Below are positions 1 through 64,000 of a DNA stretch of 64,000 nt, piece after piece. Position 1 is the stretch's first letter; every line of letters starts with the position of its first letter. Source of the stretch: Apostichopus japonicus (taxonomy: Eukaryota; Echinodermata; Holothuroidea; Aspidochirotida; Stichopodidae). Both the position numbers and the translations under genes were made by a program. The stretch spans positions 35,498,501 to 35,562,500 of the forward strand of contig NC_092568.1 of NCBI RefSeq assembly GCF_037975245.1, read 5' to 3'. Below the pieces are notes generated by a model. It made no database searches and had not been told where the DNA came from. It saw nothing but the letters and a program-made list of their open reading frames with translations.

Positions 1-29
1 TCCCCTCCCCTCCCCTCCCCTCCCCTCCC
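1..29 (+). repeat. (TCCCC)n microsatellite
   Basis: Pentamer repeat at the left edge, continuing in degenerate C-rich form to about 80; its true length is cut by the window edge. Confidence 0.9.
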
Positions 30-1969
30 CCAAACCACTCCCCCAAACCACTCCCCCTCCCCTCCCGCTGCCCTCCCCCAATTCAAAACCCCTATTCAAC
101 ACAAAGTCTAAAGTTGTCCAACAGCAACAAAGTTATCAAACTTTGATAAGTTGACCTTCAAAATGGTTTCAAGGTCACAAACTTATTCAATGGCGGACAG
201 AGTTATGATATAGTTTTATTCGGAAGATTTGAGGCCAGACAAGAAATTGTTTGAACTAAAAGTAGTATTGGCATGGAAAACTGGACTAAATTTGTTGATC
301 TAGATATCTCGTATTCAAACCCTTCTTGCTTGTTGACCCCAATTTCCACCCTGCTCATCTTGGCGACCTTCCAGTAGGGAATGTTCTGGCCTGGGAAAGT
401 GGCCTATATGGGGAGGAAGTAATCTCACTCACATTTCAGACATTTTTATATATAATTAAGGGTGCTAGTAGTTGCAGACTGGTGTTATATTTAGAAACTT
501 TTTAAGTTATTTATATATTCGAGATTACTTTCCATTTTTTTTTCTCTCTCTACAAATAGCGGCAAAGTTTCTTTTTTCTTCCGAAGTTTTTGGCGACCCT
601 CCAAAACATTTTGGTGACCCTTGAAAGGATCGCGACCCCCAGTTTGCAAACCCGGGGTCTGGAACATATCAAAATAAATAGTTTCTATCAAAGTCCTTCT
701 CTTGAAGAAACGCCTTACATTGATAAAATAAAATAATTACATATAAATAAAAAAAATCAACGTTCCGCTTTAAAATGTCAGATTTGTCGCATAGCAGGGA
801 ACATTAAGCAAATTAGCTATACAGTTGTGAGAAAGAATCATATACACACACACACAGATATAGAAAGGGAAAGGAGAAAATTGCCGATAAATTTCCTGAA
901 TGCCAAACAATGTTTTACATTTTAGTCTCCACGTAACCAATCCATTTTGTGACAAAATATTGATGTTTATTGAATTTGGGCAAAAGGTTACAACACATGT
1001 TCTGTTTCCGTAAACGAAGCCGCACGGGGGGGGGGGGGGGCGGGGGGAGGGGATATGTAAGTTACTTAGTCAAAATTGAGACTAAGTAAAAAAATCTGCA
1101 GGAGCAAACAGAAAACATAGACGTGCTACAGGTATGTAATATGCAAGTATTCAGTCGTGTTAACATAATTATGCATGCTATAACAGGAACGGAAGATTAG
1201 CAGTCTATGCATACATTTGTAGCAGAAAAAACAGAGCAATAATTTAGGATCTCTGTTATATTCTGACCTCCTTTCGTCATTTGAAGGAAAGAAAAACTGA
1301 AAATAATACAAAAACAGTACCAGAGATGGTGCCAACACTAAGGTTTAGTGAACTAGGGTAGGAGGGAAGGGATGAGGGACTGATCCAGTATGGTTAAGGG
1401 AGAATACTACCACGCACATTGATGTGTTAGCGGCACGAGGCGCCGACGGGAGGGGGAGGGGAGACGGGAGGGGGAGGGGAGGGGGCATATCGCCGCCACT
1501 GCTTGTTTGTTATTCAAGTTGCAAGTGTAATGAAACTAATGCTCGTGATACGTTTAACATATTATTTTCACTTGTGCAATGATAAATTTTCAAAAGCATG
1601 AATGTAAGGTAACATCTGTATGGAACGCCAAAAGAAACTTGGCTAATAGTCCTCTATGGCAAATAATGACCATCTGATTGATTTCTTATATTGTCTTTCT
1701 TTATTTCAATTAGTCTCATATAACTTTTAATCTCTTTTCATTTAGCTTGCGTTATATTCTTATTCTGTTTTATCTTTTTAATATTTGACACCTTTTGCTA
1801 ATTCTTATTTTTTAAATTATTTCTATATTTTGATAATTCTTATATTTTAGATTATTCTTATATTTTTGATAATTCTTTTATTTCCATTTTTTATCTATTT
1901 TGTAGTTGTCTCAACTTTACAGCTTTAATTGTTTTGTATCTGTACATTTAATTGTTTTTGTATTGCTTT

Positions 1970-2092
1970 GTTTTACTTTTTATGTATAACGTTTAATGTA
2001 AAAAGCAGGGCCTTATTGGAAACCAGCTTTTGCTGAATAAGCAACCCTGGATAAAAATGCGAATAAATTAAAAATAAATAAATAATCGTTTA
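1970..2092 (+). mobile_element. Possible LINE 3' end with (AAATA)n tail
   Basis: A stretch around GGGCCTTATTGGAAACCAGC, then a CCCTGGATAAA motif followed by repeated AAATA, resembles the 3' UTR and tail of non-LTR retrotransposons. No coding remnant is recognisable upstream, where a long T-rich region (about 1690-1970) precedes it. Judgement is by style only. Confidence 0.4.
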
Positions 2093-2468
2093 AAGTTAAA
2101 ATTTTTTATCTCCACGGACTATGAGGCTATTGTTAATGATTCCGTTATTGTGTGTTATAAAGTTGATTCTGCATGATTAATATTGTCACTTCTAGATTTA
2201 TCTATAGATACATGATTTACGGCACTATATATATAAACGTCGATGACCTTCTTGGCGTTCCATATCCCATGTTGCTATGACGAATCTACATGATGGACAG
2301 TATGTGTTCTACATATTGTTCGTCCGTATCGGTTTAACAATAACATGGTAGCCATGGTGATGAGATCTTTCCATCTGAGTCGATTTAAAGGATGACATCA
2401 TGGAGTGTATACTACTGAGAATTGCTACTGTTAGATAATGGATATTTCAAAATGTCATTACAGACTCT

Positions 2469-2660
2469 GACCAATTATGAATCCGATTGATTACTATAAA
2501 GCATGTTGGAAGAATTAATGAACAATGACATAGATATGATAATAGATTTAATTAAATCTGCTGTGACCAATTATGAATCCGACTGATTACTATAAAACAT
2601 GTTAGAAGAAGTAATGAACAATGACATATAGATACAATAATAGACTTAATTAAATCTAAA
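2469..2660 (+). repeat. 96-bp tandem duplication
   Basis: Two adjacent copies, both starting GACCAATTATGAATCCGA, repeat at a spacing of 96 bp with about 90% identity by eye. No coding content. Confidence 0.85.
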
Positions 2661-2827
2661 CACACACACACAAAAACTGCTAAATAGCCTGTACAACAGT
2701 CCCCTAATACAAAGGCGTAGATTTTACTACATACCTTGAGGATACTGATAGGCATGTAAATGTTCAGACGGACGAATAAAATCAAAATCAAAGATGTGGA
2801 CACCCTCGAAAAATTTAATAATGTAAC

Positions 2828-3196
2828 CAAGGGCGTAGGAACCGGGGGGCTGGGGGGCTGGGGGGCCAGTGAAAAATGTGGAGGGGCGGAAGTATCATTC
2901 CGCCCCCCCCCCCCCCGCTTCGCAAGTCAGAAAACCCCTTTTTCATTTCCAAATGAGAAAAAAAATCTCATTTGGAGCACCAAATTGCATCTAAGGCCTG
3001 GTGAAAATACAAAATTAAGTTTACAAAATGGAGTGGGTGTTGAAGTGTGCTATATTGCACCAAATTGCATCTGAGGCTACCTGGAAATGCAAAAAATTCC
3101 AAAGGGGAGGGGGACACCCCCTCCCCTTAGACCCCTCCCCCAGGCCGGCCATCAGTCTTCATCCATCCCACTCAAAAGTACTTTCCTACGCCACTG
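2828..3196. mobile_element. hAT-type MITE, 369 bp
   Basis: The left end CAAGGGCGTAGGAA and the right end (CAGTGGCGTAGGAA on the other strand) form imperfect inverted repeats. Flanks are an identical 8-bp duplication AATGTAAC at 2820-2827 and 3197-3204. Inside are poly-C/G runs and a 45-bp core (3099-3143) almost identical, in opposite orientation, to 57779-57823. Reading frames across it have no recognisable product. Confidence 0.92.
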
Positions 3197-3204
3197 AATG
3201 TAAC

Positions 3205-6200
3205 TACAACCGACTGAGTTTTTTTGTTTCCACTTTATATAGACTATCATTGCTTCCTATTACCCCAGTACATACAACTTGCAAGTCTTCTAAAGACACT
3301 TCTATCCCACACAGCTAACCCTTATCAACACCAATGCTCCCCCGCCCCCCATTATCCCATCTTAATGATAATGTGTCACTTTCCCATTGCTATAACTTTA
3401 AGCATCTATTCAATTAACTTGTTTATTCCTCTTGAAAAATTCCCTTTATATAAATCAACAACCAACCCCCCCCCCCCCAAATGTTAACTTTTCAATTGAG
3501 TACCGTATAACACAACACTTGTGTACATTTGTATAAATTGTGTTTATTTTGCACAAAAGTTTGTTTATAGAATAAATCACCAAAGACCATGACAAGACAA
3601 ATTATGCAATTTTATGTCCCTTCTATATAGACTAATCACCATTTTCCCCCTTTTTTCACGACGCTGTGATATATTAGAACGTATTAGCTGATTCTAATAT
3701 TTCAAGAGCCCTTAATTGTTACTACTCTTCTCTCTCTTTTTTTCTTCTTTTATTATCATTCATATCTTTTCTCATCTCTCCCAAAATATTTTCTAAACAT
3801 AAATACAAAACTATCCAGATGAAAAAAAAGAAGACAAAAAAAAATTAACAAGTAGACAAGTTTTAAATTTCAATCGTTGATTGGGTTCGTGGGAGAAACG
3901 GCCAATATTTCCATCACTGAAACATCAGCTTATTATCATCATCAACATTGATTTTCTCTCGCTTTCTCTCTCTCTCTCTAGCAATCTGTCTTTATATAAC
4001 TTTCCCCTCCTCTCATCTTTGCTAATATATCCTCCCATCTTCTTCTTCTTCTTCTTTTTCTTTTCTATTTTTTTTCTTTCTCCGGAAAAAGATGATTGTA
4101 ACTGGTGACGTTTTTTCTGCTCTCTGAAAGAACCGACAAATTAGATCTGTATTACCTTTCGTCTTTCATTAAGCCTGCTCGTTACACGTCCCGCTGCAAA
4201 CACACCCTGACGTCTTCGGGATATAACCCTTGTGCCAAGTACTTCCCCCCAGGGCCTTGAACTTGAAGTAAAACAGATCATATGAGCGCGCAGATGATGG
4301 AGTAAGACCCTGATGATGCGCGTCGAGGCGACGTTACGATGACCGCGAGGGTATTACCATTGATTAGCGTAATTAAACCATGGGGCTTCCACTTTGTTAC
4401 TTTTTGTGTCAACTTGGGGTCTCAAGTTTGCCACAAAAACAAAAAAAATGAGGGGGGAAAATAAAATAAAAGTCGCAGAAGGGAAGTGATAGATGAAAAA
4501 TATATATATATATAAAAATATATACAAAAAAAAAAAAACATTTCTTCAGTGTTATTACCCTTCAGGCACGATTCAGAGAGAAACAAAACTAGATGAGAAA
4601 ATTCTTTGGATTTAAAAAAATTTCAAACAGAATGCAAAACCTGAAAAGAATTAAACAGGAAGAAAGAGAGAAAGGAAAAAACTCGAAAAAGGAACGAAAA
4701 GTTGAGTCTTGGGAAATCTCAAGTGAGCATCTCTGTTCGTAATTCTGTATCTCCAACACGTTTCTGGATGCCGATATTTGGTAAATGTTAGAGAGAGAAA
4801 ACAAGAAACAACTCTCCACCTTGTCGAAATAGTCGAAGCTTAGTGTATATAACAATTTAGGTGATGTTATCCAGTCCCTGTATCGGATCCATCATCATGT
4901 TTGGGAATAGCAGGCTGAAATATCCAGTTGATCCTCTGCAGTGTACATATAGACTTTCTTTCACTGGCGCAAACAAAATGCATTTGTTATTTCATGTTAT
5001 TTAAAATGTTAAAGGCTATCGTCAGTTATTTGTTTTGTGTCTATATTTATTTTGGGTCCATGGAGGCCAATACCGGTATTTATAATGTAGTTTTTTTTTT
5101 TGGATTATATTTATATTTTGTCATATTAAATTTTTATAGGTTGTAAAACAGGTTCTGAGTGAGTTTCAATATTGAATTTTCACCATTTTGACTAACATAT
5201 CGGCTTTCTTTCATAACGTCTTCGAATTTCTTTAAAAACCGAGTTCACGTGATTTGATCAGCTTTCGGCATTTTCCATGGTGGTATGGCATCGATCTATC
5301 TGAATATAAAATTGAAAGGAAAAATTGCAGCCGACAATATTCTTGCAATAGCGATATGTATTAAGTTCAGGTAATCGCCTTCACATACACAGAAACACAC
5401 AGAAATGTTTCAACCCACCCTGTCATTCCTGTTCGTTGAGCAGAAACTTTGCGTTCGCTATACTTCGTGTTCAGTGACTAAGACAAATAGCCTAACGTTC
5501 GCCCTAATTAGATTCTCTTTGACCTAACTATGATACACGTATGTGGTCATTTAATATGGAATATCCCCTTATTAGCAAGATCATTTAATAAAATGGTAAA
5601 CGGACTGTATACATAATATTTATATCCCATAAAGGGAACTTCTAGTGACCTTTCTGTTGTTTTGTCATTCTAAAGTTTATCGCTTCTGTGGTGCGATTCT
5701 TGTTGGCCAATTTTTTTTAACTTTTCTGAAGAAAAAAAAACAGGTTTTGTGTTCAGGGACTTGATACATACTTGATATTTAGATGATGGTATTATCTTTA
5801 CTGTTAAACTCTGTATGATGACAAATGCAATAGTTTTTATGAAGATTGGAACCGGGGTCAGCAATTTTACCATATCTACAGAATATTACTCAAAATATAG
5901 TTTTGCAATTTACCTCATTTAGACAACTTCCTATTTTGTCACCAAATTAAGATTAATGAGTCCAATCATTTTAAAGATCAAATCAGAAAACTATATATTT
6001 TTACTTCATTATTTGAAATGAGCATTTGATAGTCAACATAAGCCAATATGACCGACATATAATAATAAGAGTTTATAGTACTAAAGAGCATTTTTCGTCA
6101 CAAAATATCTTATAAATCCAGAATATGTTGTGCCATGGTGTTACTACCACTGCCTGACTGCAAAGAAATTATGTTTAAAAAGGAAAAAGAAGGATCTATT

Positions 6201-9200
6201 CTGTATCACAATGACACAAAATAAATGATATATTAAAGAAGTTGCAACCGATACTAAATAGTGAGGGCGTATGTAAATATACAGTGTTCATTTTTGTTGG
6301 GTAATTGAAAGTTAACATAAAATGTACACACATGTACACAAGAACACGCAAATCCTTTAAAGTGACATGACAAATATGCAACTGTTTTTTTTGTATACAT
6401 TACCCTAGATCTTATGAATATTCATAAGCCAATCGGATATTGCCATATCACTGGAAATTGTAGTCAAACTTGGATCCTGCTATTGGTCCGAGAAAGTCAG
6501 TAGACTTTGACAGATAACCGTCATGCATAAAGCCTATCATGATAAGTTGCAATGACTCTTATGGTAAATGATATACCTAGGCCTCATTTGCATATAAATC
6601 TAGAAGCTGTTTGTTGTTGTCGCCAGCGTATCATTAGATTAGGAACCAGCTAATTTGATAATGTCCATCATTAACAAACAAAAAAAGTGTTCATGCAGTG
6701 TTCGTAAATGTAAACAAATGATACACCTAGCCCTTTAAAAGAGATAAAACTTTTGGGATGTGCATTCCATGGGGATACTTTTTTTTCGTAACTTGAGGTT
6801 TCCATGTTTTATCAGAAAGCCATGTGTCGAAAGGAACTCTTTTAGGAAACCTCTTTTTTTTCTTATTTCGAGGTAGGCCTATGTCAAGTTGTGAAGAAAA
6901 CAACACTACATATGATTTCAACCTTTATTATTAAGTATAACTTAAACGTTGTTATGATTTCGACTAACTCCCTTTTTAAACCTGTTTACGCTTAACTAAA
7001 ACACACTGAATAAACCTGACTCATAAAAATAAAAATTGACCAACGATATCAGACTATTTCCTGCCTGGTTACTGTAAACGCTTGGTCATTCACCTCTATA
7101 CAGGCTGGTTGGGGTAATGTCGGTACAAGGCTATGCAAGTAACATGGCCGTTCGATTCATTCAACGCATCCTGTCTAAATAAGCGGAAAGAACCATTAGA
7201 GGACGACTAACATAGCGCCAGCATTCATTTCCACATTGGGAGCAGACCATCACAGTTCCTTTCAAAAGTTAGACCAAAATGAGGCCAAATATCTCGTCAT
7301 TTTCTACCCAATTACTTCCTTCCGATTCACACGATAAAACAAGGCCCTGTCGTGTATGTAGAAACAAAGAAAGAAAAGGCCCGGTGCGCTTGCGCACAAA
7401 GGCACATATCTGACCTCCTTAGGAAAGGTCAGTAAACTCTAACGGTTCAATGGTTGAGATTCAATTAACGTCTGATCTTGTTAACACTTTTGCAGAGTCA
7501 TTAATTTTTGGTTCTTATCATATCTCGTTATTTCATTGGAAATGTATTATACAAACCTAGAAAAATGAAAGGTATTCGACCCTCAATTATCACCCTCATA
7601 TCAAGGATAAACAAACTTGAAAGTAGGTTGGGTTCATGCAACGATTACATCATTCTGTCTAGGCTAATCGCAGGCTGTTCAAAATAGAACGTTAAAGCAG
7701 GTTTATACGTTGGAATGGTTATGTTTCTCGTAATGCAAATTCATGAGTACAGAGCATATATAGATATAGATACAGATACATTTGGAGCCCGCGCCCGGGA
7801 TGTACCCTCCCTGACCGCCTCCCCCACCACCTCGCTAGGTCAGAGTTTGCGATAAAGGTGTGACAAGATATGTTTTGAAACCTGTGATATCAGCTTATTT
7901 TTGTGTGATAGGCTACGGCGATGTTTATACATGCTACATATAGCCTAAGGTTTCAAAGGTGGACTCAACACGTTTACAGCAGATATCGGCAGTAGACTTA
8001 ATTTGGCAATAAATCCTCAAGGCGAATATTTATCAGTGTCCTCAATTAATCATTTAACTTAATTTATATATAAAGACATTACACAGACGGTATTATGATT
8101 TAGGTTTTTTATCATTATATTGTGCGATGAGATATAGTGTCTTCATTATGTTATCTTCTGATAAAAGAAGAGACATCTGCAATAATCCATGGTGGTTTTG
8201 CCTCTCCAAGAAACTGGGGTGGACATGGGGTTAGGGGTGACACATCACCGACCGCACCTTTCGGACATAAAAATGTGCATTTGATAAAAAAAAATCACTG
8301 AAAGTCATTCTCTGGCAACATACATGGTCACATGATCACACGAAGTACAAGTGAATATCACACTTCCATTTCTAAATCTTCGACAGTCGACAGTCGACAT
8401 TGTGATATAAAGGGAGATATTGAAAAGGATTTAGACAGAGAGACAATGATTTATATTGTATGACAACAGAATTTACGAGGAGCCTACATACCCGTAAATT
8501 ATAATATGGATAATGATATGTAATAGGATATATGTTGGAGAAGTAAACGCTATAATAATGGGACTACACAAGGGTGATGATAGGGGTACAATTGCAGATA
8601 CTCATATAGAAAAATATATCGATAACAGGGAACTGTCTACTGGAGGGGGGGGGGGGGGGATAATATGGATAAACATGTGGATAAAGACAACTTTCAGATC
8701 CGCATGCTTTGTGTGGCGCCCCTGACATGGCTAGTTAGTACTGACTGTTACAATATACCGTAGGAGGGATGGTTGGATGAGGGGAAGGGTGTGGGAGGGG
8801 GGGGGGTAAGGACAAGCAAATGGCATTATCATGGTTATCCTTAAAGCTCTTAACGTGCCTCTTGTCACCTGCCGTACTCTCCCTTACGGTTACCCTACCG
8901 TCACCACCATTTAGATATTCGTCTGAATAAAATCCAGCCAAACAGTTATTTACGAAAACAAATATCTGAATGTATATATCGTTTACCAATAAAATATATC
9001 CACAACTGATTTAATGACAAATATAAAACATATCCATCTATGATTTTCTTTACATTTTCTAAACCCCACTCACACCTCCACCCCTCCCCTTCCCCACTTC
9101 CCTCTCCTATATCTCTTTGATAATATTTTGTCGCCAAATAGTTTTAATGAAATTTACATCTGTAACCTAATTCTGATGATGATTTGGCGGTAAATACTCA

Positions 9201-9281
9201 CGCGATAAGATGGTAATATGTTCTGCATTGAACTCGGCATCTAAACATGACCAAGTACTGACGTGTGACGCTGTCTCGCCC
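3205..9281. other. AT-rich gene-free stretch
   Basis: Pyrimidine tracts (3940-4080), a small TA tract (4501-4515), a promoter-like patch (6405-6660), a CGACAGT tandem (8383-8397) and a poly-G run (8645-8659). No coding exon recognised. Confidence 0.55.
6405..6660. promoter_or_regulatory. Candidate cis-regulatory or promoter-like patch
   Basis: Contains the perfect 18-bp palindrome CTTATGAATATTCATAAG (6411-6428, a POU-dimer-like site), CCAAT and ATTGG boxes (6430 and 6482), an octamer ATTTGCAT directly followed by ATAAAT (about 6586-6599), and several GATTA/TAAT cores. No gene follows within reach, so the function is speculation from motif density. Confidence 0.25.
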
Positions 9282-9283
9282 TA

Positions 9284-9610
9284 CGGTGGTTCTGAAGGGA
9301 CACGCGAGTTGTATAGCCTACTCAGCGTTTTAGTGTAACGCGACATCTCGACAAATTGGTATATTTTTGTCGAGTTGACGATTTACGCTAACGTGACAAC
9401 GTGACGCAAAATTGCAAACACTGTCGAGTTGCTGAGTTATACATCACATGACAACAAGTCACATGACGTATCTTGTCTGTCTGAAAGGACAAGCCTGATT
9501 GGCTCCTGCGAAGCACGGTTCCTGCATAGTTTTAACGTATCTTTGCCGTGCTGTCCTGTATACTAACACAGTTATAGTTGTACAAACCGACTGTCCTCTC
9601 AGGACCACCG
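9284..9610. mobile_element. Candidate TIR element (MITE), about 327 bp
   Basis: The ends CGGTGGTTCTGAAGGGAC and CGGTGGTCCTGAGAGGAC (right end read on the other strand) are inverted repeats matching at about 15 of 18 positions, with TA at both borders (9282-9283 and 9611-9612). Inside lies a second inverted pair around CTCGACAAA/TTTGTCGAG near 9345-9375. TA borders suggest a TA-duplicating superfamily, but the class is not certain. Confidence 0.6.
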
Positions 9611-12600
9611 TACGTTATATCCATTAAAAGTTCATACACCTGTCCATGGATCTGATACCCTTTTTCAGTTCCATCGTCAGCTCTCAATCATCCGTGCAGT
9701 ATACATTCACATCCGACCCATTTTTAAAACTTTCAGGTTCGAATCTAAAAGCCCAAAGTACAAATGTCAAGAACCTCGAGCTCACTGCCATCTATAGCTC
9801 TGACTAGCCTATACTCCCCCTCCTTATAAACTTTATACATTACAAGTCATGTTAAAAACATGTACTTACATTTTCATTCCCACGAGGAATGGCGTCCTTT
9901 TTTAAACTCTTATTATTTTCATGTTTAATGACAATACCAGTTGGAGGAAACAATGCCATCGATAAACCTTAATGAGAGAGACATACATGACAATGGAAAA
10001 CAAGAAAACGGAAAACATACATCAAAAGGCGTGGGTACATGTAATGTCACCTGACTGCTGCATGCAGGCAGCAAAATTAAAAACAATGATTAATTTAACT
10101 GGCAAGTGAATTGAGGTTTGACCTAAGTTATAAACCGTTCTCCTTTATTGAAAACCACAATCCGTAATGGTTATTATTAAAAATGAAAAACAAAAAACGC
10201 TGACATGATTTTAATGAAAGACTTATGTCATTTGCGGTTTATTAATAATATTGTTATTTTGTACTGTCTTATAGTTTTGTGCCTATAGTAATACGTAGGT
10301 TTTACACTGTAAATTATTTTATTACAACTATAGCTGGATATACAGCATATGTAGGCTACCTACAGACTCTTCCTTGCATTTGCACACAAAAAATAAAAGA
10401 AATTCTTCAAAATGTGTAACAAACATTAAATTATTTTTTTCTTCGGTTATTCAATTTATGGCTTTTTAAAATATCTTTTTTGATATTGCCATATCGTTAA
10501 CTCAAGAATAATATCGTTGTCGAAATGTAATTCCAAAGTAGTTAAAATAACTAATTCGTATATTTTTACTTCCGATTTATTGTCTTTAATTTGTCTTCGT
10601 GTAAGCTATTTAATCGACCAAATTGATAAATCAAAACTGATGTCGTTACCATGACTGATATTTAATTTAAAACTAGATCATATAATTAAGTCACATATTG
10701 GAATAGCTTGTGTATATATTCTTTCATTTTTATTTTCTTATCCAATTTGTAGTACATATATGCCTAATGGTTCCCCTTTTTGTTTATTAAATGATTGACA
10801 ATTCACTCTAATTAACTAATGACCAATTTATAGACAATTAAAGAAAGGAAGGAAATTGTAAACAGAAACCGATTAGGAAAATTATTAAAAAAACTATATT
10901 ATTGACCCCCCTGCCCCCCTCCCCCATCTAGTACGAGAGGGTTACTCATTACTTGGTGAGAGGGAAAAGAAAAGTATACATACAAAGGAAGGTAGTTTTT
11001 ATTGTTTCATTCATAATTAACAAAAGGTGCCCATTCATTGTTATATTTAAAATATTTCGAAAAGAATAAAAAAAAAAACGTGAAAAAGGCATACCTCTAT
11101 GAGTGGTAACGTGGTAACAGTCAGCAATTGGCACTTGTAATGTAACTGATTATATATACTTTCATTTGTAACTCCTTACACAGATTTAGTTACACACTTA
11201 ATACGTGGGAACATCCAATATTAATTAAAGTTTAGGTAAAATTTAATTTATCACATGTTGAACACACGCCAAATTTTTTTTAATGGAAAAGGGGGAAGGG
11301 GGTTGCTTTGTTACGACCTGTACTTTATTAGCCTTTGTCTCGTAAGCAGTTTTTGAAAACTTCTTTCTTATAAAGATGATATGACTAAAATGACAATCTG
11401 ATTACGTAATCTAAGCAGAATTCGCACACCAGTTATAAGCAATAGTAAAGTTAAGCTTAGCCAGTAAAGAAGTTTGTAAAGCATAATCTATGTCTTATTC
11501 GTAAAAGAGATTACTACAATCTCCTATACTTAAAGAGAAATATGTCGCACCGTTGTAGAGCGTTATTGAACACAAGTAATACGTTCTTGTCGGACAATGT
11601 AACACCAGCAAAGTATAAGGGAGGGAGGGGGTGGGTTATAACAAAAGCTTGAGAAGATTTTGTTGTAAGAAGTTGTAATCTGATTTTGTAACAAATCATT
11701 GGTTATCTTTCTTCTTATGATTATTCTTTTTATTTTTTGGTTTACTTTGCAATTTTACCCTGCGGGTGACTGAGAGATGTACTTATTACTTTCGCATTAA
11801 ACCTAACACTTAAATAAAGTCCTACTTAAAAGATACTTATAGTAAAGGGTTGTCACACAAAGGATATAATTGTTTTGTTAAACAAAGGGCTTTGTTCTCA
11901 CTCTTGTTAAGTAACATCATTGAGCTTTACGCAAAAAAATATTTAAAGGCGTTCAGTGTTCAAAGATCATCCAAGACAGCTGCGAAAGACTTTGGAACAA
12001 GGAAAATAATTCTGACTAAATATTGTAAAATATTCTAGAAATAAAGAAACAATAGACAAACTGCGACTACTTTTAGTTTGTGAATAAACAGATGGAAAGA
12101 TGTGTTCTTGTACTTACTAAATCATTTGATTAAATTGTCAAACATCAAATTTAATTTATTTATCAATATCAGGATAGGTTAGTTTAATGTATGTCAAGTG
12201 ACCATGTCCGTAACTGAATGCAAATAATGCTAAATAACCCAAATCATGCAATATTAACGTAAACGAAAATATATCTGTATTTTTAAGTTTAGCTGATAAA
12301 TAAAAAAGAATTAACTAGAAAAGCTTCATTATTTGAAATAACAGTAGATGTTTATATAGTATCAAATTGCTTGGTCTGAATAAATTAATACAATGTAACC
12401 CAGTGAATGGAATAAATAGTATTAAATAAAGTGAAAAGGTCATTTTTCTAAGTTTATTTGTTTAATGAGAATCAATGGAAAGGATAATAAGCAAAAATAC
12501 TTTCAAATTGTTATCATTCGGATGATCAACTTAAGCAAGACGCATATGTATAGATTCTCAGTTTCAGATTTTATCCAAAGATCTCCGTTGGTGTAGGAAA

Positions 12601-15600
12601 AATATAGGAAATACATCAAATCTTTAATTTGTGTTTTTGTTTTCCAACCAAACTTTAACAGTGTAATTTGTGTGCACTGTACCGATCGAACTCTCTGTAT
12701 AATTGTTATAATGCCTTTGTGAATTTGATGGTAACAGACCTTTGTGTTTCTTATTTGTATTTACAAAATATATTTCATTTGATTTCTATGGATTAATATA
12801 GCGCATCTTCCTTTTGGTACTGTCCGTGCTTTCTTATAGCATGGTTCGTGAAGTGTGAGTCAACCCCCCCGGTTTGTTCTTAGAGGAAAAAGGCTGATAA
12901 AAGGAACAGAACAATATTTGATTGTGGTTGTTTTGTAGTAGCGTTATAGGAAACGACTGTTGCATCAAGTCTATATTAATAAGCATTGCGGTATATCAGT
13001 AATATGAATACCTCATCAAGGCTTGTGAATAGTTTTTGAATTGCGTATACCACAAACCTATACGATTTATCTTTAATTTGTATTTATTTGTGTATAATGT
13101 TAGGCTATACAGAGGAAAGAGACAAATACTGTTCCCAACTTATGTTTCAACCTCCCCCCCCCCCCCACCCACTTCCACCCGGGCCAAAAAAAAAGCTTTA
13201 AATATCTATGAAAAAGTGATAGGATTAAAACAAACAGAAACTTTATTTGTCTTTAAGAGAAAAAGAGTTTCTTCACATTGCGATAACTTTTTTTCATTTC
13301 TTTTCTCGTAAAATGAAAAACAAAAAGAAAAAAACAGAAGAACGACCGAAAACTTCTCCAATTGATTTTGGAATTAAAGGGAGACTTAACTCTCTTCGAG
13401 TTTAACCTTATGACGTCATGGTTGTCGAATGTTTTCGGCTTTTGTGTAGATTGACTTATTGATCTTCTCGATAGTATCTCGTTTAACCTAGCTTTTTTTT
13501 TTCTTCTTGTGTTTTTTCTCATCCATACATTGATGGACCCACGTCGAGAAAGTTGCTTAACGCCGTTGTTTCATTCCCCTTTATTCACACTACGTGTCAC
13601 AGCCCGAGGGCTTAAAAGTTGATTTTTCACCTCCAATTTCGAAGCAAGATGAATTCATGAAGGGGGCTACTTTTATCATAAATCCTTGTTTACTTCTTAT
13701 TTCATCGATCTTTTAGCTCTCAGGTATGTTCGGTATGCTTATCGTCACTGATTTATCAACCAATTTGCGCCCTCACCGATTAGCCCCAGAGAACTTAAAG
13801 CAGCTGTCAGTCCTTTCAAATTCCAGCTTTATTCAACCAGTAAATCATATGCATATACTTAACTGTATACAGAGCTAAGCTACATAGATTCCTATGGGAC
13901 TGAAATATATTGCTTCAGTTTTCAGTAGCTGTTTTTTCTACGTTATAAGCAGATACATGACATAGATAAGTATAAAGAGTTTTTATTCCACAAAATTCTA
14001 ACAAACTTGAGTTAACAATAATTATTAATCATTATTGCGGGATCACACATTCGATTGAAATTGTACACATCCACTTTGTAACGTCATAACGAAGAAAATT
14101 CAGGTACGAATTTTGTAAGATTTTTTTTTTAATTTGATAATGTGACTTATTTGTTCTCACGTATGCAATATATACTTCGATACTAAATAAATGACTTCTT
14201 AATGCACTTTGAAAGTTTATTTATCATTTTTTTTAAAGGAATTCATATGAAAAAAATGAATTCCAAGCGATTTTAGGGAAATACAATCGTTAGATGGAAA
14301 TTTCAATCCATGACATTTAGATTACATCATCTTCTAACTTATACGATTAGACCTTTGTTTCTTTTAGAAATTACGGGACATGTGAAACAATAGCTATGTT
14401 TAGTCTTCTTTCACAGCATTCAGATAGACTGACAAATATTTGGTTGCGTTTTTCACATCATCAACTTTACCTTTTGCCAGAAAACTATATGTTTACCTTT
14501 TGCTGCAATCAAAGATGTTTATAATCTATGAAATAATGTTGTTATCCATTCTAAACCAACCATTACAAATTTCGCCGACTAATTACGTTCATATAGTATA
14601 TTTGCATTCAGATGACTTTATGAAAAGATTTACTCAAAGTGGTTTTTAGATGACATTTGGAAAGAAATGACAAACAACAACAACAAATATCATTATTAAG
14701 TTTTCATTTTCATTTTTTTTTATACCAAGACTTGAAAGAGCTCCTCAAGTTTCCTATAAAAAAAACACACACTTTTTGACTGCTTTTCTGTTGTTGTTGT
14801 TATGTTCAATTCTTTACGAGAAAGCCTCTTTAAAATGGGGTCTTTCACCCTCACTACAGCATGGCAGAATGTGTAAGTGGTGACTGGGTGTAGCCAATGC
14901 CCCAGGCAAATCGCAACAACTAGGCTTCGTCAGACGCGTCGAACCAACAAACAGAAAATCTATTTTTTATTTATCTTTCATCTTTAATTCGAATTATCTT
15001 TCCCCTAGCCCCATCGATTTATTCAGAGTCATAGCTGTTTCTTATCATATTAAACTTTCTTTCTCTTTCGATGCAGCATTTGATTTCCCTCTTTTTTCTT
15101 AAAAAAAAAGAGATGTAGTTTCTTTAACTTCGTTATAGAATTGCCCGATATATTTTGCTGACTCGAATAAGTTTTAAATTTGGTTCTTCTTTTATGATTT
15201 TCTTCCTTATTTTCAAAATCATATAATCAATCTTTTAGTGCAAAAACCAATAGCTTATAGGTTGTTCGACTTTTAGGGGCCCTTTTCCCCTTATAATTTT
15301 AAAGCAGCTTTTGGGGTTTGGGGTGATTTTAATATTTCTGATTTCGATGTTACTCGATGAAAAGTGAAATAAAATTAATAAGTTCATTTGAAAACGAATA
15401 TTCATTAAACATGAATTGATAACTTTCATTTCAAAGTAAACGAACAAAAAGATTTTTTTTTAAAGTAGGAAAAATAAATTTTAAAAATGTCGCGATTTGC
15501 TTTTTGAATTTGAATTCGTAAATGATGCTGCTAAAAACTGTATTTATTAAGGAAAACAAGAAGAAAACTCAACAATGATGAAAAAAACATCTACTGCCAA

Positions 15601-16707
15601 AGGGGTTCTTTCAGTTAAAGCCAATATAAAATTTACGCAAGTTTGCGAAAATATTAAATACAACCATTCAGAATTTCTTTTATTTACCGTTTGTTCAATA
15701 AAATAAGATCATGTTGCATTTTGTATTTCTAAAGTAGAATATGATATTTTATGCATTATATTATTATAATGGGCTATTTTATGAATTATTAATTTATGAT
15801 TGCACTCTTCAGTGAATGGAATATGTACTCTAAAGAAGCATCTTCTCTTCTATGTGCAGCCTGGTCTATATAGTCATACAGGGAGCTCTGATCAACGGCT
15901 GTACCCAGTGCGACCGGGGGGGGGGGGGGGTCCGATCGATCTCTCTGTCTGGACCGCGATGTATATAACTTCATTCATGTTACCGTCTACTTGTGTTATA
16001 TACACATGGACAATACGATTTTATCACACTTTCCTTCAATCTGTGTTACACACACATTTTAAAATGGGTTTTTATCATTTAAATTGTATACAAAGTTCAT
16101 TATAACCAACATCAAATGTGGTATATCAATGTGCATTGAATTACGGAAGTGTATTTCCGTTAAAGACTATGTTTGTTAATTCAGTATACAGCCCCGGTGT
16201 ATACAGTATACTTATTCGATGTGGTGTATCGATGGGTGTCACCCACGCGCACTTTTTTTTTTAACATGTATCAGTTTTCAAGACATAAAATGCAATATGT
16301 TTATGAACATGGACAATCCAAATATGACTTAATTAGTATATATCACACTTCTCCTGGGCCAACTCTTCGTTTTCTGGGAAATAGCTATAGCATCCTACTA
16401 GACTGGTTCACTGGGTGGAGGTGAATGAGCGAGAAATAAATGAATCAAGAGCTGAATAGTTTATGGAATTTCAGCATGGATGCATGGAGTGGAATCGACA
16501 AATTTCATCAAAATGAGAAAATCAACATCAACTAAAATTTTTTTTTTAAATGTTCTTTTTTTATAAGTTTTAATATAAGTATATGGCTGAATTACTGCCC
16601 ATTGAACGCGTCATGAAAGGCCAACTTGTCAGCTATTCAGTGAGAGGTAGCATCTATTTTTTTATTTACATCTAACTACGACGGTGTAATGTTTGAAAAT
16701 GGAAAAG

Positions 16708-16743
<36 letters not shown>
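16708..16743. repeat. (TA)n array
   Basis: About 36 bp of perfect TA repeats. Confidence 0.95.
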
Positions 16744-16746
<3 letters not shown>

Positions 16747-18315
16747 AAAGGGGTAATAGAAGTCAATTTCGCGAAAACAGTTAGACGTATACAATTGGTC
16801 AGGTATATAAATGCATGGATGGATTAACGCCAGTTCTCCAACAGTTAAGGCAGTAAAAAGAAAGTTCACTTTCAAAACTTTGATTGCCACGTTTAAAGAT
16901 AGAAACACTCATCTCATGCCACTTCACGAGAATCGATAATTTAGACAAAAGAACCACTTTCAGTTAAAATGTTTTATTGGCTGATTAAGAGAGGCAAAGT
17001 GGGGAGGGAGGGGGGCTTTTTCGGACAAGATTATCAGAGCTGTTGGATAGTTTAAGGGTATAATTACCTGATTAGTAAAAATTGAACGATCTTCTATCGG
17101 GCAACCGCAGACCACTTAGCAGAAATGGCCATAAGAGAGAGAAGAATTATCCCTCAAGTGTCAATAAAAAAGGGAGAAAGCGGATTTAATTAAACCACCG
17201 GCGTTCTTGATCAAGACTTTAACATCTTCACTTGAACTAAGTCCTAATACCGCAATAAAAGTAACAAGAAGAAGATGGGGGAGGGTGGAGGGGGAGAGGG
17301 TGGGCAGATGAGGTTATAACTTAGGCTATATGTGATCATTGAATAGTGAATATTGCTATTTTACACTCTTTCAGCTCTGATTCTTCTGCCGATATCACGG
17401 TGTCATGAATATTCAAACATCAACTTCTGATTGTCTTCTATAATACATGAGAGTAAAACATGATCGACTGAGTATTAATATATCAATTTCATGTGACGAC
17501 TTTGTTGTTACAATGTGACATCATTTCCACCAGAACAACAAACAAAAGAAAGCAAAACAAAAACCAAGCACGACAAATTAGAAAAAAAGAAGTTGGGTGT
17601 TTTCATGACCATAGTCTACTCCGAACAATAGTCTACTCTGATCAATATGAACACATGTTACCAGTTCAGACTGACAGTGAAGGGTACGGGATATATGGAT
17701 GAAGAAGTTTTACTTTGTTAGTAGAGATCGGGTACTTTTAGCGTTACTAAATGGAACTCGTTTCTTCAGCTTCCTCCTAAGGAAACCTTGCAAATTGTTT
17801 GCCCAAATAGGAGACCTTAAATTTCACACTTTCAGCGTAGGCCTAAAGACTTTACAAGACAAGCCTTACAGATTGCGAAAACGTTGGTTTTGACTTAGCA
17901 GTATTTGGCTAAGATCATGTGTAGTATCTGTTCCCTTTCGAGGGGAATGGTGATACACACCCGGCGATGACCACACAGTCACAGTCTCGATGCAAGGGGA
18001 CTGGGGTTGAAAGCGGATGAGTCGTTCGGTAGTTTGGTTTTCGTGCCCAGGTTCTTTCCTGGGAGACTTTTCCTTAAAAAAGTATCTATTAAAACAACAT
18101 TTAGAGAATAAAATAATTTTTTAAGACTTAATATAGAAAAATAAATTATACAATTTGTAAGGGATAGATGGGAGGGAGTTTGGAGTATTGGTACTTTTGC
18201 ATCACCTAACTCCCCACCCCCCTTCCCACTTTCCCGTCATGTCTCTCATTTACTCATGCGGCATTGTAATGGAGTCTGAATTCATCCAATATATATATAT
18301 ATTGAATATAGATAT

Positions 18316-18348
18316 ACTAGTGTTCCACTAGTCTCAACTAGTCTCAAC
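18316..18348 (-). repeat. Second copy of the ACTAGT-palindrome repeat
   Basis: This segment is the reverse complement (30 of 33 bases) of 56932-56964. Its ACTAGTGTTCCACTAGT is a 7-bp-arm hairpin with a TTC loop. It too is surrounded by short TA-rich tracts (18289-18302 and 18350-18368). The long palindrome of the other copy is absent. Confidence 0.7.
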
Positions 18349-19504
18349 CTATATAGATATAGATATATGTACCTGTCCCACTGTGTCACGGATATGAACT
18401 GATGGAAACCAGCTTAGTATATACTACGGAGTTCGTCTTGTAATCCGTTTGAGTCGGTGAATGACTCGCCTAAGCCATCAGCACTTATACGACATCACAT
18501 AACAATAGGAGGATCAAAGACACGAAAGATGTATGCCTCAGGGCAGCTCATGGGCCCGTAGTATTGAAAACTATCGTTGATTCTCAGGGATTTAGTGGCC
18601 ATTAACAATGAGATATTGAAACAAAACGACCCAAGAATCATCATTAACAATGGTGTGTTTTTATTCAGGTATCAACAGCAGATAATGGTTGTATTTTACC
18701 GTAAATCCTTCATCTTTAGTAAAAAAAAAAGCCGTTTTGGGACCGATTCTCTCAAAAGGGACTGATGAGTTTGTAGTAAACGTAATTTGCAGTTTTCTTT
18801 TTTACGAAATAACAAAAGAACCACTCCGGGTTATATACCCTCTTACAAGGATCTTCATCTTGCTATCCCCTTTGTTTGATTTAAATCCAACTGAAAACAA
18901 ATACGGATTATGATAAATAAAAATTGAAACTCTAGTAGTGCCGATTTGATGAAAAGATTTATTCTGTGTGTTGTGGATTTATCGTCAAAACAAAGGCGAG
19001 AAAAAAAAGAGAGAGAAGATTATCAACGTTAATTGGGCCGATTTAAACCCTTTATTAAATCCTAACCTTAATTTCGTTTTGGTTTTAATATTTTATATAA
19101 TTAGCTAGTGTATGAACAATTACAAGGGCAATTAAGATTGCTAAACTGTAGCAAATATGTATAAAAGTTTAGAACACGAGAGAGCGAGCGAGAGAGAGTA
19201 ACATGGAAAGTGATAACCGCGATGAGCCCTATACAGTTGGGTATATGTTATTGAGTGGCTAATATAGATTAAGGTACTACATGAATGGCGTGTGGCCCAA
19301 CGTTGTTTACGTCTAGCAGAGTCCGTTTCATCGACTTTTTACAAGGACATTCTCTCAAGCGAGAAGTCGAAAGGCCAATGCCCCCGCTGCCCCCATCTGT
19401 TTACGTCGTGTTATGGTACAAACAGCTATTGTGGGAGGACAACTAGATTCCTTCATAACAATATCTCTCATTGAGAAGTTGCCATCGATCGGTGGATGAA
19501 ACTG

Positions 19505-19560
19505 AACTGATCAAAGATCAAAACAACGTCGACGAGAGGAAACCAACTCGGTCAAAGATC
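19505..19560. promoter_or_regulatory. Cluster of TCF/LEF- or HNF4-like sites
   Basis: Three ATCAAAG/TCAAAGATC motifs within about 50 bp (CTGATCAAAGATCAAAAC and GGTCAAAGATCGAG). Such spacing is compatible with TCF/LEF or nuclear-receptor sites, but no target gene is in view. Confidence 0.2.
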
Positions 19561-21243
19561 GAGATGTGATACATATGTATAATCAACTTTAGCTATACTA
19601 TCTCGAAGGACGTTATCCAGGTACACTATGGCGTGCAGGAATAGGCCTATTGTGTGTTGTTGCATGGCGGTGTTAATTTTATATTTAACTGTATAGTAAG
19701 CTATAGAGTTCCGATCTTTATGCCGTATGGACAGTTAACTTTTGTTATCACAGGGACCCACCTACACGTTAATTCCAAGGGCCTCTACTTTTATCTCACT
19801 ATTTATATTTATTTGTAATATTTACTTTCGTGTATTTTTTACTGGATTTTTTAATAAACGTAATAATAAACTTAATATACAATTTAAGATTCATCATTTA
19901 TGTTATATTTCCCTCTGTACCATAAAAACTGTTGTCTTACATAAACATATATATACATGGCTGACGAAGACGAAAGAGGGATAAGAGAATGGGCTGGCTG
20001 TAGCCCCGGTTCCCGAGTCTAATAGGGGTCCAGGGTATGGGTAAGGATGGATAAAATACGCCCATTAGTACCATTAGTTTTTGAAAGACTCCAATTTATT
20101 GGGAATTTTCGGAAAATGGCGATATCCATCCGATTAACTTGTGATTGGGTACTCTTGTCTACACCAACTTGATGAATCATCAAAGCCTTTTATGATTTTA
20201 TGAGAAGTTTGCATTGACATATATTTGCTATGACTTAGAGGTCATCAGCCTGAAATGCACCCCTCGCCCCCCCCCCCCCCGTGGCTAAGAGTGTATTGAT
20301 TAGGCAATGTCTCAATGTAGCGAAGTGTTTTGATGCGGTGACAAAACATACTGAAGTTTGGAGAAGAGTGACTATTTTTGTTGACTGTCCAACATTTAAT
20401 TTGGCTAGTTTCATTGATGCCCTTAGATATACATGGATCCTCTTCACTCTTGTGATCCTACTCAAGATTTCGCAATGTATTACGTCATACCGCTATAAAC
20501 CCCCTCCCCTAACCAAACCGGGATGTATATTGGATTCAAAGGTTTCTCATTAAAACAAACTTTCAAAAAACCCAGGATTGACATTTTTTGAAACTTTACA
20601 AGTTCACGTAATCACCTCTAGGATAGAAGATTCCTTCTCTTTTCTGGAAAGTTTCAAATTACAAAAGGGCAGATTTTCTCTTGGGTTATTTCAACCACTG
20701 CACAGAAATCTTTTCACTGGTTTATAGGAAACCTGTCCAGTGACGTAAACTCTATTCAACAATGCAAAGAAGCTTGCCAACATTGGTATGATTACCAAAG
20801 GATTTAGACGTAAATCTTAAAAAGAGATGCTTTCGTTCAAAGGGTTAATTTTCAAAATCGTTCTGTTTCGGTTGTTAACGACAGGATTTCTTTTTTATCA
20901 TTCCAAGACTTGTAAGTAGCACATGTATATTGAGTAAACTGGTAACCATTGTATTACACATGTAATCCAGCTGGTTCTTCCTCTTAAAAAAACCCCCAAA
21001 TCACCTAAGCCTTGGTCAAACATTAAAAGGAGAGCAAAAAAGAGAGAATATTTACTGAGGTTTCACCCCTTCAGGATATTGGTCATTGAGAGAATAGTCC
21101 TACACTCACTCACAAGAAAAGGAGAGAGAGAAAAAGAAGTTTTCTAAGCATAAATCGGGTTAAACATAATAGGTTCGGATCTTGCTTTCTTATATTGGCT
21201 ATTGTTATTTTAGTGATTACGTCTAAGTTGAGATTATACCAAC

Positions 21244-21320
21244 GGTGTGGGCGCAATCGCTAAGGGATAAGCTTACTCCGAAGTTGAAGATTTGGGGGTT
21301 CCCATCACACGAGGGGAAAT
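21244..21320 (+). repeat. Possible tRNA-derived SINE head before a (TA)n tract
   Basis: The segment has a tRNA-like layout: GTGTGGGCGCAATCGCTAAG resembles a degenerate A box and D arm, and TTTGGGGGTTCCCATCACAC resembles a degenerate T arm and B box about 35 nt later, ending in a partly complementary acceptor end. The B box lacks the canonical TTCGA, so it is not a functional tRNA. It is followed directly by the long (TA)n array. Confidence 0.35.
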
Positions 21321-21336
21321 AGTATCCAAATCGACG

Positions 21337-21609
<273 letters not shown>

Positions 21610-24600
21610 ATGAAACAATAATAATAACAGTAACAATAACAACAACCACGACCACAACAGCAACAATAATAGTGTTAACAATTAATGTTGATCATAATAT
21701 AATCTTAATCAATATGATCATTAATAATAAAGTAAAACACATTGGCATGAGTGGAATTTCTTCTCTTCCTGTGATATTGCCTTGAAGTTTTGGGATTTTC
21801 CTACAGTAATTTAGCATTATTCACATATACTATTATCTTCATTTTCTATATTAAACATCCAAGGAATGTGTGTATATATTAATTACCAATCATAATTTCT
21901 GTTCTATAAAGATAAGAATACATTTATTACAGGCAAATTCTGTATATAAACATTAGTGTTTGATTGTTGATATCTGTATCTTTAATTGTTTGTTGTCTTA
22001 CCTTATTTTTAATTTTGAGTTGTATAAATATGATCGAAAAATAACCCAAACAAATGAAGAAGAAAAAAAAAGGAAAAAGCGAGAAAGACAGTAAAATGTT
22101 AAATGCGTCTCTTGTGTAGTTTTAGGTTTAAAAAAGTGCGTGTGTGTATTTACGGGGGAGGGTTGGTTTGGGGGTGAGGTGTAGCTTAGAACTAAATTTG
22201 TTGGACTTCATCCTCTGTATGAATTATTCTTAGAGACTATCAAAGATAACATTTCTGAAGGTTTCGAATTATGTGTGTATTCAATTTTCCGAAATTAACA
22301 CAGATAGCCAAGTTGGTGTAAAGAAAAAAAGGGGGGGGGGGTGGCAGATACACGATGTAAAATCACGACAATTGGAGATCGTGAGTTAGTAATATGTTGT
22401 AAGTAAAATAAAACCACCTTAGAACTTTGAAATTGACTTATAAGAAGCCATGATTGCCCTACTTGTAACTGAAATGATATCATTCATTATAACCACTTGG
22501 TATTTTCTCCATCCTATTATAAACTCAATGGAAGAACAAACCGCGTCCAATTCAACAACTAAAGGGCTTTTGGAAACGAGAAGAAGCTATTCTGTAAAGT
22601 GATTATAACATTGAAGACGTATCTCTTTATAGGGACACTGTGTAAAAGGAACAAAAGGGGTTGATCAGCGGGGCATTTAGGGGTGCTTGTAGGGCAAGAT
22701 TAAACTCCCTGTTGGGCACGAATGGGTTTACAAGAAACTCTCTGGAGTTTGACAACAACGGGTCGATTTAGATAGTAGGCCCTGGTAATTAAGTGCACGG
22801 TATGAATAATTGAGGTGCTTTTGTTATTTTCGAGTGGTAAACAACTTGTAAGACCTTTGTTTGACATGTTCGGCAGGTAAGTGGGCGGTCAATGGTCCAC
22901 GAGAAGGGGCTCAATATCCCAATTTATCCATGGCATAATATATAGAGTGAGAGGTGGAGAGAGAGAGAGTTTGGCCGAAGGGAAAACAAATAATCTAGAT
23001 TTGAACAAGGGAACTTATTATAACGTTTAATACCCGCAATAGGATCATCATGGCCTATTGAATAGGAGAGGAAGAAAAGAAACGGACAGGAAAATGTCAA
23101 AGTTATAGGAGAAGAGTGGACCAAACGCTACAGAAAGAATTATCCGAAACAAGGATTATGGATTGTGATGGAGGGGGGTGTATAGCTGTATAGTTGCGGT
23201 TCAAGTGCGAAGCAGATGTTTGCAATTCGTAATCATACCTTTAGGGAGTATACGGTACCGTGTAGTTGAAATCTCAACCAAGAAAAAAAGAGAAAAAAGG
23301 GGGTTATACTAGATTATAGAACAACTTAGAAACCTTTGGGCTATCATTTAAGAGCATATCTCATCTTGGCTTATCAAAGAATCACGATCGTGACATGCGC
23401 GTTATCATCTGGGAATCTCTCTTCTTCCAATTTTCATCTTTTGGTCTCAGAAATTCAAATGATGCCTGCCAAAATATGAAAAAAAGGGGTCGAAAGGAAC
23501 AATTCACAGGTATAGCCTCTGGAAAAGAATGTCCTAGTTAGAAAAATATCGAAATTTTTGCCTGTTTGACCCAAATACCGTGGATGTTATATTTCCCCTT
23601 TTATACGTGATTTAAGAAATAGGATGATATAACTGATGTACTTTTCAAAAGAGTTCAGTTGTTGAAGTTTAGAAATCCACGCTGTAAGGATAGTCTTAAA
23701 AACTGGCAACAATTTATATAAGATCAGCTTCTCACAGGGCCGAGCCTTTTCTGTTTTCTTCCAGGTACCATCTCTCTCTCTCTCTCTTTGACTTGGTATA
23801 TATGATTTTCACGGCATAATCTACTACCAATATTTTCAGGTAACGTTTAGGCAATGACACAGACAGACAGAAGGACAGACATTACAGACAGATATATAAG
23901 AACGAATCATTTAAATCTGATGCATGGAGAAGAAGAACAATGTGTACATATTTGCGATGCAAACGGCAGCCGGCTCGACGAGTCTCCAATGAGCGATAAG
24001 TGAGTGCGAAGGAATAGGGGATGCCCCCTTTTCTCCTTGTACCAACTTTCATAACTTTGAAAATAATTATCAGCAAACGACATGGAATCCTCAGTTGGAA
24101 TTCATGTTTGGTGTGAATGACTTCCTGTCATATTTACACTCAAAGCCTAACAAGAACTTTTCCAACCTCACCCTATAATTACCCCTCCCCCTCCCCTCCT
24201 CTCCCCTCATTTCCCTCTCCTCTCCCCCTCCCCTACCCCTCCTCTCCCCCTCGCCTCCAGAGCCTCAAGAAAGAAAAATCAGCGCAAATATTTTTTTAAG
24301 AGACACGTAGTCGGTATGACGCTAATGGTACTCGCCTTGTATATATGCCACCGTTTTGATTCAAATGTCGGTTACAGGATGAACATTTGTAGCATTCTTG
24401 GTAGATGGGCCTCAAATTTTTTCAATTCTTTGCTTACATTAACTATCAAGTGGGATATTAGTACATAGCTACAGTCCTCAAGTTACACATAACAGGCATT
24501 TATGTACGAGTAATTTAAGCACGAGAGGAGGCCATGCTGTAGAAAACGTTCGAATAAAAATTCATATCATTTATAAGGTAACATTTTATTTTGTGTCATA

Positions 24601-27090
24601 CTTTCTATTAAGCGATTTTTGTTGTTAACATTTGTGGAAGGATATGGGTTAAAGCAAGTCATTGATTGAATGTAGGGAAGTAGCGAAACATTGCTGTGAG
24701 AACTGTAAAAATATGTACAAAGGAGGTCCGTGCTAGACCATCAGTCAGGGGCCTAACCAGCTTTCCACGAGACAGCAACTAAAATGTTCGATCTCGTTTT
24801 GGACATTTTTATCTGTGACTGGAGAAACGAGTCTCTACTATGCCTTGTTATATGCATTAAATAGGTCATCTAGCTTCATGTATATGCATGATCAGATGTA
24901 TATGTACTACACAAGTACTAAGTGTAGTGCACCTTCTCATATATCGCCGCGTACGACATCAGTTTCACGACATAGATTCGTATATGTTTCAACAAAAAGG
25001 AACCGTAGCGTATCCCCCCGCCAAGTAAAACTATGTAAAGTACACAAATGTGCTCCAAGATACATTTCTTGTTAAATTTCAATATCACCAATCTTGCCAT
25101 CTGTAAGAACAATATGGTAAGTTAAGTATAGAAGAGTGCAACACTATGTCAATAATACAAGTGAATGAGATGATTGCCATGGTGATGGATGCTTTCACAC
25201 GTCTATAAAAGGGCCCTCATAATTGGCCACTTTTGAGCAGATGTGCCACTTCATGATCACCTTTCTTTACTCATCGTGGGTAAGTCTGTGTCGCTTCATT
25301 TACCGAACGACTTATCACACGGCCAACTTATTTCAGGATATTGTCACGAGAAAACCACTTCAGATCTTCACTTCGGTAGCTGTTTAGGGCGTTAATACTC
25401 AGTGTATACACAGATAAGGCGTGTAAGTACTTGGAGTGTTGTTAGTATAAATTACAAGGATTTAAATCTCGAGTGGTGAAAACCTTGTTCTATAATGAGA
25501 TGATCCTTAAAACAAACCTCAATACACACCTGCGTTATACCTGGCGTGAGTCATGGGAGGTCATTTGGACTTGCTCAAGTCATTTCACAGTGCTTTCAAA
25601 GTATTCCTCTACTTTTCCATATCCCAGCACTTTACGTATGTGCGATTAAACGTAGGCCTATATAGCATTCATATACACCGTGGAAATGTTACCATTGACC
25701 AGGGACGCTGTTACAGGTTCGAGATGAGAGAGGGCAGGGAAGGGCGAGGCCACTGATATTGAAATAAGAGTCTGTGGCGGCACAAGGCGCGTGCGGAATC
25801 GCGACTGTGTCAGAAACATTGCGGGTTATGGCTCCTCCCGTCCCGGCCCCCTCCCCTTGCATCGGGAGTCAATTCGACTAGTTTAGCTTCATTGATTTTA
25901 AGCAGCTAGGTTGTGATTCATAAAATAACATAATGCAGACTTAAAGCTGTCAGATCAGGGAGCTGTTGACAACTCTTTGGTCAGATTTACTTTAAAGCTG
26001 ATATCTGAGTTTTATTGTAACTTTTTCGATAATCGGGCTCAGTCATGTAGCCTTATATTCACATATAGGTCGAGTGGGATACTCTAAATTACATCAATTT
26101 AGTGGCTTATTTGTATCTATAAATATCAATAAATATGTCGTCATGCATGTAATTATGTATACTGGTCTATATGTGGTAGAGATAACTGTCATGAACTTTC
26201 CCAGACAGCAATGAAATACTTCATTCCTTTTGAGAGATATCATAGATTGTTATGTTTCTTCACACTCGAGGCTGACGACTTCATCAAGTCTAAATATGAC
26301 ATCATCAACCCACATGGTATGCAATTTCTAATGTTGTTTCTTTATTTATTACAGTGTTCATTTTCTGTAATGGATATGGGTTTAAATGCTGAATCCAAAA
26401 TACTGCCCCCCCCCCCTTAATGGTGATCAATACCATGAACAATCTACTATGAGAATGATCAGAAAGGCGAAGAGAAAGAGAAAATATAAGGTTTCAGATC
26501 CTAGTGGCATTATGACATCACAAATTAAAAAAATACAAGCTCCCAGACATATATAACTAGGATATCTCCCAAATGGAACCAAATATTCCACAGCTGTTTG
26601 AATGAGTTGTTCTTCACAAAGATCTCTGTCATACAAGCCAAAGATGATGTTTGGGCTTGTGTTCCCTTTTAGGTTATACGAGGTTTGTAATAACTCCTAC
26701 GTATAAAATGCATAAAATGATCATGGATCTTGAATCTCCCGACGTAACAAGATAATGACATCTCTGGCAATCCTTTTCTTATTCCTTTAAAAATGTTGTG
26801 GCACACATCAATTTTATCGCCCTTTCGACTTGTCTGACCTGACAACAAAGGTACAAACCGGCGTGAATTTATCTTGACACATGATTGGTGAAAGTATGTA
26901 TAAATCACCAAAGCACAACGCCGTCTCATAGGAACAATAGCGCTGTCGATTATCACTGACTGGCGCTGAAACTTGAAAAATAGTGGGCGGTATTGCATAT
27001 TCTCTGATAGGCTCTGTACTCTGCCAAAGCTGTGGCCTCTGCAATAACAATCAACATTCGGAAAAGGGAAAAAGAAAGAAATATATATAC

Positions 27091-27208
<118 letters not shown>

Positions 27209-28076
27209 TATGTAACGGATCTTATCTGTAACGACTAGTAGTAATTATTGCGAAATATAGTAATCTATAGCAAACACTGACTAGTCTTTGTCTTGCATGT
27301 AGTTGTAATATATTAGTCGCAAAATATCATCACGGTTGAGTGTGCCCCAAATAACACAAGTTCATGAAAATTTGGCTAATTTTACGTTCTTTGGAGTTAC
27401 AGTCAGAAAGAGAGATGGCTCCATTTATTCGTCACCTGACATATCCCATTTCAAAACAATGTCGCTATTTATTTCCAAAATACCACGGGTCGCGAGAAAC
27501 ATGCGTAGGTCACATGGCTGTAAATAGCAAAACTGCCGCTCAAATAAGGGTTGCCCATGATTGATTTATTTATTTAGTTGTCTCATTCTATGTCAAAACT
27601 TGCGAAACAGAATAAATCTGTTCCCAAAGATAAAAAGACGTTCCGATTGGCTCGTAAATGACGTATACACAAATCAATGTCAAGTTAATGGGGCTCACTG
27701 TTGGACAAGTTACAGGTGTGTAGCCTACTACGTAAATTATGATTAATGCATGACGTCAAAAGAAAAAAAAATAAACTTGATGAGTTGGTGACGCAGGGGC
27801 GTATCCGGGATTTTCTAACCAGAGGGGCGCGAATGACTATCTATAAGCGGAGCGCCACCATCGGTGAGGAGTGTGATGCATAGTGGAAGTAGGCGGTAAA
27901 GACAAGAGAGAAACATAGGCGTGGGAACAGGGGGATGGGGTGGGGGATTGCCCTCACTTTCCTTTTTTAGCTAGGGAAGGATTCCACGGCAGTGCTTTAT
28001 CACTCACCTGGATCTTTGAACAATCTCCGGATTTACTGTCCTAAAATTAAATGTGTCACCAAAAAGGATAATTAAT

Positions 28077-28620
28077 AACCCTGGATGTCAACATAATCGA
28101 ATCAACATCAATATGCCAAATTTAAATTCATGGTGGAATGAAATATCATATGGTCACCTTAGGGTTGGGTAAAGGGATATTGAGTGAGAGGTTAAGGGGA
28201 TTGAGCGAGGGGGTAACGATGACCAAGGGGTAACGATGACCAAGGGAGTGGCAACGTTTTTATTCATTGAAAAAAGTGAACTACTAAGGACCAAGCCTAT
28301 CCCACAGTTGTAAGATACTTGTTTTGGATAAATACAAAGATGGTCATACTTTTGAAGAAGTCGTCCAATAAAGAACCTGGGCATGAAAAACCAAACGACT
28401 GATCCGATCTCCACCCCCCTCCCCTGGGCATCGAGGTTGTGACATCACCCCCAAAATACCTACATTTAACGGTACAGTGTCAGTATTAACCCTTGATGTC
28501 AACATGTGTGGTGGGTGAGCGGGGGGGGGGGGTGAGAGGGTGTCAACCTCAATCTCACGTCCCATGATTTCCTGAAAAACATATGGTCACCTTAGGGTAG
28601 GTAAGAGAGGCAGGATGGAA
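28077..28620 (+). repeat. Diverged local duplication (ATATGGTCACCTTAGGG)
   Basis: ATATGGTCACCTTAGGGT occurs at about 28148 and 28582, each followed by GGGTAA/GGTAAG-rich text, and AACCCTKGATGTCAACAT occurs upstream of each copy (about 28077 and 28488). A shorter 18-bp direct repeat, GGTAACGATGACCAAGGG, lies at 28210-28246. Confidence 0.55.
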
Positions 28621-29018
28621 AGGAAATATAAATATGCTTATGTAAGTGCAGTACTTAACCACTTATCACTTACCAAAAGATGAAAGAAAATAACCATGGA
28701 AAGGAGGACTTGATGTTTTCAAATAATCAACATGTATTAGACTAAAACCTGGTGAGTTTATATACAAAGTGAAATTCATTAACTTCAATATCACAAAAGA
28801 ACATTATTTTTCACAGAATTCACTAAAAAACTGTGTAACACAACCGAACACTTGAATTTGCTGCTCCAGCATTCATGTTGACACAAAATGAAAAGCCTAC
28901 TCCCTCAAAATGCGTAATATAACTTCTTTTTCTTCTGGATTTGAGTCTGTATATTTGAGTCTGTATACTTAACCTTTCTTTTGTAGAGCCATACTTAACA
29001 ATCTACTACTGTGCTGTG

Positions 29019-30042
29019 TTTATTACCTTGAGTATTAATTGCAGACCAACCACCCCAAGGAGATTACACTAAGGAGATGAAGTTCTAAATTTGCAAAAAG
29101 CAAAGTTGCCAAAACACACAATATTATTTATATATTTAGAGCCATTTGTAGCGCAAGAAACCTATACTGGTAAACCGTACTGGCACCAATATGCCAGAAA
29201 GTAAACTTATGGTCAAGTTCAACACTAATTTTTCTGCCAGAGCCCAAGGGTTTTCCTCACTGAGACATTTAATTGACTTATTGGTCACTCGCTCATGAAC
29301 ACAGACACAGGTTTGAGATGGGGGGGGGGGGTTGGCCAGGACTTAGTGGAGCATTATTCACTGGTGCTAAAACTGCCGCCTGTGCCAGCACCACAACGGT
29401 GTGAAAATAATTGCTGGGAAAATTTTGGGTACATGGCTCCCACCACCACCCTCCTCATGGTGTTAAGGAATTAACATACTAGCATTTGGTACCAATGCTG
29501 GTGACATCTTACAAAGTTGTTATGATTGGAGACAGAACTTACACAATCCTGCACCAATATAAAATCATACAAAACAGGCCCCTATGTTCTGCTCATCTCT
29601 ATTCTGATAATCAAGGCAAAATATCGATAAAAGATATCATTTGAGCTAGCAGGAATTAATACACTTCTTCTGTACATTTGATACACTGTTTTGATTTCAT
29701 TATAAAGCAGAAACCCCATAAAAAGAAAAAGGAAAATCCATCAAACAGCTGTTCCAATGTCACATCTCCATTCTTGTTTGGAGGGAGTTCAAACCTAGAA
29801 GTTAAACACTCAATAATATTTAGTGTACTGTACAGAAACTTCTATCGTTGGCCTTTATATTTGATTATTTCAATATAATCAGCATGGGTGGGGGGAGTGG
29901 GGTGGAGTGGCAGTTGAATGGGAGGGGGGGGCTGCATGACATGAAGCACAATTTGACTAATTAAACATCACATTAAAAAGAAGAGACTAATAATGCATAA
30001 AAAAATAAGAACGGCCACCGGAGAGGCAGTGAGGTTTCTCTT
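29019..30042 (-). other. Probable hnRNP L 3' UTR
   Basis: Downstream of the stop codon there is no further coding. The first clear AATAAA I see on the minus strand is at 29019-29024, about 1 kb past the stop, so the 3' UTR may end just below it. The interval also holds G-rich tracts at 29881-29931 and 29321-29332. No transcript evidence is available, so the end is uncertain. Confidence 0.35.
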
Positions 30043-30101
30043 TTAAGATGCTGACGGACTGTTTGAAAAGCAGAGCTTAAAGATGTACGGCCATCGTCCA
30101 C
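30043..30101 (-). CDS. HNRNPL: hnRNP L coding exon 16 (C-terminus and stop)
   Basis: Encodes SGRWPYIFKLCFSNSPSAS and TAA. This matches the conserved hnRNP L ending, where the last strand of RRM4 is followed by a few residues. Acceptor GTTTTTGCAG|G. The exon continues as 3' UTR toward lower coordinates. Confidence 0.93.
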
Positions 30102-33100
30102 CTGCAAAAACAGAAATAAAACAGAGACGTATTAGATGATCCTTGCCAATCACTCTCCTGCATACAGTTTTAACATCTCGATGACATGTTTAGTCACAAA
30201 TGGATATACTGGTCCAGAAAAAGTTCAATAAAAAATATAACTCAGAAGTAGGTTTGGCTTTCTGGTTTATAATATAACCTTGCACCTTGAGAAAACATTT
30301 CAATGCAGGAATGAATGGTCCAATGAACAATATTTTTAAACAACCATTTTGATGAGTGAATGGGGAGGGGGGACTGTAGCATCTCTCTTGGGCTGCAGGA
30401 GAAATGTGCATTTTCTTTACCAGAACACTTGTACCAAGACCTTCACAGATTGTATCTAAGTTTTCGTTTTTGTTTGTAAGACTCAGAAGGTTTGAAATAA
30501 GTTAGATATATACTTCTTATAAGTGGTACTGGATGGAATATGCCACAACCGACTTCTGTTCTTTTTAACATGGATGGATGGATGTTTTTCTACATTGACT
30601 TTCTCAATATGGATGGATGCTCAAAGAAGGCATGTACAACAAACAGAATTGAATAAAACCTATTAGGAATACTTCATTCTATGAATTTTGAAGTTTTCTT
30701 GAAGTTTACATATCTGTGGCAATGAAAATGTTGTTACAATCTTCTATTAGACCTACTAAAGGCAGCAAACGCTTACCACATGGCAAGCAATGTATGAATT
30801 ATCAGTGTTAATAACGCATCCTTTCTTTGCGGCTTGTGTAGCAATAACACTTGTTTTTTATCTTAATCGACCCTAATGATCTACAATCTAATATGCACAT
30901 TACCATGAAAAGTTATCAAAGAGATGGTTTAAGCATCGGCGGCGATTATTTCACCAGTTCATATCACCCTTTTTATTTATATGTATATATATTTATAAAT
31001 ATATATCTATATATAAATATATATAGTGTATTTAATGAATCTGAGAGACTATCCAGATTGTGGTTATTTAGAGGGGGGGGGGGGGTTGGGGGGTGGGGAC
31101 AAGACTACATTGACATCAATGACTCACTGACTGAACATTCTACAGACTTTAAAAATATCTCTAACCTGTCAAGGTCAAACCTGAAATATATGAGCATAAC
31201 CAGATCTCTCCCCTTTGATAAGTGCCTGCCCTCTTCCAGGAACATTTTGAGAATGGAACGGGTGCCCCATAGGTAGAACTAAACATTTGTTCTTAGAGAT
31301 TTGTAAATCTGACACAGCATATTTAATCTTTTTGTTTCAATCACACATTCCGCAAACCCCAAAGATGTCAAATATACAAGTCTTTGCCTTTCATCCGCCG
31401 TCTAGCTATTGTTTCTTTGAAGAAACCAACACTTCTTTAAGGTTAAATATTTTGTTTGTTTATCAAGATGACATCCCGATTAATTCATTCTCTGATAATT
31501 TTGATAAATGATGATATAAATACCATACAGGAGACACAAACCCAACTTTAATCATTAGATTTACATGATAACAATCATTGGTCATGAACAACAACTCCTC
31601 AAACAGCTAAGAATAATCTTGCTCAGTTTGGCAGATATATCCTACTTTGATATTCATCCCTGGGAGCTATCCTTTTATGCATCTGTAATGTTTAAGTGCC
31701 ACACCATGTTCTTGAATAATTTCACTTTTTGTATTTGATTTTCTTTTCATATTTTCGGTAGAATATTTAGCAGTTGTAAAACTGAAGCCAGCAAGCCAAT
31801 CCCATCATTAGGTTATGGCAAGAGGTTCAACATTTTAGATTCAACAATTGCAAAACCCCTTCTCAATTAACAGGAAAAAAAAAACTGAATTTATAATGCA
31901 AGAAAAAAACACACACTAGATTTAGCACATTTGGCTTGATAATGTCATATTTAGACTTGCTCAAGTCTTCAGCCATGTGTGCAAAGACACATTAAACCAG
32001 TGATATCTCCCAAATGGAACAAGCTGTTGTTGGAGGTTTCATGATGACAGTCATTGCTATCACGTAGACCTACGATGACGGATGGGTTTACACCACCTTT
32101 TATAATATTTCTTGTAACGATAAAATAAGTTGGAAATTACTAGATTTACTTGGGTTTTCCATGGTAGTGTGGTTGGCAAGGACAAGGCCCTCTATGGCTC
32201 TGGATCGATCGGTCCATTCCACCAACCCCGTCAAGCTCTGGGCGTCCACTGAAGGGAACAATGAAGAAAGCTAACAGTAAGGTTAACTGTTCATATCAAC
32301 AAAAACGATGACAATTCTGGAAAGGGTTTCATATATTTATGAAGGCATATAAAAAGCTTGTGACAGTTTGGGTATACATTGTGGTGGAATGGACACATTT
32401 AAGCGATAAATTCCAATTGGTTTGTAATTTTTTTTTCTCTCAAGATTTTACACCCTTGTATGGACCTGGAGAGGTAAGATGTTATTTTTTTGTGACGATT
32501 CCAAATTCTAACATGAGACTAGAAATAGGATTTCAAATATATTAAATGAATTGTAACATGATCTTGGGTAAATCACCTCACTAAAATTAACATGAACTCT
32601 GGCTCCTTCTTGATACAGATACAGATCTTAGGCACGGCCTCCAAGGTCAATTATGAAACAAAGAATGGCCATAAATCTGTTCCTGTGACTTACTTTTGGA
32701 TTCAAATAGCTTCACTGCAGACGGCTCCTCGGCTCCAGCGTTTACGAAAAGCTGTCATGGAAGGATGAAGGAAAAAAAATATGCAAAGAGTGGCTTTGAA
32801 GCAGTAAGATTTCATTATTTAAGCTGCAAAAAGCAGATTCTACTTTTCACCAGGCTCACTCACAGTTGAGTAGCGCATTGCTCTGCTACACCAGTACATT
32901 TGTTATGGAAATGTTTTAGGTGAAAGCTAAAGACTTCTACTTGTTTTAAAAGAGTAATTAAATTTTTAAGAGTACAAACTTTGATCCTTATAAGAAAATT
33001 ATTAGGAGCACAAAAGACGTTAACATGTTAAACGATGATCATAAGATTGACTCTATTCAACTGAGATGTTTTTCTGCCAATGCAGCATTGTCTGTGATCT

Positions 33101-36100
33101 TTGCCGTTAGTCCTATACCAACACACCAACTAATTGAAAGGTAAATCATTCAAAATTTGCCTGTGTTTTCTAGCTTTAATGGAATGGAAACGTGGTAAGA
33201 TAGATGTGTCAATGAGGAGCCTTCCAGTGGATCAGCTACATACAAAACCATACAAGTTCAACGGTAATTTGTAGAACTAAGGCATGCTCTTAGGTACTTT
33301 TGTTTTAGCCAAAATGAGCTCAAACTAGTGAGTAAAATATGACTGTGTTCAATGCTAGCAATTTTGATGCCAGGACAGTTTTCTGTGAGTCAGAGCACTG
33401 CCATACCGATGGGAAGGGAGCTCTACTGAACTTTTCGTTCTAGGCAAAGGTGTGAACTGTGAACTGATTTAAATTGTACAAAACATGACGATATATGGGC
33501 CTGTAGGGACAACAAAGCCACAATTAGTTTGTTAGTCATGAAACAGACACTAGTGGGGGAGGGAACCAAAAACAGAAACTAGTGAGCTTGGGTACCAAAA
33601 CAAACCAGTGCTCATTCAAAACTGTCCAGTATTCACTAGGTGTGTGCCTGTATTTGGGAAGAAACATCTCTTATAGGAAGTGAACAAAAGGTACTTTGCT
33701 GGTGTGGTGCAGCAAATGGGAACCATGATTTGGATTCATGTTTCTTTCGCCTATATTAATATCCCAGTAATCTTGAATATAATTTTGACTTCCAAATGGC
33801 ATCATTTCATAAGCTTTATCATTGGGCCTTCAATTGTTACCTTTTCTTCCTTTGGGTTTATAAGATTTCATTCTGTGGTTATTATTACCTACCCCCTTCC
33901 CTTAATCTTCTCTTTGTCCCTCCACTGTTTATCTATTACCTCTCCTCTTCCCCTGTTGGTTTCTTTCTTTCTTCTCTCCATCCCTTGTCTACTAATCCCC
34001 TTACATCTATCTCTTTGTGTTCACCATGCTCATTAACCTGTCTGTATTCTGTTTTTTTGTCCCTTCTGTTACTGTTACTTGTCATTTAGCCTTTGAAGAA
34101 GATCCTGCTAGGATCTAAGGCCAGGCCAACTTACTTTTACATGTTATTATTACCTGTTTGATGGTCTCCTCCGTGCTCTCGGGATGACAGTTGTAAAAAT
34201 GAAGCACTGTACCAGGTCGCTGGATTCGTGCGAAAAGTTAAGGACAGAACTACAAGAATACATTTCATAAATTTCTTCATACGAGGTTACAATGGACTAC
34301 AAGGTGCTCTATAACAGCTAAATAGTAACTCTCTTTTAATCAAACACAGCAGACCGTTTTATTATCGACTGTTTTGGGTTTGAAATTAAATGAAATATTC
34401 TGATAACCACTGCATCTAAAAATTGGTCAAACTCCCAGTTTTATTCACCAAAAAGAAGGTTCCTGGGCAAGTAATTAATGATTCCATTCGATTCTCAATA
34501 TTTTGTTCTGACTAGTCATATTTAATAGACTAAATTGACTGTGAGATTTCAATAACTGAAATGCAATCGCAAAATTGATCAAATTCCAACTCAAAACGCT
34601 TGTTTGCTAATTATATGCAAATTAGATCAACCATAATTAATTATGTGCAAAAGTGTAATAGCATCATTGTAAAAGTGTTTGTTAAAACTGAAGAGATATT
34701 TATTTTGGAAAGATCAAATCTTTCAGACAAACTGAATTGATTTTTTTGGTTAAGTTCTTAACTATCTATTGCAAAACTAATTACACACTATTGTGTACTC
34801 AGAGTATTTGCTAAGTGTAGACTTTAGTTTTGCAAACACTGCCACCTTTATTTAACTTCTACTTTGAGGACAATTGTATATTTATGTTGCTCGGACCGAG
34901 CCATGCAATATATTTACGCATAATTTGAAATCCCTCAATCTAACTGACAGGTCTTTGCAGATAAAGTCATTTGGCTGCAGCTAATTAGAAAGTTATACAC
35001 CGTTTACTGCAATGCACACATCCCACATTAAATGTAATGTTTTATTTTTCCACTGGAAAATATTTGCAAGTTTTCTGGCAATTAAATTATCCCGGATGTG
35101 ATTTTGTTGTATTAATGAATCAGTTGTTGTTTTCAGGCATTTAACCTCCTTTTAACAGTTGACTCCATTACCACAAGATTGTGACAAATTTGACACAAAC
35201 TACAGATTCTAAGCCTACAAGATCCATCTCTGTGATGGCGGCAAAGGATATGATTTTTGGCTGCTGCTTGTTCTGTCATGAATCTGTTGTTTCGGTTTTT
35301 GCTATAGTCCTTAAAGGCTGCGCTACCATCAGGGAGTTCCCCTGCCATAGGGGGAGATGCCAGGTATGTTTGAATGGAGAACCTGGCAGATAAAAAATAG
35401 AAAATAAAACAATAGAAATACAACTTGTGGAAACAATATTGGTGACTTACGCTATTTGTTCTTGTACTATTTACTCTCATTTATGGGGTCACAGATATGG
35501 AGGTAATCAGTGGATTAGGGAGGGGTGGGGAAGAAAGATTGGAAGGGGGTAGGATAACACTGACAACATTTATTGTTATACTAAAACTTGCCTGTTATCT
35601 AACTAATTACTGCAACTTGATATTCACACATATATTCACTGAACAACTATGATCAAACAGCTTAAACTTGTTAAGAAAATCAAACAGTTTAAAGCTACTT
35701 TCACAAACTGTTTCAATATAAATTGCATTTTAAATATGCATTTAAAGCTGGTTTCACATGGTGTGAAAAAATTAAAAATTGAATTGTATGGTTTGCCAAC
35801 CTATGAAGTTACCAACTGGCAAGGTAGGACCTATCACCTCGCAAGTCACATAAGGTTAGGTCACGTACAAAAAAAAAAACCATCAAAAATTGTACAAACG
35901 AGCAGACAAAGTTACATACTATACACAACATGAACATGCTACAGTTTAAGGGCCTTTGAACGATAAATCATGGCCCACTTCCAATAAAATATTGGTCACT
36001 TTTGTATCCAACCTTAAACCACTCAACACGAGTTACTACATACAGCTTATGCAATTGGAGTCATTATCAAAGTGGTTAAAATTAGAAACAGTGTAGTCAA

Positions 36101-39100
36101 ATATGTCCTCCTTATGACAAATTTAGCATCTATGCACATTGGGCTATTTTTGAATTTTATTTGGTAATAATTCTAAAACCCAGGGGGGAAATAAAGGTAT
36201 GCAAGTGTTAGGCCCTAACAGACTATTTCTTTCCCCATGAGTATGGTATGTTTCAAATATTAACACTGCCACGAATCGTCCAGGCTGTAGTATGTATATG
36301 ACTGTATGCATGGGTAGTAGTAATACTATCTTCACTTGTGCACCTGCATCCATGTTTGCACAACTCTCACAAAGATTCACTAAGTCAACAATTTCACAAA
36401 CTAATGTATACACATCAATTAGAAAGTAACTACCATCAAGCCATGGACATTTATAACAGTTTGACATGGGACTTTTATCTCAGAATTGTGAAAAGTCTGA
36501 TATTGAAAATTGGAATGTATTTAGATCTCCTCATATGCACCCAAATAAGGCCTACTCCTCCACCCATTTCCTTCACATCCTCTGACAATACCATCTGAAT
36601 TATCATCACCTATCACCAATATCATAACCCAAACACCGACAACGCTCTTCAGTATAAGTTTGCCACTTACGCAAGTTGGACAGTCTTGTCGAAGAACTGG
36701 ATGTTACTGAGGTTAGAGATCGCTCTGCCAACCATGTGAGGGTCACCCATCTCCACCATAGCACACCCTGGTTTGCTCTTCATGAACTTGATCTGCAGAA
36801 TAACGGAATACTCCCAAGGTTAGTACTTTTCGATAAATCTTTTCCCCCGTTTCCAGGGCGGGACCAATTCCTGTGAAGAACACAGCCTAGTCTGCTGGAG
36901 AAACTAGGGGCCACTTAATTGTAACCAGGGGCCATTTAGTAATTTTTAATTTATCATTTAAACTCCTTATAATAATTATTAAACTATCAATGTGGCTTCA
37001 AGGTTTCATGCATGATTTTGTCAAGAGTGGCTATTTGTCTTGGGAGCTAGCCTCGGTCCACATTTAATTTTTTTGGGAGGTGGGGGGGGGGGGGAGTAGT
37101 GGAGTTAATGTCACGTTAACCTCAATCACTACAAAATGTGTGGGGGGGGGAATGGAGTTAAGGTCACGTAAACCTCAATCACTACAAAATGTGATCTTAA
37201 ATCATTAACAGCAACTATCGAGAGTTCACCCGTGTATTTGTAAAGGTTGTGACCTAATTCACACATCCTGTAACATAACAGTAACATGTACTTACACAAC
37301 CGTCGAAATAACAGTCACATTTAAAACCCGCAGCAACATTTAAAAACCCAATTTAAACAATAAACATTTTAAGCCTGCTATAAAGAATTCATTTATAGCT
37401 GTGTTTTGCCTTGGTTAATGACTTTCTTCACTGTAAAATACCCTTAAATTAAACAACGACCATTTGACTTCTCCCTACTAGCATGATATTCAAATAATAA
37501 TATGCTATGTCAATAAGTTTAATGTTACAAAGTTTCATTTACATGTCATGTACCTTTAATGTCTTTGCCTATGTAAGTTAATCATCTATGTGACACTGGT
37601 TCACCCTGAAATTATTTTTTCAGCTATCTTAACATGCTACCTCATTGGGCATAGTAAGACCACATTCAATGCAATAACTTCTCAACCTGAAATTCAATCT
37701 CATTTAGACGATCAATGTTTCAACTTATTTTATTTCAACACACGCTGTGGAAAATTCAATTCATGCGAATATTAAAATCCATCTCAATCCATTTCCAACC
37801 TATTTTGGCCAATTGTTCAACATATTTATTCAATGGAAAACCTTCATGGCTATACTGTATTCACAACCATCTGTAACCTGGGTACAACTCACTTACAAAT
37901 GTTTTATTTACATAGAGCAGCTGAACAGAACCAACCGCATGACACCATATGATCAGTAAGCTGTTATTAATGATACTTAGAGATCAAATTTGCACTGGGC
38001 AGCTGGTTAACCTGAAAAAGCATTTTTATGTCAATAGTGAATTGCGCTAGTATAATAAATTGCACCACAATATGTAACACCTTTCCACAGGCACAAAATA
38101 CTATATCCAATCAAAGATTGGATGTTTGGGAACTGACATGTCACAATCCACCAATGATTAGCTTAAATTCTTAAGCCTTGAAAGGGCCTGGATTAGAAAA
38201 ATTATGACAGGTTGATGAAAATGTTGTTATAGGTGGTAGTACATTTTTTATTTTGAGTTTAATCACGTGTGACAACTACTTTTGTAGCAAAATTTGCTTA
38301 GTTACGCAGGCAACTTCATAAAAACGGAGAGAAGATGCTAAGCTAAATTTAAAAGACTTCTGCTTTCCAACTACTGTGCTTGGTCAAAACTATCTTTCCT
38401 ATGTCCAAAGATATTACTGTGAAAAACAGATATTCTTCGAGCTTAAGGATAGAAAGGATTAATTTATAGGGTCCTCTTTCTCTGGGAAGTACTTGAAAAC
38501 TTGGATGATGATTATTCAGTGTTTTTTATCAGCTCCTTGTTTGAAACTATATTTATAGATGTTGTCCACCTGCCTGTCTTACCTTCTGCACTTTTAATTT
38601 TGCACTAAGCTAAGTTTGTAGATTCCTAGCGCTACTCAACCGAAACGAAAGATTTAAATACTTTACCTTCCAGACGTTGCCATAGAGACAGAGGAGATTA
38701 AAGAGTCGGTCGCAGTTCATCTTGTCGGGGTCCATCCCGTACACCATCACAACATGACTGCCGTTCCCGACTTGGTTGGGCATGTTTTGAGGAGTCGGCT
38801 GTAGACCGTACTGGTCGTGGCCACCACCGCCATACTGTTCGTAGTCGTCGTATTTATTATGCATGCCGCCATGGCCCGCGTATCCTCCACGACCGCGTCC
38901 ACGACCTCCCGGCCCTCCACGGAATCCTTGTTGCTGGTAGCCATGGTCTTGATAATTGGGTGGGAATTGTCCCCTTGGACCTCCTGTGTACCAAGATAAG
39001 CAATGAAGTAAACAAGAACTGCCCGTTCATTGGCACTTACTGAACAGCTATAGCTACATATAAAGTCATTTCTTTGCATTCAAGTAGTGAGATTTTGAAA

Positions 39101-42100
39101 GCCATCAGACATGTTTACAGCCACCCTCCAGGTAAATTAAATTGCTCAGACTGCCATTCCAGTTTTCTCAAAATGATGATACCCAAAGAATTTGAGAAAG
39201 TCTTCACTGAGCACAGACAAGTTTTTTGACAACTGCAAGAGTCCTCTCGGAAGGAAAAATGTGGTATAAGATAACAAGATTTGAATCACCTGTTCCTGCC
39301 CAGGTACTATACTCTATTACTGTAAATGACTTGGAGGAGTTCTTGACCAGCTAAACTAAATCATAACTAAATCATCTTTAAACTTTCTAACATAATTTGA
39401 ATCTTTTGGTAACCTTCACAACATTTTACTCCATGACGTATACATTCACTACCATATGCTCTAGTGATCACACACTGAACTGTGTGACCAAACACACTGA
39501 ACTGTGTGACCAAACACACTGAACTCTGTGATCACACACACTGAACTGTGTGATCACACACACACTTAAACTGTGTGATCACACACACTGAACATCAGTC
39601 TCCAGCAAGTCTCAAGTAGAGACTTGTCCTGACATTGATCTAAACACTTACCACCAAACCTTGGAGGTGGTGGACCCCTCCTGACGGTGGGTCCATTATG
39701 GAGGGGTGGCTCTGGGGGGTCATCGAGCAGAGCAGGTCCTCTTCCTCCACGGGCTGTTGGGTAAATTATGAGATAACAAAAGTTAAGAGAACGGAAGTAC
39801 AACAGAGGAAGTCGATCATGGCCCGATTCATACGACAAATCTTCAAAGGTATTTTTCAAATCAATCGAAGATGAGTATCTATGCAAATGTGTGGATGCCT
39901 CTAAGTACAAATTTAGTACAGCAATGAAGCCAACAAATTCATATAATTTGTGCTACTTGTTTAATCTCATCTGTCTTTGTAATGTCTGATTGTTACGATT
40001 GATTGATTGAAAACAACTTGAAAGTATTAGTAACAAAGGGGCAAATGTATATCACTCCAAGAATTATTTCACAATTAACTTCCTATGTATACCATCTTAA
40101 AGTGAGATAATCCTGCATTAATATAAAATCAAACTGCATGGGGCAACTGGAAGAGAAATCTACAACAGTACTAAAGTGGAAAACATCTTTCAAAACACTA
40201 CATGAAGAGAGACGAATGAGTGAGAGCAAAAGAGAGCATTAAAAAAATGCAGCAAATACTGACATATTTTAATCAGCATATTTAAGTGATTTGAGGTTTA
40301 AATTTGACAAATCATTCCCTCCATAAAATAATGTCAATTATTGTAATCAAAGAGGCGCATAATTATGACTACTGGTGACACCATCTGTCATAAACATTAA
40401 ATTCATAAAAAAAACATGAGAAAAATTGAGACCGCATGACTCCTCCAAACTCAAGAGGGTTGACAATGAAAGCCATGAACCAAGGGGAAGGAAACTTACA
40501 ACTTTTCTTAGCTTTACTCTAATGGAAGGTCAAACCTCCACTGCAATTGCATAAGAAATTGAATAAGAACGAACATAAGAGATAGTCAAACAAGGATTCA
40601 ATGCTACGCAACTTTCTAAACTGTGTCAGGAAAGTAGGACAGCCTGAGAAGGAACCTCATAGTTTCATATCGGAAATTTGTGGTGCTGTGCCTCAGACTT
40701 TATGAAAGGAAATTGCAATGAATGATAAACATATCGTTATCAAATGTAACATGCTTTGTAGAGGGAAAAAAAGTATCATGAGATATTAAAAAACACATAG
40801 CTGTAAAAAGGTGGAACAAAAAAACAAGAAAGAAAAGAGTCTTTTTCCCTTTTTTTTCTTTTTTTGTAAAGATGGAAGGAACAAGTGGTAGAGAGTAGAA
40901 TGTTGTATCAAGACAAAAGAAGAGACAGTTACATGTTAAGTCATTGTAAAGCAAGTTGATGAGTCTATTAGGTTTTTTTAAGGTAACAGTGACAGAGAAT
41001 TGTAACAAATTATACATTGATAACGTTTATTAAAGTAAGACTTTGTACAATGATGATTGAGTTTACATGTATATAATATATGTATATATATGTCCAATTT
41101 GATCATTTTGAGAAAGGGAATAATTTAGTGTTCTTATTTTGTGAAGCAACTTTCTCAGAACATGATGAAAACACTACGAGTAATGTGTACAACAACTGCT
41201 ATACATGTTTGCAGGGATGTGCTCACATTGGGCGGCACCTGGCGGCTGCGCCCAGCAGTATTTTAACCATTTGCGCCCGGCACTTTTTTTGATGATAATT
41301 TAACAAATTTTTCCATAACCAAAATCTGGGAGAATACATGGCACAGATTACCAAAAATAGCACAACCTATGCATACTTCATGTGCAAAATTTGTCCAGTG
41401 GGGAGGGGGTAACCCACCCATGAGACCCCTCTCCCAGGGTGTGGATCACACTACCGCACAATCTGCCCAGCACTCAAATATTCCTGAGCACATCCCTGTG
41501 TTTGGTTCTTTGTATGGCAGTTGTTTATTTTACATAGCATTTTGCTATGCTAGTATCAGATCTAGACTCTACCCTGTAATATGACAAATAATCACTGCCC
41601 TAGTGTTTGTAAAATCATTAACGTGATAAACTGTACATTGATGATGGTAAGAGTTTCAAGTTCCAAATATCACACAGAGAGCTTACAGTATAGATATAAC
41701 AAATATGTATTATGCGTTTTGTTCAAAGTCAAAATTATTTCTTTTCCTTATTCCTTATCCGATACAGAGATCGAAAGTGTAAAAGCAATTGCCAAGTGTG
41801 GACTACCCTATAGTTCATCATACAATGGACTTCTTGGAAACCCAAATGAAACATTTACAATACTCACTGAGTAACATGGTTAATGAAATCATTCTTTTTG
41901 AGTTACAACCAAATCAATGCATGCAAGGTTAATTAATGTAAATTATTGTACAGTAATTAATGATTAATGTAAGTGTTACGTAATACATGTAGAGTAGAAA
42001 TCATCAAATATGAAATGATACAATGTTTACTCAACTCACTAATGTATGGTAGTACCATTTTGGGATCTTAATGATGCTCTTTCAATAAGTCCTCTTTAAT

Positions 42101-45100
42101 ATAGATCTGGTAAATTCAAGCATCCTTTGCCCTACCATACCCCAATAAAAGAACAAAATAACTGTTTGCCCCCTATCCCCTACTAATGTTTGTAACTTTG
42201 TATACTTGGTCAAAGCACTTCTGCTAGAACCAACAATAGCACATGCTCAGAATTGTGCCTTGAAATCTGCTCCCCTTCCCCCACCCCCCAAAAATATATA
42301 TAATAATGAGGGTAAGGGGAAGCTTTTTCCCACAGTTTTACCCTCGCTGCTCATAGCAACGAATGGACATCTTTGCTTTGTAACTTTGTTCCATATGAAG
42401 TTACTACTTCACTTATAACAAAGAATTCTACAAGCTAAAGCTACTGTATGGGAATGTATGTAGGAATAACACCTTTAGAAAGACATGGAGATTTGCAAGA
42501 GCTTATGAAACTCATTTAAAAGTAAACATTCATTGAGCATTGTTGCTGTGATCTGAATTCAATGTCTGAACAATAAAGTATTTGCTATAAACGTATGTCA
42601 ACTTGTGTCAAAGATCCTTTTATTCTGTGTGGTTTTAATTGCCAGTAACACAAATGCACATAGTACATTGCTTTACAGACGCCATGTCTCTTACTACGTT
42701 ACAAAGCGAACAGCGAAAAATGAAAGTGACGCAAAAGTGAAACGAGATAAGTTTGGTCTTTCCTCTTACCTTGAATAAACCCAACACAAAGATAAATATA
42801 CCACAATTGGTTGCACCAAGTCAATAATTGCCTCTTCTTGGGTGACCAATGGACAGAGACGATATACGGTATCCTCTCTCTCTACGCTGCCCATGGCATC
42901 AGTCCAGCAGCACCCTGTAGATTCAGCAGCCTCCGGTAGCCTGTGCATGATATGTCAGCAGCAGATAACATTTAATTTTTTTCGACCTTTCATCCTGGAT
43001 GTGAGTCTGTGTGTCCGTCTGTTCATGTGTGACCGTCTAGAGATGCTTGTTCACGAGTTTCGTGTACCCTGTTACCTTCTTGATAATGCATGTCGGTCAC
43101 TGTTCTTATGGGATGGCTCCGTTCATAAAAGTGGTTATGTTGCATGGTCGTGTGTACACTGGTGGGTATATCTCTCAGCAGTTAAATTCTCCACTAAGAA
43201 AGCAGTTATAATGTTTAAGTGGAGGAGGTACAAAATGAGGTTATCTTGAGTGGTAAGGGTGCTTCGTCTGTGCTTCAAATGGACGTCCGGAGAGGAGTTG
43301 ATATGTGTCCCATGTTCCGGTGGAATGGCAAATTCAAATCTGTCAGTGCCCGGTTAACGGTTATATTCTGTTGATTTTCCTTGAGACAGGCTGTTTGCCT
43401 GAGGGGCAGTGATGACTGTTTGCATTGTGACATGTGACGTCGCCCAAGTTTAGGTAGGTTACTTATATGAGATATGCTAAATTGTTAACTCAAGTACAGA
43501 AACAGGGAATAATTTACTGTGCAAATTTTGTGTAGCAAGTTTTAAATCTCTGACATATTTCTCTCACTAAATTATATATATAGTTCCTTTGTAGGAAACT
43601 GCTATACATCTTCTTCACCTGTATAGCACCTTGACAATTTTGCGACACGATGCTGGATAAATTATTCCCTGCAGTATGCACGTTAAGATACTGAGTTATA
43701 TAACTATCATTAGAGTTGTTCCTAACAAACTGGTGTACCTACTGCAATGTATCTACCACAAGGTATTAGTCTCTAATAACCATGTATGATTCAGAACCAT
43801 ACTATCCCTGTACTCTATTATTCAATGTTCTTGAAATAAAGTAACTTCTATCTAGATTTATCTACACAGGGTAGGATTTTTTCTTTGCAGTAGATAAGCA
43901 CTCTGTTAACAGTGACCCATTGTAAATACCCCTTAACAGAGCTGAATGAGAACTACCCAGCTGTTGTACTGTTGGCTACCATGCAGTATTTATGTACTGG
44001 AACATACAGTACTGTGTATGGACACAATTGTCTCCTGACATACCATTCAAATTGTTCTCAGAAAGTAATCATAACAGACAGTGAATTGTACTGTGGTAGA
44101 AAGATGTCAAATACTGCACATACCTCAAAATTGTACAAATTGTTCTTGTTGATCTGATCGATCGGTTATGTTTGTGATGGTATACCACATTACTTCCTAT
44201 TTTAAGGGGTACACTGTGAGATTTTTTATTGGGGGGGTGATGGGGAGGGCAGGGGGGGAATGTCATAACCTACTTTAATCTAAACCTAAAGCATGATAGG
44301 TCAACCACGACTAGAGGTCGTGCAGCATGTACATCTTTGTCAGTACTACGCTTCATACTGTGAGGGCAGCAAACATACAAATGTGTTTTTTTTTTTTCTT
44401 TCAGAGAAATATAAATATAAGATAATCTACACATATATGAAAAGAGAATTGGTTTACTAAATGAAATAAAACATGATATTTTGTGATAGTTACACATATC
44501 ATATTTTCTAATGTAACCGATTGAATACCAATAAAACGTCTGACATAATTACTTGCTGTTCGATGTCCAAAGTAAAAAAAAATGTATGTACTCTTACACA
44601 TTTCGTTGTTAACACCTTTCGTGTATTATATAATATTTCATGTAACATCTGAGTACAGAGAAAGATATGGCAGTATCATGAGTTAGCAGTGATAGAAAGA
44701 GAATATACTGTAGTAGAGATTCTGTTCACCAATATCAGCTTTACATCAAATTCAGATTGCATTGTAACAAACTACTCCCAAATATGTAAAATTGTAAACT
44801 GGAGTCATGTAAAATCAGTTTGAAGGTCAATGAAATACATCAGAAATTAAAAAAAGTTGTCCAGCCAATACTAACTGATTAGAAACAAAAAGTCTACCCC
44901 AGGAATTCAAGGAATTATTCAACCGTTCTGTATTGTAATGTGTAGTATGTCCTCACAAGGCAATTCACCTATATCACCAGGTAACACCTCACACTAAGAA
45001 ACTGAAAGGGAGAGTCAATGAACAAACATGCCTTGTTTGTACTACTACAGACTTTTGTGAGTATAATGGAGAGAGGTTATCTCCATGGTGAATAAACACT

Positions 45101-48100
45101 CTATACACCCCCTGCTTTCCTCAATATTCCATTTTGCGTGATGTCAGAAAAGGAGAGTCATTGGATGAGGGTGGGGGGGGGGTGGGTTGGGGTTGTACAA
45201 GGCACTAGAGAATGAAATCAAGACTGGAACATCCTCAGTCGAAAGCCACCAGGAATGTCATCAGGACTGGGCAGGTGGGTTATTGTCAAAGTGTAATGCC
45301 AAACATGGATTCAAGGCAGAACTACAGTACCATACAGTAACACTCTACACACATCTTCGCAATTTAACCAACAGAGGAAAAAGTGGCTGTACTCTCTCGT
45401 TCTGGTCACTACACAGTAAGCCACATTGACTTTGTGAAGTTTTTAACAAAATGTATCATATTGGTATGTAGGTCTAACAGCAATGATTTGTCCCCATGAA
45501 AGGATGTAAATATACATGACGATGAACAAAGAGTGACTGATTAAATTTTCACAACGATGCTTTTTGTTTGTTACAGGCAGAAACTCAAAAAAATATGTAA
45601 ACTGTAAATGAAACGACTAGATGGAAAAATTTAATGTGTATGAAGAAACCAGAGTTAAAGTATTCATTAATAATACAGGTCTTAAAAGGAATAATGTGAA
45701 GCCCAAAACATGCTTTTTGACAGTACAGTAGTTGCATCACGTTCAAGTGTGTCAACTGTAAAACAGGGAGAAAGTGGCGTGTGCAAAGTTTCAACAAATG
45801 CTGTAAAAAGGTAAAAATCCGTTTCTTGTCTTTTTAATAAACCAGTGAGTATGAAATTTAGCACTGAGATGCATGTTAATAGTTGTGCAAGAAATGTGAG
45901 TAAAAACATCCTGTAGAGAATACAGAGTTCCCTGTCCTTAATGTTTCTACTAGTTTATGGCCAAAAAAAATGTTTTTTTATTTATAAATGTGGTGATGAT
46001 CAGTATAACATTGAACTCTGACATCAATTTATTGAGTAGAAACAGATTTATCAAGTACATACAATTTTATTTTGCACACAAAGGCATGGAAACAATTTTC
46101 AAGACAAAGTTTTACCAATGTCTGAAAGTAATGAGATATTCTAAGCATTTAAGTAACACACCTCTTAAAAAAAAATTATAAAAAAAAAACACTTTTATCT
46201 GGCAAGAATTAATACAAAGCCACAGAGAATGAGCTTCACATACTAAGTTATCATACATCATAACATCAAATTCGTTCAGGAACTATGTATGGTTTTATAT
46301 TTATGGTTTTATACATCACTGTCCAGCCAAACTGCCTACTGTCACCAGCAATTTTTTTTATGCAGCCAATAGACAGGACTCTCAAAACATATCTTTGCCT
46401 TAGACAAACCATAAGTTTTGTCTGCATTGGTTTACAAAGTAACAACCATGGATGTTCAAATTCAAGCAGCCGGCTAACTAAAACCATTGACCTTGGTCTG
46501 CCAAATCTTCCTGTGGATGCTCACATTCAAACAACCCACTGATTTCAACATACCCACTAAAATGAATTTCCTAAAAATACTTACAAAATTACAAAACTTA
46601 CCTGTTTGTACTGCAGGGGTAGTGAAGTCATATGTTTCAGAGTCATTCTTATGGACTGTCAGAGTTTTGGGCTAAAACCGAAAAAAAAAGTAAAAAAATA
46701 TTGCATAAAGTGAACACTGCATGTTATGTAGGATGCATTATGAATACATTTTGATCAGCATTTTTGAATACTCAGATTGTGTATACATGTATAGAACCGT
46801 TGCAATTCTTTGTGAGTGTGTACACTATATAGCAACATGTCTATAATGCATAGGATTTTATATCCCAGGCATAACATCACCTTGTACTATGAAGAAATAC
46901 TAATACATCCTGCTTCTAAGGATGATTCTCATATGCACCAGAAACGGAACCTGGTACAGGAAACGTGATACCTCTCAGACAAACATGTAGTGTAACAGAC
47001 ACTAGTCACACCCTTCATTAATAGTGACATATGATAGGCTCTAACAACCCTCAACTATGCCAGTAAGAATCACACAAGAGACAATTCACACTAGTTATTT
47101 CAAGGCAGTTTAAATGGAATATATTACATTATACTAGATCAGAATTTTGTGGGTTAGTGTACCTGTATAGGTTAGGAAGATATTCTATTCAAGTGAAATA
47201 AGAGAAGAAAAAAACAAGAGAAAAACAGGAATGCCTCATTTCATTATGTACAATCTAATTGATCATTCTTGAATACAAGATCACAATATACACTGCATTT
47301 ACTTTAGTTTCTGTACTGTAAGAGAATTAAGGCTGATAGCACAAAAGCAGGGAATGATTTATTATCATGTATCGCCTCGCAAAATGCTACATGCCGAATG
47401 GGGAAATTGCTTCGTACAAGTGTAAAGATGCATCGCAGTTTGTGTTGTTTTTATTACCTAGGAACCATATGTATTTTATAAGAGACACAATTTCACAGCC
47501 TTCAAATCAGATATGTAAAAATTTGAATGCTAAATGATTCCTTGATAAGTCAACAACATCATCCAACTATTAAAAACTACACTCCTTTCTTTTGCCAAGG
47601 TATTCATAACTTTATTTCTACAGGTGCACTTTGTACTTTAAAAGGGGGAGTGGGCTATTATAAAACACTTGAACTTCTTAGCAAACCTCTCAAACCGTAC
47701 TCCTACACTTCCACCCTTATGACATCAAAGAAAAAGTAAACAATTCCATTGATTTTTGTCAGTTTTGATGAGTCTAGTACTCTGTAAGCCACAGATACTT
47801 ATTAAGTTATCAGAATATCAAAAAGTGCCACATCATCAAACTTGCCAGAAGGCAGCTGGTTGCATTTAATTTACAAACACAAAGTTAACTGAAGTATCCT
47901 GCAGCAAGGGAAATAAGCTTGAACTCTCCTATTTTTGCTTAGCACTTGGTTATTATGTAATGTCCGCATGAAACATACCTGTTGACTTGTGTTTATGCAT
48001 GTGTGTGTAAAATGCTACACTGCAAAAGAGGTATGTACTTAGTGTAGCAAATGAACCAAAGGTTGTAGAATCTTTCTATGGTTTGAGCGACAAATTTCCA

Positions 48101-51100
48101 TTGAGGTACTTTTTGTGAACCAAACAGCACAAAATCGACTTTATCTGCAGTAAGAGGCACAGGGCATAAAAAGCAAGAATTTGCTTTAGCCAATATACAG
48201 CACTTGAACCAAACCTAGCCATTTCATTACTCAAAATACAATGGATTAAACTATCGCATGTTTCTAGATTAATGTCATTAAACCTTTGGTAACAAGATGA
48301 GAAGTATTTCATTCCGTCCTAAACATTTTTGAACCACGTACTAAAACAAACCTTGATATTTCTGCATTATTTGAAATGAAACTCAAATGATGAAGCTAAG
48401 GAAGAACATTGTCATGGGATATTGGAATCAAAGAGTATCGCAACAAAAATGATCTAAACAGACACAAAGAGTCACCTGTTGTCACATTTTTGCATCAATC
48501 TTAACAATTCATCATGCATTCAGTAGGTCACAGATGTCAAGGACTGCCGACTGCATAGACTATGGCCGACTAAAGTCCCAGCGAATCTACATTTTTAGCA
48601 GTCCAAACAGCCTAAACCCATGATGCCCAGTTGCTGATGTGAGAAGGGATAACACATTTATTACTAATCATGTACATACCCTGGCAAATTCAATCTTGAG
48701 GGTGCAGCATCCAGAATAAACATCCCTCCCATTCAGCCTCACTTTAGTCTCGGTGGCACTCTCCACAGAGTCAAACGTGATACAGGGGTTAAAGAAAGCA
48801 AACTGCATACAAATCTGTATCCTATGGTACAGCATAACTTAGAGAAGTTTACATACTTTACATGTTTTATGGTGCCTGCTTGTTTGTTACATAATCAAGC
48901 ACAAGGCTTGGAATCTAACATGGAATGGCATTTTTTTTTACTGTGCAGTAGCCACGTCTGTAACATTCTCTCACAAAAGTACAGTACTGTAGCTAATGAT
49001 TTTTTTTTGCTAACTAGACAATATCAATTTAGGTTATGTCAATGAAACAATTTTTAGCATTGAATAGTAACTGTTGAACTGACACATTTAACGACAATGT
49101 ATTTTTCCTTTCTACAAAGTGTCAAGTCATTTGAGGTACAGCCTAGTATACTATCCACCATTGCAAGCCATTTGAGATGTATTGTCTACGTAACAATGTA
49201 ACAATGTCCCATTGATGGTGTCAATGATATTCATTGTCACATTGTTCAAACATGAAACGGGCAAATAGAATCTGTCCATTCCACCAATACCATGCAGCGA
49301 TCCTGTCTGTTTACACAACTGTCGTAGCACTCATTGAATGTTTGACTTGCAACCCGACAAGTAAACAGGAGAGGACGATATCAGAGAGTGGGTAGTATAG
49401 AAAAAAATACATATATCAACTTTTAGAGGCCAAAATAACATTATAACAAAAACACTCTCCCATTGATATGTGTGAATAAAAGAACTCTATATTAAGGGCA
49501 ATTCTTACACGCTTGACTGCTTATTTCTGCATTCACCTAGAGAAAACTAATTGTTTTCAAACATATTCTTGAGAGTTTTGGCCACCCATCAAGAAATGCT
49601 GGAAATGCTTTATGTATGAAAAAAAAAACTACTATCTTTCTGTGTATATGCGTGTGTATCTGTGTGTGAGGAAGGGTAAACTGAACAATTAGTAAAAGGA
49701 TATTCGACCATGGCCTGAACACCATTTTTGCGAATCATCACAATTCTGAGAACGTTGTTATCTTTGTCGGCCACTTTGTGGATGACTTGCTGCAAATGAA
49801 ACAGTGAAAAGAGAAGAAAAATAAACTTTCATTCTTTGCAGTCTTAGTGTTAAGAACAAAAAATGCTAGAAGTAGGCCTACACTCCCTACAGTGATCCAC
49901 CTAGCATCTCCATACCTTGCTCCGTTGCTGAGATATAAAATGCTGACACTTTGATTCATTTAAGTTGAATCACTTCACAGAGTAATTACACATCTTGTCA
50001 TACATGGACTACAACACAAGCAATTTTCATTCTCTTTAAAATTTGAAATGCTTTATGTTAGGTACGACAAATTGATTTCATCAATATATATTACAGCACT
50101 AAGAAAAAAAAAACCAGTGAAAAGAAATGAAAAAAGGTGGAAGTTTTGTCTATATCTGAAATCATAAATATAAATATTGCACAATGTATTGTAGCTGAAA
50201 GTCTTTTCCTTAGCTATGACTTTGTTATCATGATAGGAGTTGGACATATATTTATACATATACCATTTTAATTAATTAAGGGGAAAAAAGTCAACCATAA
50301 CGTCACAACTTTAAACCTGATAGAAAAATGAAAGCGAATGTAGTAAACTCTTCTGGCTTAGACTTACTGTGTCCATGGGGTATTTCGGATACAAAACTGT
50401 GATCAAGAGAACACAGTTGGGTGGAGTACTGTCTTCCTCCATTTCCACCTCTCTAAACATTTAAAGAAATTAAAAGACAAGTTTGATAATATTTTATGTA
50501 AGCTACCGTTTGCATTTCATTCCATAGAATTTTTCGCCCACTGTATCAAGCATTGCTCAATTGATGATCCAACTAAGGCAACATACAAATCCTTCAAACT
50601 CATGAAACGGGTCCTTTCAAACTGAAAAATTTCATTACCCAGATACTGTCCGAAATTACAATAAGCCCAGACTAGCAAACATGCAACAACTGCAATGCGG
50701 AACACTACTGTTTCGTCAGATTCTTGAAATCAACCATGAACTAAGCAAGCTACTGTACTGCATCATTATGGGAGTTTTGAAGCAGGTAGAAGCAAATATT
50801 AACCAAGAAAGTCACTGCAGAGAGCTGTTTTAAAGAAAGGACTACCTTGCCAGGTTATTTGTTCTCAGGCGAGGGCAACAAGCAGACGATACTAACGGCT
50901 AACTTCACATGACAGTATTATTTTGTTTGAGCATTCAAGTATGAGAAATTAGCCAATTACCTTACGACTTGGGTGCCGAAAAAGTTTACATGCTTCACAA
51001 TGATAATATATAACTCTCATGTGTCCCAACACACACACAAAATCAAATTCACTGCACATATCGTTTTCAAAATACTAACAGAAATGGCTTACCCTGGTCT

Positions 51101-53260
51101 TGGGATCCTTTGCCTATCATAGTAATCGAAGTAGGCTGGATTTCCACCTACATTGATGACATTATTTGGGTGAAGCTGCAAGAAATAGGCAAGGCACACA
51201 TTCAGGGGAAACAAATTCAGGAGAAAGGCTTTCCACTATCATCAACATTGTAACTGCACCTTAACTTCATTTTGCCAATTAGCTAAAGAACTTCCTCATA
51301 TAGTTGAGATGTTAAAGATAGATCTTCAGACTGGGCAGTTTTATCAACTACGACCAGCTATAAAGCTAACAGTGCTTAAGTCTTTACATTTTGAATAACA
51401 TTTCCTCTCACAGCAGGGCTGGAGAAAGATGCGCTTTCACAGAGACAAGTTTGTGGATACACACTAGTGATGACAATACCAGGAAAAGGAGTTAAAATTA
51501 AGTAGCACTAGCTTTCCAATAATCATTGTCATCATCAATTGTACAAACAGGCAAGAAACCAAAAAGATAAAATCTACTTTAAACAATATTTACTAACCTG
51601 CAAATATTCAACACAGGCCTTTCCACTTTCAAGATCCTCAAATTCAACCAATGCTTCTCCTTTCCTTGGCAGCATTTTGATGTAACTGCAAAGAATATTA
51701 CATGCTTAAGGTAAGCTGATGCATCCATGTAGTCATATATGAAACTAAGATGACACATCCACTGACTATATTAATGTCACTGCAAAATTCAACAAGTCTA
51801 TGAATGGCCAAGTCATCAATTTTATCATGGGAATCGGTCTTTAACAAGCATTATGATACTGATCATGCAATGTTGCATAATCTACAGAAGAGCAGAACAC
51901 ATAGTCCAGAACAAAATATAGTTATTACACAATGACACGGCATCACACAAGCAAATCAACTGTTAAGATCATTCAATGGACAGTATTGCAAATGCAAAAA
52001 GTACAGATACACCCCCACACTTTAACGATTACAAGCCTAAGTACAAATGTTTTGAACAGTTAATATTGAGTAATAACTTCTACAAGAGAAGAAAAAAAGA
52101 AACAAACTCTTATTTGCATAATTTCACATTTATTTGAGAACATTTCACTTGTTCAAGTGAAATAAGAACTGGCAAACATGAAGGCTACAACTTAATCTGG
52201 ACCATCCACAATTTTTACTTGCAACCATAAAAATTAAAACAGGTACCTGATTGGGCCAAAGTGTTGCATAGCTTCGACCAGATCGTTTTCCATGGCATTG
52301 TTCAGACCACCAACAAGGACAACACGAGATGGGCCTGCCTTGTGGGGCTCATCAAATCGATCCTAACAGAAATGGAAAGATATGGGTAAGCTTAGCCACA
52401 AACCCAAAGGAGACCATCTTGCAGTTATTTTCCTCCCTCCAGGCTTCAGCTATTGTACAGCCAAACACAATATTTGTAGCATCAACTCAATTGCACATCT
52501 AGCGGCTCAAGAAAAGACAAGAAGCTTGTAGAGCCTATGTAAGCATGTAAAGGTAAGGCTATCCCAAGATTAAATGAGCTTGATATTCTGCATAAACTTA
52601 CTTAAATAAATGGTTTTGCTATTTTCATTATGTACATGCTCACTCCAGACCACTGGTGAAGCAGATTTGGCCATCAATATAATGATGCCTTTCCAAATTA
52701 TATTGGCCTAACCTAGGACTTAAAACGAAGTTACGTTAACAAGGCTGAATAATGTGGCATAGCCTACTGTACATTAGGAATGCCTGTGTGACAGTAGAGG
52801 GTTATTCCATAGGAACAGGATATCCGGTACTCAATGCTTGAATGCCATTGCGATCAAAATTCAAACCAGACAAAAAATACAAAAAAAATACAGCTCCTTA
52901 ATTGAGGATGCAAACATTGAAAGCTGCTAAGCTGGTCATGAGTCTTAAATAATTCACATGTATTATTTATGGGCTTTAGCCTAGTGGGAATTGCCTTATC
53001 ATGCAGATTACTAAAAATTGAAATTAAAATAACGAGAAACGTTAGGCTAGATCAGCCTAAGCTAACAGTAACAACCTACAGGCTATACTGTATAAAGTAG
53101 AGGACCTGTTTAACGTTAAAACGTAAGTCTCACGGAGACACCTAAACTTGAAAAGTCACAGACTAAACTTTGAAACTCTTACCCTTGCACCAGACTGAAC
53201 ACCTCTCCCTGCTACATCTGTCCTCTGACGCTTTGTAGCATGTCCCTCGAAAACCGCCAT
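30043..53260 (-). CDS. HNRNPL: hnRNP L (four-RRM RNA-binding splicing regulator), complete 16-exon CDS span
   Basis: Nuclear RNA-binding protein that, in characterised family members, binds CA-rich pre-mRNA and controls alternative splicing and mRNA stability. Joining 16 exons on the minus strand gives one uninterrupted frame of 555 codons (554 aa plus TAA), close to vertebrate hnRNP L and LL (about 540-590 aa). Order: short basic N-terminus (KRQR), RRM1 about residues 38-113, RRM2 134-211, Gly/Arg/Pro-rich linker 235-330 (GGRGRGRGG, later GGGG), RRM3 344-419, RRM4 465-549. Family hallmarks seen are GGLNNAMENDLVEAMQHFGP, IRKNGVQAMVE, KMNCDRLFNLLCLYGNV, NRNNRF and a C-terminal PYIFKLCFS. All exon phases join cleanly. 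Introns are GT-AG except 6 and 12, which are AT-AC U12-type. The start was chosen as the first ATG of exon 1 in good context (ATCATGG). It diverges from the SCCPDH gene. Exon boundaries are my manual calls without transcript data. Confidence 0.95.
32150..32248 (-). CDS. HNRNPL: hnRNP L coding exon 15 (RRM4)
   Basis: Encodes MDAQSLTGLVEWTDRSRAIE then GLVLANHTTMENP, the RNP1-like strand and second helix of RRM4. Acceptor CCCTTCAG|T, donor CCAA|GTAAAT; 99 nt, phase 1. Confidence 0.92.
32694..32751 (-). CDS. HNRNPL: hnRNP L coding exon 14 (RRM4)
   Basis: Encodes LFVNAGAEEPSAVKLFESK, the middle of RRM4. Acceptor CATGACAG|C, donor AAAA|GTAAGT; 58 nt, phase 1. Confidence 0.93.
34080..34140 (+). repeat. 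Possible retroelement 3' end with a GAAGAAGATCC...GGATC hairpin
   Basis: The segment reads CCTTTGAAGAAGATCCTGCT, then AGGATC and GGCCAACTTAC. This 'GAAGAAG plus short hairpin' layout resembles dispersed sequences I associate with Penelope-like element ends in invertebrate genomes. It lies in hnRNP L intron 13. The pyrimidine-rich stretch before it (33890-34080) has no coding content. Confidence 0.3.
34154..34227 (-). CDS. HNRNPL: hnRNP L coding exon 13 (start of RRM4), follows a U12-type AC acceptor
   Basis: Encodes RIQRPGTVLHFYNCHPESTE and then ETIKQ, the first strand and helix of RRM4. The preceding intron ends TTCGCAC with a perfect TCCTTAAC branch site 10 nt upstream. Donor CAG|GTAATA; 74 nt, phase 0. 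Confidence 0.94.
34228..35251 (-). other. hnRNP L intron 12, U12-type AT-AC intron
   Basis: Starts ATATCCTTTGCC and ends GTCCTTAACTTTTCGCAC. The TCCTTAAC is a perfect U12 branch motif, 10 nt before exon 13. Splicing at AT and AC gives the conserved AAKNRIQ across the junction. Retention would add about 39 intron codons before a stop. Intron length is 1,024 nt. Confidence 0.95.
35252..35382 (-). CDS. HNRNPL: hnRNP L coding exon 12 (RRM3-RRM4 linker), ends at a U12-type AT donor
   Basis: Encodes FSIQTYLASPPMAGELPDGS and then KDYSKNRNNRFMTEQAAAKN, matching the conserved segment between RRM3 and RRM4. The acceptor is ATCTGCCAG|G. The exon ends AAAAATC, and the intron starts ATATCCTTTG, a U12-type AT-AC donor. 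131 nt, phase 1. Confidence 0.94.
36671..36792 (-). CDS. HNRNPL: hnRNP L coding exon 11 (RRM3)
   Basis: Encodes IKFMKSKPGCAMVEMGDPHM and continues to NLSNIQFFDKTVQLA, the second half of RRM3. Acceptor TTCTGCAG|A, donor CTTGC|GTAAGT; 122 nt, phase 2. Confidence 0.95.
37081..37193 (+). repeat. 53-bp tandem duplication with G-run in hnRNP L intron 10
   Basis: Two copies of GGAGTTAATGTCACGTTAAC plus CTCAATCACTACAAAATGTG occur at 37101 and 37154 with two or three mismatches, each preceded by TGGGGGGGG. Confidence 0.85.
38667..38983 (-). CDS. HNRNPL: hnRNP L coding exon 10 (RG-rich linker and start of RRM3)
   Basis: The longest exon, 317 nt. Encodes a Gln/Tyr/Gly/Arg-rich linker (GGRGRGRGGYAGHGG, then EQYGGGGHDQYG) and then HVVMVYGMDPDKMNCDRLFN, the first half of RRM3. 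Acceptor TACACAG|G, donor AAG|GTAAAG. The linker is likely intrinsically disordered. Confidence 0.95.
39469..39594 (+). repeat. About 22-bp minisatellite in hnRNP L intron 9
   Basis: Tandem copies of CACACTGAACTGTGTGACCA plus two bases, with GATCACACACA variants toward the right. Each unit contains a small inverted repeat (CACA...TGTG). Confidence 0.85.
39652..39753 (-). CDS. HNRNPL: hnRNP L coding exon 9 (Gly/Pro-rich linker)
   Basis: Encodes ARGGRGPALLDDPPEPPLHN and continues through a Pro-rich run (RRGPPPPRFG), the low-complexity linker between RRM2 and RRM3. Acceptor CCCAACAG|C, donor GGTG|GTAAGT; 102 nt. Intron 8 before it is the longest of the gene (about 6.8 kb). Confidence 0.9.
41212..41498. 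mobile_element. TIR-bearing MITE in hnRNP L intron 8, 287 bp
   Basis: Left end CAGGGATGTGCTCA and right end the exact reverse complement (TGAGCACATCCCTG). The flanks share TGTTTG (41206-41211 and 41499-41504), a 6-bp duplication, so this is hAT-like but not a clean 8-bp case. The interior at about 41395-41445 holds a diverged version of the G/C core seen in the other two MITEs. No coding capacity. Confidence 0.85.
42770..42940 (-). other. Candidate alternative (possible poison) exon in hnRNP L intron 8
   Basis: Bounded by CATGCACAG|G and a strong donor CAAG|GTAAGA on the minus strand. The segment is more GC-rich than its surroundings. Joined in phase to exon 8 it would hit a TAG after about 19 codons. 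A CA-rich stretch sits about 60-95 nt upstream on the transcript strand (43000-43035). The polypyrimidine tract is weak, so it may be fortuitous. Confidence 0.2.
46602..46671 (-). CDS. HNRNPL: hnRNP L coding exon 8 (post-RRM2)
   Basis: Encodes PKTLTVHKNDSETYDFTTPA then VQT, the tail of RRM2 corresponding to the family pattern of Asn-Asp and aromatic residues after RRM2. Acceptor GGTTTTAG|C, donor ACAG|GTAAGT; 70 nt, phase 1. Confidence 0.92.
48680..48776 (-). CDS. HNRNPL: hnRNP L coding exon 7 (RRM2), follows a U12-type AC acceptor
   Basis: Encodes FDSVESATETKVRLNGRDVY and continues to SGCCTLKIEFAR, the end of RRM2. The preceding intron ends in AC, with a TTTCTTTAAC branch site about 12 nt upstream. 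Donor is AGG|GTATGT; 97 nt, ending in phase 0. Confidence 0.93.
48777..49703 (-). other. hnRNP L intron 6, U12-type AT-AC intron
   Basis: Starts ATATCCTTTTACT, matching the minor-spliceosome donor ATATCCTT, and ends in TTTCTTTAACCCCTGTATC followed by AC. The branch-site-like TTTCTTTAAC lies about 12 nt before exon 7, the short spacing typical of U12 introns. No GT-AG alternative restores the conserved MVEFDSV sequence. If retained, translation passes about 35 intron codons and stops. Intron length is 927 nt. Confidence 0.93.
49641..49670 (-). promoter_or_regulatory. CA-rich cluster in hnRNP L intron 6
   Basis: On the transcript strand this segment reads as repeated CACACA/ATACACA motifs (TGTGTG on the plus strand), 33-62 nt downstream of the U12-type donor. 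CA repeats and ACACA motifs are the established binding preference of hnRNP L, so this is a plausible autoregulatory binding site. The motif is seen directly; the role is inference. Confidence 0.4.
49704..49789 (-). CDS. HNRNPL: hnRNP L coding exon 6 (RRM2), ends at a U12-type AT donor
   Basis: Encodes QVIHKVADKDNNVLRIVMIR and continues to KNGVQAMVE. The acceptor is TTTGCAG|C. The exon ends GTCGA, and the intron starts ATATCCTTTT instead of GT, a perfect U12-type AT-AC donor. Only this cut restores the conserved MVEFDSV across the junction; 86 nt, phase 2. Confidence 0.93.
50368..50452 (-). CDS. HNRNPL: hnRNP L coding exon 5 (start of RRM2)
   Basis: Encodes an acidic stretch (EVEMEEDSTPP) and then NCVLLITVLYPKYPMDT, the first strand of RRM2. 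Acceptor is ATGTTTAG|AG and donor ACA|GTAAGT; 85 nt, ending in phase 0. Confidence 0.93.
51093..51175 (-). CDS. HNRNPL: hnRNP L coding exon 4 (end of RRM1)
   Basis: Encodes LHPNNVINVGGNPAYFDYYD and continues to QRIPRP, matching the end of RRM1 and the linker to RRM2. Acceptor TTCTTGCAG|C, donor CCAGG|GTAAGC; 83 nt. Confidence 0.93.
51598..51685 (-). CDS. HNRNPL: hnRNP L coding exon 3 (RRM1, RNP1 strand)
   Basis: Encodes SYIKMLPRKGEALVEFEDLE and continues to VEYLQ, the RNP1-equivalent strand of RRM1. Acceptor is TTCTTTGCAG|T and donor CAG|GTTAGT; 88 nt, ending in phase 0. Confidence 0.95.
52247..52362 (-). CDS. HNRNPL: hnRNP L coding exon 2 (start of RRM1)
   Basis: Encodes DRFDEPHKAGPSRVVLVGGL and continues to QHFGPI, the RNP2 strand and first helix of RRM1. 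Acceptor is TTTCTGTTAG|G and donor TCAG|GTACCT; 116 nt, ending in phase 2. Confidence 0.95.
53183..53260 (-). CDS. HNRNPL: hnRNP L coding exon 1
   Basis: Residues 1-26, starting MAVFEGHATKRQR, a charged N-terminal leader before RRM1. The donor is AGG|GTAAGA (phase 0). The ATG lies in ATCATGG. The exon continues upstream as 5' UTR, but the transcription start cannot be placed from sequence; no convincing TATA box is visible. Confidence 0.88.
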
Positions 53261-55456
53261 GATTGAGAGCTGATTCTTTCAAAGTTGATAACTTCAAGAC
53301 AATACCTCTCTGCTTTGAGACTTCTTTGCGGGTTAGGGTTTTGTACGACGCTAACAAAGTAACAGTAACAATACATACAAGCCACGCTATGCCTGTGATT
53401 CCGTAACGTGTACACCCCGTTTATTCATAGAAATCGGCATGCCCTGGCATGGTTGTGTACCGTGTGCAAATAGACTTTATTTTTTAGTGACCAGCCATTG
53501 AGTCAACTATGTTGCTAGATGCTAACTTTTCGTTCCACACAGGGAGGTTTTTATTTGTCAACAAAAGCAGTCCAAGCAGCAGCTCCCTGTTTTGGCGGAA
53601 AACTCCACATATAAGCAATATCTCTTAGTTTCTATCCAATTTGGATATTTTTTATATACAGTACTTTCATGTCAACTTGCTCTGGCAGCATGAATATCCT
53701 ATTTTGCTATTTGAGTATGCGTGGCTGCGAAACGAGTGTTGTGAATCGTTATTATGAGAAGACAATAATATATAATAGACATAAGCATTGCAAAAGTCAG
53801 GTAGGAACTGGCTGTAGTTTCAACGATTAGTTGTGGTGAAACTACCCGTAATAAACTTATGAAAGTGGCCACTGTCCTGATGCAAGGGTCCGCGGATTAA
53901 AATCGGAGAGCGGAATGGGTATAGGGAATGAGCTGGGAATATGTGGGTTGTTTGTGAATATTCAGTTTATTATTAATATAGACATTTTAGTTATGTTGAG
54001 CTAACCCCCACCCCTCGCGAGAAGCATGGTTTTCAGTAGTAGCAATCTTGGGCTGCGCTCTTATTGGAGCAGATCTTTAAATGATCAAATAATTTAAATC
54101 CGTAGTCGTTTGTAGGCTAATGCCTTGGTAAACTCTGAATTACGTTTAGACGACTTCATCTACGTTCTGAACTCTCGACTATATCATTTTATAGGCATAA
54201 TGCTATATTCACCGACGGTCCCGCGTACCAACGTTACAGCAAAAGTACCGTGATAAATTACCATTCGGTTTTATTTTTGTGTGGATTTGACGGTTCCCAA
54301 CGCATATATCATCGTGATCATTTTATCTCATCATAATAACCATTCTATTTTCTACCAAGCATTATAAATACGTCATTTAGAGGATAGATGCAAATTTCTT
54401 CCTCTGGCAGGCATTTGGAGTATCTTTGTTTGTTTGTTTCTTGTTTTTACCATGTTACCAATAGTCGAAGTCAATAGTCATAAGCCAAATTGGCCCGTTG
54501 ACCTCCCCGAAGATTATAAACAATCTTATCAATAGTTGTCATAGTCATCGAGGATTTTCGGCTGAAAAAACACTGAAGTGGCGCCAAACATCATCAGTGT
54601 ACGCAGTTTCTCGCTAACTGAGAAAGAGATCCTGGCCGAGTACATGGAAATCCATGAACGCCCAGCATCAGTAGTACAAGACCATTGGAAACTAAAAAAG
54701 AGCCAAGCCCTTGTACCGCAGCCACCAGCCTGCAGTCAACTGGTTTTACCATAACCCTGGCACGGGACTCAACCAGGTGCTACCAGCCGGGTCAGCTGGA
54801 CCTGGGGCTCACAATTGGGCAGGGACGACCACTCCCTGAGGGTCACACGTCAACTCGGTTAACACGCAACCCCTGCTACCCCAAGTTACCAATCGCAGTG
54901 GTTTACTATAGCCCGAGTGTAATTGATATCGCAATTTCGGAAATCATCTACGGATATTGCAAGTATTCAAGTAAAACGAACTGTTTTCCTTGAAAAAGAA
55001 GGGTAAAAGGGGAAGGGGGAAGTCTGAAGATCGATTATCTTGATGAGGCTATACTGCACACAACTTGACAGTAACACAATCATGCAATCATCGGACAAAA
55101 TATTGCGGGATAATTTGAAAACAAAGACACAACTGGATTTCTTCAACTCATGTTAAGTTAAGGACACTAAAGCATTACTAAAGCGAATTTGAAAATAATG
55201 TTATGTGCAGGTTCCCTTCCCCTAACCCCCCCTTCCCCCTTCCTCCTACTAATAGTGTGTCGAGATGTTATCTATTTCAAGGAGGCTTTGAATTGACTGT
55301 TTGGTTTATATAGCCATTCAAATATCAATGGTGGCGCTGCACTTAAAAGCTAAGATCCACCAGGTCTACCACGTTGTGGAGAGATTATAAAGAACAAGTA
55401 AAGCTGAGGACCGAGGAATGAATACGATAACAAGGTTAAAACTACAATGAAGGATC

Positions 55457-55771
55457 TTGTGGTACCAAGGAGTTCACAAATGCAAAAATAACACGACTTG
55501 GATCGATATTTTCGGTTTAGTTTTCGTCCAAGTTACCCAAGCAGCGCCGATCTTCCAGGCGATTTACTACTTCCGCACGATGACTCAATATACGGCTAGA
55601 CCTACTGGACTTGATGTTCGATCGATTCGCAACCAGCATAGTCTGTACCAGATAATGACACTTCGGGAGCTCATCTATAACTTTACCTCCGATGAGGAAC
55701 AATTATCTTTCACCCATACACGAGCAATGGAAGTTGTCTTACCACAGGAACTTTTCAATATATCTAATTAA
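55457..55771 (+). other. 104-codon open frame, unrecognised
   Basis: The longest plausible frame in the divergent intergenic region. The surrounding 55.3-55.9 kb is richer in CpG and more balanced in base composition than the neighbouring sequence. The translated product shows no motif I can name, and there is no splice or promoter support. It could be a decayed element ORF or chance. Confidence 0.15.
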
Positions 55772-56079
55772 AAGGGGTTTGAAGATCTTTTGGCGGATCG
55801 CAGAAAACTTACCCGCTGGCCGCATTTTGTCCACCTGTGCTCAGAACCATTCCAAAGGATGGCCTGCACTCAGTTAAGTTCCATGGCCGTTTCATCCATC
55901 TCCCCACCCCTCCTCCACGCACACACACACACACAAACTTTGATAAAATATCGACTCTGCGTGGCGGTATACTGTGGTCTTGGTTGCACAATCAGATTCG
56001 CAGTCAATGAAAGTTGTGGTCCACTCAACGTGATTGTACAAAATTGGCTGCTGAAAAATGTCTCTTGTTGATTGTTACC

Positions 56080-56620
56080 TCATCGCTCCAAATAGGGAGG
56101 ATGAGATATTGTAGTTCCTTGCCAGTTGGGCCATATACGGCTATGTCAGTTGCCATAGCAACAGTTGCCATGGTAATGGTTAATTTTCCTGAGTAGCTAC
56201 CGTACTCTCCGGGGTCACCCATGGTGGGGTACTCCATGTTGACCAGAAGTCCATGACCGACGGAGGGGTAAAAACTTGTCTGGGTGTGTGTGTCTGTGTG
56301 TGTGTGCGTGTAACGGTGTGGTGTGTCAGCCAGTGTATATGTGTGTCTCCAATTTAGTGTCAAAAACTCCTCCTTAACGGCTGGGCCGATTTTCTTCAAA
56401 CTTGGTGGGATCGAAGGTACCCGAGGGTGAATCCTTGTGTCTCGCAGGCCTCCTGAAGCAAAGGTTAGAGATCAAAGGTCAAATTTAGTGATATAACTCC
56501 ATGGGAACCTTCACATGGATTATGGCAATGTCAAATACTATCAAACTATTTTATTGCCATGGGAATCGAGGTCAACGGTCAAGTGATTAAAGGTCAAATG
56601 CATATTTAACATCGGTACCC
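56080..56620. other. Likely dispersed repeat (CTGGGCCGATTTTCTTCAAA block), class unknown
   Basis: Includes GT-rich microsatellite DNA (56281-56350) and then GGCTGGGCCGATTTTCTTCA and repeated GGTCAAAGGTCAA-type phrases. This wording resembles repeats I associate with invertebrate genomes, but no ends or target duplication are visible. Confidence 0.25.
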
Positions 56621-56842
56621 AGTCCTTAGTTACATGCCTAGTGAAAATGAGGAGCATAAACCTAGCCTATATTAAACCTAGATCTAGCTTAATTAAGCCG
56701 CTTATGTTAGGCCTGGGGATAAATTCAACAAGGCTACAAAGTACAATACTGTGGTACCTGGCCTGTGGTCCAGTAATGTGTGAAAATTTGGCTTGAATGA
56801 CAGGCTTTGGAATTTCCAAAATGTCAATGTGCCACATATGCA

Positions 56843-56849
<7 letters not shown>

Positions 56850-56931
<82 letters not shown>
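56850..56931. repeat. (TA)n array, left of the palindromic block
   Basis: About 80 bp of TA repeats directly abutting the 56932-57088 block. Confidence 0.95.
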
Positions 56932-56935
<4 letters not shown>

Positions 56936-57085
56936 ATACTAGATGAGACTAGTGGAATACTAGTAGTTGTAACTCGGAGTTTCACGCGTTATAGCGATCG
57001 TCAGACGATCGCTATAACGCGTGAAACTCCGATGGACATATGGACATAGAGCACTCTGCGCCAAGATAGACGCCAACCTACTCTA

Positions 57086-57088
<3 letters not shown>
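56932..57088. repeat. TA-flanked block with a perfect 57-bp palindrome
   Basis: A 157-bp block lies between two (TA)n tracts. Its centre at 56975-57031 is a perfect inverted repeat: 28-bp arms beginning CGGAGTTTCACGCGTTATAG, with a single A spacer. The left shoulder (56932-56964) contains ACTAGTGGAATACTAGT and matches 30 of 33 bases of an inverted copy at 18316-18348, so at least that part is a dispersed repeat. No coding capacity. Confidence 0.85.

Positions 57089-57161
<73 letters not shown>
57089..57161. repeat. (TA)n array, right of the palindromic block
   Basis: About 73 bp of TA repeats that resume immediately after the palindromic block, as if the block had been inserted into one TA array. 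Confidence 0.95.
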
Positions 57162-57164
<3 letters not shown>

Positions 57165-57691
57165 TAGGGGGTTAGAACGGCGGTAACGCGCGACGCGATG
57201 ATAGCGCGTTCAGCACGGAAATGTGAAAGTCACAGTATTGTGACGCGATTCACCTTCTCGTCCTGTCTTGCCAAAGAGCAGAATGCTCTATGCAATGGGC
57301 TAGCCTATAACTTGTAAATGCGTGCGTGAGTACGCGCGGTAAATATACGACATTGTGCCTAGATGCGTAGACTGGGTAGTCTATTTTCCGTGTCTTATTA
57401 GCGCTCAAGATGACAAAGTCGGTCTAGTCACGTCTAGTCTATGTATAGCCTCATGAAAGATATTCCACCTTCGGTGAATTATCTTTGGTATAATTACCTT
57501 TACATTAGAATTTACGCGACATTAGGATTTCACTGACTGACAATGAGTGGTAATCTTCCTAAGTGTTAAAAGTTGCTATAAAATGGACAAAAAAAGAGAG
57601 GAAAATTTCACAATAATATTTGTCACTGTTAAAAGTAAGACTCCCAGCCTAGTTATGTTGAGTGTAGGGTTCACGAAGGAATTTAGTCATC

Positions 57692-58482
57692 CAGTGGCGT
57701 CACCAGACTTTTCAGTCTGGAGGGGGGGGGGGCACCAGCATTTGATGGGGGGCACTTAGGTGGATACGGATCGCCGTCCTGGGGGAGGGGTCTAAGGGGA
57801 GGGGGTGCCCCCTCCCCCTTTGGAAAATTTTCGCATACGGAGGATGGGCTAGATGCAAAATGGTGCCACATTTGGTGCTAAATTCGATCTGAAGATATCT
57901 CCAGAAATTGCTATTTTTGAGGTAATGATTTTAACAACGCGCAGAATTTTGCAGAGGATATGAACCACATGCTGTCGATATTATGCCTAACCCTATCAAT
58001 AGAACCTACATTTGTTGAATTAATGTGTGCATGACCCCCGACTCCTTTCTTGTCCTTCTCGTTTTCTCCCATTATCTATTAAGATGTAACAGAACCCAGC
58101 ATGGTTATTGGCTCCTATCAGGGATCTCACCATGCAATCCAAAGTTTGATCACACATCGAGTATGGCTCAGTATGCAGGTGTGAACATTCGCCATTTGTT
58201 TTACAAGCATCTGACCTCAAATGACCTCTGCACCCCCTACACAACAGGGTTAATATATGGGTCCACAAATATTTTTTCGCAGCTCATTTGAAGAAAATAC
58301 GAATTACTGTGCTTCTTTGTCCTTATGAAAAACCAACTCAGATGATGGGAGTTGAATATAACAAAATATATATATATTTTTTTACCAACCCAAATCTCAG
58401 ATGGGGGGCACTCGGGGGGCACTAGGTTTTCCAGGGGGCACGTGCCCCTCTGGCCCCCCCCCCCCCCTTGGCGACGCCACTG
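57692..58482. mobile_element. hAT-type non-autonomous DNA transposon (MITE), 791 bp
   Basis: The left end is CAGTGGCGTCACCAGA and the right end reads CAGTGGCGTCGCCAAG on the opposite strand, giving terminal inverted repeats of about 16 bp. The element is flanked on both sides by an identical 8-bp duplication TAGTCATC (57684-57691 and 58483-58490), as expected for hAT insertion. Poly-G/C runs lie near both ends, and a 45-bp G/C-rich core at 57779-57823 is shared with the element at 2828. There is no transposase. The right end is 212 bp upstream of the SCCPDH start codon. Confidence 0.93.
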
Positions 58483-58694
58483 TAGTCATCTTAACTTCAA
58501 AACGGTATTGCCAGATTGCATGGCTAGTAATAAATTTGAAATCAGCGTTTGTGTTGGTGATGAGATATGTAACTCCGCGGACTGCATGCCCTCTTGTTAA
58601 CTTTAGTAAATATACATGCATGTGATCTGTACGATAAGTGATAAGTTCCCACCATATTAGGATAGGCTCAAATGTACTAATAACTACTGTAATA

Positions 58695-58869
58695 ATGGCG
58701 GCCAAAAAGTTTGATATTATCGTCTTTGGAGCGACCGGTTTCACTGGGAAACATTGTGTCAAAGAATTGGCAGAAGTATGGGACGAGAATCCCGACCTCA
58801 AGTGGGCTGTGGCTGGGAGAAGCATGGAAAAGTTACGATCAGTAGTCGTCTGGGCCGCAGAAAAGTCTG
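58695..58869 (+). CDS. SCCPDH: SCCPDH coding exon 1
   Basis: Residues 1-58: first Rossmann strand and glycine loop, then KWAVAGRSMEKL. Ends KSG with donor TCTG|GTTAGA (phase 1). An in-frame extension to an ATG at 58638 is possible but not favoured. Confidence 0.92.
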
Positions 58870-61800
58870 GTTAGATATTACTGTGGTACTAGGACCTAGG
58901 ACTGTGTTAGTGTTAGCCATGTGTACTAAAATTTGGAGTGCTTGCCCTTCACTGCGGTAAAAATACATAGGCCTGTGTTATGTATGACGTAGACCTTAGT
59001 AATTTTACGTTAATGAAGTATTGCACAAGGCCCAACGCTTAGGCATATTCTCCACATATAGCTCTTCCACTTTATTCGTACATTTCCGTTTTTCGTGCAG
59101 CTCAAACTAAGGCTACATTACCATAACTGTACACAGGTGTAGGCAAGGCCTAGCTCTAGTAACGATACAAATTTAAATACAATTTTAGGCCTACCGATAT
59201 AGACCTAGCATTGGACGTTTGAAGTTGAAGTAAGTTAGCCCAGACAGCCAGAGTAAGGTTATGTGACAATCTTGCAAAATTGAATGCTGCTGTGCGTTGC
59301 ATGACAACATGCTTTTTGTCGCACACCAGATAAAGAAGAAATTCCTATTTACATCCCCTGACAGGATGGTACTGTAAGTGGTTCACAACATAACTGAGTA
59401 AATTGGCAATAAATAGTAATTCATCAAAATTTACAAAAAATTGTGAGGAAAGGTTTACATTGTATTGTATGGCTCCGAAACATCTAGTCACACACCCGTC
59501 CCTAGATGGTGAACAAAATCTAAATTGCCAGCTTTAACAAGATTGTGAGCAAAATGTACAAAAAAAGGGGTTCAGAGAAGAGAATAAATGCCATCGAGTG
59601 TGAAACAATTTGAACACAACATCACACCAGCAATTAAAAAGACAGAAGTGGTCAGTGCTAGAAAGACGATCCACAGGTCACGTGACTCACGCCACTGTTA
59701 GTATGTTATGTAAAGGTCAAAACTTCTTAAAATAGTTCTGTTGCAAAATGAACCAACAACAGAAATAGTATCTTAGAACTGCTACAATACCATGATGAAG
59801 ACTTATGATATCATTGTGGGAAAATCAATGTTGGTTTATTTGTCCCAGTTATATCTAACTTAAGTAAGAACCAACTGGGACAAATAAAACGTAACTGGGA
59901 TACTGTGTGGACAACAGTTACTTTCCTTTTTTAGTGAAGAATTAATTACCATATCATTTCAACTCTTTCAGGAAGGGACTTGAAGCAAGTCGAATATGTC
60001 TGCGCTGACATACAAGATGATGCATCCTTGAATTCTATGTGTCAACAAGGGAAATTAATTCTCAATCTTGTGGGACCTGTGAGTAGCCTAATAAGCCAAT
60101 GCTAATTAGTTATTAAATATATATGTGGAGATGTTTATTTTCCAAAAAAATATTGGGTCGATCTCTTAATTTGTGTTTCTAGTCCTACTGGTTATGTAGC
60201 TTAAATTGAGTTAAAGCTGTTATGTCTTGTGACATAAAATCTCTGTAATAGCTATGATAACCTTAAACCGAAACTCATTATTTGGTTGTTTGTTTATTTG
60301 TTTTTGTAGCCAAGTCCATACTGAAATTGTGCTTGAAGTCATATATACTTTTCAAAAGTTATATCATTTGCCAAAATACTTTGTCTAGCTTTTTTCATGT
60401 GTTTTCCCTTTATCTTTAGTATCATTTCTATGCAATGCCAGTTATTCAAGCTTGTGTGAAGAACAAGTGCCATCATATCGACATCAGTGGAGAGATCCAG
60501 GTAAATAAAGAACCAAATTCATTTCAACAAATATTTTGCATTAGACAAGAAATGGTGTATTTATGGACATGACATAACATTGTCATGGAATTAAGATCAA
60601 TATCAATTGAAATCATTTCTGTGGTATAAACTTTAATAAAATACGTACTGTACATGGCTCAAATGAACTGATGGCTTTGGCGGAAATACTTGAAAGTAGT
60701 AGGTATCTAAACAGCACTCACTACAGATAATATAAAGATAAACATTGCACCCAAACTTTGGAGCTCATTTTCATCTAACATCGGCTTCATCTCTTGTCAA
60801 TGACAGGTATATATTTGCTGTACTCTTTTGAATGGTTGTATCTTTAGTCTGATATCATTGAATGTTAAAGTTGGTGGTTGAACTGTCACCTTCATGTATG
60901 TAGCATTGGCATATTAATGGATTCAACCCTTGTAATATTGGAATTGTGGTTTCAACTTTCCTCTCGACTAATGTAACATTGAATTGAGTGTTCACCTCCT
61001 CCCCCCCCACCCCCACGATTGATTTAATATGGAATGGAAGGTTCAAGCCTCCCCTTAATTAACATATGTTGTTCTGATATTTGGAGTTCAATTCTCACCT
61101 TGCCTGTGCATATTTAATATAAGAACATTTTTGGTGCTCAACCATCCCAACAATGTATGTAATATGAAATTGGGGTTTTGAGCCACCCCTTGCCATATAT
61201 GTATGTGATATGAGAATTGGGGCTTCAACCCACCCATCAATGTATGTAATATGAAATTGGGGTTTTAAGCCACCCCTTGCCATATATGTACAGTATATGA
61301 GAATTGGGGGTTCGACCCTCCCATCAATGTGTATAATATGGAATTGGGGTTTCAAGCCACCCCTTGCCATATATGTGTGAATAATGTGATATGAGAATTG
61401 GGGGTTCAACCCTCCCATCAATGTATGTATGAAAATGGTGTTTCAAGTCTCCCCATGACTTAGAATTCAGGTTCAACCCTCCCGTCAATGTACTGTATAT
61501 ACACTATGTAGTATGGAATTGGGGTTTCAACCCTCCCCTTAATCTATGTCACTAGTCTACTTCTCCTTGTGTGAGATCATTTGTATTCATCCTACTGTAC
61601 TGTACACTTGTACAGTACATATCAGTACTTCAGAGTGAATTTCATTCTTGGACTTTGTGGCTGAACCTGTTGAAGTAGATCATTGCCTTCAAGTACCTGG
61701 TAATATGTTTGTTTGTTTTTACAGTTTCTGGAGCGATTGCAACTAGAGTACCATGAAAAGGCCAAAGAAGCTGGTATTTACATGGTAGAGTCGTGTGGCT

Positions 61801-63175
61801 TTGACAGCATCCCCGCAGATATGGGTGTTATCTATGCAAAGAAAATGTTTCCAGGTGTGGCATTGTTTGATTAAATAGATTGATCACCATAATTTGCACA
61901 TTTAGAAAGTAGCCATGCAGTATAATTATATAATAATAATGGTGATTTATAACAAGCACATAACCACCCAGAAGGGTGCTCAAGGCACGGGAGAGAAAGG
62001 GAGAGAGAATTATTGGTTAACATTGATGAATACTTGATGCATAAGATAAGTTTTCAGAAGTTTTTTTGAACAAAGTGAGGGAAGCACAACATTTGAGCTC
62101 TAGTGGTAATCCATTCCAGAGACAAGAAGCAGCATCTTCGAATGATCTGTCACCCCTTGTATGTTTAGTCCGATGTTTTTGGAGTAACATATGTTAATGC
62201 ATGTGGAGCAAAGACTTCTAATGCAACATTGTCTAATTTTAGCAAGGATGACAATGAACATGTTCCATTTATAATTTTCTGCAAAGTCTCAAAATATGAA
62301 AAGTTTAGTCTCGCACTGAAGCATTTATATGTTTCAAGTTTTGTATTTATAGGTAACCAACAAATCCCAAGTATGAATTTGACAAGTACAAAATATTTTC
62401 AAAATTATTGTCTTCTGCTGGGTAGTAAACAATGTTCCTTATGCCTTTATTTTTAATGTGTAGGTAAACTTTCTATAAACTTCACTTGAAGTTGCTACTG
62501 TATGTGATCATCTGTAGACAAGTGAGATGAAAATTGCCATACAGAAAGGAAGGTTTGTATGAATGTAATATTTTGAGATTATTCTGGATTTTGTAGGAAT
62601 GCTTGTTGCATGCTTCTTTTGACATGTTGTACTATTTATTAACAGGTATCCTCAACTCTGTGGAAAGTTACCTGTCTTCTAAATCTGGACCAGAGGTTTG
62701 TGAGACTTTGCATCAAATTTTGTATCAGAATAATGTCATAACTGTAATATTAAGGTTTGGAGAGCTTTAAATAAAATGAAAGATAGTACATATCGTTACT
62801 TAATATTCATGGCTGTTCTGTTGGGATGGTAGCTTGGGAGCAAGAAGGCTGGGTCACACAGGAGATTAAAGGCCCCCTTAGGAACAGAAAATAACCTTGT
62901 TGGTCATTTAATAGCCAGTCAGGCCCTTCATTCTTTCTTATCAAGTATTAACACAATTAATTTCTCAAAAAGCTGTGTTATAGCTACATTGGGTTTTGCC
63001 AAGTTAATTTGTCTCATTATTTTTTCATTTTCCTCTCTTTCAAGGGATCAAAGTTCAACTTTGGTACTCTAAACTCTGGAATGAACGTGGTTTCTCACTT
63101 TCGAGAGATTCAGGCCATCAGAAACAAACTGCACCCCACTCCTCTCCCAACGTACAAACCAAAGCTGAAGGTCAA
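58695..63175 (+). CDS. SCCPDH: Saccharopine dehydrogenase-like oxidoreductase, 5' half (six exons, gene continues beyond the window)
   Basis: Six exons join in one frame of 224 codons plus two bases, roughly the first half of the usual about 430-residue animal protein. It begins MAAKKFDIIVFGATGFTG, a Rossmann dinucleotide-binding loop (GATGFTG at residues 12-18), followed by AVAGRS, NLVGPYHFY (90-98), HIDISGE and SCGFDSIPADMGV (144-156), all family hallmarks. The family is NAD(P)-dependent by fold; vertebrate SCCPDH is found on lipid droplets and other membranes, and its substrate is not established. The start at 58695 (AATAATGG) is preferred over an in-frame ATG at 58638, because it gives the usual short leader before the first strand. 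Exons: 58695-58869, 59972-60078, 60420-60500, 61725-61854, 62646-62695, 63045-63175. Diverges from hnRNP L. Confidence 0.93.
59972..60078 (+). CDS. SCCPDH: SCCPDH coding exon 2
   Basis: Encodes RDLKQVEYVCADIQDDASLN and continues to LILNLVGP. Acceptor CTTTCAG|G, donor CCT|GTGAGT; 107 nt, ending in phase 0. Confidence 0.93.
60420..60500 (+). CDS. SCCPDH: SCCPDH coding exon 3
   Basis: Encodes YHFYAMPVIQACVKNKCHHI then DISGEIQ, a conserved stretch of the family. Acceptor ATCTTTAG|T, donor CAG|GTAAAT; 81 nt, phase 0 at both ends. Confidence 0.94.
61130..61550 (+). repeat. 87-bp minisatellite in SCCPDH intron 3
   Basis: At least three units repeat with a period of 87 bp (the ATGGAATTGGGG/ATGAAATTGGGG phase points fall at about 61166, 61253 and 61340). 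Each unit contains two related halves, ATTGGGGTTTTGAGCCACCC and ATTGGGGCTTCAACCCACCC. Degenerate units continue on both sides from about 60890 to 61550. Confidence 0.85.
61725..61854 (+). CDS. SCCPDH: SCCPDH coding exon 4
   Basis: Encodes FLERLQLEYHEKAKEAGIYM then VESCGFDSIPADMGVIYAKK. The CGFDSIPAD motif is the clearest family signature. Acceptor TTTTTACAG|T, donor CCAG|GTGTGG; 130 nt, phase 1. Confidence 0.95.
61925..62223 (-). mobile_element. 5'-truncated L2/CR1-like LINE (end of reverse transcriptase ORF plus 3' UTR)
   Basis: On the minus strand the frame GDRSFEDAASCLWNGLPLEL, then KCCASLTLFKK, ends at a TAA at 62017-62019. The pattern GDRSF..A..LWN.LPLE....SL..FKK is the conserved C-terminus of reverse transcriptases of the L2/CR1/Jockey group. 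After the stop, a short 3' UTR ends in an ATT-rich tail near 61925-61940. A frameshift upstream (about 62180) shows it is dead. It sits antisense in SCCPDH intron 4. Confidence 0.75.
62646..62695 (+). CDS. SCCPDH: SCCPDH coding exon 5
   Basis: Encodes ILNSVESYLSSKSGPE, matching the strand plus SGPEG segment that follows the signature motif in the family. Acceptor TTAACAG|G, donor GAG|GTTTGT; 50 nt. Confidence 0.85.
63045..63175 (+). CDS. SCCPDH: SCCPDH coding exon 6
   Basis: Encodes GSKFNFGTLNSGMNVVSHFR and continues to TPLPTYKPKLKVK. Acceptor CTTTCAAG|G, donor GTCAA|GTAAGC; 131 nt, phase 2. No further family exon is recognisable up to 64000. Confidence 0.88.
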
Positions 63176-64000
63176 GTAAGCTACAGTATTTGTATTTTGT
63201 TTTAAGCCGACCTCCTTTTGGACAGCTCGGCCACTCACTGTATGTTTAATTGTTTCTTAAGTAGAGCTCTTGAACGACTTACTATGTAGCATACAATAAA
63301 GCTATAATCATGACACTCTTCTTTCTCAAATTGACATGTGAATTGTTCATTTGGGCAGTAGTTTGGAAGTATCAGGGGGGAAGGACTTGAGCAGTCTTTG
63401 CCTTGATGGCTTGATAGTTATTTTTGCCAAGTAATGGTGGCATTATTAAGTGAAGACTAAAAATACAGAATGTCCCACTATTTGAAACCTTTCATAAACA
63501 ATTAGAAGCCAAAAAAAAGAAAAGATAAAAGCGACTAGAAACTATATTCAAAGTTTGAAAGAGCATAATTTAAATAAGAGACTAGAATTAGAATTGCTCT
63601 GCCAACTGTGTTAAGAACTTTGGAACATAACCAACTTTGCATGATGTCCACCTTGGATACCTGGATCATCTTAGATATCTCTGGATTACTGGACAATTGA
63701 CCACCTCTGATATCGAGTTAACATTGTTCAGTTTAGAAAAGTGTTGTGTCCTGCAATGTTTACATTTTCACTTACGATTTTGTTTGCCTAAAAGAACAGA
63801 CCATGCTTTTAAGTCTGTTAGTTTTCCTTTAAGAGAAATGCCATACATATTCCTTAGTGGTGATGTTCCCTATTTTAGCCAAGTCTCTCTATTCAACCAA
63901 TTTTTTGTGGACGGGGGCTGGGTGGGGGGTGGGGGGGTGGGGAGGGGGTGCAGTGGTTGCCAGTCTTTAAAACCCAAGAGTTTTTAGTTTTTGGTTCCTT

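What the first reader, a model, noticed from the sequence alone, without database searches (positions are those of the whole stretch)
34228..35251. Second AT-AC U12-type intron in the same gene, just before RRM4
Starts ATATCCTTTG, has a perfect TCCTTAAC branch site 10 nt from the exon and ends in AC; joins AAKN to RIQ as the family requires. Two AT-AC introns among 15 in one gene is far above chance and suggests ancient paired retention, possibly reflecting the internal RRM duplication history.
Basis: partly seen in the sequence, partly recalled or inferred. Interest (0 to 1): 0.78.

Follow-up and report, generated by a model that had tools for sequence, protein, structure and literature searches.

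The report
Minor-spliceosome AT-AC intron in hnRNP L
A splicing-factor gene (hnRNP L) in an unnamed eukaryotic genome carries two rare AT-AC introns of the kind removed by the minor splicing machinery, whose RNA parts this genome also encodes; both look genuine, but the arrangement is of a known kind and is not explained by duplication inside the gene.

Summary
Window 35251..34228 (minus strand) is a 1,024-nt intron of an hnRNP L gene: it starts ATATCCTTTG, has TCCTTAAC 9 nt before the exon, ends AC, is phase 1 and joins AAKN to RIQ, as in solved hnRNP L. My model has 16 exons and one open 554-residue frame; 2 of 15 introns are AT-AC (the other: 49703..48777, phase 2). Such signals at a fixed junction arise by chance about 4e-8. 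The genome also encodes U11, U12, U4atac and U6atac, and no in-frame GT-AG pair with a fair donor lies within 75 nt. RRM duplication is not supported: the introns lie in beta3 of RRM2 and before RRM4, with different phases, and the PTB paralogue here has neither. Human HNRPLL already has a published U12-type intron. A new member of a known kind, of modest interest; splicing and conservation were not observed.

The parts
34228..35251 (-). Intron 12 (the finding): AT-AC U12-type intron, 1024 nt, phase 1, AAKN|RIQ
35242..35251 (-). U12-type 5' splice site ATATCCTTTG of intron 12; 6-nt runs of pairing with the genome's own U11 and U6atac
34237..34244 (-). Branch-site sequence TCCTTAAC of intron 12
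34228..34236 (-). 3' end of intron 12, TTTTCGCAC; AC is the first AC after the branch site
48777..49703 (-). Intron 6: the other AT-AC U12-type intron, 927 nt, phase 2, AMV|E in beta3 of RRM2; 5'ss ATATCCTTTT, branch TTCTTTAAC (48796..48788), end TATCAC
35252..35382 (-). Exon 12, upstream neighbour (ends AAAKN + C)
34154..34227 (-). Exon 13, downstream neighbour (GA + IQRPGTVLHFYN..., start of RRM4)
30043..53260 (-). Coding part of the hnRNP L/LL-family gene: 16 exons, 15 introns (2 AT-AC, 13 GT-AG), 554 residues plus stop
49641..49690 (-). CA-rich stretch 13-63 nt inside intron 6 (10 ACAC/CACA in 50 nt), the densest 50-nt window of the 15 introns; candidate hnRNP L site
   Evidence: post hoc

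Best explanation
Window 35251..34228 is a functional minor-spliceosome (U12-type, AT-AC) intron of the one hnRNP L gene detected in this genome. It is removed by U11/U12 recognition of ATATCCTTT and TCCTTAAC, followed by U4atac/U6atac-dependent catalysis. It is one of two such introns in this gene. The pair most likely reflects independent survival of two minor introns in an old, intron-rich gene, an instance of the known clustering of U12 introns in certain genes, and not duplication of an intron-bearing RRM. If either intron is retained, the reading frame soon hits a stop (codon 210 or 498), so productive hnRNP L expression should depend on the minor spliceosome. Shown: sequence signals, frame, family, the four snRNAs, non-homologous positions, absence in the PTB paralogue. 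Inferred: actual splicing, age, independent survival, dependence of expression. The confidence below is for the U12-type identity.
For: Signals and frame. Chance estimate. Protein family: TIGR01649 at 401.8 bits (cut-off 287.4); junction residues AAKNRIQ in solved hnRNP L. snRNAs, one full-length match over the cut-off each: U12 115.9 bits, U6atac 104.2, U11 88.7, U4atac 72.2; 0 of 14 control genomes matched in each of the four searches. Pairing runs (G-U allowed) with the genome's own U11/U6atac: 8/7 nt for intron 6 and 6/6 for intron 12, against 2-5/2-6 for the 13 GT-AG donors. No in-frame GT-AG alternative within 75 nt with donor match >=6/9 at either junction. Retention stops. Positions on the RRMs. 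PTB paralogue. Clustering and phase bias in print. One locus: all 14 protein matches reported lie in this gene (only the best candidates are scored there, and that search did not reach the PTB paralogue).
Against: A duplex-energy test of the U12 branch region against intron 3' ends did not discriminate: intron 12 -8.0 and intron 6 -6.0 against -3.7 to -9.6 kcal/mol for the other 13. Intron 8's donor (GTAAGTTTTG) gave a U6atac run as long as intron 12's (6 nt). Intron 6's branch site has one mismatch to the consensus (TTCTTTAAC). No orthologous genome could be searched, so conservation is not shown. The exon model rests on homology, splice sites and frame.
Confidence: 0.95

Rival explanations
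1. The paired AT-AC introns are traces of an internal RRM duplication that copied a U12 intron.
For: Two AT-AC introns in a four-RRM gene. GT-AG introns 1 and 4 also lie in the linkers before RRM1 and RRM2, so introns before an RRM recur in this gene.
Against: The two AT-AC introns have different phases (2 and 1) and non-equivalent places: beta3 of RRM2, and the linker before beta1 of RRM4. No other RRM has an intron at either aligned place, though the hand-cut RRM1 and RRM3 rows are gapped at intron 12's column. Introns 1 and 4 sit about 12-14 residues before beta1 with phases 0 and 2, intron 12 about 6-7 residues before it with phase 1 (read). The PTB paralogue lacks both AT-AC introns. The closest pair inside two RRMs is GT-AG introns 5 and 13, columns 29 and 30, phase 0.
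Confidence: 0.02
2. The intron is removed by the major spliceosome, either as an AT-AC U2-type intron or through nearby GT-AG sites (a twintron as published for human HNRPLL).
For: A U12/U2 twintron is published for human HNRPLL.
Against: No in-frame GT-AG pair with donor match >=6/9 within 75 nt of either junction (weaker donors and wider stretches not scanned). Donor and branch site are of U12 type, unlike any of the 13 GT-AG introns.
Confidence: 0.03
3. hnRNP L feeds back on its own minor intron: the CA-rich stretch 13-63 nt inside AT-AC intron 6 binds hnRNP L and alters U11/U12 recognition, so excess hnRNP L causes retention and an early stop. (This adds to the best explanation and does not exclude it.)
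For: It is the densest 50-nt ACAC/CACA window of the 15 introns. hnRNP L binds CA-rich intronic RNA (passage of PMC7547044) and promotes inclusion of a stop-bearing exon in intron 6 of its own mRNA in mammals (passage of PMC7764535). Retention gives a stop at codon 210.
Against: Found post hoc. A denser cluster lies outside the coding part of the gene (22 hits, minus strand 56333). Introns 7, 8 and 9 hold windows of 8, 8 and 7, and intron 9 is denser overall (2.4 against 1.73 per 100 nt). Intron 12 has no such cluster (maximum 3). No conservation test.
Confidence: 0.06

Closest known systems
Human HNRPLL (HNRNPLL) U12-type intron / twintron (PMC3564746)
   Same: Same gene family; U12-type intron in a vertebrate hnRNP L-like gene, with slight variation in an RRM between the variants.
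   Different: Human case is a twintron with an alternative U2-type intron (537 vs 536 aa); no such pair found here within 75 nt. Which intron position it is could not be checked; supplements were not available.
Genes with two U12-type introns, e.g. most mammalian SCN and CACN1 channel alpha-subunit genes (PMC2831892 passage)
   Same: Two U12-type introns in one gene.
   Different: Those are large duplicated gene families; here one RNA-binding-protein gene was detected.
PTB/hephaestus-like paralogue of the same genome (matches in C2:5117990-5162921)
   Same: Same TIGR01649 family; 7 of the 10 family matches lie there, each an exon piece below the whole-family cut-off.
   Different: RRM2 beta3 and the pre-RRM4 segment are uninterrupted; the introns read beside them have GT donors and AG acceptors.

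Membership tests
U12-type (minor spliceosome) intron | 5' splice site RTATCCTTT (recalled consensus) | tested here: met
   9/9, against 2-6/9 in the 13 GT-AG introns of the gene
U12-type (minor spliceosome) intron | Branch site near TTCCTTAAC a short distance from the 3' end (recalled consensus) | tested here: met
   GTCCTTAAC 8/9, 9 nt before the exon
U12-type (minor spliceosome) intron | AT-AC or GT-AG termini that keep the reading frame | tested here: met
   AT...AC, phase 1, open frame through 554 residues
U12-type (minor spliceosome) intron | Genome encodes U11, U12, U4atac and U6atac | tested here: met
   4 of 4 found over the Rfam cut-off
U12-type (minor spliceosome) intron | Removal depends on U12/U6atac in cells | not testable with these tools
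   needs RNA and depletion data
hnRNP L / PTB family gene | Four-RRM protein matching hnRNP-L_PTB above the curated cut-off | tested here: met
   TIGR01649 401.8 bits, cut-off 287.4; solved hnRNP L RRM1, RRM2 and RRM3-4 chains match in order; Pfam RRM families
HNRPLL-like twintron | Alternative U2-type GT-AG pair at the same place | tested here: not met
   0 in-frame pairs within 75 nt at donor match >=6/9
Intron pair made by RRM duplication | Same phase and equivalent place in two RRMs | tested here: not met

The most novel reading that the evidence does not exclude
Two minor introns act as a double gate on hnRNP L, and hnRNP L itself controls one of them through a CA-rich element just inside the U12-type donor of intron 6. 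That would couple the level of a splicing regulator to minor-spliceosome activity.
Probability: 0.06. Interest if true: 0.6.

Novelty: new member of a known kind. Interest (0 to 1): 0.25.

Why it matters
It documents a pair of AT-AC introns in an hnRNP L gene, together with the genome's own set of the four minor-spliceosome snRNAs. It separates a real clustering signal from an attractive but unsupported duplication story. It gives exact junctions for testing whether hnRNP L output depends on the minor spliceosome in this organism; in human, HNRPLL is already known to hold a U12-type intron.

Tried and rejected
RRM-duplication origin: rejected on the intron map and the PTB paralogue. Twintron: no alternative in-frame pair found; wider stretches and weaker donors not scanned. 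Duplex energy of the U12 branch region: not discriminating. Viral-contig search for relatives: 1 stretch matched a pattern, 0 confirmed. Retrocopies that would show the spliced junction: none among the 14 protein matches reported, all in this gene (a diverged copy could be missed, as that search did not reach PTB). Family search for PTB: 10 matches, 7 in C2 and 3 in this gene, none over the whole-family cut-off because exons match one by one; one of its 14 control genomes (Synechococcus elongatus) also rang below the cut-off. Rfam scan of the window: 0 matches. Other genes in the window: a listing of 235 stop-to-stop frames of >=60 aa (224 after a complexity filter, 40 printed) showed none that I recognised by eye; apart from hnRNP L frames and exon strings they were not searched against family libraries. 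Literature: searches. Of the hnRNP L/LL-directed ones (12, 13, 18, 22, 34) I saw listings (20 of 104 papers, 20 of 22, all in the other three) and opened, for hnRNP L/LL, PMC3564746 and PMC8329584; the only U12 statement on this gene family that I met is the HNRPLL twintron. Papers listed but not opened may say more. PMC2846911 and PMC6717393 held none of the hnRNP terms looked for; PMC6865273 none either.

Full report
What is there. The minus strand from 53260 to 30043 encodes an hnRNP L-family protein in 16 exons. I assembled these by homology, splice sites and frame; the joined frame has 554 residues and a stop. It matches NCBIfam TIGR01649 (hnRNP-L/PTB) over nearly its whole length at 401.8 bits against a cut-off of 287.4. 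The closest solved chains are hnRNP L, E = 2.7e-63. All 14 protein matches reported in the whole genome (671,581,487 bases, 35 contigs; window at C8:35498501-35562500) fall in this one gene. That search scores only the best candidates and did not reach the PTB paralogue, so a diverged copy could be missed.

The finding. Intron 12, 35251..34228, starts ATATCCTTTG and ends TCCTTAACTTTTCGCAC. It splits codon 459 after its first base and yields AAAKN|RIQ. The solved hnRNP L chains shown read AAKNRIQ there. Intron 6, 49703..48777, is the other AT-AC intron (ATATCCTTTT...TTCTTTAACCCCTGTATCAC, phase 2). The remaining 13 introns are GT-AG. Donor scores separate cleanly: 9/9 for the two, 2-6/9 for the 13; branch scores are 8/9 against 4-7/9.

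Chance. With an order-2 Markov model of the gene's own introns, the joint rate of such a donor and such a branch/acceptor at one junction, +-3 nt, is 3.6e-8. Over the whole minus strand a perfect RTATCCTTT occurs three times against 1.1 expected in 60 simulations, and branch-type sites 13 times against 10.2. So the evidence is the position at two homology-fixed junctions, not the raw counts.

The machinery. All four are present, with one match each, full length and above Rfam's cut-offs: U12 (C17, 115.9 bits), U6atac (C21, 104.2), U11 (C14, 88.7), U4atac (C14, 72.2). None of 14 control genomes matched in each search; the tool describes its collection as prokaryote, so I take these controls to show specificity only. 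The genome's U11 and U6atac 5' regions pair with the two donors in runs of 8/7 (intron 6) and 6/6 nt (intron 12). The 13 GT-AG donors reach 2-5 for U11 and 2-6 for U6atac, so the U6atac test alone overlaps at 6 (intron 8). A simple duplex-energy test of the U12 branch region did not discriminate.

Nearby alternatives. Within 75 nt of either junction no in-frame GT-AG pair with donor match of at least 6/9 exists. Human HNRPLL has a U12/U2 twintron giving 537 and 536 residues (PMC3564746, parts 1-2 read; repeated in a passage of PMC8329584). That paper shows that a U12-type intron in this gene family is already in print. Its position could not be checked, as supplements were not available.

Is the pair surprising? 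At a minor fraction of 0.5%, two or more among 15 has probability 0.0025, and at least one more given one is 0.068. [quoted passage not shown] Phases 1 and 2 agree with the bias of minor introns away from phase 0 (PMC10639083 passages). The same survey finds minor introns in general less conserved than major ones (section 26) and favours neutral explanations (abstract). This speaks against assuming special ancient retention.

The duplication story. In an alignment of the four RRMs (hand-cut pieces), intron 6 lies in beta3 of RRM2 and intron 12 before beta1 of RRM4, with different phases, and no other RRM has an intron at either aligned place. At intron 12's column the RRM1 and RRM3 rows are gapped, so I also compared linkers. 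Introns 1 and 4, both GT-AG, lie about 12-14 residues before beta1 of RRM1 and RRM2 with phases 0 and 2, while intron 12 lies about 6-7 residues before beta1 of RRM4 with phase 1. The PTB paralogue on C2 has RRM2 beta3 whole in one exon...TRN, intron of phase 1, then (N)QFQALIQLNDANSAAVAKL. It also carries [23 protein letters not shown] whole in another exon. So neither AT-AC intron is shared with PTB in this genome. Whether they were gained in hnRNP L or lost in PTB is open. One oddity points the other way: the GT-AG introns 5 and 13 fall one alignment column apart in helix alpha1 of RRM2 and RRM4, both phase 0. If any introns recall the duplication, it is those.

Mechanism. Removal by the minor spliceosome is inferred from signals plus machinery, not observed. 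Retention of intron 6 or 12 would give a stop at codon 210 or 498, so failure of either would truncate the product. A post hoc lead is the CA-rich stretch 13-63 nt inside intron 6, the densest 50-nt window of the 15 introns, although intron 9 is denser overall and a denser cluster lies upstream of the coding part at 56333. hnRNP L binds CA-rich RNA (passage) and in mammals promotes inclusion of a stop-bearing exon in intron 6 of its own mRNA (passage). I give this a low probability.

Limits. No RNA data were available.

Noticed in passing
49690..49641 (minus): CA-rich cluster (10 ACAC/CACA in 50 nt) just downstream of the U12-type donor of intron 6, in a gene whose product family binds CA-rich RNA.
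   Followed up: partly
introns 5 (50367..49790) and 13 (34153..32752): Two GT-AG phase-0 introns fall one alignment column apart in helix alpha1 of RRM2 and RRM4; possible relic of RRM duplication or coincidence.
   Followed up: partly
intron 9, about 39552..39503: Repeated short units (CACACAGTTCAGTGTGTGTGATCACA...) that look like a small tandem, near-palindromic array.
   Followed up: no
61098..61442 (minus): Open frame with an imperfect repeated unit (...MARGGLKPQFHI...), perhaps a minisatellite.
   Followed up: no
27080..27210 and 21223..21674: Long TA/AT-type simple repeats.
   Followed up: no
G000:C2:5117990-5162921 (L019, L020, L022-L024, L026, L028-L034): PTB/hephaestus-like paralogue whose matched exons span about 45 kb; in RRM2 the two donors and two acceptors read are GT and AG.
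   Followed up: partly
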